Part shown: positions 1 to 64,000 of the stretch, one piece after another
Layout: each line of letters begins with the position of its first letter
Numbering within the stretch: position 1 is the first letter of the stretch
NCBI GenBank assembly: GCA_030549335.1
Contig: CM060198.1
Span: 55,189,995-55,253,994 of the forward strand
Direction of reading: 5' to 3'
Length of the DNA: 64,000 bases
From: Pontederia crassipes
Taxonomy: Eukaryota > Streptophyta > Magnoliopsida > Commelinales > Pontederiaceae
Position numbers and translations under genes: made by a program
The notes under the pieces: generated by a model
Told to the model about the DNA's origin: nothing
The model's input: only the letters and a program-made list of their open reading frames with translations
The model's database searches: none

Positions 1-7
1 TAAACAG

Positions 8-1760
8 GTGGAGGTTGAAATCACTCAAATGGAAGATGATGCTGAAGGATCACATCAAGAAGTAGAACCAGAAGATGAAGAATATGATGAGCAACATGAA
101 GAGGAGTCAATTGCTGCTAGACGTCATCGCAAGGAAGTGGATCCTCCTAAGCGATATGGTTTCGAGGAGATGGTTGCTTATGCACTGCAGGTAGCTGAAG
201 AAGTGGAATCTCTGGAGTTGTCTTCTTATAGGAAAGCCATCACATGCGCCGAATCTGAACAATGAATCACTGCTATGGGTGAGGAGATAGAATCTCTTCA
301 CAAGAATTAAACGTGGGAGCTGGTCAAGTGCTTAAAGGCAGAAAGGTTGTTGGCTGTAGATGGATCTACAAGAAGAAAGCTATAATTCCAAGGGTTGAAG
401 ACACAAGATACAAAGCATGACTGGTTGCTAAATATTATAGTCAGAAAGAAGGTGTGGACTATAATGAGATATCCTCACCTGTTGTCAGACATACTTCTAT
501 CAGGGTGTGACTTACTCTTGTAGCACATCAGAATATAAAGCTCGAGCAACTAGATGTGAAGACTGCTTTCCTCCATGAAGAACTTGAAGAAGACATTCTT
601 ATGAGCCAATCAGAGGGATTCTCCATTCCAGGAAAGGTGAATCAAGTTTGTAGTCTGAAGAAATCTCTGTATGACTTGAAACAGTCTCCCAAACAATGGT
701 ACAAGAGATTTGACAGCTTCATGATCAGTAAGGAATTTAGTCGAAGTCCTTATGATTGCTGTGTAATATCACAAGAAGGTGAAGGACGACTCCACCATCT
801 ATCTACTCCTATATGTTGATGATATGCTTATTGCTGCTAGAGACATGATAGACATTCAGAATCTAAAGAAGCTTCTCAATGCAGAATTCGACATGAAAGA
901 TCTTGGTGCAGCGCAAAAGATTCTGGGGATGGAAATTCTAAGGGATCGCGCACCGGGTAAACTCTTCTTATCTCAAAAAAGTTGTATTGAAAAGATTTTA
1001 TCCAGGTTTGGGATGTCTGGAGTAAAGCCTTTGAATACCCCTTCAAATGTTCATCTTTCTGTTGCCTTCGCACCAAAATCAGAAGCAGAAAAAGAGTACA
1101 TGTCTCGGGTTCCATATGCTAGTGCAATTGGAAGTCTGATGTATGCCATGATTTGCACTAAACCGGACATTGCTCATGCAGTCAGTGTTGTCAGCAGGTT
1201 CATGAGTGATTCAGGAAAAGAGCACTGACAAGCAGAGAAGCGAATCTTTCGGTATTTGAGAGGAACATCTGATATTGGTATCAGCTATAGAAGTGATAAA
1301 GAGTGTTCGATTGCAGGGTACTCAAATTCAGACTATGCTAGAAATGTTGATAGAAGACGATCTATGACATGTTTTATCTTCACTTTGGGTAGTTCAATTA
1401 TTAGTTGGAAGGCCACATTTCAACCATCAGTTACATTGTCCACAGGCTGAATACATGACACTGACAGAAGCTGCCAAGGAAGGCATCTGGTTAAAAGGCT
1501 TGGTTAGAGATCTCGAATTACATCAGGAGCAGGCCATAGTGCACTGTGATAGTCTGAGTGCAATATGTTTAGCCAAGAATCAAGTACATCATGAAAGAAC
1601 CAAACACATTGATGTCAGGTATCACTTCATCCGCACTTAGAAGAGGATCAATGTGAAGAAGATTGGCACTGAAGACAATCCGGCTGATATGTTCATCAAA
1701 TTTGTTCCTCATGACAAATTCCAGCATTGCCTGGACTTGCTTAATATCAATACTTGGTAA
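8..1760 (+). pseudogene. Copia pol relic (RVT_2 reverse transcriptase and RNase H)
   Basis: The reading begins with an acidic linker rich in E and D (8-265), the usual spacer between integrase and RT in Copia. The RT part reads in pieces: a CRWIYKKK-like block near 355-385, KLEQLDVKTAFLHEEL near 537-585, SLKKSLYDLKQSPKQWYKRF near 652-712, and the catalytic YVDDM at about 812-826. RNase H follows, with GYSNSDYA near 1316, a split TLSTG/EYMTLTEAAKEG stretch near 1435-1475, and KHIDVRYHFIR near 1603. Stops interrupt the frame at about 263, 308 and 418. The frame shifts between the pieces ending at 819 and starting at 779, and again near 1226-1256 and 1448. Expression as one polyprotein is not possible. 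Confidence 0.9.
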
Positions 1761-1824
1761 TAGTCCCAAGGTGGGGTTGGAGGCAGCATGGCATGATTTT
1801 TTGTGCTCTGAAGATGATTCAAGT

Positions 1825-1834
1825 CAAGGTGGAG
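1825..1834 (+). other. Polypurine tract of Copia element
   Basis: AAGGTGGAGA sits 3 bases before the LTR start TGTTAATAAT. This is the canonical Copia plus-strand priming site and fixes the LTR boundary. Confidence 0.8.
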
Positions 1835-1837
1835 ATT

Positions 1838-2244
1838 TGTTAATAATGCTTTGAATCTGAACCCAGTTGATCCCCCTACATAGTCAGACGCTTCAGCAGA
1901 ATTCCCCTACATAGTCAGACGAAAATTTTTAGGGGTATTATGTATGTGATTCGAATTTGATTTATTTCCTTATCACGAGATATGTGTTCTATTTTCAGGG
2001 GATTTATTTACAGTCATAGTCCGTATGTAATGCCTATCATCTCTCAAAGGGAGTGCCTATATAAACTCCCTAGGGGTCTAGACAGAGATCCATCCTTGTA
2101 ATCATCATTATTCCATAACAAAGAGAGCTGCCGCTTCCCGAGGACGTAACTCGATTTAGGATAAACCTCGTAAATCTTCGTGTTCTCTGTGTTCGTGCGA
2201 TCTCTCTCTCCCTCTTTTCGTAACTATATATATATTTGTCATCA
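1838..2244 (+). repeat. 3' LTR of the Copia element (about 407 bp)
   Basis: It starts TGTTAATAATG after the polypurine tract and most likely ends at ...TTGTCATCA. A TATA box (CTATATAAA) lies near 2057. An 18-base direct repeat, CCCCTACATAGTCAGACG, occurs twice near 1873-1921 in the U3 region. The 3' boundary is inferred from the TG...CA rule only, because the 5' LTR is off the window. Confidence 0.75.
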
Positions 2245-2489
2245 TGGGAAGTGCTAAAATTATGCGTACGGATTAAAGTCTAAGTTCATTGTTCAAGTCC
2301 GACTATTCATTATTTTAGCATTGCACCAGATTGTATATAAATAGATAGACTTCCGACGAAAAACAATTATGCACACAAAAGTTTAAACTTGGAACCTGAG
2401 GAGCTGCTATCTAGTTTCCGGTGTAGTTGTCTAGTCGACATTGTATCGTACTTCCAAAATATATAAATAGGCCTCAATGGCTAGTGAGA
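2245..2489. other. Unassigned sequence between Copia LTR and CACTA-like element
   Basis: No gene or recognisable element is seen in these 245 bases. Two TATAAATAG-like strings (near 2336 and 2461) are present, so an LTR fragment is possible but not supported further. Confidence 0.3.
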
Positions 2490-5400
2490 GAAGTCGATCA
2501 TTAACACAATGACACCTTAGCATTTGTCGCTATTAGCGTGGGAGCTGATTTGTCGCTTTAGTGTGGGGCACTGATTTGTGGCTATTTAACACCAGTGTCC
2601 ATAGCTCCTCATGGGCGTGGGACATTGATTTGTCGCTAGTTAACACAGTGACACCTTAGAATCACAACACCATCGACGCTCAGCTTGCGACGCTAATAGT
2701 GTCGCCTTAGCGCCAACAACAAAGTGTCACTTTTATTGTCAACTTTCGGCATTAGGACGATGCTACAATGATACTGGATGTTTGACAAAATAAACTTTAG
2801 TATTGCACTATCAAGTGGCAAAAGAAACGAATTGCATAAGTAGAGTTATCCTCCCTTTTCCCAACCTCATAAAATGCCCCGATCCCCAATCAGATGTTTG
2901 GATGTGAGCTATACTCCGCGAGGAGCCACACGGGCGTCTAACCTTTTGCCTTGCCATTTGACGCTTTGAAGAAAAAGCGAAATGTTCTTAGTCATAAAGT
3001 GCATATTTGGCATCACAATATTGGACGCCTAGGCAGCTATAAAGCTTTAGAAGCCATTGTGATGCCATGTTAGTGCTAGAAAACATGACACTAAAACTTC
3101 TCACCAACGATACTAAAGTGACTCCGAGAGGCACGAAATCGTGACTTCATCTCGATGCCAAAATGACGTTAGATCATGTGGCGCTAAGTCAACGCTATTG
3201 TTGTGCCAAATTCATATAATAGCTCATCACTAATTCGTCATTAATTATAATATATTTTGCCCCACTATACAATTCATTGTTCCCATTCTCTCCTGATCCA
3301 AATTTACAATGCATGCACATCCAACACAATAGAAACTAAAGAAATCTTACAGTCATAATGCACCACATCCACATATACAACACAAAAAACTATTGACATC
3401 ATATATTTTTAATAATATCACAAACTATAAAAAAAGCTAAATATCATCATAATGTTTAGTTTTAGTCATGTTCAATGTTACAATAATTTCTACAGACTAA
3501 TGATCATTTTCATCCTGGCAATTAATTATGACGTACTTGTTTTTGGAGTTTGTAGTGTTTGAGTTTGAGTCTACAAGATGGCATGTAGGGTTTGGAAGAC
3601 TAGCTCTAGCTGCTTAGTGATGAGTTCTCTTATGTTGTTCAATGTCACATTAGGTGCCGTGGATGAATTAGGAGTAGACGAGCTATCAACATTTCCATCA
3701 GTCTTTCTAAAAACTGAGCAACGTTTCTAAACCCCTCAGGTATTCTCTTCATGTTGTCATGGCCGCCTCCTCTCAAACAGCGACATCCTTTGCAAAATAG
3801 ATATGTTTTATAGATATATAATGTGCAGTATCACATTATGAATATGAATTATTTTCGAGATACGTTACCCACTAGCTGGGTCCTAGATCATGTCCAACTT
3901 CTTGGACATCTTTTTATTATATGCATCATAAAATATTTAAACATTGCAAATTTGAGGAATCATTTAATCTAATTGGAACAACCAAATAAATAAATGCTGA
4001 AACTTGCCAAAGTCTATGGGCAGTGGATGTGACAAGTTATTGTTCTTCCTGCTCTTATGCATAACCATGTAGATCGGCCAAAATTCGACAAGACCCTCAT
4101 CTTTCTTCTTCTGCAATAAAATTATAATTTTGTAAAATAAGTAAATATGAGATAAATGATTAACTATTCTTTTTGTATATGCATTAAACATGTGCCGACG
4201 ATGATTGTCCAATTGGATCAACCCTCTTGTATGTATGTGAGCTTCCAACTTAGAAAGTCTATTAATTTTTACAGTTTTAGACTTTCTTTGCAAATCGTCA
4301 TTCATCCTGCTTCACATCAATATTTAGACTTTGCAAAATAATAAATTAAGAAAAAACAATTCAGATACAATGTATTACTTACCATTTCTTGATTTGGGTA
4401 TTTTTGTATGCCCTGCTTTTGATTGATGTGATGACTTTGCAAAAACTGTACAACGCTTGTGGAGACTTCTCAACCACCTCCTCAAAACATCTTCATGTCA
4501 TCCCCAAATTGAGTTTTGAGTGAAATCGGTTTGATTTTCTTAAAAAAAATTATGAAATTTACAAATCAATATAAAATAAGTTATATAACATAAAAAATAT
4601 AGTCATATGATAATTAAGCGAAAGATATCAACCTTCACTTCAATGGGGATATCTTTTCATGATCATGTCTCTTCAGGCAAGTGGACGAGGACAAGAGCAC
4701 TAATATCTTGCAAGGTAGAAGTGAATATAAAAGTGGTCCTATAATTTATAAATTTTTTTTCTAACTATAAGATGAACTATAATAGAATTTGTAAAATTTA
4801 TTTAACTTATGGCCAACTAATATTTTAATAGTCATCACTCTATTGAGTTTAAAAATTTCACAACCGACTCACAAGTAGCCTCGGTTGATGAGATGCTCAT
4901 ACATCTTATAGAATTTTCACAAGTGACGCACAAAATTTTCCATCAATTTTTCCATGTGGACCAATATGTTTGAACTGATCAAATGGGTGTTGAGATAATG
5001 GGGGAAGAAAAAGAGAGGGAGAAAGAGAAATGACATACATTCATCTAAATTCCATGGATCAAACTAATAGTTGTAATATACAACTCAAAACCAATTTTCT
5101 GCTTAATCCTTGAAATAATTAGAGAAAAAAGTTTTAAACATACTAGCAGACATAACCCTTGCTTCCCATTAAATATTAAACAAGTATTATAATAATTCTT
5201 TTAGAGGAAAATGATAAGAAACCACTAAATCCTAAACTAAATAAAGCATAAAAATTTTTTAGGAAAAAACAAGTTTTATCATATTCACATATAATTGAAA
5301 TGTCAAATGGCTATCTTATTATAGTTAATTCTAATTAAAAAAACAACTTAAGGAAAGCTCAAGAGAACAATGCTCATATTTCACGGGATCATGAAGTTTT

Positions 5401-6760
5401 GTGGATGATGAAAAATGTTCATATTTGATTTTAAAAAAAATAATAAAAATTGAAACTTACTATTGAGAGTCAGGGAACGAAGTACGACAGTGTTGAGGGT
5501 AGGCGGACAGAGGATGGAGGCATTGGAATCAACAGATCAATGAAGGACAATGGCAAATCTAGTGGTTGTGGCATGGACAACGAACGATGACTCAACAATC
5601 GAAGACGCGTCGAGAAAGGACTCCGACGGTGTGCAATGGTGAACACGATAAAATGGTGGCAACTTAGCAAGATAGAGGATGTCGAAGGACGACATCATGA
5701 TGATGATGATGAACATGATGAAGAGAATTAAAATAGTGAAAAGTTAAAACAAAAAGTAATGGTAGAGATTCAAGGTTAAATTTTTAGCATCACCTAAATT
5801 GGCAACACTAATTCGAGGCTAAGATGACGTCAAATAGTTTGTTAGAGAAATTAGATTTAGCACGAAGTAGCATTGGATGATGCAACACTAAAATGACGTT
5901 GTAGTGACTCTAATATACCGTCAATAGTCATGTGGTAATATAGTGTCTCTATTGTGAAGCCAATCATAGGCATCATATTGTTGACTTCATTGTGTTTGTA
6001 CAATGATGCTAAATATTAGTATTAATTTTTAACATATTAAATTTTCTAATTAAAGTATTGAGAAAATCATAGCGCTTAGTTCCATATGATGTAAAGAGAT
6101 GAAAGCATGATTTATAGATAATAAAGATGTGATATATGTTAAGTATATACAATTTATTTATTGAAATATGTCATACATATATATTGTTTATATTAACAAA
6201 TCTATATATAAGTTTACACTAATTACTTGATTATATAAATATGGGTGTATATATGCATATATATATAAACTATAGTTAAATTAACATTATTTTTTTTAGG
6301 TATATAGATGTATAATTTTTCTAATTTAACTACCAAAAAAATTAATCACTTAATTTCATTCCATTAATTGAATGATTTAACAAAAGGATTCATAGATCAT
6401 TAAAATATGATACATGACATATTAATTAGATAACTATGTTATACATGTATATAATATTTATCTTAGCGAATTTGTATATATCAAATTAACATTACCTACT
6501 TAAATCAATACATACATATGTATTTGTATTTGTATTTATATATGTATATGTGTGTCTTTGTATATATCATATCCTACATATATGAATACAATTATAGTTA
6601 ACATTCAATTAATTTACTAATTATAATTTAGTATAACAAATTTATATTTTTACACACATTCGTGCCAAATGGGGATTGCAATAATGACGCTTGGGCTTTA
6701 GCGCCATCATAGTGTTCTTTTAGTGTCGCAACTTTTTATATTTGGTATGAGTTTGGGAGT
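2490..6760 (-). mobile_element. CACTA-like DNA transposon Y, degenerate, with subterminal repeats
   Basis: Both flanks carry dense short repeats built on GCGACGCTAA, AGCGCCA and ACACCTTAG in both orientations (2500-3230 and 5780-6745). This is the subterminal repeat pattern of plant CACTA elements. Between them, the minus strand carries a relic of a Transposase_24-type gene at 3590-4310. The same subterminal repeats recur next to the related element X at 30240-30700 and 46080-46520. The outer CACTA termini are not recognisable, so the boundaries are approximate. The interior is AT-rich (about 4350-5460 and 5960-6650) and otherwise empty. Confidence 0.65.
3590..4310 (-). pseudogene. CACTA transposase relic (Transposase_24, Ptta/En/Spm type), element Y
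   Basis: Reading down the minus strand, four exon-like blocks appear in the order expected for this family. First, about 4305-4140 holds HIHTRG...DNHRRHM, the HTGGS/EHRRRM-like block. Second, 4110-4027 follows a TTGCAG acceptor and holds EFWPIYMVMHKSRKNN. Third, about 3930-3870 holds DAYNKKMSKKLD. Fourth, about 3790-3590 holds REYLRGLET and later APNVTLNNIRELITKQLE. Each block matches element X: blocks 2-4 correspond to YEATHKS, AYNQKMAEKYED and GEYLRGLGT there. Stops and a frameshift make it a pseudogene. The family call rests on motif order and on the X copies; a profile search would be decisive. Confidence 0.6.
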
Positions 6761-7569
6761 CATTAGCCCACCTACTCCATCTTAAAATCAAAACTTTGTG
6801 ACCCTTATTTTGCCAAAAAATATAATAAAATTCATCTTATATAATTAGAAGTTGTTAAGGTTGTTAAGATCTATAGATATTTTACTATCTTTCGTACATG
6901 TTGTCACAATTAAATTAAATTCAATCTTTCAGTCTTGTTAATATGAATTTTTTACTCTCTGTGATATCTTTTACGATATTTCATGTTCTTCAATCTTGCG
7001 ACCCTTTCACCGTTGTGATTAAGATCTCGGCTTGAAATATATTTACATTTAAGAAGAGAGGGAGATGACCAATTTGTGTACTCAAGATTTCAAATGTTTC
7101 TTTGTTTAAATTGATCATTCTACCATCAACGAAATATATTGCCATATTATATATGGCTATTATACAATCTATCAACATTTTAATTAAACCCATTTTGCCA
7201 TCATGAACTCCTATATATATCTAAAATTCGTATCACTAACTCATAGAATCTATTTTACCATAATAAAAATAATTAATATATACATGTATAATACCTTAAA
7301 TAATTTTTTTTTCTGGAGACTCAATTTAATTACAAACATATCTAATATATTATCTTGAAATGGACAATTCAACTAACTCAAGAATGGAATAGGCCAACTT
7401 ATAATTTGTGTAGTCACATATTAGTATATTCTTTACTTGAAAATGTGATGAATACACAAATTTTGTATGCATGTATTAATTAGGAAAGTCACGAATCATA
7501 AAGCACAAGACATGAGACAATGGACATATAGTTATATTTGATACACCAATAGAATACCTCACATACGAG
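6761..7569. other. AT-rich intergenic stretch
   Basis: About 800 bases of AT-rich sequence without a supported gene. Short open frames here (for example 6990-7193 minus) have no recognisable content. Confidence 0.5.
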
Positions 7570-7673
7570 TCTATCTCATATTTTCTCGGGGTAAATTTGT
7601 AAACTCGTATGATTTGTGAGCAACACTTTGGAGGAAAGATATTCTCGAGTGCATATATATAGATCATAAGACA

Positions 7674-7857
<184 letters not shown>

Positions 7858-8566
7858 TAGCTAAGGACGTGCGCATGTTTTATATGTTATCTTTTGGTGA
7901 CCCCAGAGCTTTATATTCACCATGGCATGAGTTTTATATGTTACACAATGAGTTGGATTAAAATTTTTAACTCATGGCATATGGGTTGATTCAATAACAT
8001 CAATTATTTTATATTCTTAATTTTTTTATGTGTAGATTGTTGATAATTGGAACGATACTTTGAGCTTTCGATTTTGATATCATATTAAAATTGATGTACT
8101 AACTAATTTTTCTAAAAGTTTAAACATCAAGTGTAAGATTAATTATTTTATATTCTTAAAACATGGCATATGAGTTAGACTGATCGATTAAAAAATAAAA
8201 AAATCGATAGTAGAAATAGATATTATTGTCTCTTGAGTAGTCTACTGTAGGAATTGAGGATGTGCGTTTCGAAATCCTTTTCAACTTAGTTCTTGGGTCG
8301 ATAAAGAAAACGAAACTCCTCAACTACTTTTCTTTGGAGTGCAAATTGTTAGCTGCAGTTTCCTCTGCCAGTAGTTTCGTCATCTCTCAATTTATTCAAA
8401 TGCAAAATAAAATGGCAGAATTTTCCTCAAAATATTTATAACGAATTAGTAGTGTTGGCCACTTAATAATAATACGATGATGCAGAAAACATCGCCATTC
8501 AAATTCTCTCTCTCCCCGCCTCGTATCCTTTATCTTTTCGTCTTTGTAATAGACAACTACATTTTT

Positions 8567-8569
<3 letters not shown>

Positions 8570-8617
<48 letters not shown>
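8570..8617 (+). repeat. (AT)n microsatellite
   Basis: About 24 AT units. They mark the point where homology with the other two spacers stops. The other copies have an (AAT)n tract at the equivalent place. Confidence 0.95.
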
Positions 8618-8621
<4 letters not shown>

Positions 8622-8857
8622 TGATGTATTGAAGATGCTCACATTATCTTTTTTTCTAAATGATTAGCTTTTATCTCTATTTTTTTTAACTTCCTTCTCA
8701 CATTTAATGTTTTCTCTTTGGTGTAACTCCCATCTGACTCACCATGCTCATTTTATTTCACTTAGATGTTTCCTCTACCTAAAATTGGACAGCTTATATA
8801 ACAATTGAAATAATAATTGTATCATATAATTTTTCATTGTATCTACACTGCATTAAG

Positions 8858-9521
8858 GAACTTTGCACCCGATAACTTCCTCAATGGATTCAGATTCTCC
8901 GAACATAGGCAATATATCCGCCTGTTCAAAGCTTACCAGGTATGTTTATGCCAAAACACTTTGGAAACCTAATCAAATCAACGTCTGCACACACACACAA
9001 AAAAATGCAAATTGCGAATCTGTTTAATAGATCTGCCATTTTTTCATAATTTTTTTTGGTGGAATATGAATTGGTGTCATAATACATGTACCAGTTATTT
9101 TCTTTCAAAAGACCTAAATATGAAGTGGTGTTACAATAAAAGTGACAGGAATTTGGCAGCTCATATATGAGATCTTTCATTATTATTATGTCCACTTTTT
9201 TGGTTAAATGTTTATTCTTTTATTGTAGTTTCTATTATTTTCACAATATTATTAGCAATTTATTACTGAAAAAAATGATTGTGTGCCACTATTAGCTTAA
9301 ATATAAAAAATATTGCAGAGAGGAAGACGTTCTAATCCTAGCTATGTTATTTTGTCTTCATAACTTCTGATCCTTTGTTTATGTTTTGTTGCAATTTTTT
9401 AAAATGTATTCTCATATAATTGATCTTATTTTATGTTTTTTTAGAGGAGATCTTACTTTCATGTTTACCCCGCTACATCATGCGATCACACAATTTCTTA
9501 TTTGAGAAAGAGAGGATCAAG
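8858..9521 (+). pseudogene. Two exon-like blocks of an unrecognised host gene
   Basis: Block a (8858-8939) lies between an AG acceptor and a GTATGT donor. It reads APDNFLNGFRFSEHRQYIR and then LFKAYQ without a stop. Block b (about 9447-9521) follows a T-rich tract ending in AG, precedes GTATGG, and reads EILLSCLPRYIMRSHN and then FLFEKERIK. Both have balanced amino-acid composition and proper splice borders, unlike the surrounding AT-rich sequence. I do not recognise the protein. The blocks may be a gene fragment carried by a transposon or a remnant of a decayed gene. They lie upstream of a Copia relic and FPG exons in the same orientation, but nothing shows that these belong together. Confidence 0.4.
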
Positions 9522-9725
9522 GTATGGATACATGCATTTATTTTTTATGCTTAATAACTCCATTTTTATTGATTTAAAATATATAGTTTTTTATTTTATA
9601 ATTTTTATAATTTTTTTAAAAGACATGATATACGATTTCATATAAATAGAAGTTGGAGGTATCTGATGTGGATGCAGAGACATTTCTTTCCCTCCCAAAT
9701 TATTTTTCTGTTTGAATTCTTGACA

Positions 9726-10490
9726 TGGTATCAAAGTAGGCTACAGATTCTGGAGTGATCTCTACCTGAAGCTTCTTGTCTACGTCCAAATTCTGGGCGA
9801 ACTTCCACAATCAGGTCCTTCGTGCAATTGATTCTTCATTCTTACATATTGATTGTTCTTTGGATCTTGTTTGCAATTGGTTTCTTATCCTTACAAATCG
9901 ATTGCTTATCTGAGATCTTGCTGTGGTTTTTCTCTTCGATTCGGATCATCAATGGCCGATTCCTTGAATCCTCCATCTTCCTCTCTAGTTTTGACTATGG
10001 ATCCTACACATCCATTATACTTGCATCCATCAGATTTACCTGGTCTCGTATTAGTTCCGGTACGATTAAATGGTTCAAAAAACTATTCGATGTGGAGTCG
10101 ATCTCTTTTGAATGCCTTCTTAGCAAAAAAAAAAAAACAAGTTAAGATTCATAGATGGATCTTGTAGAATGGAACAGTTTGATCAATTGTTACGTTTCCA
10201 ATAGAAACGATGCAATGCACTTGTTCTTTCTTGGATCATTTTGACAGTTTCTGAAGGTCTTCTTGGCGGCAATATTCCATATGTGTCTGAACTGTGTTGT
10301 GCAAAAAGATTTGAAAGAGAGATTTGAGCCAATTGGTGCCTTACAAATGTATCAATTACATAAGGAAATTACTATGTTCACACAAAATTCCTTTAGTATT
10401 ACATAATATCATACCAAGTTGAAAATCTTCTGGGAGGATCTGTGTAGTGTTATTCCCATGCTAGGAATCTTGAATCTTGAATCCTGAAAA
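9726..10490 (+). pseudogene. Copia retrotransposon 5' relic: PBS and gag (Retrotran_gag_3-like)
   Basis: TGGTATCAAAGTAGGC at 9726 follows ...TTGACA and matches a primer binding site complementary to initiator-Met tRNA, so an LTR end lies at about 9725. The start codon at 9952 opens a frame with PLYLHPSDLPGLVLVPVRLN and then GSKNYSMWSRSLLNAFLAKKK, the N-terminal signature of this Copia gag family. After a poly-A slip near 10127-10138 the frame breaks. Further family-like stretches are seen in other frames, such as DLKERFEPIGALQMYQLHKE near 10306-10365 and YHTKLKIFWEDL near 10410-10445. No pol follows and no 3' LTR was found, so this is a truncated relic. Confidence 0.75.
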
Positions 10491-10798
10491 TGTATTGTAT
10501 TTTCGACAGTTAAAAGTTTTATCATTTCTTCTTCTGATTTTTTTTCTTTCTTTGGCTGGGCTTGCGGATTTACTGTCTATACTCCATATGATCTTAATAT
10601 CAATGTGGCATTAGTCAGGAGTAAATTTTCCATGATCTGGCGTTTGAGTTTATTATATTTAAGTTTTCATTGTTGATAATGTCGTAGAAAAGCATGGCAA
10701 TGCGGTGTATTCACCTACATTGTGTCAAACTGTCCGGAGGAATCGTGTTATTATGATAACCGGCAGCACTTCTTGAACTGCCTTCCTGTCTTATGCAG

Positions 10799-11094
10799 CT
10801 AGATGATGGTCTGGAGCTATCTTTTAATGACAAAAGGCGTTTTGCCAGAGTACGCCTGCTTGAAGATGTAAAATCTTGCCTCTGTCATTCGTCTTTTTTT
10901 TTTTTGTTAAATTGATTAAATACAATTTTCGGTCGATATGATTACCATTCTTGTTGATTTGTGTACGGCCAGAGGCTGTGCCTCCAATTTCTGAACTAGG
11001 GCCCGATGCTTTGTTTGAACTCATGCAAGTTGCTGCATTTGTAGACTCGCTAAGCAAAAAGAGTACGGCCATAAAAGCCCTCTTACTTGACCAG
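10799..11094 (+). pseudogene. FPG: Fragment of formamidopyrimidine-DNA glycosylase gene (two exons)
   Basis: Exon 1 (10799-10867) follows TTATGCAG and ends at a GT donor. It reads LDDGLELSFNDKRRFARVRL and then LED. Exon 2 (about 10975-11094) reads AVPPISELGPDALFE..., then FVDSLSKK, and ends ALLLDQ before a GTAGGA donor. These match consecutive interior exons of plant FPG/MutM-like base-excision repair glycosylases, including the conserved KRRFA and ISELGPDAL segments. The N-terminal catalytic proline exon and the C-terminal helix-two-turn-helix part are absent here. Only about 63 residues remain, so no working enzyme can be made. The fragment lies just 3' of gene copy 1, on the opposite strand, inside a block missing from the other paralogous units. 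It is likely a transposon-captured or translocated piece. Confidence 0.8.
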
Positions 11095-11199
11095 GTAGGA
11101 GTTGGTAGTATGTTGAGCCAACCTTCTTAGGAAACTCTTTTCCCTCTTGGGAGTTTCTATCTTCCCAAGCGAGAAAAAGAGAAACAATCTCATTTATAA

Positions 11200-11898
11200 C
11201 TATTCTACTTCTCTTCTATCCTTCACATACAATGTCTTATGTTTGATCTGAACCTTTCTTGGCACCGATACTGGAACAGGAGACGCCGCCGCCGCTGGAG
11301 GAGTAGGATACAAGTTGTCGTTTGGACATGGCAGCTCCTTTCTGGTGGCGCGGTGGACATCGGCGAGCCTCACGACCCCCTTCTTCACCTCATTCAGTGA
11401 GAGCACCGACGCCAACCTTGGACCTCCGGGCGCGACGTCAGCGGCGCCGAAGCCGATGGCGGCCCTGGCGATGAGATCGAGCATTTTATTCAGGAGATTA
11501 GACGAATCGGCGGCCCTGCCTCCCGAAACATTGTGGATGGCGACATCAAAGATGATCCTTGACATCCACACTTTGAGCGCATGAAGGTCCATTCCGGGGT
11601 AGCCGATGAAGCGGAAAATTCCTTGGTACATGGCGCCCATCAACGCATCCAACACCTTCATCATGAACGTGTACCCGTGGCCGTCGGAATCTTCCCGGCT
11701 GATGCGGTGCGACCCTGAAGCTGCTGTGTCGATGGCTCTCAGTTTCTCTACAGCTGTCAAGGTCCCAGTGATGGTATGGAGCGCCTTGAGCAAGTCACGG
11801 GAAGACGAGATCACGAACGGCACGAATCTGCCGGCGCATGGAACGATGAACGATGACGCAGCTAAGAGGACGAGGAGGAAGAACACCGAAGACTTCAT
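11200..11898 (-). CDS. Small secreted helical protein, paralogue copy 1 (function unknown)
   Basis: A single-exon minus-strand frame; the open frame itself reaches up to 11955. The TATA box at 11965-11972 puts transcription start near 11935-11942, below the first two ATGs (11955, 11946). The likely start is therefore 11898 (MKSSVFFLLVLLAASS) or 11922. The protein begins with a classic signal peptide ending near PCAG. It continues as an Ala/Leu-rich, probably helical domain (DLLKALHTI, MMKVLDALMGAMYQGIFRFI, LLNKMLDLIARAAIGFGAAD) and a Pro/Ala tail (PTPPAAAASPVPV). Only one cysteine remains after the signal, in KELPCP where copy 2 has KELPRP. The last 16 residues come from sequence not shared with copies 2 and 3. 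No known family was recognised. G/C-rich third positions suggest a genuine gene. Most differences from copy 2 are G/C in copy 2 and A/T here. Confidence 0.65.
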   Translation of the reverse strand: MKSSVFFLLVLLAASSFIVPCAGRFVPFVISSSRDLLKALHTITGTLTAVEKLRAIDTAASGSHRISREDSDGHGYTFMMKVLDALMGAMYQGIFRFIGYPGMDLHALKVWMSRIIFDVAIHNVSGGRAADSSNLLNKMLDLIARAAIGFGAADVAPGGPRLASVLSLNEVKKGVVRLADVHRATRKELPCPNDNLYPTPPAAAASPVPVSVPRKVQIKHKTLYVKDRREVE

Positions 11899-11964
11899 GC
11901 CGGCGAAGGGTCTCTGAAGCATCGCATGCAGGTGAGCACCTCGCATCGCACGCATGTTGCGCCG

Positions 11965-11972
11965 TATTTATA
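11965..11972 (-). promoter_or_regulatory. TATA box of gene copy 1
   Basis: TATAAATA on the minus strand, identical to the one upstream of copy 2. It lies 7 bases from the end of the solo LTR, so all promoter sequence farther upstream is now LTR. Confidence 0.75.
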
Positions 11973-11979
11973 CATCTCA

Positions 11980-14900
11980 TGTAGCACCCCGAAATTCGGC
12001 CCCACCACACGGCGCGACCTCCTCCCGCGGCGCTACGTTGACTCTGACTCTTTTCCTCTTTCTTGACTCTTTTGTTGACCGGACAGTCAACAACAAGGAA
12101 ATGCAAAGCGGAAGACCGAAGGAATTTATAATACAACGAATGAGTTAATGAATCTAGCGAAGACTTAAAGAAATAGGATAATACAACAATATGAAAGAAA
12201 TGCGGAAGCTAAATAAGAAATGGTACATCCAAGAGGCATATACACATCCATGCCAAAAGTACAACCCTATAGGTCCCATCTAAACTCTAGGTAGCCATGT
12301 GCATACACCACTAAGCTGTAGTCGCCGCACACACTTCAACGGCTCGCGATCGTCATCGAATACCTGTGGGGATCACGCAGGGGAGCAAGCTCAACCGTTA
12401 GCATAAAGCTAAGTGTGAGTTCATATAAATCATAGATCAGTTCTGTTAGAACATAGCATGAAATTAATAGAAAAAAGGGAAATGAAATCAAGTTATCACA
12501 ATTGGTTCCAATCAAAATACGCATGAGAAGAGCATATAATTTCATAGAAAAATCATGATGAATACATCCTGTCAAAATGGTATAAAGGAGATTATGTCAT
12601 CGGTATCAAAGTAGGATCAGATTCCTTGGGAGAAAGAGAGGGAAAATCATCTTTTCATAAAACGGCATAATGAAGATCATAACATCAGTATCATAGTAGA
12701 AATTAGATCACAAGAGAGAGAACATATTTTCTCTCATCAAAGTATGACATGGAAGGAGGTGAAATCAACGTGAGAGAAAGATCAAGTCATCCTGAACCGA
12801 TGTCATTAGTTATGGTAAAAATGGAGATCATAGTATCAATGTTATAGAAGAAATTAGCATGATAGAAGATTAAGTCATGATGGATAAAATTTCATGAATC
12901 ATGGCATAGATGGAAATCATAATGGCAATAGCATATAAGAAGATCAAGATCATGATAGAGACCACATTTTTCACATTCACTTGCCATGCTTGACTTTCAT
13001 ACTTTTCATTCATCTTTCATGCATTACATGTCATGCATCTTTCATAGCTTTACATCTTTACATACTTTGCATCTTTTACTTGTAGCTTTTTGAAGAGCTC
13101 TTCATCTTGAAGGGAATACCATTGCTTAGAACGGATAACTATCTAGACATCTTGTGCTCGTGGGGGATTAGTGCCATGGCGAACCCCATCGAGTTGGGAT
13201 GCCTCCGCCACCGGCGAGATGAAACATCCATGGGAGAAACTCCCGCCTAGATAGAGCAAATGGTAATCCATGATGGGGCCTATAACGAGGAGAGAACATC
13301 ATCCCTCATCATACCTACGCCTGTCTTTCGGTCCGTCCACCGATCAAGGCAATGACAGGTCATCTGCGCCTGTCTTTCGATCCGTACACAGATCAAGGCA
13401 AAGACAAGTCATCATCTTAATTTAGTCTTTATTTAGTTAAATAATCAGGTGGATGGAAGTTGCTTAGAAATCAGGGTTAGGGTGAAGGGTTGTTACTTCC
13501 AATCCACACGACGGATGTCCTAAGGTCACGGTCATCTGTCGAGACATTAGTCGACCGAGGAGTGTGGTCGCCATTTCTTAACATTCTTGTTCTTCATGTC
13601 GGCGTTCTCATTCATGCATCGTCATGTTCATAGGAGTCATCATTAATTCAGAATCATAGTCATAATCATACATTCCACGAGGATCAATATAGTTCATGGC
13701 ATAGAAAGCATAATCATCTTCGGTTCTTTTCATGAAGAGAGATTTCAAATCATGTTCAAATATGAGATATGGGTCAATATAGAATCAATGGATAACATTT
13801 ATGGGTCAACATAAAAAAAATCAGGAGGTTTCACATTTATTCAGAAAGTCAAAAGTCGTAATATCGAAAAATAGGACCAGAACCCGGGCCGAGTGAAAGA
13901 AGACCCGAGCCGAGTTGGTCGGAATCAAACTCGGTCTGTCGAGTTGAAAAACTGAGAAGAGTCGGGCCGGGTTGAGTTTACACCCGGGCCGAGTTGGGAA
14001 GACAACCGAGTCGGGAGACGACCGAGTCGGGAGAATCGATTCTTCCGATCGTCTTCTCCGCGCAGAAACCTGAGCCGAGTCGTGTGTGACCCGGTCCGGG
14101 CACCTGGTTCGTCCCGAGCTCGAGTTCGGCATCCATGGCGGACCCGGGCCGTGCTCGGGGCTAACCCGTGCAGTGACGATAGAGCCCAGGCCGAGTTTTG
14201 GGAACTCGGGCTGGGTTCTGTCGAGTCATAAAGTAGGTTCAAGGTTTCGTTATTTTTCGGTGATCGACGACATGATACAACTAAATTGACTAAGCTACTA
14301 ACATCACAAAACGCACATCCTCAAAGCATTCAAAGTTTAATGCAAGAATCGTGTTAAGCATGGAAACTAGAAAAGAAGGCTTCGATAATCGGTTCATACT
14401 TCTTTCATTGTAACATCAACTCGTTTGCACATATAGATCGTGACATTAGGACATGTATATGTCCGTTCCAAGGATAAATTATGCATCAATTCATTCATGG
14501 CAGCGGAGTCATCATTTTACGGAACATCTTGCATTCATATTCAAGGGTTCGGTTCATGGATAAATCAAACATGCTTAACTCATCGAGAAACTCGACCTAT
14601 GAAGAAGATCCCGAACGTACACACCTTCTTGCCTAAGCCGTTGGGGTTTGTCCTAGTGCTGTCCGTGTTTCTCACCCCTTCTCATGTCGTCAGCGCCGGA
14701 GGTGGTCGCTGACGTCTGTCCGTACTCGCTGCTGTCCGCTTGCCGGAGAGGGGAAACAAGACAGGTGAGGCACGAGGTCGGAACGATGAAAACAGAGGGG
14801 AAGGAGGACAGACCCTTACTACTTTGGAGTCGGAGACGATCACTGGCGCTGCTCGTCCATCCTCGGCTGTCCACGCACCAGAGGAGAAGAAGAGCGAGTG

Positions 14901-15391
14901 TGAGGGAGCGAGAGAAACAGAGTGTGCGCAGGGGAGAAAATGGAGAGGGAAATGAGGGAGGTCCTCACCGCGACGGAGTCTCCGCTGTCCGCCTCCTCCG
15001 TCGCCGAAGTCAAGGACGTTCGCCGACACTGGTTGCTCGTCCCTTGCTGTCCATGACCACGAAGGGACCGTGAGAGGAGAGAGAGAGAGAGAGGAGAAGG
15101 GGGTCGGGTGCCTTATATAGAGGAGGAGGAAGAAAACTTCTTCCTTGGTGATGAAGGGAGATCTCGGTGGCAGGATCCTTGCTGCCAGGTGCTGAGATTT
15201 CCTGCCATGGCTGCTCCAATCGGTGAGGGAGAGAGTGTGGAGTGCAGCAGGGCATGCAACAGCAGAAGAAGACAAGAGGAAGGAAGAATTAGAAAGGGGC
15301 CAGCAGGAAAAGACAAAAGAAAGAGGAGGAGGAAAAGGGAAACCTGTCCGAGACTTCTCAGATTTTTTTTTTGATTGACCGTGGTGTTACA
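11980..15391 (-). repeat. Solo LTR (3.4 kb, Gypsy-type) in the promoter of gene copy 1
   Basis: On the minus strand it starts TGTAACACCACGG and ends CGAATTTCGGGGTGCTACA, the TGTAACACC...TACA ends of Tekay/Del-like LTRs. Flanking pentamers TCTCA (11975-11979) and CCTCA (15392-15396) look like a target duplication with one change. Copy 2 has the uninterrupted site (TATTTATACACC followed by TGACCAACTA), which confirms an insertion. A TATATAAGG box on the minus strand near 15112-15121 indicates that LTR transcription would run leftwards, towards and in the same sense as gene copy 1. Internal microrepeats of CCCGGGCCGAGTT type fill 13860-14230. Open frames at 14653-15397 fall in the LTR leader and are not supported as genes. 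Confidence 0.85.
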
Positions 15392-17360
15392 CCTCATGTC
15401 ATGACCAACTCCACGTCGGGTTCGGAGTAGGACTTTGGTTTTCTTTCGACGTCGACTTTGGTTAGGAGTAGGACTTTGGCTAGGAGTAGGACTTTGGTTT
15501 TCTTCTACTTAAATTATTTTTTTCTTACATAATTAATTATTTTCCAAACATAAAATTATTTTCTGATTTATAATTTATTATTCTTTATAAGTAAATTTTA
15601 GTTTTCATTGGACTCAAATTGATTGTTTTTGTTTTAAATTATTTTTTAAAATTTGAAAATAAAACAATGTCGTCTAAAAACAAAATAGTATAATATCTTG
15701 TTATACTTTTACATTGCCTTTTAGAAAGAAAAAAAGATTATTTATTTTAATCATACTCAAATTGAATTTTTATTTTTATTTATGAAATAATACATTAACT
15801 TTTAAGGAGGAAATATTAATTTATTTTTAGTATACTTGTCCATTATCCTTTAAAAAAGAAAACAATCCTTAATTTGGTCTCAATTTCTTAAATTTGAATT
15901 ATTTTTTAATGCCAAAATAACTAAATATCTTTTAAAAAGGAGTAAAGAACGCTTCCTTATCAGCTTGTGTGAGGGCGTCGAATATGATCCGACAGTCATT
16001 CTTCTTTTTGTTTTGAACCTTTTATTCTCATCAATTCGATGGTCGTGATATCCCCCTCCTCTTCCTCTTCTCCATGTTTCTGCCGGTTTCGTCCACCCTC
16101 CACCACGAACACGAGACGTCCGACAGTGGCAGTGGCACAACAACATCGCGACAAAAGCAATGACATGAGCAACGCCACTGGCAATGACGTCTGGTAGTGG
16201 GCACATCAACGAGCAGATTGACGAATATGTCGACAGAGAGATGCGAAAGAGGGAGAAAGAAAAGACTTGCTAGCTGAGATGTAGTCTGTATTTGCAGTTC
16301 CGACGACGGAGAGGACGTGGAAGAGGGACACCGAGGACCGTCGGATTGTGTCTGACGACTCTCACGCCTGCTTAGTAGGTGCTTACTCTTTAAAAAGACA
16401 ATATTATTAATTTCATTATACTACTATGATATCTTTGAGAAAGAAAATATTATTTATTTTAATCAAATTGAATCATTTATTTTAAATTTATGAAATAATA
16501 AATTTTTAAAATAAAATATTATTATTTTTATTATACTCGTCAATTATCTTTTAGAAATAAACATTTAATTTTAATTGGACACAAATTGAATTCTTTATTT
16601 TAAATTATTTTTTAATTAAAAACAAATTATCTTTTTAAAAGGAAATATTACTTACTTGTACCTTATCTTTCCTTCTAATTAAATTACGATATGAAATCTT
16701 CTTTTATTTGTGTTGCCTTATCAAAAGACACTTATAAGATAATTTTTATTTTATGAAATTATTATACTTTTCCATTATCTTTAAAATTGAAAATATAAGG
16801 AAAGATTGATATTAACTGGACTCAAATTTGATTTCTTTATTTTAAATTATTTGGACTCAATTGAATTCTTTGCTTTAATTTCCCTTCTAATAAAAAAATT
16901 AATACATTTATCTTTTAAAAATAAAAGATTATCTTTTATTATACTTGTACATTGCCATTTAGAAAGCAAATTTAATTTATCTAATTATTTTTTTCAGAAA
17001 AGTCTATATTATTTATTTTAACATATTTTGTGTGTTACCGTCTAGAAAGGGAAGGCTAATTATTTTGATCATACTCAAATTGTTAAAAAGAAAATATTAA
17101 TCTTAATTTGATTCAAGTTGAATTCTTTATTTTAAATTAGTTTTATTACCAAAAATAAGAAATTATCTTTTAAAAAAGAATTATTATTTAATTCTATATT
17201 ATCTTTAAGAAAGAAAATATTATTATTTTCATTATACTCAAACTGATAAAAAATAAATATTAATCTTAATTTCAACTCAAATTGAATATTTTTGAAAATA
17301 ACTATTTATTTTTTAAAAGAAATTATTATTTACTTGCATAGTATCTTTTAGAAATAAAAG

Positions 17361-19600
17361 GTCGACCGACCCAGAGATATCGGTCAACCGGTGTCCGAGA
17401 AACGGTCGACCGCCCAGTGAGTACCGATCGACCGATATCTGTCAGATTGCATAGTGATTGTTGATTGATTGTTGATTTGATCTATATTCTTTCTATGCTT
17501 CTGTTGGGTTACTCTTTATAACTGGAATGTTATGTGATTGAATCCTTGATCTTATCTTTATCTGTTCTATGATCCAATCCTATCATGATATGCAAGTATG
17601 ACAAGGTGATAAGTGATTAAGTAAGCAAGACATGAATATGTTTATGGGAGTGGTGGTCAGAGCTTAAGCTGAGTGCTTATCATGTTTGGGTCGCTCCCTT
17701 AGTCATGGCTTGATCCCCCATTGACTGCACGAAGCTGTATTTGGTCGCTCTGGCATAAATCCCCCAAGTTAAAGGCACCCAAATGCACCTAATGTTATGT
17801 GAAAGTAAGAGCACAAAGAACATGTATAAGTAACATGAACATGATGAACAAGGCATGATTATTGATCCAGCGTGATCTTTGAAATCTTTTATGATTACAA
17901 GATTGACTCGTGATCTCTATCTCTTTTATCCATCGATATCTCAAGTGAATGATCCTATGCTTTCAAATCTGATCTTATTGCAAGTGATTACTAATTCTGT
18001 CAATTGTTAATTATTGTTATGCATTGTACACTTATGGATTCCCACTAGGCTGTATAGCTTACGGGAGGATCTCCTCCCTGTGTTGATTTCCACAGGGCCA
18101 GGTCAGTGATGGTGTCGAGATCGTGTGCCGTGACCAACGATGCAAAAGCACATGAACTAAGAGAGGACCTAGTTATCTTTATCTTATTTTTCGCATTTTG
18201 AGCTTGATGTAATTCAGACATTATGGATATCATGGACTTTGTAATATTTTGGGACTTTCGCTTTTATGATATTTCTATCTTTCTTTCTTTGCTCTTATTA
18301 TTAGCATGCCATTGTTTTATTTGAGATTTGGTTAAGTTTAAGTCAATGTTATAGTATTTTCGTATCGCCTTCGAATAGATCCTCGCCACGTGGCGTTGGT
18401 CGATTTGGGGGCGTTACATTTAGGCCCGGACTCGGCAGGCTCACTAGGGGTCATGTCCAATACGGTAAAGCCCTAATGAACCCTTCTCACCCGGAAGGAC
18501 GGTTAGGACTTGGTACAAAGAACGAAGCAACATGACATAATGCCATTGCCCTAAAGATAAGGGATCTGATTTCACCCTTCTCTGATATACGATTTCTAAA
18601 TCTCACATATGATAATAAGATAAGTAAAGAAAAGATGAAACTATGGGATAGCTATGTGCCACCCAAAGTACAGAGCAGAGATCAAGATATGGTACAGAGA
18701 GGGATAAGTAGCTGAACTGAGGAGACAGTGAACCTATCGGTCTTAATGACCATTGCTCCTGAAATACAAGCCCTCTCCCACCTGTGTTCCGAAAAAGGAT
18801 GATGTATTGACGCACTCTTCTCTCAAAAGGGGCAACATATGAATTTCAAGGTATAGTGTCATAGGGGTAGATAGCATACCTGAGGAGACAATGAATCTAC
18901 GGATCTTGGGGACCACTGTTCTACAGGTCCTCTTCCACCTGTATTTCGAAAAGGATATGTCTTAGCATACACCTTCTCTATCCTAGGCATCCACACAGAA
19001 CAAAGCAAAGCATGGTAATGTATAGTAGAGTAAAGTACATAATAAGGTATTGTTAAAGTAAGGAACAAAGTATAGAGATGAATGAGATATTGTTCATTGC
19101 TCACAGTAAGTAAAGCACGGAGACCATTGATTAAAAGCAAGGATTCTATTGATCACCATTGTCATTGTTAATTAATTATACTAGGCGTTTCGCTCACGGG
19201 TATTCTATGTCCCTATATTGGGATTTTGCAGGTGAGAATCTTGCTTATGGAGGTGGTGGAGGGTGCAAAACTCGAGGACAGCTGCACATGACTCGTCCAA
19301 CGCCATAGAATTTCACCCTTTTATTTCATTGTTCGAATTATTAGTTCTTGTATTCGAAGGATATTATGATTTTCTCTTTTGACATCGCACATGTGACCAT
19401 TTGCTCGATTTGTTTGAATTCTGTGATCTCCTCTTTTCTCTTGAATGATTTCATTAAATCTTGATGCCTTTGATTTTTCAATGATCTGTCTTCCGCAATC
19501 ATTTCTTGCACTTATTTTGTTACTGTTTCCACTGCCATGTGTCTCATTTATTTACTGGTCAAAGTCAAGAAAGTACTAGGTAGTGTAGCCCCCTCAAGAT
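17361..19600 (+). repeat. Nested LTR-derived fragments inside X copy A
   Basis: The left part (17361-18418) ends GATTTGGGGGCGTTACA. In reverse complement it begins like the Gypsy-2 LTR (TGTAACGCCCCCAAATCGAC, then CCACGTGGCG), so it is a related LTR in the opposite orientation, truncated on its left. It contains GGTCGACCGA motifs near 17361-17430. The right part (18419-19600) has a duplicated block with GAGGAGACA...CCACCTGT near 18715-18785 and 18890-18945, as in LTR U3 regions. No coding sequence was recognised. Confidence 0.6.
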
Positions 19601-20070
19601 TATTTACTTTAATAATACTCCAATTGATAAAATGGAAATATTAATATTAATTTGACTCAATTTTAACTATTTATTAATTCTGAAAATAACATGTTATCTT
19701 TTATGAATGAATTATTATTTACTACCACGTTATCGTTTAGAGAGAAAATATTATTTATTTTAATCATACTAAGAAACTCTACTTTTAGTTAAAATATGCT
19801 CATAAATTTAATCTTCTTTTATTTTTTTCATCTTATATAAAAAACTATTATAAAATATTTCTTATTTTTTGAAAAATTTAAATTAGCTCTGTATATATAT
19901 TAATTTACATAAATAATTTACATTTGTCATCGTGTTATAGATGCCACTTGTTGTGTTGTCATAATTTCAAGGAAATATTATTTATTTAGTACTGAAAATA
20001 ATACATTACTTTTTAAAAATTACATATTACTTATTTAAAAATTATACTTATTTAAATATTATACTTATTT

Positions 20071-20580
20071 AAAAGCAATGACTTGGTTCTTTAAATTAGC
20101 GTAAATGATTTTTTAAATATGCAATGTTTAAATTTTTTTAGGATGTGTATAATCAGAAGATGGCCGGGAAGTATGGAGATGATCCTAGTACCCGGTCACC
20201 AGATAATGTATCTCCAAAATGATTCACATTTTTAACGTTATAACACTTTGTATGTTTATATGTTTCTTGAAGTTATATAATTTATATGATTTATAATGTT
20301 ATATATAATTTGTCTATTTTGTAGAGGGCGCTGCTGTTTGGGAGGAGATAGCCGATATGACATGAGGAGGATACGTACGTGGCCTAGGCACGACCGCTCA
20401 GATTCCTAGGAAGAGCGAAGAATATGTAGACTGCTCATCTGCTCTGATTTCATCCACCACACCTGAGCTTACGTTGGGCAACATTAGTGGACTCATCTTA
20501 GAGCAGGTAGCTCAACATTTAGTTCCCATTTTGCAGGCGATCCAGACCACGCTTCAACCACATACTCAGTCCCCATGAGG
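20071..20580 (+). pseudogene. CACTA transposase relic (Transposase_24), X copy A
   Basis: Only the end of the first exon remains (KSNDLVL, near 20071). Exon 2 starts at 20142 after TTTTTTAG and reads DVYNQKMAGKYGDDPSTRSP. Exon 3 starts near 20325 and reads AVWEEIADMT, a stop, GGYVRGLGTTAQ, then SSTTPELTLGNISGLI and QVAQHLVPILQAIQTTLQPH. This copy keeps one frame through the C-terminal part where copies B and C need a frameshift, but it has an internal TGA and lacks most of exon 1. Confidence 0.6.
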
Positions 20581-20804
20581 CCAATGATCGAGTACGTCAA
20601 CGTCGAATGTTAGGAATAATAACATGATAACTATCTAGGAGAGAAACTTTTCTATCATATATCTTTTATATGATTTTATTTGTGATGTCTGATAACATTT
20701 TGTTATCTTATTAGTACTTTTGTGATGGTTATTAGTGCTTTTATGATGGTTATTAGTGTTTTGCTATATTATTATTGTTATCAACATGAAGAATGCATTA
20801 TATA

Positions 20805-21730
20805 TGTAACACCCAAAATAAGTCCTCCTATCACGTAAGCAGTCAGATTGACGGTCTGTAGGCAATACAATAAGTTCTGCTACACCGGTCGACCGATATC
20901 TCTAGATCGATCGACCGATGGGACTTAATCAAAAGGAGCTTCGATCGATCGATCGGCCGAATGATACAAGGCTCAGGAGGATTGATCGGTCGACCGGTCT
21001 CCAAGGATCGGTCGACCGATAACCTTATCACCGGTCGACCGATATACAAGATCGGTCGACCGCTCTGCATGAAAAATAGAAACCGAACAGAATGGAAATA
21101 ATGACGATTTTCAAGCTAAAATTACAATCAAAGCATTCAATCAACCATCTATGCATGAAGAACTAATACAGAACATATCTACAATCATAAGAATCATAGA
21201 ACATGCATCAAACACAAGAAGAGCAATCAATCATTCCATTCCATGCTTCTCTTCAATCAAGAACACTGTCCATGTAAGAACCCTAATTCTAATCAATTGA
21301 TAATCATGTTATACAGGGGATTTCGGTATCACCCACCTTATCTCGTGATTGCTCCTAGCTTGAGCCTTTTCAATCACCAAGAACACTTCCCCTTATTGTT
21401 CTCCACCCAGGAAGCCATCCAATTGGAGAGAGAAATGAGTAATGGATCTAAGGATTAAAAGGGTGCAGAAATGTAGATAACCTTGATGCTACACCTTGCT
21501 AGAATCCTTCTTCTCTTGCTAGATGATGTGCTCAAAGGGAGAAGAGAGAGAAGTGAGGGAGAGAAATGGTGGCTAAGAGAGGGAGCTTTAGGGCAATTAG
21601 CCTCTTTATAGGGTAGTTGTAGGGCTATTAGGCTAATGGGCTCACTAATTAGTTGGGCTAGGAAATTGGTCTTTGCAATTTAATTTTCATTTTCTAATTA
21701 ATTTTTTTTAAATGTGGACCGAGTATTACA
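20805..21730 (-). repeat. 3' LTR of Gypsy-1 (926 bp)
   Basis: On the minus strand it starts TGTAATACTCGGTCC directly after the polypurine tract and ends TTGGGTGTTACA. A TATAAAG box lies near 21603-21612. Bases 20880-21066 hold a cluster of palindromic GGTCGACC-type motifs. The LTR is less than half the length of the Gypsy-2 LTR and clearly different in sequence, although the coding regions are close relatives. Confidence 0.85.
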
Positions 21731-21732
21731 TT

Positions 21733-21748
21733 ATTACCCCCTTAAAGA
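21733..21748 (-). other. Polypurine tract of Gypsy-1
   Basis: CTTTAAGGGGGTAAT on the minus strand, two or three bases before the LTR. Gypsy-2 has the same tract (CTTTTAAGGGGGTAAGAA). Confidence 0.8.
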
Positions 21749-21774
21749 AAAATTCGTCCTCGAATTTTGCACTA

Positions 21775-24700
21775 AGTAGAGATCTTACCAAACAGATGCG
21801 GGAACTCCTGGCGCATCTCTAACTCGAGTTTCCATGTGGCTTCATCGCCGTGGTGATAACGTCAGGCCACCCTGACCATGGGCACATTTTTATCCTTCTA
21901 GCGCTGTATCTTCCGCTCCACTATATGAGTCGGATACTCCGCGAAGGTCAAATCCGCAGCTAGATTTGGCTCTTCGATCCGTAAGACATTAGCAGCATCG
22001 TGCTTGTACTTCTTCAGCATGGAGACATGAAACACATTATGCACTCGCCCATAGGAAAGTGGCAATGCTAGCCTGCAAGCTGCTTCACCTACTAACTCGA
22101 GTACCTCAAAGGGTCTCACATAACGAGGACTGAGCTTCCCTCGCTTACTGAACATCATAACTCCTTTCATAGGAGACACCTTCAACAGAACCTGATCACC
22201 AGCTTGAAAGATCTACTCACGTCTGCCCTTATTCGCATAACTCTTCTGCCTGCCCTAAGCTGTCTTCGTCCTCTGCTTGATCAGCTCTACTTTCTCAGCA
22301 TACTCTACAGCCTCCTTCACGTCTTCTTTGCTCATGATCTTCTCCTCACCTACTTCACCCCAATGAGCGGGTGAACGACAAGGTCGGTCATATAAAGCCT
22401 CGAAGGGCGCCATGCCGATACTGGAGTGGTAACTGCTATTATAAGCAAATTCGATCAGATGGATATGTTCATCCTAGCTACCCTGCCAATCCAGTGCACA
22501 AGCTCGTAACATGTCCTTCAGCGTCTGTATAGTCCTCTCAGACTGCCCATCGGTCTGAGGGTGGAAAGCGGTGCTGAAATTCAACCTGGTACCAAATGTC
22601 TCCTGCATGCTCTTCCAGAATCTAGCAGTGAATCTAGGATCTCGGTCTGAAACAATCGATGCTGGAATGCCATGTAGTCTAATCACCTCCCTAACATACA
22701 AGTCCAACAGGCTCTCTACCGACTGCTTCCACCGGATGGGGATGAAGTGCGCTGCCTTAGTGAATCTATCCTCCACCACCTATATGGCATCATGACCATT
22801 CTTAGTCCTGGGCAGGTTGGATACAAAATCCATAGTGATATTATCCCACTTTCACTGTGGGACATCTAGAGACTTCAACTTCCCGTAGGGCCTCTGATGC
22901 TCAATTTTCACTTGCTGACACACTAGACATCTGGACACGTATTCAGCTATCTTCCTCTTCATATCCGGCCACCAATAGTTGCGCTGCACATCTTTGTGCT
23001 GCCAGTATGGATAGCAAACTCGAACTTATGGCACTCGTCCATTACCTCCCGTCTGATGGTGACATCTGTGGGAACTCATAACCTGTCCCTATATCGTATC
23101 CCTCCATCTGCAGATACTTGGAAGTCTGTCGGTTCCTGTTGACATCTCTTCATCACCTTCTAATACTCCGGATCCTCCTTCTGGGCAACTATGATCCTGT
23201 CAATCATGCTAGGCCTCATCTTATGCATCATCCATATCGCTCCGTTAGTGCCAAGTCTGGGACACCACTGGTCTAACTCCTGCAACATCTCATACTCCCG
23301 TACTCGGATGTAGGCTAAGGAACCTTCCCACTTCCTGCTCAGTGCATCGGCCACTGAATTTGCTTTACCAGGGTGGTAATTAATAGCAAATTCGTAATCC
23401 TTCAATAATTCTGACCAACGGCGCTGTCTCATATTAAGATCTCTCTGATCAAAGATGTATTTGAGACTTTTATGATCTGTGAAGATCTCAAAAGTCTCTC
23501 CATAAAGATAGTGCATCCAGATCTTCAAGGCAAAAACTATAGCAGCTAGCTCCAGATCATGAGTGGGATAGTTCACCTCGTGCTTCTTCAACTGACGCGA
23601 AGCATAGACCACCACCTTACCATGCTGCATGGGTACACACCCTAAGCCTGTCCCGCATGCATCGCTGTAAACTACATATCCTCCGCTGCCCATCGGGATG
23701 GTGAGGACAGGTGCTGACGTCAGACGATCCTTCAATGTCTGAAAGCTCTATTCACACTTATCAGACCAGATAAACCTCTCAGCTTTCTTCGTGAGGTTCG
23801 TGAGTGGTGCTGCAATCTTGGAGAAGTCTCTGATGAATCTCCTGTAGTAACTTGCCAATCCTAGAAAGCTGCGGATCTCTGATGCATTCTTCGGCCTCGC
23901 CCAATTGGTCATTGCTTCTACCTTCGCAGGGTCCACTGAAATTCCCTTCTTGGATACTATGTGTCCAAGAAACATGATCTCCTTTAGCCAAAATTCATAT
24001 TTGGAGAGCTTGCCGAACAACTTGTGTTGGCGCAGAGTCTCCAACACTATCATGAGATGCTCCCGATGCTGCTCTGGGCTGGACGAGTAAATCAGGATGT
24101 CATCCACAAACACTATGACGAACTGGTCCAAGTAGGGCCTGAAGGTCCTGTTCATCATGTCCATAAATGCTACAGGAGCGTTCGTCAGTCCAAACGACAT
24201 CACTAAAAACTCATAGTGACCATACCTAGACCGAAAAGCTGTCTTCGATATGTCCTCCTCAGCAACCCTCAACTGATGATAGCCGCTCCGCAGATCGATC
24301 TTGGAGAATACTGATACCTTGGACAACTGATCAAAGAGATCATCAATGCGGGGCAAATGATACTTATTCTTCACCGTCACCTTGTTAAGCATCCTGTAAT
24401 CAATGCAAAGCCGCATTGAACCATCCTTCTTCTTCACAAACAGTACAGGTGCTCCCCACGGTGAAACACTTGGCCGAATGAAGCCCTTGTCTAACAGTTC
24501 CTGGATCTGCTTCTTCAACTCATGCATCTCAGCAGGTGCCATGCGGTACGGTGCCTTGGAGATGGGTGCGGTGCCAGGTTGAAGATCGATCTTGAAGTCC
24601 ACCTCACGCCTTGGTGGCAATCCTGAAGTGTCTTCAGGGAAAACATCTGGGAACTCACGCACTATATCTATCTGTTGTAGTGCGGTGACTGGTGCATCGG

Positions 24701-25440
24701 TCTTCACTACACTTGCCAAGTAGGCATAACATCCCTTTTGGATCATCTTTTGAGCCTTCATAGCCGAAACGATCACCTTCTTGCGCTCTGATGGAGTACC
24801 TCTGGTGACTGTTTTTGGCTTGCCCTGTGCACCTATTATGATCTTCTTCTGTTTGTAATGTAGAGCTGCATCATGGTAAGAAAGTCAATCCATCCCTAGG
24901 ATGACATCGTAGTCTGCCATCGGAATGACGATGAGATCTGTAGAAAAATTCTTCTTCTCTACGGTGACAAGTACATTCGGGATGTACCTGGCCGCGCGAA
25001 GGTCTCCCATGGGCGTGCTCACTCTCATGGCATGAGACATCTGCTGCAAAGGCAAGCTAAGAGCTTGGGCGCACGACTCCGAAATAAACGAGTGCGTGGC
25101 CCCTGAGTCAAACAAGATAATGGCAGACACGCCATCAATAGGAAGAGTACCTCTGATAACGTCATTATCATTCTGCTCCGCATGTGCCTCCATGTGATGC
25201 ACCCTTCCCTGGGTTACAGGGTTTGCGCCTCCTGCGCCCTTGTTATCATGACCCCTCCTAGCAGGCTGGGGGCAGTTTCGGGCGAAATGCCCGAACTGTC
25301 CGCATAAGATGCACGCACTAGTCCTCTTGCAGCATTCGCCGTCATAGAATCGCTCGCAATGTGGGCAACAAAGCCTCTGTGGAACTACTGGCGCTGGTGG
25401 CTGAGGCTGACGTGGAGGAGGTGGCAGCTGTCTCAGAGGC
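21775..25440 (-). pseudogene. Gypsy-1 gag-pol relic with chromodomain
   Basis: From right to left on the minus strand the order is as follows. The gag zinc knuckle CILCGQFGHFARNC lies near 25270-25315. The aspartic protease DSGATHSFIS lies in the frame 24885-25202. Reverse transcriptase occupies 23748-24776, with [37 protein letters not shown] and the catalytic [10 protein letters not shown]. RNase H occupies 23160-23735 and includes [20 protein letters not shown]. The integrase core frame is 22474-22779 (TKAAHFIPIR, VSDRDPRFTARFW, FHPQTDGQSERT). The C-terminal domain is in 21898-22185 (GRVHNVFHVSMLKKY). A chromodomain runs into 21775-21900. Premature stops divide these into separate frames, for example a TAG replacing a glutamine codon at 23748. 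The order RT-RNase H-integrase-chromodomain is that of chromovirus Gypsy elements. Confidence 0.9.
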
Positions 25441-25459
25441 TATTACATGAAACGTGAGG

Positions 25460-27110
25460 AATTCAAAATTTAATTTGAATCTAACTAGAAGTTTAGGATA
25501 TAAAAAGGAGTCTAATGAGAGATATGATAAGAGTTTTATGTCCAAAAATATTTAGAAGATAAAATAATAATATTTTATTATTTTATTTAAAAAATTAATA
25601 GATAAGAATATTAATTATTTATTTAATTTTGAAATTTGGGAATAATTATGTTTAGGAGAGATACAATAAAGAAAAGATAGTTAGAAAATGATTAGGGATA
25701 AAGTTTGTTGAAAGATTGAATTAGGATTGCTAATGAGGTCAAAATTAAGAGTTTTAAGGATAAATATATTCAGGAAATAAATAATAATAAATTATTATTT
25801 TACTTCTAAAAATCAAGAAATAGTATTATTAATTAATTATTTAAATCCAAAAAATCATGGAAAATACAAGTTAAATTATAGACAGGAAGTATGTATAAGA
25901 GTTCTAATTATATTAGCACTTGGGAGACTTTACCTTATAAATAGGATTCCAAAGCTCTCTTCCAATCGGTCATCGAATCTCAGATATACTCTCTGTCCCG
26001 ACCCCATGGTTAGTCATTGTCGGGTCTCGCCGAAAAACACACCCAAAGTCTCGGATTTCAGGTTGTCTGAAATAGTGAAGGTACGTAAGATTTCATATTC
26101 ACTTTTGGATATGATTTCTTAGTGAAATAGTTAAGATGATGAATGAGTTAAGATTGATATGTGTTCTCCTATGCTCCATAAATAGTTTCATATGATTTTC
26201 ATATTGAACAAAGTACTGCACCGAAAGTTGTGATTGGCCAAAGACTCAAGAAAATATCACTAGAGTTCCAATAGCCGAAACCCAACCCGCATAGAGATGA
26301 ACCCGGTTCGGGTTCATCTATATAGTTGAGACCCGATGCGGTATCACTCTGAATCTGACCCGAATTTAGAGTGAACCAAACCCGAATTTAAGGCAGTCCG
26401 GCCCGGGCTTTGACACGATCGTTTTTGGGCGTTTGGATTCTTTTCCGGCAACCTGACCCACGTTGGGATTACACCTAGCCCGGGTAGATAAACATCACTC
26501 TGCGTGATGATGAAGACAACGAACTCGGCCCGAGCTATCTCGGACCCGGCCCTGGTTTTGCTAAGAAAAAGTGACACGACACCGAGAGCTCGACCCGAGT
26601 CTCGGTGAACACGGACCAAGTTTAGTCACAACCCGACCCGGATTCATAGAATAGAAAAAATTTTATTTTATTTTTAATTATTATTATTTGCAATGACTAT
26701 TTTACCCTTGTGTTAATAATGCTTAATTGAGAAGTAAGGATGTTAATCAGGTCAACGGATAAAAGATGTAAAATGGGACTTCTTGGTACGGATTGTCACC
26801 GAATCGAATCATATAAAGAAAGTGAAGATGAGTATTAATAACTCCACCACCCTAATCGTTATCATGGATAAATAAAAGCCCCACACCTTTTTATTGGGCC
26901 CATCATTGCCCTACTTTTGATTTTAGTTTGATCCACTTTGACCATGCATGAAATGCCATGAATGCCCATAATAAAATAAGTCGAGCTGACATTAGAACAA
27001 CACATATAGATCTTCTTGGAATTATTTATAATAAAAGATGTGGAGAAAGAACAGAAAGAATCAAATAGAAAAGCATCGAATGAAAACAAATCGAGCCGAA
27101 AGGAATAGTA
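25460..27110 (+). repeat. Internal fragment of the 39853-42329-type LTR
   Basis: This aligns in the same orientation with 40104-41830 of the complete solo LTR. It lacks the first 250 bases and the last 500. About 90 bases downstream of the TATA region (present at about 40600-40690) are also missing near 25965. A TATAAATAGG box lies near 25936. Both ends are sharp breaks, into Gypsy-1 gag on the left and X copy B on the right. It contains the hairpin AGATGAACCCG/CGGGTTCATCT at 26295-26319. No gene is present. Confidence 0.85.
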
Positions 27111-29432
27111 TAATATGAAAATTGATTATTTTTATTTTAAATTATTTTGTTTTAAATTTGAAAATAAAACAATGTCTTCTACAAACGAAATAGTATAATA
27201 TGTTGTTATATTTTTACATTTCATTTTAGAAAGAAAAAAAATTATTTATTTTAATCATACTCAAATTGAATATTTATTTTTATTTATGAAATAATACATT
27301 ATCTTTTAAGGATGAAATATTAATTTATTTTTAGTATACTTGTCCATTATCCTTTAAAAAGAAAAACAATCCTTAATTTGGTATCAATTTCTTAAATTTG
27401 AATTATTTTTTTAATGCCAAAATAACTCAACGTCTTTTAAAAAAGAGTAAAGAACGCTTGCTTAGCGGCTTGCGTGAGGGCATCAGACATGATCCGACGG
27501 CCGTTCTTCTTTTTTTTTCTGAACCCTTTATTCTCATGAGATACGATTCGACGGTCATGATCTCTCTCCTCTTCCTCTTCGCCACATTTCCGTTGATTTC
27601 GTCCACCCTCCCCCATGAACACGAGACGTTCGACAACGGCAGTGGCGCGACAACATCGCAACAAAAGCAACGGCACGAGCAGTGCTAGTGGCAACGACGT
27701 TCGGTAGCGGGCCCGACAACGAGCAGATTGATGGATCCGACGACCGAGAGGATGAGAAAGAGGAAGAAACGAAAGATGACAAGAAGGCTACGACAGCACC
27801 AGATCAAAAAGCACATCGAAGGAGGAGGGAGATCCGAGGACGGAGGACAGAGAGGAGAAAAGGACACCGACGACACCGGATCGGAGTAGGAGGGGGGAGC
27901 AGGATGGCACCGAATGGAAGGAGGAGGAGGAGGAGGTAGTGGAGGAGTGCCGGCTGAGATGTAATCCATATCTGCAGTTCCGGTGACGAAGAGGACGTGA
28001 AAGAGGGACTGTCGGATTGTATCTGTAGTCCCGGCTCTCACGTCTGCTTAGTAGGCGCTCTTTACTCTTTAAAAAGACAATATTATTAATTTCATTATAC
28101 TACTATGATATCTTTGAGAAAGGAAATATTATTTATTTTAATCAAATTGAATCATTTATTTTTAAATTTATGAAATAATATTTTTTAAAAGAAAATATTA
28201 TTATTATTAGTGTACTTGTCAATTATCTTTTAGAAATAAAGATTTAATCTTAATTGGACACAAATTGAATTCTTTATTTTAAATTATTTTTTATTTAAAA
28301 ACAAATTATCTTTTAAAAAGGAAATATTACTTACTCGTACCTTATCTTTCCTTCTAATTAAATTATGCTATTAAATATTCTTTTGTTTGTGTTACCTTAT
28401 CAAATAACCTTATAAGATCATTTTTATTTTCTGAAACTCAATTGAATTCATTGCTTTAATTTCCCTTTCTAATTCAAAAATTAATACATTTATCTTTTAA
28501 AAATGAAATATTATTTTTTAATATATTTGTACATTGTCTTTTAGAAAGTAAATTTAATTTATCTAATAATTTTTTTCAGAAAAGTATATATCATTTATCT
28601 TAACATATTTTGTGTGTTGCTATTTTGATCATACTCAAATTTATAAAAAGAAAATATTAATCTTAATTTGATTCAAGTTGAATTATTTATTTTAAATTAG
28701 TTTTTTTCAGAAATAAAAAAATTATCTTTTAAAAAAGAATTATTATTTAATTTCATATTATCTTTAAGAAAGAAAATATTATTATTTTCATAATACTCAA
28801 ATTGATATAAAAAAGAAATATTAATTGTAATTCCACTCAAATTGAATTATTTTTTTTAAATTTGAGAATAACTAATTATTTGTAAAAGAAATTATTATTT
28901 ACTTGCATAGTATCTTTTAGAAATAAAATATTATTTACTTTATAATACTCGAATTGATAAAAAGGAAATATTAATCTTAATTTGACTCAAATTTAATTAT
29001 TTGTTAATTCTGAAAATAACATATTATCTTTTATAAGGAATTATTATTTACTTCCACGTTATCGTTTAAAGAGAAAATATTATTTATTTTAATCATACCA
29101 AGAAACTTTGCTTTTAATTAAAATATGCTCATAAATTTAATCTTCTTTTTTTATATTATATAATAAAATATTATGAAATATTTTTTTATTTTTTGAAAAA
29201 TTTTAATTAGATATGTATATATATTAATTTATATAAAAACTTTACACTTGTCATCATGTTATAGATGCCACTTGTTGTGTTGTCATACTTTCGAGGAAAT
29301 ATTATTTGTTTAGTACCAAAAATAGTACATTACATTTTAAAAATTACATATTATTTAATTTATTTTTAAAATTATGTAATACATTATATGTTGTCTTATA
29401 CTTATTTTAAAAAGTTTGAAACTTTATTGTAG

Positions 29433-29990
29433 GAGGAAAAACAAGATGATATTATAGACTTTCGTGCGGTATACGAGGCCACACATAAAAGCAATGACTT
29501 GGTTTTTCACGTTAGCGTAAAATAAATTTTCAAATATGCAATGTTTAATTTTTTTAGAATGCGTATAATCAGAAGATGGCCGAGAAGTACGAAGATGATC
29601 CTAGTACTCAGTCACTAGGTAACGATTCATATTTTTAACGTTATAACACTTTGTATATTTATATGCTTCTGGAAGTTATACAATTTATATGATTTATAAT
29701 GTTATATATAATTTGTCTATTTTGTAGATGACACTGCTATTTGGGAGAAGATGGCCGGTATTACACGAGGAGAATACTTGCGTGGCCTAGGCACGGCCGC
29801 TCAAGTTCTTTGGAGGAGCAGAGAATATGCATGCGACTTCGATTTCATCCACCGCACATGAGATCACGTTGGATAGCATCAAGGGACCCATGTCAAAACA
29901 AGTAGCTTAACATTTAGTTCCCATTTTGCTGGCGATCCAGACCGCGCTTCAACCACATACTCAGTCCCCACGAGGCCAATGATCGAGTAC
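29433..29990 (+). pseudogene. CACTA transposase relic (Transposase_24), X copy B
   Basis: Exon 1 is 29433-29516 (EEKQDDIIDFRAVYEATHKS, then NDLVFHVS), between TTGTAG and GTAAAA. Exon 2 is 29558-29618 (NAYNQKMAEKYEDDPSTQSL), between TTTTTTAG and GTAACG. Exon 3 starts at 29728 after TTTTGTAG (DDTAIWEKMAGITRGEYLRG, then LGTAAQVLWRSREY). Splicing keeps one phase across all three exons. The frame then meets TGA near 29860, and the C-terminal part (SSTAHEITLDSIKGPM, QTALQPHTQSPRGQ) continues in another frame. This matches the plant Ptta/En/Spm transposase pattern THxS...GLGT. The upstream part is missing or not recognisable. Confidence 0.65.
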
Positions 29991-30845
29991 GTCGGCGTCG
30001 AATGTCAGGAATAATAACGACGATGTTAACGATCTAGGATAAAAACTTTTCGATCATATATCTTTTATAAGATTTTATTTACGATATATGATATCATTTT
30101 GTTATCTTATTAGTACTTTTGTGATGGTTATTAGTGCTTTTATGATGGTTATTAGTGTTTTGATTTATTATTATTGTTATTAGTGTTTTGCATTATTTAA
30201 GCATTTTATAATTTGTAGGGTGTGGGAAGGGAACAAAATGGTTGGAATTGGGCAAATTTTTTTATATTTAGCGCCACCTTAGTATTGCAATAGCGAAGCA
30301 ATGTGATCGGATGCTATTTTAAATTTATCGTAAGTGGAGAAACTTTAGTATCTAGTTAGCGTCGCAAGAATTGGTGCCACATTAGCGTCGAAGTAGAGAC
30401 GATGCACGCAATCACATTAGCGTCTAATTTGCATCACACTAAGTAGAAGGTTAACGCCTCATCAGCGTCATAACATTCAGCACCACCGTAGTGTCGTCTT
30501 AGAGACGCTCTTAAATTCCTCGCGAGTACACATTTTGCGTCATGTTAATGTCGCAGTGGCGCTAGTAGCGTCACATTTGTCGTCGGCACCCACACTAATG
30601 GCTACCAATCGCCAGCGTCTCCATCCTACGACGCCATTTAGATTCTAAAGTGTGGTTATTCCTTTTAGTCACGTGTTAGTATCACCTTAGCCTCTGGTAA
30701 CAAATTTTCACCTCTATGATATATGCTCTCGAGGTTATCTTTCCTCCTACCTATAAGTATAGCTATCTCATATTTTCTCTGGTAAATTTGTAAACTCGTA
30801 TGATTTTTGAGCAACACTCATAGGGAGGAGGAATGACATCCCGGA

Positions 30846-30849
<4 letters not shown>

Positions 30850-30888
<39 letters not shown>
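30850..30888 (+). repeat. (AT)n microsatellite
   Basis: About 19 AT units just before the CACTACAAG terminus. The same site in the second block (46689-46699) is only TATATATATC. Confidence 0.95.
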
Positions 30889-30889
<1 letters not shown>

Positions 30890-30891
30890 TA

Positions 30892-31426
30892 CACTACAAG
30901 AAAAGTGGAATTTTTCGACGGACAGAAATTCTTCATAATTTTCGAAGGATTTTGCGACAGATAGGAATCCGTCAAAATTTTTGGCAGTCGGGATCGTAGA
31001 AAATTAAAAAACTAAATTATGAAATCTACTATATTATTATTCTATTTTCCAACCGTTAGGAACTTCAAAATTTTCAACGGATACATATCCGTCGCAACTT
31101 TCGACGTTCGGTCCCGTTGATAAGTGAAAAAATGTAATATTATATAATATATAACATCATATAATATATAATATGAATAGTATTTTATTATTATAATTAC
31201 CGATAGTTGGACGGTCCAGACCATCGGTAATTATATAAATAATTAAATATTATATAATATAAGATGTATTTTATTATTATAATTACCGACAGTTCGATGA
31301 TCTGGACCATCGGTAACTGTAAAAAGAATTAAATATTATATCATATATAATATAAGATATATTTTATTATTATAATTATCGACACTTCAAATTGTTGGTA
31401 ATTAAAAAAAATAATTAAATAATACA

Positions 31427-31478
<52 letters not shown>

Positions 31479-31793
31479 TCTGATGGTTGAGACTGTCAGA
31501 ACTTTCGACGACTCAAAATCCATCGAAAATTCCACCAGTCAAGACCGTCGATAATTAAAAAATAATACCGCCAAACTCTCCCGCTTTTTTTTCTTTTCCC
31601 GCTTCCCCTCTCTCTACCTCGTTTTCGCCTATACATCACCTTCTCCCTCTCTCTACCTCTCTCCACCTATTTCCCTCTCTCCTCTCTCTTTCCCTCACCG
31701 GCCATCTACCTCCTTCGAGGGATCGGTGCGACAACCTCCATCCTAGACGACGACCCCTTTCTCTCTCTCTTGGCTTGGATGCCTGGCAGTTTG
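30892..31793 (+). mobile_element. CACTA-type transposon terminus, copy 1 (truncated)
   Basis: It starts CACTACAAGAAAAGTGG, the consensus CACTA terminal sequence. It is followed by subterminal repeats of the form TTCGACGG, ATCCGTCGAAA and GACCGTCGGTAATT in both orientations (30915-31555), and then a pyrimidine-rich leader (31580-31770). The paralogous copy is at 46705-47595. No opposite terminus (CTTGTAGTG) was found. An (ATT)n tract lies at 31428-31479. Confidence 0.75.
31428..31479 (+). repeat. (ATT)n microsatellite
   Basis: About 17 ATT units inside the CACTA subterminal region. Only four or five units are present in the paralogue near 47265. Confidence 0.95.
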
Positions 31794-33190
31794 ATCCGGC
31801 CGCGCCACGCGTGGCGGCCTGATCCGGCAGCCCAGACCGCCTCGCGAAGGTTCGGCTGCATGCGGACTGGATCAGCCGCCTCGCGGCGGATCGGCCGCGC
31901 GCCGCCTAGCGGTTTGATGCGGCCGCGCACGGCCCGGATCAGCCGCCTGGGGGCTTGTTCTTCTCATATCAATAAATGGTTTGATTACTTGGTTGTTCTT
32001 CTCATTATCATTTGTCATAGTTTGTGCTTCTTCATCACCTACTTCAATCTCTTGTTCACTGTAAAAGCATTGTGACTTTAAATAAATATACAATAGTAAG
32101 AAAATGATTTATATAAATTCTGAAATATACCTCGGTTGTGTGTCATCAAGTTCCATTATTTGGTTATCATCCCAATTAAAATTATCCATCTCCATATTGT
32201 TTTCAATATTTGCCAAGAACTAAAAAAACTAAAAAAGATGAACTTATAATAATACAAATAATCCTAGCCATTGATTCTTTTAAGATAATCGAATCTCATT
32301 TATTATTTATAAGGTCATTTACTGCCCACCTGATCTCCTCCATTTTTTTATTTTCAAGATTGAATTCATTTATTATTTGCAGACATCATACTGACTTCCA
32401 GATTAATTATTTTAAATTAATCAAAGAAATATCATTAATATTGATTTCATACGAATTGAATATTGAATTTCGAATTTCTCTTTACAAAATTTTCAAATTC
32501 AGTGTATTTTTACCCATTAATATTGAATATTGATTTAATTGCAGTGTTACCTAAACAAATTTTTGTTTGAATTTATTGCGAATTATTTTCTTTAAGAACT
32601 AGATATTAGTTTGATTGGTGCATTTTTTTTAAAATTTGTTTTAAATTTTGTTAGTACTCCATAGCTATAGATCCCTAAACTTTAGTTGTTTATATACAAT
32701 TTTTTAATTACAACCGTATAATTATTAGATAATTATGTGTACATTCTCAAATTAGTCATCAACTAAATTTTTTTTCTTCTATTTATTTCTTTTAGTCATC
32801 TAATTTTTTTGAAACATCTTTCAAAGATTAAAGTTTTCTTAAATCTCCTTCTCACCTTTAAATTTTTTGGGAATTATTTAATTCAGTTATATTCGAAAGT
32901 TGATATTTTATTTATTGAAAGGGATCAATATATATTGTTTGAATTTATTGGTTATTCAAATTTAAATACTTCATATATATAATAAAATTATTTTCTTTAA
33001 AGTAGAATATTAATTTTAGATAAATATTTTTTTATCTAAACGTACTCTTGTTTCTTAGATTTTTTTTAATTTCTTTTAAATTCGAATTTGACTTTATATA
33101 AATATTTTAAGGGATTTTTTTGACATAAATTTTCATTGTTTCTTATCCTTCAATATAATTAGCAATTCTCATTCTATTCCTTTTGCATCT
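31794..33190. other. GC-rich junction, minus-strand exon-like blocks, AT-rich stretch
   Basis: Bases 31794-31960 are very GC-rich, with repeated GATCCGGC and GATCAGCCGCCT and the 12-base palindrome GCCACGCGTGGC near 31805. On the minus strand two acidic exon-like blocks lie at about 32220-32131 (FLANIENNMEMDNFNWDDNQ, then IMELDDTQP, before GTATAT) and about 32058-31930 (SEQEIEVGDEEAQTMTNDNE, then KNNQVIKPFIDMRR). They run into the GC-rich part. The protein was not recognised. From 32240 to 33190 the sequence is AT-rich with nothing supportable. The whole interval is absent from the paralogous block at 47595. Confidence 0.4.
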
Positions 33191-33221
33191 AGATCAACCT
33201 TTTAGCAAAATGACTTAAAAA

Positions 33222-36200
33222 ATGATTGGATATGAAATGACAAGATGGGAAAAGTTGAATGACATGAATTATGTCACGTGGATCCGAAAATTTCGCTATG
33301 GACTAATGCATGAAAACTTGTATAAAACAATTGATACTCCTGCCCCTAAACTTTCTGAGGAGGCCACTGATGAAGAAAAGAAGGCACATGAGAAAGCAAT
33401 GGAATTGTGGGAGCGAAATGACAACAAAGTTAGATCCTTCATAATGATTCACGTGGAGGATGATCTAATTAGTGTCTTTGAAACTCAAGAAACTGCACAT
33501 GATCTGTGGAATGCCATCAAAGATAAATATGATGAAAAAATAAATACTAATGTGCAACTCCTTTATAATTACAACAATTATAAAATGAAGGAAAATGATA
33601 ATGTTATAGATCATGTGAACAGAATGGTCGTTATGGTCAAAGATCTAGCTGCCGTACTGAAACCATGCAAGTAGCAACTATTTTAAATAGTTTGCCACCC
33701 TCTTTTGATATGGCTGTCACTACACTTCGACTTAATGAATCAGTTAAGTTAGTTGCTAACTCAACTAGTCATGGAACAAAATATGGCTAAAGGCAAAAAG
33801 AAAATTGAAATATATGAAGCTGGAGAAGAAGAAGCTCATGCCGTTCATCATTGGAGCAATTCAAAGGACATCATTCAAAAGTACCAAGGGGAGCGTGCTA
33901 CAATTGTGAAAAATTTGGGCACTTCAAGTCCCATTGTCCAATAGGAAAGAAGCCGAGTCAGAATAAAACTCCGCAAAATAAAGGCCCCAACAAGATTGAA
34001 TTGCTGGAGTCATCGAGTGCAATGCTGCGACGACAGACGCTGAAGGATGGTGGATCGACTTTGGTGCGACACACCATATTGCAAAGATCAAGGTTGGCCA
34101 GACCAACTTCAAGGAATTAAAGAAAGGTGAACATAGAATATTCATGGGGAACAACACCTATCTTGACATTGAAGGTGTTGGTATATACAAGTTAGATCTG
34201 GGTGATAGTATCATGGTCCTCCATGATGTGCCATACACACCTGGAATTCGTCGAAACCTTGTCTCTGTTCCTACTCTCCTCGAGAAAGATCTTGAAGTTA
34301 GACTCTATAAAGGTCGTGTAGCTATAGGGAAGAACAACAAAGTCTTAGCCATGGGAAAGTTTGAACCTGTTCATGACTTATTTTGTCTTTCAGTAGTCAA
34401 TAATGAATCAATGAATGTGACTTCTGAGTATTCCTTGTGTCTTCTATCTGATTTTGATATCTGGCATAAGAGATTAGGACATCCAAGAAAAACAAAAATG
34501 GAAGAAATAATTATAATGAACCTAGTACCTAATATATCAGGAGCAAGAATATTGCCCTATGAACATTGTTTGACCGGAAAAATGACCCGAAAATCTTTTC
34601 CGATAGGAACAAGGTCAAAAGAATGGTTAGAGTTGGTTCATTCGGATATTTGTGGTCCATTGAGTGTCACAACACACAGGAATAAAGAATATTTTATAAC
34701 ATTCATTGATGGCTATTCCAAATTCTCTCATGCATATTTTATAACATTCATTGATGTATGTTGTCACACTCAGGTCTCCCAAAAAACTTTTGGGGTGATG
34801 CAGTGATGATTGCAAATTACATAAAAAATAGAATTTCTACTAAGTCCGTAGAATCGACGCCATATGAACTTTGGAATGGCAGGAAGCCCGAGTTGGGTCA
34901 TCTCCGAAAATGGGGATGTAAATCGCATGTACTACTTCCAAGTCAGCTTAAGGACAAGCTGGAATTTAGGATGGTGACATGCAGGTTTATTGGTTATAGT
35001 GATAAGTCCAAAGGGTATAGGTTCTTTCATGATGAAAGAGGACTAATCGAGAGTCGTGATGCAACTTTTCTTGAAAATGAAAAGGAAGATATGCACGAAG
35101 AAGAGGACAGAGAACCTCTAATTATCCTTGGTGATAATGACGACTCTGAAGAAGACACATTGGATATATGTCCAACAGTGGGAGAAAAACCTATATATGA
35201 TAATGAACCTTTGGCAGAAGTGAAGGAACCCATACAATCCACGAGTGTAATCGACAACAAGAGGCCCCGGACGATACCCACATATTTGGATGACTATTAT
35301 CTATACGAATGCGAAGCTTCGTGTTACGCCGTCGATGTTGATACAGAGGATTGTACAGATCTTATTTCATATGATGAAGCAGTTGCTTCTTCTATTCAGA
35401 ATCATGGTTGGCCGCCATGAGAGATGAATTGGACTCAATCGATCGAAACGACGTATGTGCGCTATGTGACTTGCTAGATGGTAGGCAATCCATATGGTGC
35501 AAATGGGTATTAAAAAAAAAATACTGAGTTGATGGTACTATTGAAAAGCACAAATAAAGATTAGTTATCAAGGGTTATACTCAGTAAGCCGGAATTGATT
35601 TTCAGGAAACTCATTCTCCAGTATCTAAGTTTGCATCCATAAGGGTCGTCTTAGCATTAGTTGCATATATGGATTTGGAATTATTCCAAATGGATGTAAA
35701 AGCTGCTTTCCTCAATGGAGAATTGAGTGAAGACATATATATACAACAACTTGATGTTTTTCAGATAGAAGGTCAGAAGAACAAAGTTTATAAGTTGAAA
35801 AAATCATTATATGGCTTAAAACAATCTTCACATCAATGGTACAAAAAGTTCCATGGGACGGTCAGCCAATTTGGTTTTATTACAAACAAATTGGATCATT
35901 GTGTACATCAAGAAGAGAGGGAGCAAATTCATAATAATGTCATTATATGTAGATGACATTTTGCTTGCAAGAAATGATGTCACAATGCTCGATGAAATAA
36001 AAGAAAAATTGAGCAATGAATTTAAAATGAAAGGCATTGGCGAAGCATCCTATGTTCTTGGACATTGAGTTTAAGTCAAAAAAGTATCTAAATAAAATAC
36101 TCAAGAGATTTGAAATGCAGAATAGCACTTCAGCACCAACACCGATTGTGATTGGAAAAAGACTTAGTAAAAGTCAATGTCCCAACATAGGGCAAGAACC

Positions 36201-36830
36201 TCTAGATGTTCCCTATGCACAAGCAGTTGGTAGCTTGATGTATGCGATGTTATGTACAAGACCTGACTTGGTTATCCAGTAAGTTTAGTTAGTACATATC
36301 AAAGTAATCCCAGAAAAGCACATTGGGAAGTTATTAAAAGAATTCTTAGATATCTAAAATGTACTGTACAATTAAAATTGACATACCAAGTTGATACATT
36401 TGAGGTTATAGGTTACTCAAATGCGGATTTTGGAGGGGATCACTTATTTTTGTTGGGTGGTGCAGCTATTTTTTGGGGTAGCAAAAAATAAGGATGTGTG
36501 GTTAGACATACACAAGAAGCTTGGCAACCACCCATGCTGTATTGATTTGACGTTTTCTTTTAGAACTAGGGCTCAATTTGGTCAATGGACCATTACAAAT
36601 GTACTATGATAATCAAGCTGTAATAAGTTTGATTAACAATGGAGCAAACAGTTCTAAAGGAAAGCACATAGAGATCGAATATCATTATGTACATGACATA
36701 GAAGAAAGAAGTGACGGCAGCCTACATGTCAACAAATGACATGCTAACTGATTCTCTTACAAATGGAATTTCAGCAGGAACATTCATTAAACATGTTGGT
36801 TTAATGAGACTCAGGAATCCATGAATCAAA
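33222..36830 (+). pseudogene. Copia-2 gag-pol relic
   Basis: Gag starts at 33222 (MIGYEMTRWEKLNDMNYVTW) and stays open to 33674. A frameshift leads to the zinc knuckle CYNCEKFGHFKSHC near 33897-33940. The protease motif is altered and reads FGATHHIAK near 34068. The frame 34144-34806 holds the gag-pre-integrase segment (WHKRLGHPRKTK) and the start of the integrase core (LVHSDICGPL). The middle of the integrase is deleted at a duplicated 23-base string (34688 and 34735), and the frame resumes with [16 protein letters not shown] near 34776. RT blocks follow at 35430-36060 (QMDVKAAFLNGELSEDIYIQ, LKKSLYGLKQS, SLYVDDILLA). RNase H remnants run to about 36830. Many stops make it inactive. Confidence 0.88.
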
Positions 36831-36948
36831 AAGAAAATTTCATCTCTTATGAATACCTCATGAATAGTTTGAAGTATTGAAGTTGCAATAACACTACGTG
36901 GATACTAAAAGGGTTGAAATTGCATGACCACATCAGTCAAGTGGGAGA

Positions 36949-37150
36949 TGTAATAGAATGACCTTCGTGGTCATCATAGGAGCGAAAGATTCGCTCCTAT
37001 CACGACTGCTTCATGCGGCGGTGATTATGGCGCGGAAGGGGTAGAGTTTGTGAAGATATCGCGCTATAAATTTAGCTCCATGTTGAGCTAAATACTTCAC
37101 TCGATCGGAGCCCCAAAACACTACAGTTGGATTGAGGCGTCGTGTTTGTT
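36949..37150 (+). repeat. Copia-2 3' LTR (partial or very short)
   Basis: It starts TGTAATAGAATG after the polypurine tract. A GCTATAAATTTAGC box lies near 37063. It ends, or is truncated, where homology with the second block resumes (AATAGGGGCTATGG at 37151). Confidence 0.65.
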
Positions 37151-38195
37151 AGGAAATAGGGGCTATGGTGTGGGTGCTGTTGACATTTGGATTTTTCTCC
37201 CCAAACAACTTTAGATGCAGTGGTTGATGCATCTCAACCATTCATTTACTTGACTTACATGTGTAAACCAAAAAGTAATTTACACACCCATTATATATAT
37301 CATAGAGGCAAAAAATTGTTACCAGACGAGTGTGTCACCCAAGTCATCGAGAAAATAAATAATATTTTTTTATTACTTTAGTATAGAAATTAAGGATATA
37401 TAAAAGAGAATTATGTTTCTGAAAAGAAGCAAAAAGTATAGTTAGAGCACAAGACAAAAAAAAAGAGAGAAGAAAATAATAGCTAAAGGCTTACGCATGT
37501 TTTATATGTTATCTTATATGGTGACCCCAGAGTTTTATATTCACCGTGGCATGAGTTTATATGTCACATAACGAGTTAGATTAAAATTTTTAACTCATGT
37601 CATATGGATTGATTGAATAATATCATTTATTTTATATTCTTAATATTTTTTTCTATGTAGATTGTTCATAATTGGAATGATACTTTGAACTCTGAATTTT
37701 GATACCATATTAAAATTGATGTGCTAACTAATTTTTTAAAAAGTTTAAGACGCTACTGCTCGAGTGTAACATTTATTATTTTATATTCTTAAGACATGGC
37801 ATATGAGTTAGACTGATCGAGTAAAAAAAATCGATAGTAGAAGTAGATATTATTGTCTCTTGAGTAGTCTACCGTAGGAATTGAGCATGTGCGTTTCGAA
37901 ATCCAATTCAACCTAGTTCTTGGGTCGATAAAAAAAATGAAATTCCTCGACTACTTTTCTTTGGAGTGCGAATTTTAAAGTGCAGTTTCCTTTACCATTA
38001 GTTTTATCATCTCTCAATTTATTCAGATACAAAATAAAATGGCAGAATTTTCCTCAAAATATTTATAACTTGTAAGTAGTGTTGGCCACTTATTAATGAT
38101 ATGATGATGCAGAAAATTAATAACTTAGTCATTCTCTCTCTCTCTTCTTTATCTTTTCGTCTTTGTAATAGAAAACTACATTTTTGTTTAAATTG

Positions 38196-38282
<87 letters not shown>

Positions 38283-38548
38283 TCTTCAAACCTCAATATA
38301 TTGTCAAGAATTTCATTAAAAAAATACATAATCTCAGTTTGTGACATGAGCAATGGGCTCCCACAACTGCAAGACCAATATAGCATACTGGTAACTAAAA
38401 ACGACACGTGCAAAGAAAGAGCAAAACTAAGAAGATAAGGGACAACATGAAGTTTACGTAAAGACCGCCACAAACTGCTGTAGCACAAAACTACACGTAC
38501 AAAGAAAGAGCAAACTAAGAAGACGTGACGAGGAACAGGCTCCGGAGC
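37151..38548. repeat. Segmental-duplication spacer, copy 2 (left flank of gene copy 2)
   Basis: Near-identical to 47596-47914 joined to 56809-57850, and more distantly to 7858-8570. It carries CTTACGCATGTTTTATATG at about 37490-37508, the unoccupied Gypsy-2 target site. The right part, which becomes the 3' flank of gene copy 2, holds a direct repeat of about 30 bases (ACACGTGCAAAGAAAGAGC at about 38403 and ACACGTACAAAG... at about 38492). No gene is present. Confidence 0.85.
38200..38281 (+). repeat. (AAT)n microsatellite
   Basis: About 27 AAT units. The orthologous tract in spacer 3 (57512-57586) is slightly shorter. Open frames reading poly-N, poly-I or poly-L through it are artefacts. Confidence 0.98.
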
Positions 38549-39220
38549 TCACAGCCTTCGCTGCAGCTGATGGCGAAGAACCTTTCTTGGCACCGATACT
38601 GGAACAGGAGACGCCGCCGCCGCTGGAGGAGTAGGATACAAGTTGTCGTTTGGACGCGGCAGCTCCTTTCTGGTGGCGCGGTGCACGTCGGCGAGCCTCA
38701 CGACCCCCTTCTTCACCTCATTCAGTGAGAGCACCGACGCCAACCTTGGACCTCCGGGCGCGACGTCAGCGGCGCCGAAGCCGATGGCGGCCCTGGCGAT
38801 GACATCGAGCATTTTATTCAGGAGATTAGACGAATCGGCGGCCCTGCCTCCCGGAACGTTGTGGATGGCGACGTCAAAGATGATCCTTGACATCCACACC
38901 TTGAGCGCATGAAGGTCCATTCCGGGGTAGCCGATGAAGCGGAAAATTCCTTGGTACATGGCGCCCATCAACGCATCCAACACCTTCATCATGAACGTGT
39001 ACCCGTCGGAATCTTCCCGGCTGATGCGGTGCGACCCTGAAGCTGCTGCGTCGATGGCTCTCTGTTTCTCTGCAGCTGTCAAGGTCCCGGCGATGGTATG
39101 GAGCGCCTTGAGCAAGTCACGGGAAGACGAGATCGCGAACGGCGCGGAGCTGCCGGCGCATGGAACGACGAACGACGACGCAGCGAAGAGGACGAGTAGG
39201 AAGAACGCCGAAGACTTCAT
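38549..39220 (-). CDS. Small secreted helical protein, paralogue copy 2 (function unknown)
   Basis: This is the best preserved copy. The frame is open from 39277, but the TATA box at 39287-39294 implies transcription start near 39260 or lower, so the start is probably 39220 (MKSSAFFLLVLFAASS) or 39244. The mature protein after PCAG has about 200 residues. It has amphipathic, Ala/Leu-rich segments (DLLKALHTIAGTLTAAEKQR, FMMKVLDALMGAMYQGIFRF, SNLLNKMLDVIARAAIGFGA), GGPRLASVLSLNEVKKGVVR, and a Pro/Ala-rich tail ending LRHQLQRRL. There is no transmembrane segment beyond the signal peptide and no recognised domain. Relative to copy 1 it lacks two residues (HG in SDGHGYTF). Third positions are strongly G/C. 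Secretion is inferred from the signal peptide; the role is unknown. Confidence 0.75.
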   Translation of the reverse strand: MKSSAFFLLVLFAASSFVVPCAGSSAPFAISSSRDLLKALHTIAGTLTAAEKQRAIDAAASGSHRISREDSDGYTFMMKVLDALMGAMYQGIFRFIGYPGMDLHALKVWMSRIIFDVAIHNVPGGRAADSSNLLNKMLDVIARAAIGFGAADVAPGGPRLASVLSLNEVKKGVVRLADVHRATRKELPRPNDNLYPTPPAAAASPVPVSVPRKVLRHQLQRRL

Positions 39221-39286
39221 GCCGGCGAAGGGTCTCTGTAGCATCGCATGCAGGTGGGCACCTCGCATCGCATGCATGTTGCGCCG

Positions 39287-39294
39287 TATTTATA
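39287..39294 (-). promoter_or_regulatory. TATA box of gene copy 2
   Basis: TATAAATA on the minus strand in the context GTGTATAAATACGGCGC, conserved with copy 1. Here the upstream sequence is uninterrupted, so this copy shows the ancestral promoter. Confidence 0.75.
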
Positions 39295-39295
39295 C

Positions 39296-39597
39296 ACCTG
39301 ACCAACTAGGAATTTGGTTTTTTTCCGACGTCGACTTTGGTTAGTAGTAGGACTTTGGTTAGGAGTAGTACTTTGGTTTTCTTCTACTTAAATTATTTCT
39401 TTCTTACATAATTAATTATTTTCCAAACATAGAATTATTTTCTGATTTATAATTTTTTATTCCTTTTATAAGAAAATATTAATTTTCATTGGACACAAAT
39501 TGATTGTTTTTTGTTTTAAATTATTTTTTTAAATTTGAAAAGAAAACAATGTCTTCTACAAACGAAATAGTATAATATGTTGTTATATTTTTAAATA
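39296..39597 (+). repeat. Remnant of element X leader upstream of gene copy 2
   Basis: Matches 15397-15700: TGACCAACT, CGACGTCGACTTTGGTTAG, several AGTAGGACTTTGG units, then CTTACATAATTAATTATTTTCC. It stops abruptly at TTGTTATATTTTTAAA. The rest of that X copy is missing. The short AGTAGGACTTTGG tandem units are close enough to the gene to influence its promoter, but no known element was recognised. Confidence 0.75.
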
Positions 39598-39852
39598 TTA
39601 AATAAATATGAAATAATTACTTTCTCTTTTTCAGAGAACCAATAATAGACTAGGTGAATCCATTATTGCGAAGGAACTTCTTTCGGAGCGTCCCTCGCTA
39701 CATCTAATTCTGACCTCAAATCGAGCATATGATTTACTTTGAGACCTGACTTATAACTTTTTCATTTCTTAGCAGTTGAATTTAGAATCCATTTATCAAT
39801 TTCAGTATTAGGAGGAAGGACATATTTTTCCTATAGCAAATAAATGAATTAT
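39598..39852. other. Unassigned sequence left of solo LTR
   Basis: About 255 bases, apparently continuous with 42335 onward before the LTR was inserted. No gene was recognised. Confidence 0.4.
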
Positions 39853-42329
39853 TGTAACACCCCGACATTTTTTCAAATTTAAAATTAATTTTCATAATTA
39901 AAATAAATCCAAATTTTAGAATCCACTAAAGAAAAATAAAGTTTGAAAGTAAATTGAAATATATTTAGAGGATGAATAAAAGAAGAAGATATGATAAGAA
40001 AAGATAAGAAAAGTTTGAATAAGAATAAAAATATTATTGGATAAGAGGTAAGAAAAGAGGATTCCTAATTACAGTAGGTAGGAGTTGAAGTTATAATGAG
40101 ATTGGTAATTCAAAATTTAATTTGAATCTAACTAGAAGTTTAGGATATAAAAAGGAATCTAATGAGGTATGATAAGAGTTTTATGTCCAAAAATATTTAG
40201 AAGATAAAATAATAATATTTTATTATTTTATTCCGAAAATTAATAGATAAGAATATTAATTATTTATTTAATTTTGAAATTTGGGAATAATTATGTTTAG
40301 GAGAGATACAATAAAGAAAAGATAGTTAGAAAAGGATTAGGGATAGAGTTTGTTGAAGGATTGAATTAGGATTGCTAATGAGATCGAAATTAGGAGTTTT
40401 AAGTATAAATATATTCAGGAATAAAATAATAAAAAATTATTATTTTACTTCTAAAATCAAGAAATACTATTATTAATTAGTTATTTAAATCCAAAAAATC
40501 ATGGAAAATACAAGTTAAATTATAGATAGGAAGTATGGATAAGAGTTCTAATTAGATTAGCACTTGTGAGACTCTACCCTATAAATAGGATTCCAAAGCT
40601 CTCTTCCAAACCATCTTTCCCTACTTCTCCACTTGAGTTTTTCTCCACCCTTGGGCTACGTTTTCTTCTTTCTCGGTGTGCGTGAGCGAGAGTTCCAATC
40701 GGCCATTGAATCTCGGATATACCATCTGTCCCAACCCCATGGTTAGTCATTGTCGGGTCTCGCCGGAAAACACACCCAAAGTCTCGGTTCAGGTAGTCTA
40801 AAATAACGAAGGTACGTAATATTTCATATTCACTTTTGGATATGATTTCATAGTGAAATAGTTAAGATTGATATGTGTTCTCCTATGTTCCATAAATAGT
40901 TTCATATGATTTTTATGTCGAACAAAGTACTGTACTGAAAGTTGTGATCGGCCAAAGACTCAAGAAAATATCACTAAAGTTCCGACAGTCGAAACCCAAT
41001 CCATATAGAGATGAACCCGGTTCGGGTTCATCTATATAGTTGAGATCCGGTGCGGTGTGACTCTGAATCAGACCCGAATTTAGAGTGAATCCGACCCGAA
41101 TTTAGAGTGAACCCAACCTAAATTTAAGGCAGCCTGCCCGGGCTTTGACACGATCATTTTTGGGCATTTGGATTTTTTTCGGGCGACCTGGCCCACGTTG
41201 GGATTACACCTAGCCCGGGTAGATAAACATCACTCTGCGTGATGATGAAGACAGTGAACTCGGCCCGAGCTATCTCGGACCCAGCCCTGGTTCTGTTAGG
41301 AAAAAGTGACACAACATCGAGAGCTCGACCCGAGTCTCGGTGAACACAGACCGAGTTCAGTCACAACCCGCCACCCAGATTCATAGAATAGAAAAGAAGT
41401 TATTTTATTTTTAATTGTTATGATTTGCATTGACTATTTTACCCTTGTGTTAATAATGCTTAAAAGAGAAGTAAGGATGTCAGGTCAACGGATAAAAGAT
41501 GTAAAATGAAACTTCTTGGTACGGATTTCACCGAATCGAATCGTATAAAAAAGGTGAAGGTGGGTATTAATAACTCCACCACCCTAATCGTTATCATGGG
41601 TAAATAAAAGCCCCCACACCTTTTTTTTGGGCCCATCATTGCCCTACTTTTGATCCACTTTGACCATGCATGAAATGCCATGAATGCCCATAATAAAATA
41701 AGTCGAGCTGGTATTAGGACAACACATATAGATCTTCTAGGAATTGTTTATAATAAAAGATGTGGAGAAAGAACAGAAAGAATCAAACAGAAAAGCATCG
41801 AATGAAAACAAATCGAGCCGAAAGGAATAGAAAGAATCGAACCGAACCGAAAAGAGCAAAATGAATAGAAATAAATGAACCGAATTAATAGCATGCTTTT
41901 CTCATATTGAAAGCATGCCTATTTGCATTAAGTCTTATTATCCAATTATATTATCTTATGTATTAAGTATTTTATACTCATGAAAATTTTATTTCCATGT
42001 GTTTGAATCCCACATATAACTGAACTGTAAGGATGGAAGCGATGTTCGTGGTGTTGCAGTTGCACATGAGATAGATCTTTAACTTATGTTATTTTCTTTT
42101 AATTGCTACTATGATATAATAGAGTGGATAGGAAGGCCACTTGAGAACAATAGATATGTTTGCTTCCGCACTATTATATGATTGATTGATGAAAGTTAAT
42201 TGTTAGTTTATTTTGTTATTCTTTATGGACTCTGTGAAAGCCCAATGGATAGAGATGAATAGTAGATAACACTGACCCAAATAAGTCCAAATGCCACGTG
42301 ACAGGATGGTGAAATTTCGGGGCGTTACG
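39853..42329 (+). repeat. Complete solo LTR (2,477 bp, Gypsy-type)
   Basis: It starts TGTAACACCCCGACA and ends AATTTCGGGGCGTTACG, where the final CA has become CG. It is flanked by a perfect 5-base target duplication ATTAT (39848-39852 and 42330-42334). The TATAAATAGG box near 40579 gives plus orientation. There is no internal retroelement sequence, so it arose by LTR-LTR recombination. A shortened copy lies at 25460-27110. The hairpin AGATGAACCCG GTT CGGGTTCATCT occurs near 41011-41035. Open frames inside are not genes. Confidence 0.92.
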
Positions 42330-42334
42330 ATTAT

Positions 42335-42835
42335 CATATATATCAAACACATAAAAAATAATAATAGTTAAGCAAACACAAATAATATCTTTTACTCGTG
42401 CTAAATCAATCACCCTTTTTTCAAAGTATTAAGCATCCATATCCAACTTAGATAGTTTAAAGGGCACAAATTTGACCTTTGAGCAACTGTACCGGTCGCC
42501 CATCCAAAACTCTTCCAACTCTATTAACATGTTGGTGAAATTCATTACATTCGACGATGATATGATCACCATCACAAAAATTCGACAAAAAGGCCCTCTC
42601 ATCATTACCTAAATGTGCGTACGTTTACATATTAATCAAAGTGTCAATAAACAAACTAAAAGAAAACAAATATTACTTTGTATTATGATATCAATATCAT
42701 CTTCCTCTTCACCATTAACATTAGGAGAGCGTATTTATTATTCAGAATATTACAAAAAATATAATTTCCAATAAAAATATTAATATTTAAATGTAATAAA
42801 TAGGAAAAAGTTTAGAACTCAATTTAAATTTTCCT
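42335..42835 (-). other. Exon-like blocks of unknown gene on the minus strand
   Basis: On the minus strand, about 42720-42670 reads NVNGEEEDDIDII. After a possible intron, about 42610-42460 reads GNDERAFLSNFCDGDHIIVE and then CNEFHQHVNRVGRVLDGRPV. The composition is protein-like and free of stops for about 50 codons in the second block. I do not recognise it. Being between CACTA-like elements, it could be another transposon gene. Confidence 0.35.
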
Positions 42836-45800
42836 CCATCTCAACTTCTATTTAAATCATTTTTTCTTGCATAATTAATTATTTTCCAAACATAGAATTA
42901 TTTTCTAATTTATAATTTTTTATTCCTTTTAATATAAAATATTAATTTTCAATGGACTCAAATTGATTGTTTTTGTTTTAAATTATTTTTTTTAAATTTG
43001 AAAATAAAACAATGTCTTCTACAAACGAAACAGTATAATATGTTGTTATATTTTTACATTTCATTTTAGAAAGAAAAATTTATTTATTTTAATCATACTC
43101 AAATTGAATATTTATTTTTATTTATGAAATAATACATTATCTTTTAAGGAGGAAATATTAATTTATTTTTAGTATACTTGTCCATTATCCTTTAAAAAGA
43201 AAAACAATCCGAAATTTAGTATCAATTTCTTAAAATTGAATTATTTTTTTAATGCCAAAATAACTTAATGTCTATTAAAAAAGAGTAAACAACGCTTGCT
43301 TAGCAGCTTGCGTGAGGGCATCAGACATGATCCAACGGTCGTTCTTCTTTTTTTTTTTCTGAACCCTTTATTGTCATCAGAACGTGATCTCTCACTCCTC
43401 TTCCTCTTCTCCACATTTTTGCCGATTTCGCCCACCCTCCACCATGAACACAAGACGTTCGACAACGGCAGTGGCGCGACAACATCGCAACAAAAGCAAC
43501 GGCATGAGCGGTGCTAGTGGCAACGACGTCCGGTAGCGACCCCGACAGCGAGCAGATTGATGGATCTGACGACCGAGAGGATGAGAAAGAGGAAGAAAAG
43601 AAAGATGATGAGAAGGCTATGACAGCACCATATCAAAAAGCACATCGAAGGAGGAGGGAGATCCGAGGACGGAGGACAGAGAGGAGAAAAGGACACCGAT
43701 GACACCAGATCGGAGTAGGAGGGGGGAGCAGGATGGAGGAGGAGGAGGAGGAGGTGGTGGAGAAGGAGTGCCGGCTGAGATGTAGTCCGTATTTGCAGTT
43801 CCAGTGACAAAGAGGACGTGAAAGAGGGACCGTCGGATTGTATCTGTAGTCCCGGCTCGCATGCCTGCTTCGTAGGCGCTTTTTACTCTTTAAAAAGATA
43901 ATATTATTAATTTCATTATACTACTATGATATCTTTGAGAAAGGAAATATTATTTATTTTAATCAAATTGAATCATTTATTTTTAAATGAATGAAATAAT
44001 ATTTTTTAAAAGAAAATATTATTATTTTTAGTGTACTTGTCAATTATCCTTTAGAAATAAAGATTTAATCTTAATTGGACACAAATGAATTTTTTATTTT
44101 AAATTATTTTTTAATTAAAAACAAATTATCTTTTAAAAAGGAAATATTACTTACTCGTACCTTATCTTTCCTTCTAATTAAATTATGCTATTAAATATTC
44201 TTTTATTTGTGTTACCTTATCAAATAACCCTTATAAGATCATTTTTATTTTCTGAAACTCAATTGAATTCATTGCTTTAATTTCTCTTTCTAATTCAAAA
44301 ATTAATACATTTATCTTTTAAAAATGAAATATTATTTTTTAATATATTTGTACATTGTCTTTTAGAAAGTAAATTTAATTTATCTAATAATTTTTTTCAG
44401 AAAAGTATATATTACTTATCTTAACATATTTTGTGTGTTGCTATTTTGATCATACTCAAATTTATAAAAATAAAATATTAATCTTAATTTGATTCAAGTT
44501 GAATTATTTATTTTAAATTAGTTTTTTTCCAGAAATAAGAAATTATCTTTTAAAAAATTATTATTATTTAATTTCATATTATCTTTAAGAAAGAAAATAT
44601 TATTATTTTCATATTACTCAAATTGATAAAAAAAGAAATATTAATCGTAATTCCACTCAAATTGAATTATTTTTTAAAATTTGAAAATAACTAATTATTT
44701 GTAAAAGAAATTATTATTTACTTGCATAGTATCTTTTAGAAATAAAATATTATTTACTTTATAATACTTGAATTGATAAAAAGGAAATATTAATCTTAAT
44801 TTGACTCAAATTTAATTATTTATTAATTCTGAAAATAACATATTATCTTTTATAAGGAATTATTATTTACTTCCACGTTATCGTTTAAAGAGAAAATATT
44901 ATTTATTTTAATCATACTAAGAAACTTTGCTTTTAAATAAAATATGCTCATAAATTTAGTCTTCTTTTTTTATATTATATAATAAACTATTATGAAATAT
45001 TTTTTAATTTTTTGAAAAATTTAAATTAGATATGTATATATATTAATTTATATAAAAACTTTACACTTGTCATCATGTTATAGATGCCACTTGTTGTGTC
45101 GTCATACTTTCGAGGAAATATTATTTGTTTAGTACCAAAAATAATACATTACATTTTAAAAATTACATATTATTTATTTTATTTTTAAAATTATGTAATA
45201 CATTACATGTTATCTTATACTTATTTTAAAAAGTTTGAAACTTTATTGTAGGAGGAAAAACAAGATGATATTATAGACTTTCGTGCAGTATACGAGGCCA
45301 TATGTAAAAGCAATAACTTGGTTCTTCATGTTAGCATAAAATAAATTTTCAAATATGCAATGTTTAATTTTTTTTAGGATGCGTATAATCAGAAGATGGC
45401 TGAGAAATACGAAGATGATCCTAGTACTCAGTCACTAAGTAACGTATCTCCCAAACGATTCATATTTTTAACGTTATAACACTTTGTGTATTTATATGTT
45501 TCTTGAAGTTATACAATTTATATGATTTATAATGTTATATATAATTTGTCTATTTTGTAGAGGACACTGCTATTTGGGAGAAGATGGTCGGTATTACACG
45601 AGGAGAATACTTGCGTGGCCTAGGCACGGCCGCTCAAGTTCTTTGGAGGAGCAGAGAATATGCAGGCGACTTCGATTTCATCCACCGCACCTGAGATCAC
45701 GTTGGACAGCATCAAGGGACCCATGTCAAAACAAGTAGCTCAACATTTAGTTCCCATTTTGCAGGCGATCCAGACCGCGCTTCAGCCACATACTCAGTCA

Positions 45801-46704
45801 CCACGAGGCCAATGATCGAGTACGTCGGCGTTGAATGTCAGGAATAACAACGACGATGTTAACGATCTAGGATAAAAACTTTTCAATCATATATCTTTTA
45901 TAAGATTTTATTTACGATATATGATATCATTTTGTTATCTTAATAGTACTTTTGTGATGGTTATTAGTGCTTTTGTGATGGTTATTAGTGTTTTGCTTTA
46001 TTATTATTGTTATTAGTGTTTTGCATTATATATGCATTCTATAATTTGTAGGGTGTGGGAAGGGAACAAAATGGTTAGAATTGGGCAAATTTTTTTATAT
46101 TTAACGCCACCTTAGCATTGCAATAGCGAAGCAATGTGATCAGATGCTATTTTAAATTTATCGTAAGTGCAGAAACTTTAGTATCTAGTTAGTGTCTCGA
46201 GAATTGGTGCCACATTAGCGTCGAAGTAGAGACGACGCACACGATCATGTTAGCGTCTAATTAGCATCACACTAAGTAGAAGGTTAGCGTTTCATCAGCG
46301 TCGCAACATTCAGCGCCACCATAGTGTCGTCTTAGCGACGCCCTTAAATTCCTCGCAAGTACACATTTTGCGTCATGTTAATGTCGTAGTGGCGCTAGTA
46401 GCGTCATATTTGTCGTCGGCACCCATGCTAATGGCTACCGTACGCCAGCGTCTCCATCCTACGACGCCATTTAGATTCTAAAGTGTGGTTATTCCTTTTA
46501 GTCACGCGTTAGTGTCACCTTAGCCTCTGGTAACAAATTTTCACCTATATATATATATATGCGTGCTCTCGAGGTTATATTTCCTCCTACCTATAAGTAT
46601 AGCTATCTCATATTTTCTCTGGTAAATTTGTAAACTCGTATGATTTTTTAGCAACACTCATAGGTAGGAGGAATGACATCTCGGAGTGCATATATATATC
46701 ATAT
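42836..46704 (+). mobile_element. CACTA-like element X, copy C
   Basis: Same layout as copy B and highly similar throughout: leader 42840-43270, GC-richer island 43280-43870, AT-rich degenerate repeats 43880-45230, transposase exons 45252-45813, subterminal repeats 46080-46520, and the shared block ending in TATATATATC before a TACTACAAG terminus. No large insertion interrupts it. Confidence 0.72.
45252..45813 (+). pseudogene. CACTA transposase relic (Transposase_24), X copy C
   Basis: Exon 1 is 45252-45335 (EEKQDDIIDFRAVYEAICKS). Here the motif residue H of ATHKS is lost. Exon 2 starts at 45378 (DAYNQKMAEKYEDDPSTQSL). Exon 3 starts near 45561 and includes TAIWEKMVGITRGEYLRGLG and TAAQVLWRSREY. 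The C-terminal block SSTAPEITLDSIKGPMSKQV and AQHLVPILQAIQTALQPH, ending in TGA near 45813, lies in a shifted frame. The splice sites match copy B. Confidence 0.65.
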
Positions 46705-47595
46705 ACTACAAGAAAAGTGGAATTTTTCGACGGACAAAAATTCTTCGCAATTTTCGAAGGATTTTGCGACGGATAGGAATCCGTCGAAATTTTTCGCAAT
46801 CGGGACCGAAGAAAATTAAAAAAATAAATTATGAAATCTATTATATTATTATTCTATTTTCCAACCGTTAGGAACTTCAAAATTTTCAACGGATACATAT
46901 CCGTCACAACTTTCGACGTTCGGTCCCGTTGATAAGTGAAAAAATGTAATATTATATAATATATAACATCATATAATATATAATATGAATAGTATTTTAT
47001 TATTATAATTATCGACAGTTGGACGGTCTGGACCATTGGTAACTGTAAAAATAATTAAATAATATATAATATATAATGTAAGATGTATATTATTATTATA
47101 ATTACCGACATTTCAGACCGTCGGAAGTTTTGATGATCTGGACCATCGGTAACTGTAAAAAGAATTAAATATTATATCATATATAATATAAGATGTATTT
47201 TATTATTATAATTATCGACACTTCAAATTGTTGGTAATTGAAAAAAATAATTAAATAATATATATTATTATTATTATTAAAATTTCTGATGGTCGAGACC
47301 GTCAGAACTTTCGATGACTCAAAATCCATCGAAAATTCCAACAGTCAAGACCATCGATAATTAAAAAATAATACCGCCAAACTCTCCCACTTTTTTTTCT
47401 TTTCTCGCTTCCCCTCTCTACCTCGTTTTGGCCTATACATCACCTTCTCCCTCTCTCCTCTCTCTACCCCTCTCCACCTATTTCCCTCTCTCCTCTCTCT
47501 TTCCCTCACCGGCCATCTACCTCCTTCGAGGGATCGGTGCGACGACCTCCGTCCTGGACGACGACCCCTCTCTTTCAGCCTTGATGCCTGGCAAA
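46705..47595 (+). mobile_element. CACTA-type transposon terminus, copy 2 (truncated)
   Basis: Paralogue of 30892-31793. The terminal C has changed to T (TACTACAAGAAAAG). It has the same subterminal TTCGACGG/ATCCGTCG repeats and the same leader, ending GATGCCTGGCA and joined directly to AATAGGGGC. Confidence 0.72.
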
Positions 47596-47914
47596 TAGGG
47601 GCTATGGTGTGGGTGCTGTTGACGTTTGGATTTTTCTCCCCCAAACAACTTTCCCAAACAACTTTAGATGCAGTGGTTGATGCATCTCAACCATTCATTT
47701 ACTTGACTTACATGTGTAAACCAAAAAAGTGATTTACCAAACGAGTGTATCACTCAAGACATCGAGAAAATAAATAATATTTTTTTATTACTTTAGTATA
47801 GAAATTAAGGATATATAAAAGAGAATTATGTTTCTGAAAAGAAGCAAAAAGTATAGTTAGAGCACAAGACAAGAAAAAAAGAGAAGAAAATAATAGCTAA
47901 AGGCTTACGCATGT
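47596..47914. repeat. Segmental-duplication spacer, copy 3, left part
   Basis: Matches 37151-37498 with a small deletion (the segment at 37280-37320 is missing). It is interrupted by Gypsy-2 after GCATGT. No gene is present. Confidence 0.85.
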
Positions 47915-49923
47915 TGTAACGCCCCCAAATCGACCCCCGCCACGTGGCGAAGACCAACCTGGAGACGCTACGACATGCTATAACTTGACCATAATATTGA
48001 CCATATCTCAGTCAAGAACCGAGACATGTCAGCGGAAGAAAAAGAAATAAAGATAAATGATAACTTTAATTGCGGAAATTTAAAAGTGACTATGTCATTA
48101 CTAAGAAATAAAATAAGTTCTACATCATGAATCAAAAATGCGGAAGGTAAATGAAAACTAATAAGCACTCTAAAAGCCCTATGGTTCATGTGTTGTCCTA
48201 TCGCCAGAGCCCCATCACCACACGCCTACTCCACCACGTCACTGACATGGTCCTGTGAAAATCAGACACAGGGGAGGAGGTCCTCCCGTAAGCTTTACAG
48301 CCTAGTGGAGAACCACATGATATACAGTGCATGACATGAATATAGTAATCAACGGTAAATAATCATGCTTAACTTGAACGTGAAAGATAACATATCAGTA
48401 TCATGGATCATAATGAGAATAAGATTAGTAGATATCATGAATCATGAGGATCAATAATATATATTAAACTTGGAATCATGGCATACTTGACTTGACTTGA
48501 ACTTGCTTCTTGATCTTGGTTATTAATTAGCAATCAGGGTGACTTTAGGTGCCTTTAATTCTTGGGGTATGCCCAGCAAACGATACGGCCTTGTGCGGGT
48601 CAATGGGTGATCAAACCATGACCAAGGGAGCGACCCTTATCTTGATGCACTTGGCTTGGACTGGCAACCCATCGTTAATATTTCATCTGAGCTTATTAAT
48701 CACTTTTAGTATCTTGTCATTCTTTGTATCATATGATGAAGGTGATGTGATCGGTATGAGGTAAATCAAGATAAAGAGTTCATGTTGAAATCATAAGGAA
48801 ATCAATAATGTTCATATCAAAATAAGGGGGAGACTAATGGGTCGAATATCAGATAAAAGAATTGCTAATAAAAAGAATTCAATAAAAGTAGGGAAATTAA
48901 ATAAATGGATTACCTTGCCGAGAAAATAAAAACAAATATAGAGAAAAAAAAATTTTACATCATTTCTTTCTCTCAACCTCTCACATCTCGGTCTGTCAAC
49001 CCTTTTATTTTTTTTCACCATTATCTCTTTTTCTTCTCTCTCTATTAGCATGCGGCTGTGATATCTCAATTCCTTTTTTTTTACGTGATGTTACAGACCC
49101 TTTTTGTTTTTCCTCAAGATTCCTTTTTCTTCTCTATTATCACAGAAACTCCTTTTTTTTTCTATGCGTGCCAAACAATGGCCATTCTTTTTCTCTTTTT
49201 TTTTTCTCTTTCGGCGGCGGAACATTGTTGGACGAACTCTCTCTTTTTTTTTAAACCATCACGTACAATATTAATCCAAATAATAATCAAAGAACCTACG
49301 GATCCCTCCTACGTACTTTCTCCCTACGCTAAATCCTACATCCTAGCAATTAATAATACAGAAATAGAACAAATAGAAATAACTATGCATGCAACAATCA
49401 ACCAATCAAAGAATTCAAGAAACCAAACAATTAAAAACAATAACTTGAATCATATTCATATTCTTTTCATAACGATTAGGGCATGAATTGAGATAATTCA
49501 GAGATCATGCAAGGTGATTTCGATTCACCCACCTCTGTACGTGATTAATTCCTCTTTCCATTTGTCGGAAATCGTTAATGGCGCCCTTGTTCTTCCCCTG
49601 GTTCCTCTCGGCCAGCCAACTATTTTTTTGATCGAGAAGAAGAAGAGAAGACATTCTCTCTGGGTTTGCACAGGGCGGCAGCAAGGGAAAAGAGCAGACT
49701 CGTGGGTTTCAAGGAAGAAAACAAGGGTTTAATGAATTTTGTTTTTGCCTTATATAAGTTCCTTCTCCCCAAATAAATCTGATAAGATCAGATTTATAAG
49801 ATTCGATTTTTAATTTCCTTCCTTTTTGACTTTGGGTGGGATTGGGTTTTGACTCCTTTAATGCCCTGCCCAATCGTAAATTTTATTTTCCCCTTTTTTT
49901 TATCTTTTCCCTTGGTTGTTACA
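47915..49923 (-). repeat. 3' LTR of Gypsy-2 (2,009 bp)
   Basis: On the minus strand it starts TGTAACAACCAAGGG after the polypurine tract and ends TTTGGGGGCGTTACA. A TATATAAGG box lies near 49751-49760. Confidence 0.95.
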
Positions 49924-49925
49924 TT

Positions 49926-49943
49926 CTTACCCCCTTAAAAGAA
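49926..49943 (-). other. Polypurine tract of Gypsy-2
   Basis: TTTTAAGGGGGTAAGAA on the minus strand, adjoining the LTR start. Confidence 0.85.
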
Positions 49944-49964
49944 AATTCGTCGTCGAATTTTGCA

Positions 49965-52900
49965 CTAAGTAGAGAGCTTACTGAAAAGGTGAGGAAATTC
50001 CTGGCGCATTTCCGACTCGAGCTCCCATGTTGCATCATCTCCGCTATGGTGACGCCAAGCTACTCTAACCATGGGGACATCCTTGTTCTTCTGACGTTGC
50101 ACTTTGCGATCCACTATATGCGTTGGATACTCAGCGAAGGTCAAGTCTGCAGTTATATCTGGCTCCTCTATCTTTAGAACATTTGCAGCATCGTGCTTGT
50201 ACTTCTTGAGCATGGATACATGGAATACATTATGCACTCTCCCATAAGATGGGGGTAGAGCCAGTCTGCATGCTGCCTCGCCTACCAGCTCGAGTATCTC
50301 AAATGGGCCTACATAGCGAGGACTGAGCTTTCCTCGCTTGCTGAATCTTATGACTCCTTTCATGGGAGATACCTTCAGAAGAACTTGGTCCCCAGCTTGG
50401 AAGATCTGCTCTCGTCTGCCTTTGTCAGCATAACTCTTTTGCCTTCCTTGAGCAGTCTTCATCCTTTGCTTAATCAATTCTATCTTTTCAGCATATTTCA
50501 CTGCTTCTTTCACTTCTTCCTTACTCATGATCTTTTCCTCGCCTACTTCGCTCCAGTGGGCAGGTGAACGGCAAGGTCGTCCATACAGGGCTTCAAATGG
50601 TGCCATACCAATACTAGAATGGTAGCTGTTATTATAAGCAAACTCAATCAGATGAATGTGCTCATCCCAGCTACCCTGCCAATCTAGTGCACAGGCCCTT
50701 AACATATTTTCTAGTGTCTGGATGGTCCTCTCATACTGCCCATCTGTCTAAGGGTGGAAAGCTGTACTGAAGTTGAGCCTTGTGCCAAAGGCTTCCTGCA
50801 TGCTCCTCCAGAATCTGGCAGTAAATCTGGGGTCTCAATCAGACACTATGGACTCTGGGATCCCATGGAGTTTGACTACTTCTCTCACATATAAGTCTAG
50901 CAGACTCTCCACTGATTGCTTCCATCAGATTGGAATAAAGTGTGCTGCCTTTGTGAAACGATCCACGACTACCCATATGGCATCATGACCCTTCTTAGTC
51001 CTAAGCAAGTTGGATACAAAATCCATAGTGATCTTATCCCACTTCCATTGTGGGATTTCCAAAGGCTTCAACTTACCATATGGCCGCTGATGTTCAATCT
51101 TGACTTGTTGGCACACCAGGCATCGGGATACATATTCCGCTATCTCTCTTTTCATGTCCGACCACCAGAAGCTGTGTTGTACATCCTTATACATCTTGGT
51201 GCTACCGGGGTGGATAGCGAACTCCGACTTGTGGCACTCATCCAGTACCTCTCGTCGGACATCAGCATCAGGGGAAATCCACAACATGTCCCGATATCTA
51301 ATCCCTCCATCTGCAGAGATCTGAAAATCTGTTGGTTCATTCTAGCACCTCTTCAGAACCTTCTGATATTTAGGATCTACTTTCTGAGCTGTTATGATCC
51401 TGTCAATTAAGCTGGGCTTCATCTGATGCATCATCCATAAAGCTCCATTTGTTCCCAGCTTGGGGCACCATTGCTCAATTTCTTCCAGCATCTCGTACTC
51501 GCGTAGCCTCATATAAGCTAGCGAGCCTTCTCACTTCCTGCTTAATGCATTGGTGACTGAATTTGCTTTACCCGGATGGTAATTGATAGCAAATTCATAA
51601 TCCTTGAGGAGCTCAAGCCATCGTCGTTGCCTCATGTTAAGATCCCTCTGATCGAAGATGTACTTGAGACTCTTGTGGTCAGTGAAGATCTCGAACGTCT
51701 CTCCATACAAATAGTGCCTCCAGATCTTTAGAGCAAAGACCACAGCCGCCAATTCCAAGTCATGTGTGGTGTAATTGACCTCATGCTTCTTCAGCTGCCA
51801 TGAAGCATAAGTCACTACTTTGCCGTGTTGCATCAGGACACAACCCAATCCTGTTCCACACGCATCACTGTAGACCAAGAAACCTCCACTGCCTGTCGGT
51901 ATAGTGAGAATTGGTGCCGAAGTCAGACGGTCCTTTAGAGTCAGAAAGCTTTGCTCACATTTATCTGTCCAGATAAATTTTTTCGCCTTCTTTGTGAGAT
52001 TCGTGAGGGGTGCAACAATCTTGGAAAAGTCCCTAATAAACCTCCTGTAATAACCCGCTAAACCAAGGAAGCTGCGAATCTCAAAAGCATTCTTCGGCCT
52101 AGTCCAATTCGTCACCGCTTCCACTTTTGCGGGGTCTACTGCAATGCCCTTCTTGGAGACTATGTGTCCCAAGAACATGATCTCCTTCAGCCAGAATTCA
52201 CACTTTGAAAGCTTGCCATAAAGCTTGTGTTGTCTCAGGATCTCCAATACTATCCTGAGATGCTCTCGGTGTTGCTCTGGACTGGAAGAATATATCAGAA
52301 TGTCATCCACGAACACTATGACAAACTGGTCTAAATATGGTCGAAAGACCCTGTTCATTAAATCCATGAACGCGGCAGGAGCGTTCGTCAGTCCAAATGG
52401 CATGACCAAGAACTCGTAGTGGCCATATCTTGACCGAAAAGCGGTTTTCGGTATGTCCTCCTCTGCCACTCTCAGTTGGTGGTAGCCACTACGTAAGTCT
52501 ATCTTAGAGAACACCGATGCTTTTGACAGCTGATCGAAAAGGTCATCTATCCGAGGCAGGGGGTACTTATTCTTCACTGTCACTTTATTGAGCATCCTAT
52601 AGTCGATGCAGAGCCGCATGGAGCCGTCCTTTTTCTTGACAAACAAGACCGGTGCGCCCCAGGGTGAGACGCTCGGTCTGATAAATCCCTTGTCCAGTAG
52701 CTCCTGTATCTACTTCTTCAGTTCCTGCATTTCAGCAGGTGCCATGCGGTAGGGTGCTTTAGAGATGGGTGCAGTCCCAGGGAGGAGCTCTATTTTAAAG
52801 TCGATTTCCCATTTCGGTGGTAATCCGGATGTGTCCTCAGGAAGCACATCTGGGAACTCCCGCACCACATCTATCTGTTGGAGCTCAGTGACAGGTGCAT

Positions 52901-54607
52901 CCGTCTTGACCACACTAGCCAAGTACCCACAACATCCTTTCTGCAATAACTTATGTGCCTTGATCGCTAAGACAATGACTTTGTTCTTTGTTGATGGAGT
53001 GCCTCTGATCACTGCCTTAGGCTTGCTTTGCATCCCTACAACGATCTTCTTCTATTTGCATTGTAAGGTTGCATTGTGATACGAAAGCCAGTCCATCCCC
53101 AAAATGATGTCATAATCCACCATGGGGATGACTATGAGGTCTGTAGAAAAATTTTTCTTGTCTACATTGACAGGTACATTCGGGATGTACTTGGCAGCAT
53201 GGAGAGTACCCATAGGTGTACTCACACGCATAGCATGGGGTATCTGCTTCTGAGATAGACTAAGAGTTTGGGCACACGACTCTGAAATAAACGAGTGTGT
53301 AGCCCCAGAATCAAATAAAATAGTAGCAGACAAGTTGGCGATCGGGAGGGTACCTCTAATGACATCATTGTCATTTTGGGCTGCATTAGCTTTCAGGTTG
53401 TGCACACGACCTTGCACAACGGAATTTGCACCTCCTGCTGCTCGGTTGTCTCGGCCTCCTCTGGCAGCCTGTGGGCAATTTCTAATGAAATGTCCGAACT
53501 GTCCACATTGAATGCATGCGTCGCTCAGTCTACGACACTCTCCATCATGGTGACGGCCACAGTGAGGACATAAAGGCTTCTGTGGCACTTGTGGCTGGCG
53601 TGATGGCGGTGGCAGTTGTCTCAGTGGCTGTGCTTGCATTGACGCAGGCCGTGGTTGAGCTTGAGTCTGTCTTGGAGCTTCTCTCTGCTGGTATGGCCTG
53701 TAACGACGATCGCGCCGATCGTTCCTCCTAAATGGCCGCTGATCATCCGTTCGAGGCCTGGGCTGCTTTATTGCTTTGGCTGGAGCTTTGACCTTGCGTT
53801 CAGCTTGATCCTTTTCCATACGTGTGGCCAACCTCACAGCCTTCTCTAGATCTTCACAATCCCCAGACAGGACTTCAGTTTTCAGTGCCTGCTGTAGTCC
53901 ATTAATGAATCTGTTAGCCCTAATACGCCCTTCAAATGGCATCGGGCAATATTGTTCCAGTTGGATGAACTGGGTGTGGTAATCTGCCACAGGCATAATT
54001 CCCTGCTGCAGTTGCAGGAACTCCTCTTGTTTGTTGATGCGGTCATGTTCAGGAGTGTAGCGCGCCATGAAGGCCTTCTTAAATTCATCCCATGCTATGT
54101 CCTCTTCTTCCATCCCTCTGAACCTGGTGGCCCTTGTAGTCTTCCACCAGTCCATCGCAGTACCAGTAAGCATGTGTGTGGCATACAGGACCTTGCGTTC
54201 ATCAGTGCATCTCATCAGCTTAAAAATCTGATCCATGGTCTCAATCCATTCTTCAGCCTTGAAAAAGTCTGCCTTTCCATCATAATGAGGCGGATGCAAC
54301 TTTAGGAAAACCTAGATGGTGTCTTCTACTACTTATGGCATGCCCTCTGATTACGACGCCTTGACGCCGGTGGACTGTCTCCTGCCTGGATACCCTCAGG
54401 TGGAGCAAACTCATCCACATGCTCCTCTAATGGCGCTCTAGCTGCGCGGCCTCTACCTCTTCCGCGGCCTGGCGCATGACCTTGGCCACGGCTACATCCG
54501 CGACCCGGCTGGGCCCCCATCTCAGGAAGTGGGCCTTCCGATGCCTCATACAGATTCCGGTCCGCTCTGGTCATTTGCTCTTGAATACGCTCTGACCGTC
54601 GTGACAT
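49965..54607 (-). pseudogene. Gypsy-2 gag-pol (chromovirus) with nine in-frame stops
   Basis: Gag starts at 54607 (MSRRSERIQEQMTRADRNLY) and its main block runs in 53052-54299. The zinc knuckle CIQCGQFGHFIRNC lies near 53480-53520. The protease motif LFDSGATHSFIS lies near 53285-53320. RT spans about 51950-52800, with the catalytic [10 protein letters not shown]. RNase H ends near 51530. Integrase spans about 50380-51290, with the zinc-binding HPGSTKMYKD...CLVCQQVK region and the core. The C-terminal domain has GRVHNVFHVSMLKKY, and the chromodomain occupies about 49975-50110 (RVAWRHHSGDDATWELESEM). Stops are at 54333, 54312, 53052, 52710, 51531, about 51345, 50925, 50835 and 50748. Most replace Gln, Arg or Trp codons by single C-to-T or G-to-A changes. 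The domain order is that of Tekay/Del chromoviruses. Confidence 0.95.
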
Positions 54608-54788
54608 GCTTATCCTCTATTCATACAATAAAATCATGCATCAATAAATCATAACTTATCTTAAACATAAACTTGACTTACATTACTTTTCGGTGGAGGG
54701 TGTGGCGACTGCACGGCGATAGCACATGAACCTTTTACCATACTATACTATTCTATACACTAGGACGTCAAGAGAGTCCTAACTTTAG

Positions 54789-54800
54789 GCTCTGATACTA
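54789..54800 (-). other. Primer binding site of Gypsy-2
   Basis: TAGTATCAGAGC on the minus strand, four bases from the 5' LTR. It differs at one position from TGGTATCAGAGC, the complement of the initiator-Met tRNA 3' end. The change is again G to A. Confidence 0.85.
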
Positions 54801-54804
54801 TAAA

Positions 54805-56803
54805 TGTAACACCCCCAAATCGATCCCTGCCACGTGGCGAAGACCAACCTGGGGACGCTACGGCATGCTATAACTTGACCATAATATTGACCATATCTCA
54901 GTCAAGAACCGAGACACATCAGCGGAAGAAAAAGAAATAAAGATAAATGATAACTTTAATTGCGGAAATTTAAAAGTGACTATGTCATTACTAAGAAATA
55001 AAATAAGTTCTACATCATGAATAAAAAATGCGGAAGGTAAATGAAAACTAATAAGCACTCTAAAAGCCCTATGGTTCATGTGATGTCCTATCACTAGAGC
55101 CCCATCACCACATGCCTACTCCACCACGTCACTGACCTGGTCCTGTGGAAATCAGACACAGGGGAGGATGTCCTCCCGTAAGCTTTACAGCCTAGTGGAG
55201 AACCACATGATATACAGTGCATGACATGAATATAGTAATCAGCGGTAAATAATCATGCTTAACTTGAACGTGAAAGATAACATATCAATATCATGGATCA
55301 TAATGAGAATAAGATCAGTAGATATCATGAATCATGATGATCAATAATATATATTAAACTTGGAATCATGACATACTTGACTTGACTTGAACTCGCTTCT
55401 TGATCTTGGTTATTAATTAGCAATCAGGGTGACTTTAGGTGCCTTTAATTCTTGGGGTATGCCCAGCAAACGATACGGCCTTGTGCGGGTCAATGGGTGA
55501 TCAAACCATGACCAAGGGAGCGACCCTTATCTGGATGCACTTGGCTTGAACTGGCAACCCATCGTTAATCTTTCATCTGAGCTTATTAATCACTTTTAGT
55601 ATCTTGTCATTCTTTGTATCATATGATGAAGGTGATGTGATCGGTATGAGGTAAATCAAGATAAAGAGTTCATGTTGGAATCATAAGAAAATCAATAATG
55701 TTCATATCAAAATAAGGGGGAGACTAATGGGTCGAATATCAGATAAAAAAATTGCTAATAAAAAGAATTCAATAAAAGTAGGGAAATTAAATAAATGGAT
55801 TACCTTGCCGAGAAAATAAAAACAAATATAGAGAAAAAAAAATTTACATCATTTCTTTCTCTCAACCTCTCACATCTCGGTACTGCCAACCCTTTTTTTT
55901 CACCATTATCTCTTTTTCTTCTCTCTCTATTAGCATGCGGCTGTGATATCTCAATTCCTTTTTTTTTTCTACGTGATGTTACAGACCCTTTTTGTTTTTC
56001 CTCAAGATTCCTTTTTCTTCTCTATTATCACAGAAACTCCTTTTTTTATGCGTACCAAACAATGGCCATTCTTTTTCTCTTTTTTTTCTCTTTCGGCGGC
56101 GGAACATTGTTGGCCGAACTCTTTTTTTTTAACCATCACGTACAATATTAATTCAAATAATAATCAAAGAACCTACGGATCCCTCCTACGTACTTTCGTC
56201 CTACGCTAAATCCTACATCCTAGCAATTAATAATACAGAAATAGAACAAACAGAAATAACTATGCATACAACAATCAACCAATCAAAGAATTTAAGAAAC
56301 CAAACAATTAAAAATAATAACTTGAATCATATTCATATTCTTTTCATAACGATTAGGGCATGAATTGAGATAATTCAGAGATCATGCAAGGTGATTTCGA
56401 TTCACTCACCTCTGTACATGATTAATTCCTCTTTCCGTTCGTCGAAAATTGTTAATGGCGCCCTTGTTCTTCCCCTGGTTCCTCTCGGCCAGCCAACTAT
56501 TTTTTTGATCGAGAAGAAGAAGAAGAGAAGACGTTCTCTCTGGGTTTGCACAGGGCGGCAGCAAGGGAAAAGAGCAGACTCGTGGGTTTCAAGGAAGAAA
56601 ACAAGGGTTTAATGAATTCTGTTTTTGCCTTATATAAGTTCCTTCTCCCCAAATAAATCTGATAGGATCAGATTTATAAGATTCGATTTTTAATTTCCTT
56701 CCTTTTATACTTTGGGTGGGATTGGGTTTTGACTCCTTTAATGCCCTGCCCAACCGTAAATTTTATTTTCCCTTTTTTTTTATCTTTTCCCTTGGTTGTT
56801 ACA
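54805..56803 (-). repeat. 5' LTR of Gypsy-2 (1,999 bp)
   Basis: Nearly identical to 47915-49923. The TATATAAGG box lies near 56630. In the first 130 compared bases the seven differences seen between the two LTRs are all transitions. Confidence 0.95.
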
Positions 56804-57508
56804 CATGTTTTATATGTTATCTTATATGGTGACCCCAGAGTTTTATATTCACCGTGGCATGAGTTTATATGTCACATAACGAGTTAGATTAAAATTTTTA
56901 ACTCGTCATATGGATTGATTGAATAATATCATTTATTTTATATTCTTAATATTTTTTTTCTATGTAGATTGTTCATAATTGGAATGATACTTTGAACTCT
57001 GAATTTTGATACCATATTAAAATTGATGTAGCTAACTAATTTTTTAAAAAGTTCAAGGCGCTATTGCTCGAGTGTAATATTTATTATTTTATATTCTTAA
57101 AACATGGCATATGAGTTAGACTGATGGAGTAAAAAAAAAATCGATAGTAGAAGTAGATATTATTGTCTCTTGAGTAGTCTACCGTAGGAATTGAGGATGT
57201 GCGTTTCGAAATCCAATTCAACCTAGTTCTTAGGTCGATAAAAAAAAATGAAATTCCTCAACTACTTTTCTTTGGAGTGCGAATTTTAAAGTGCAGTTTC
57301 CATTACCATTAGTTTTATCATCTCTCAATTTATTCAGATACAAAATAAAATGGCAGAATTTTCCTCAAAATATTTATAACTTGTAAGCAGTGTTGGCCAC
57401 TTATTAATGATATGATGATGCCGAAAATTAATAACTTAGTCATTCTCTCTCTCTCTCTTCTTTATCTTTTCGTCTTTGTAATAGAAAACTACATTTTTGT
57501 TTAAATTG

Positions 57509-57586
<78 letters not shown>

Positions 57587-57850
57587 TCAAACCTCAATAT
57601 ATTGTCAAGAATTTCATTAAAAAAAATACATAATCTCAGTTTGTGACATGAGCAATGGGCTCCGACAACTGCAAGACCAATATAGCATACTGGTAACTAA
57701 AAACGACACGTGCAAAGAAAGAGCAAAACTAAGAAGATAAGGGACAACATGAAGTTTACGTAAAGACCGCCACAAACTCTTGTAGCACAAAACTACACCT
57801 ACAAAGAAAGAGCAAACTAAGAAGACGTGACGAGGAACAGGCTCCGGAGC
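56804..57850. repeat. Segmental-duplication spacer, copy 3, right part
   Basis: Continues the spacer homology from the Gypsy-2 target site and matches 37504-38548. It includes an (AAT)n tract at 57512-57586 and the 3' flank of gene copy 3. No gene is present. Confidence 0.85.
57512..57586 (+). repeat. (AAT)n microsatellite
   Basis: About 25 AAT units at the same relative position as 38200-38281. Confidence 0.97.
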
Positions 57851-58218
57851 TCACAGCCTTCGCTGCAGCTGATGGCGAAGAACCTTTCTTGGCACCGATA
57901 CTGGAACAGGAGACGCCGCCGCCGCTGGAGGAGTAGGATACAAGTTGTCGTTTGGACGTGGCAGCTCCTTTCTGGTGGCGCGGTGCACGTCGGCGAGCCT
58001 CACGACCCCCTTCTTCACCTCATTCAGTGAGAGCACTGACGCCAACCTTGGACCTCCGGGCGCGACGTCAGCGGCGCCGAAGCCGATGGCGGCCCTGGCG
58101 ATGACATCGAGCATTTTATTCAGGAGATTAGACGAATCGGCGGCCCTGCCTCCCGGAACGTTGTGGATGGCGACGTCAAAGATGATCCTTGACATCCACA
58201 CCTTGAGCGCATGAAGGT
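57851..58218 (-). pseudogene. Small secreted protein gene, paralogue copy 3, 3' half only
   Basis: This encodes the C-terminal half (from LHALKVWMSRIIFDVAIHNV to the tail LRHQLQRRL) and is almost identical to copy 2, with only a few silent-looking C/T changes. The frame is interrupted exactly at 58218/58219 by the LTR of a retroelement. The missing N-terminal half, signal peptide and promoter should lie to the right of that element, beyond the window. The ATG at 58201 is internal to the protein and is not a real start. The break removes the signal peptide, so no normal product is expected. Confidence 0.85.
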
Positions 58219-59883
58219 TGATGCGTTTGATTTTGTAACAATAAAATTTGCTAGCAAGTGCACTAGTCGCTCAAGTAATATAGTAATAGGAGTAAGAGTG
58301 TCGAACCCACGAGGAATATTATTAATTCAATATCTGGATTTATAAATTAATAAGAGAGGAAAAACATTGATTTTTGGAAAGAGGTTTTATGAAATAAAAT
58401 AAGAAAAATAAGATAAAGATAAGATAATGGTGTTGAAGTTAGGCCTTAGGATGAAAATAGATCAGGATAAATATTTGAACCGAAAAAGATAAATTTAATC
58501 TTTAAAGATGGATTAGAGTCTCCCTAAAGTAATCTACCATGATTAACTTGTGGTCTCCACGACTGGCATCCCTCAATTTAATCATATAGAACTATCTTAA
58601 TTTAATAAGAATTGAAGTCTCCACGACTGGTACCCCCAAAATCATATTAAAATTAAGATGCATTAAATTGGATTTTCTAGACTATTAATCACTCCACAAA
58701 CTGGTATAGATTAATAGACCACACAAACTTGATTCTCCACACACTAGTTATCAAATTTATGTCAATTATTAATTTCAGATAAAATCAATTATAATTAGTA
58801 TAATAAATTCTGAAATTAAACACTCCACAAACTGGTATAGCCTAATTCGGAAATTTAATTAACTAATATAAAAGCATTAAGCACAATTAATAATTGATCA
58901 GAAAGGATTAAAACAAATAAAATAGGATCCAAACATTTTCCTTCAATTAATAATCTCCTAAAATAATAATCTTAAAAACATGGAGTTCATCCTAGAAATT
59001 CTGGAGAGATAATAACAAAATAATAATAATAATCGAAAGAATTACACCCAAAATAGAAGTAGAGCTCTCGAATTGGGCAGACAGTCGGGCAGCCTCTCGG
59101 ACTTGATCAGGGTCGCGATCAACCTCCAGCCGTCGCACCTCTCTCCTCTTGGTCGTAGCCTGCAGAGCTCACGACTCGCCGTGGAAGAAACCTGAACTTC
59201 AGAGCACGAATTGAAACGATGGATTCTTCACGTATTTATAGGGTGCGGACGGTCTTCAATTTGATCTCGGCCGTAACATCGTACGGTCAACTTTAAAATT
59301 ATAAGATAAACTCGGCCAAAGATAAATCCCTTTTATCATTACGCCTTCATATCTCTTGTTACGCCCAAAGATAAACTCATTTTTATCTTGTTACGCCCTC
59401 CAAATTTCATGCCATTACGCCCTCCGAATTTCGGCCGTAACATCTTATCTTCACGCCATTACGCCCAAAAGATACAAACATTTATCTTTACGTCTTCAAC
59501 TCTCGGCCGTAAGGAAAGACTTTTTCTGTTACGCCCAAAAGATAAAAAAAATATTTATCTTTACGCCTTCAAATGTTAGCCGTAACAAAGAATTAAATCT
59601 TGTTACTCCTTTTGAATCTCGGCCGTAACGACTTGGGTGTAAAGCAAATCTCGGCCGTAAGGAATTTCTTTGAATTTCGGCCGAGATTTGAATTTTCCTG
59701 CAAAATAATTATCAAAATATAATTAATCCATCCACAATTAAAATATTCAGCGATTTTAATAATTAAAATTGATAAATCCGGAATTATGATTAGAAGTGAC
59801 TAAAAATGATGCATGCCATGATCAAATTATAGAAAATTTCAGTAAAATAATTAACTAAAATATATTATATTTTGCATGCATCA
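58219..59883 (-). repeat. 3' LTR of the gag-only element (1,665 bp)
   Basis: Its ends are TGATGC...GCATCA, a 6-base terminal inverted repeat. It adjoins the polypurine tract AAGCTTGGGGGAGTT (minus strand). It includes repeated CTCCACAAACTGGTATA and CTCCACGACTGG strings (58555-58850). A cluster of TTACGCCC and TCGGCCGTAA motifs lies at 59270-59690. Confidence 0.88.
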
Positions 59884-59898
59884 AACTCCCCCAAGCTT
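59884..59898 (-). other. Terminal polypurine tract of the gag-only element
   Basis: AAGCTTGGGGGAGTT on the minus strand directly before the LTR. A hairpin TTGCTTG-TCCT-CAAGCAA (59905-59922) lies just upstream in element orientation. Confidence 0.8.
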
Positions 59899-60239
59899 AA
59901 AATCTTGCTTGTCCTCAAGCAAAAATTCAAAGCAAGGCTCAAGAAAGTTCCATCATAGCCGCCACATTGTCAACTGATTAATTTTCTCACACAATTCATC
60001 TGCACACCTACTACTTAGTATCTTATCATTTTCCATGCACTTAGCTTCATAGAAGTTCTGAATGCTACACAAATTTAAACAATCTCAAATTCAGCCTTGA
60101 AAAAATGAATTGTCTATCAAATAATAGCATTGATATTGAACACATAAATACTAATTGAGCTTAAAACTTTTTCTTTTTCTTTTCATTTTTCAGCTTTATT
60201 TTCAATCATTTAAAAGTTCTAATCTTCAAGCAGGATTGC

Positions 60240-60530
60240 ACAAGGAAGTCCATGTAGCGGGCTTTGGACTGATGACTCCCAAACCAGATGGCCTTAGGGC
60301 AACAGGTGATAAAGCACCCCTCGAGTTTACTTGCCCGAACAACCAAGGTTCTGAATGAAGAGTTCGAACTTAGCCATGATTCAGTACTCCTGTGCTTCTC
60401 CATATTCCACAAGATGGTCCATGTAGCAGGTTTTCGATCGACGGATCCCAGAGCAGTTGCCCTTAGGTCGCCAGGCATGAACCCCTACGGATCTAATTAC
60501 CCGAACACACCTTGGTTCCGGATAACACTT
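60240..60530. repeat. Diverged tandem repeat, two units of about 170 bp
   Basis: Unit 1 (about 60250-60355) and unit 2 (about 60417-60525) share the series TCCATGTAGC(G/A)GG, TTGCCCTTAGG or GGCCTTAGGG, TTAC(T/C)(T/C)GCCCGAAC or TTACCCGAAC, and CCAAGGTTC or CCTTGGTTC. Short open frames in both directions here are by-products. The sequence is noncoding between the two polypurine tracts. Confidence 0.7.
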
Positions 60531-60975
60531 TTGTACCTACACATAACTTTATTCATTTCATTTTTTTTAACATAATTATTTGTTGGGGTTTAACTAACCC
60601 TTCTTTTTTTTATAAGCTCAAAAAGTACTTGATATGGTCAATAAGAAGGCTACTATTATCAAGACTTAAAAGAAATAAAAAGGCATGAATATGATTTTGT
60701 CGTCTAGTCATTCATAATTCTACTTAGCATAGGCACATAGTCTATAAGTTTGATACTAAAATAGCAAGTGATAAGAAAGAAAAGCATTCAAATTTCATCA
60801 ATTAACTTAAAGATAATTAAAACAATAAGACAAGAGTTTGTAAGATGGTAGCAAAAATAAATGCATGCAATGATATTTTTTTGAAAATTTTCAAAATTTT
60901 TCAATTTTTTTGGATTTTTTTTTTATAAATAGATGCTAACATAAGCAAATAAAAAATGCAATGCATGAAATGCAA

Positions 60976-60990
60976 ACTCCCCCAAGCTTG
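60976..60990 (-). other. Second (internal) polypurine tract with hairpin
   Basis: CAAGCTTGGGGGAGTTTGC on the minus strand, about 1.1 kb upstream of the terminal tract in element orientation. It has its own hairpin ACACTG-TCCT-CAGTGT (60997-61012). The pair duplicates the arrangement at 59884-59922. Confidence 0.75.
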
Positions 60991-61139
60991 AACTAGACAC
61001 TGTCCTCAGTGTTGAGCCAGCACGGGAAAGTGAAAAGATAATATAAGAAAAAGCTAAAGAAAAAAAAAATAAAAATAAAGAAAAGAGAAAAGATACAACC
61101 GGATTTATTGTCGGTGGAGAGATGCTCGGCATGATGAAG

Positions 61140-61620
61140 GTGTCGGCCGCAAATGGTGTCGGTGAGAGGAGATCTCGGCCGTAAAATCTCGGCCGTAAGA
61201 AACTGGCCGTAATGGTGAAACTTCGGCCGTAAGGAGTTGGTTTGGCCGTAACGAAATGTCGGTGTGCGGTGGAAGACCGGCCGTAACGAACCCGGGGCGT
61301 AATGGGTCGTCTCCGGCCGTAAGAAATGGCCGTAATGCACAGAGGTTGCAACTTCGGCCGTAACGAATACAGGTGGCGTGGAACTTTGGGCGTAAGGATC
61401 GGCGGTTGGCGTTGAGACTTCGGCCGTAAGGAATGGTGGGTGGCAGGGCGTAACGACGGTCGCTTCGGCCGTAATGTCCGAGATTTCGTTGTTTTACGAC
61501 CGTAAGGAGGAGTTTGATGCATGTGTGACAACTCGGCCGTAATGCGCACGTAACGAGGGTGGCAGGGCGCAATGTCCGAGCTTCGGCCGTAGAGAGAATC
61601 AATTGTTGAAATTTACGCCC
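61140..61620. repeat. Cluster of TCGGCCGTAA motifs, 3' noncoding region
   Basis: Roughly fifteen copies of CGGCCGTAA and its variants (GGGCGTAA, TGGCCGTAA), mostly in one orientation and irregularly spaced at 15-40 bases. They force spurious open frames on the minus strand reading YGR, LRPK and TAE (60923-61602), which are not genes. Confidence 0.85.
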
Positions 61621-61819
61621 CTGAGTTTATCTCCCCTTACAAAACATTAAATATTAATTAAATTAAATGACTCCATAATAAAATAGATGTCTAATTAAAA
61701 ATAAAACTATCACCTAAACTAAGATATTAACAACTAATTAGACTAATCAAAATAAAAAATAAAAAGGATAGAAATAGTTCTGATTTATAGTCGTCAGCTT
61801 GACTTAGTTCTGATGAAAA

Positions 61820-63208
61820 TCAAGGCCTATTTTGCTCTTCCCCTCTTGGATTTTTCTCTGTGTTACTTGGGAGAGAACCCGGTGTACGTCCAGTTAGTTG
61901 TGCCGCCATCTGGCCCAATTGTCTTTCCAAATTTCGAATTGATGCATCCTGACTCGTGGCTCTAGATTCCATATTCTTTTGCAATGCTTGCATTGTGTCT
62001 ATGATCTGTGCTATCATCTCCTGCATATGATTTGATGATTGATGTTGGGGAGTGTCAGATTGCCTTTTCAGTATATAATCTTTTGATGGACCAGAAGATT
62101 GGCCTTGGTTCTGATTATAGGCAAACTTCGGATTATGTCTCCATCCATAATCGTTGTTCCTGTAAAATGGATTGGAAATAAAGTTAGCATTTTCAATTTG
62201 ATTTGAATCTGAAGTGTTACCTGTAGGGCTATAATTGCTAGAATTCCCCATTAGTGACATCATCTGCTCGAATTTTTGATTAAGTGACTCCAGCTGAGCC
62301 ACTATTTCTGAAGATTGTATTCCTTGTGTAGCATGTACATCATGAGTTCGGCGAGGTGGTCTCCTTTCTTGGCTCGACTTGAGGGCTACAACTTCAATTA
62401 TATCTTGTATCTCACTAGGACGTTTAGATCCCAGTACTGTCCCTCCTGCTGATTGATCGAGCTTATCTTGATTTGCAGGTCGTAATCCATGATAGAAATC
62501 TTCCATCACTTGCCATTTTGGAATTCTATTATCAGGAACTCTGGCCAGCAGTTCCTTATATCGTTCCCAGGCTTCATATAACGTCTCGTTATCGTCTTGA
62601 ACAAATGCCCTCAGCTCCCTTCGATATTTGCCTGCCTTTTGTGGTGGACAATATTTTCCAACAAATTTTTCTACCAGCTCCAACCAAGAATGAATCGATC
62701 CCGCAGGCAAAGTTTTAAACCAAGTGGAAGCTTTGTCACGTAAAGATTGAGGAAATAATAATAAACGAATAACTTCAGAAGAAACATTATTATTTCTAAA
62801 GGTGCTCAGAGTAGCAAGAAATTTATCAAGGTGATCGTGAGGGTCTTCATGAAATCCTCCTCCAAATTGGGATGCTTGTATCATCCTCACGATCGCGGGA
62901 TTTATCTCAAAATTATTTGCATTAATATCAGGCAGCACGATGCATGATTCTCGGTCACTGTATCTGGCCGAGACATATTCTCTCATAGAAAGTTCTGCTT
63001 CATCTTCTCGCCGATTATTATGTGGTGGAACCAGTTCATTTTGTTGCTCCAGTCTCTGATTGTCGCGTGCTTGTTCCGCCATTTTTCTTATATTTCTTCG
63101 TAATCGACGATAGGTTCTTTCAATTTCAGGATCAAATTCCAACAGTGGATTTGAACTCCTAGTGCGCTTATCAGAAGATTCCAGGATTGGTTGTGATTTA
63201 ATTTTCAA
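61820..63208 (-). CDS. Gag polyprotein of Athila/Tat-like retroelement (462 aa)
   Basis: One intact frame from MKIKSQPILESSDKRTRSSN to a C-terminal PRGEEQNRP. An N-terminal basic region (IERTYRRLRRNIRKMAEQAR) is followed by the conserved Retrotrans_gag core. The core contains QFGGGFHEDPHDHLDKFLA, then LFPQSLRDKASTWFKTLPAG, FVGKYCPPQK, FVQDDNETLYEAWERYKELL and the DFYHGLRPANQDKLDQSAGG block (residues about 110-260), typical of Athila/Tat-group Gag. A Q/N/S-rich linker follows, and a short coiled-coil-like part (NMESRATSQDASIRNLERQL) lies near the end. No CCHC zinc knuckle is visible, and no protease follows. The lack of any stop, in contrast to every other element here, suggests recent activity or selection. 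It would form the particle core, with enzymes supplied by a related autonomous element (inference). Confidence 0.88.
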   Translation of the reverse strand: MKIKSQPILESSDKRTRSSNPLLEFDPEIERTYRRLRRNIRKMAEQARDNQRLEQQNELVPPHNNRREDEAELSMREYVSARYSDRESCIVLPDINANNFEINPAIVRMIQASQFGGGFHEDPHDHLDKFLATLSTFRNNNVSSEVIRLLLFPQSLRDKASTWFKTLPAGSIHSWLELVEKFVGKYCPPQKAGKYRRELRAFVQDDNETLYEAWERYKELLARVPDNRIPKWQVMEDFYHGLRPANQDKLDQSAGGTVLGSKRPSEIQDIIEVVALKSSQERRPPRRTHDVHATQGIQSSEIVAQLESLNQKFEQMMSLMGNSSNYSPTGNTSDSNQIENANFISNPFYRNNDYGWRHNPKFAYNQNQGQSSGPSKDYILKRQSDTPQHQSSNHMQEMIAQIIDTMQALQKNMESRATSQDASIRNLERQLGQMAAQLTGRTPGSLPSNTEKNPRGEEQNRP

Positions 63209-64000
63209 TTAGTACCTGCAACAACCAATTTTCAGTAAGATAAAAGAATAAAATAAAATATATATAAGAAGAAAGAAATTCAGATAATAGGTCACGAAAA
63301 ATGAGTTTTTTACTAATACAGTCTTTCGGCACGATGGAATTTGAAAATTCGTCATTAAAATTAATTTTCAGAAACTTTATGAAATTATTTTAAAAAATAA
63401 TCAGATTTTATAATCAGAAATAATCAAAAATTATTTTCAGAGAAGAGATAAGATTAATATACTGAAAAGAAATAAGATTGATCGGCCGTAATACAGAAAT
63501 AGATTTACGGCCGAAATTAGATTAGTAATTAATCCGAGGCTCGTTCGTCCGTAAAAATATTGAAACAGTGTCAAAAGGATTCAACGTGAAGGCGTAAAAA
63601 TTAGCATGGTGATGAATTATCTCGGCCGAAAAAAATTGAATGAAATGTTGCCAAATGAATCATTACGGCCGACAAAGATTATAGTTCATATCGGCCGTAA
63701 AACAACGAGAGGTAAAACATCAACACATATAAATCGGCCGAAAAGGAGTAAAATCCATGGATGATCCATTACGGCCGAGACAACTAAATCGCTTCGGCCA
63801 AAACAAAGTCAAATCAAAAGTTCAAACTATTACAATGTTACGGCCGAGAATGAAAAAATCATAATTAAATTAGGGTCGGAAGATGGCGTAAAAAACAAGT
63901 GTTCAGAAATTTTACGGCCGTAAAACCATGAGATTAATTCTCGGCCGTAAAAATGAAACATGAGATCATTTCGGCCGTAAAAAGATTAAATCGTCAATGA
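63209..64000. repeat. 5' leader of the gag-only element with CGGCCG motif cluster
   Basis: Noncoding on both strands. From 63480 to the edge there are about twenty CGGCCG-centred motifs (TTACGGCCGA, TCGGCCGTAA, ATCGGCCGAAA) in both orientations at 20-60 base spacing. No PBS or 5' LTR end was recognised before the edge. Confidence 0.75.

Follow-up and report, generated by a model that had tools for sequence, protein, structure and literature searches.

Retroelement insertions into promoters, solo LTRs and the silencing of duplicated genes are well known, and the locus described here, a gene copy with a solo LTR directly upstream of its TATA box, is an ordinary kind of event. In grape, the Gret1 solo LTR at VvMYBA1 is 824 bp long, and the solo-LTR allele is expressed (PMC10249860). 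In Oryza minuta, a hAT element occupies the promoter of one duplicate of Gene 19, and both methylation and silencing were measured there (PMC3890553). For plant LTR retrotransposons of the Del lineage, LTRs of 1.1-4.8 kb are reported, with a type A U5 end that places GGG at positions -8 to -10 (PMC4029996).

The present locus resembles the grape allele in having an apparently Ty3/gypsy-type solo LTR in a gene promoter, presumably left by recombination between LTRs, but differs from it in that the LTR is 3.4 kb long and lies seven bases from the TATA box, and in that a substitution scar in the gene suggests silencing (PMC10249860). The likeness to Gene 19 is that one duplicate has a transposon near its start and the other has none, with methylation as the proposed route; however, the transposon in that system is a DNA transposon, whereas here it is a solo LTR, and the substitution scar alone is seen (PMC3890553).

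The window, by which we mean the whole 64,000-nucleotide stretch of Pontederia crassipes DNA that was analysed, is part of contig C16 in a 1.13-Gb genome. It contains frames of Ty3/gypsy type (gag, protease and reverse transcriptase) as well as frames of copia type (gag and integrase-region), and no part of it reaches the gathering scores of Rfam. Two Ty3/gypsy internal regions (21726-25441 and 49919-53629, both on the minus strand) are 76% alike, and an element of copia type occupies about 33.2-35.4 kb.

The gene forms an array on C16, consisting of copy 1 (c1), copy 2 (c2), c3 (split in two), c4, c5, c6, c7 and the fragments of c8. A genome search with its protein listed 20 matching places; off the array there is an unlinked homologue on C15, and there are others on C7, C8, C11 and C15. 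The gene product has no match in Pfam or NCBIfam, and its single-sequence fold has a mean pLDDT of 42.6. The open frame of copy 1 (11200-11898, minus strand) has 232 codons, runs from ATGAAGTCTTCG with its ATG at 11898, and takes its final 16 codons and its stop from foreign DNA; that of copy 2 (38549-39220, minus strand) has 223 codons and is LTR-free. The TATA box of copy 1, TATAAATA, lies at 11965-11972 on the minus strand, and the identical word is present in c2, c3b, c4, c5, c6 and the C15 homologue. In copy 2 it occupies 39287-39294 (minus strand), and compared with C15 the sequence immediately upstream has two deletions, one of 8 bp and one of 18 bp. Copies 1 and 2 have long simple repeats in their 3' flanks, (CT)n at 7729-7850 and (TTA)n at 38198-38282. 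An insert of about 8 kb, which takes in the gag frame at 61.8-63.2 kb, splits the coding sequence of the third copy (56799-58218 and C16:55256340 onward); the promoter part of this copy is LTR-free and is located outside the window. Copy 3 was dropped as an outgroup because it and copy 2 are recent sisters (99.4% identity over 339 bp), and the C15 homologue was taken instead.

The solo LTR upstream of copy 1 spans 3,412 bp (11980-15391) and, read on the minus strand, begins with TGTAACACC and finishes with CGGGGTGCTACA. It has TG...CA ends and a flanking 5-bp duplication, and native sequence adjoins it on both sides; at this site there is no internal region and no second LTR, and it is therefore a solo LTR. 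At least 101 stretches of the genome match it, with 40 of 2,276 candidates scored, and the best other match among those scored is 86% identical over query positions 1-3070. Elsewhere the element occurs as an LTR pair (L009 and L010 on C13). L013, L014 and L015, which match best after the window LTR itself, are solo LTRs with the same ends as it and with perfect 5-bp duplications of their own, CACAA, TTATC and GGGAG, respectively; the fourth, L007, has no matching duplication. Judged from these features, the LTR identity of 11980-15391 is not due to chance. Two relatives, L009 (C13) and L016 (C5), have the primer site TGGTATCAGAGC 5 and 6 bases past the LTR end equivalent to 11980, and in L011 it differs by one base. 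Because the primer site lies beyond that end, the element sense is the minus strand, the same as that of the gene. The sequence-only reading of this locus had proposed a 3.4-kb solo LTR in sense orientation, separated by seven bases from the TATA box of copy 1 and displacing all native upstream sequence, and each of these points is borne out: the bases between the LTR edge and TATAAATA are 11973-11979, and the displaced sequence can be recovered on the far side of the LTR.

Both the length of 3,412 bp and the U5 end ...CGGGGTGCTACA fit type A of the Del elements (PMC4029996). A reverse transcriptase linked to the window LTR was looked for and not found: one reverse transcriptase and one gag-protease of the window, used as tblastn queries, matched neither L009 nor L016-L019, and the gag-like frames in L017 and L018 are on the other strand. 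The Del (Tekay) lineage is a candidate for this LTR on its length and U5 end. A solo LTR cannot be dated by comparing paired LTRs, and no age is claimed.

The insertion point can be read from the C15 homologue, in which the empty site is uninterrupted (GGTCATGACATGAGG joined directly to TGTATAAATACGG) and the target reads TGAGG followed by TGTATAAATA. Multiple alignment misplaced the C15 bases at this site, and a pairwise alignment was used there. Because C15 keeps the exact empty site, the LTR insertion in copy 1 is derived; and because C15 reads TGAGG, the target duplication was originally TGAGG on both sides. The far-side repeat (15392-15396, minus strand) is still TGAGG, and the gene-side repeat (11975-11979, minus strand) now reads TGAGA in element sense, its A being a later mutation of copy 1. 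Native upstream sequence of copy 1, displaced by the LTR, resumes at 15397-15714 (minus strand) in alignment with C15, and from 15428 in alignment with copy 2.

That the insertion point is certain, as the sequence-only reading held, still stands, but the proof comes from C15 and not from copy 2. The promoter of copy 2, which had been called uninterrupted, has indeed no LTR, but it is not the ancestral promoter: it lacks 8 bp and 18 bp at the insertion point, and the first of these deletions removes part of the target. Because copy 2 is deleted exactly there, C15 provides the firm empty site. Copies c3b and c6 look like copy 2 at this point, and c4 and c5 lack more. The LTR is present at c1 and at none of c2, c3b, c4, c5, c6 and C15; c7 has a different element. 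The 18 bp absent from copy 2 contain, in C15, the word CCACGTGG, a G-box-like sequence, near upstream of the TATA box. This stretch of about 18 bp is absent from the array copies (in copy 2, within 39240-39400, and also in c3b to c6); copy 1 retains an altered form of the word, GACGTGG, now 3.4 kb away.

Copy 1 is also damaged at its other end, a feature that was absent from the sequence-only reading. Its similarity to copy 2 ceases at 11250, right after VPRKV, beyond which copy 1 continues with 16 residues and a stop that are all foreign, and copy 2 with nine native residues and the native stop. Foreign DNA at 8575-11249 takes the place of the native last nine codons, stop and 3' UTR of copy 1, as judged from the loss of similarity to copy 2, and the native 3' flank starts again at 8574. 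This 2.7-kb segment has a (TA)n run at one edge. Among six copies compared, the C-terminus is changed in copy 1 alone; the native form persists in c2, c4, c5, c6 and c7, slightly altered in the last of these. Because copy 1 is damaged at both ends, the LTR is not proven as the cause of what befell the gene, its effect being confounded with that of the 3' lesion.

Deamination of methylated cytosine leaves an excess of CpG transitions, and the coding sequence of copy 1 has such an excess. Between copies 1 and 2, the gene differs by 26 mismatches in 719 columns, and the transitions are one-sided: A/T stands in copy 1 in 18 of them and in copy 2 in a single one, and CpG sites of copy 2 account for 13 of the 18. 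The same ratio is unbiased in the flanks (4:4 upstream and 16:22 in the 3' flank). Private changes were counted in seven sequences (c1, c2, c4, c5, c6, c7 and C15) over 712 columns, with both c3 pieces left out. Copy 1 has 18, comprising 16 C>T/G>A changes (11 CpG, 3 CHG and 2 CHH), one reverse transition and one transversion; C15 has ten, with no CpG transition among them, c5 has one, and c2, c4 and c6 have none. Private CpG transitions thus account for 0 of 11 changes in the five LTR-free sequences together, and copy 1 differs significantly from these five (p = 0.0012, Fisher's test) and from C15 alone (p = 0.0016), it being understood that c2 to c6 are near-identical relatives and hardly make five controls, and that C15 is the only long independent branch, its changes unpolarised.

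Counted by site, with c2, c4 and C15 for comparison, copy 1 has transitions at 12 of 135 CpG sites, at 5 of 263 other C/G sites and at 0 of 276 A/T sites (CpG versus other C/G sites, p = 0.0025). The CpG changes start at codon 5, near the start of the gene. CpG transitions also occur in LTR-free copies: one, at column 749, is common to c4 and c6 and is present in c3a, and the flanks of c6 and c3a have single ones. Assigned to branches, CpG transitions make up 11 of 18 changes in copy 1, and the LTR-free branches together have 2 among 24 (p = 0.0005); this comparison is not main evidence, in that shared changes were assigned by hand, column 749 was counted twice, and column 428, where copy 1 and c7 both differ, was omitted. 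The flanks of copy 1, which are A/T-rich with 4 and 12 CpGs, have no CpG excess, and the LTR itself has a weak one (private transitions at 8 of 117 CpG sites versus 37 of 754 other C/G sites). Ten of 16 substitutions in copy 1 change an amino acid, which fits neutrality, and dN/dS between copies 1 and 2 is about 0.5; because the C15 homologue is equally rich in amino-acid changes (8 of 10), the share of such changes does not discriminate, and dN/dS was dropped as evidence. A literature search found no paper on deamination beside transposons, and one on insertion at a core promoter brought up a single maize paper.

Further damaged members of the array bear on the origin of this scar. Copy c7 (locus L029; C16:55317945-55318660 plus about 0.8 kb upstream), which lies outside the window, is preceded upstream by an LTR-like end in antisense orientation, TGTCACGGGG...CCCCGTGACA, beyond which there is a primer site, also antisense. 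This retroelement differs from the window LTR and ends 22 bp upstream of a damaged TATA box, GATAAATA; the native C-terminus and stop of c7 are retained. The 24 private changes of c7 comprise 16 of the C>T/G>A type (11 at CpG), one reverse transition and seven transversions (p = 0.0068 against the five LTR-free sequences, Fisher's test). The broken copy c8 has transitions at 15 of 117 CpG sites and also at 22 of 243 A/T sites, and it looks simply older and freer. In c1, c7 and c8 the promoter is displaced or is unrecognisable in the bases fetched, and all three have CpG transitions, c8 with much other decay. Because c7 is scarred despite its native C-terminus and stop, promoter displacement is a better common factor than 3' damage; with so few events, it is not proven as the cause of the scar.

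A history that would account for these observations, to which we give about an even chance, begins with a long-LTR retrotransposon entering TGAGG just upstream of the TATA box in one member of the tandem array, in the orientation of the gene. This insertion separated the core promoter from its native upstream sequence and placed it beside a repeat of a type usually methylated in plants; the element later collapsed to a solo LTR, presumably through LTR-LTR recombination. Methylation probably then spread over the short coding sequence of copy 1 and the copy was silenced, and the one-sided C>T/G>A changes would stem from deamination of the methylated CpGs. The sequence shows the insertion, its orientation, the empty site, the lack of an internal region and the one-sided scar; methylation, silencing and the role of the LTR as their trigger are what we infer from it. 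It is distinctly possible, if on balance doubtful, that copy 1 was instead silenced and methylated on account of the break at its 3' end, or simply because it is a duplicate in decay amid repeat-rich DNA; the LTR would then be a bystander, which perhaps landed in a copy that was already dead. That the C-terminus is changed in copy 1 alone of the six compared, and that the broken c8 also has CpG transitions at 15 of 117 sites, would fit such a course, but c7 is scarred with its native end in place, and both pieces of c3, which a different insertion has split, have stayed close to copy 2, so that a break need not bring a scar, even if the break in c3 may be recent.

The sequence-only reading had left two outcomes for the LTR, a supply of an alternative promoter or, if methylated, silencing of the copy, and our analysis favours silencing, for which the CpG-transition scar in the coding sequence speaks indirectly. 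The LTR's own TATA-like box, TATATAAGG (15111-15119, minus strand; position 273 in element sense), is a motif only. It points in the right direction, and a TATA-like word stands at the same place in four of six relatives (TCTATAAG in L015 and L016, CTATATGA in L014 and TTCATAAGG in L007), so that it may well be the element's own promoter, although nothing recognisable is found there in L013 and L009. That copy 1 is driven from it we nevertheless consider very improbable: 3.1 kb with 122 ATGs separates TATATAAGG from the TATA box of the gene, two AATAAA words lie on the way (LTR positions 1551 and 1959), a transcript would have to cross these 3.1 kb or splice them out, and the scar speaks for methylation. 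Expression of copy 1 from its own TATA box, with the CpG transitions reflecting either CG-only methylation in the body of an active gene or chance, would be in keeping with the retained TATA box, leader and open frame, with the small numbers of CHG and CHH changes (3 and 2), and with the grape VvMYBA1 promoter, in which a solo LTR is compatible with expression (PMC10249860). We nonetheless think it decidedly unlikely, given that the CpG changes of copy 1 set in as early as codon 5, beside the start codon, and that copies with native promoters have almost none.

Returning to the silencing of copy 1 after LTR insertion, a broader form of this model would have the TATA-proximal spot hit repeatedly by unrelated retroelements (7 bp away in c1 and 22 bp away in c7), each insertion being followed by heritable methylation of the whole gene, such that the count of CpG transitions in a copy would serve as a clock since silencing. 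We regard this extension as speculative and rather unlikely. The array nevertheless constitutes a natural experiment, in which copies with native promoters (c2 to c6 and the unlinked C15 homologue) can be set against those whose promoters are displaced or lost (c1, c7 and c8), six versus three, and the substitution scar can be read without methylation data. If the model is true, methylation passes from the repeat across the TATA box and into the coding exon, and the scar would offer a way to date the silencing of a gene copy.
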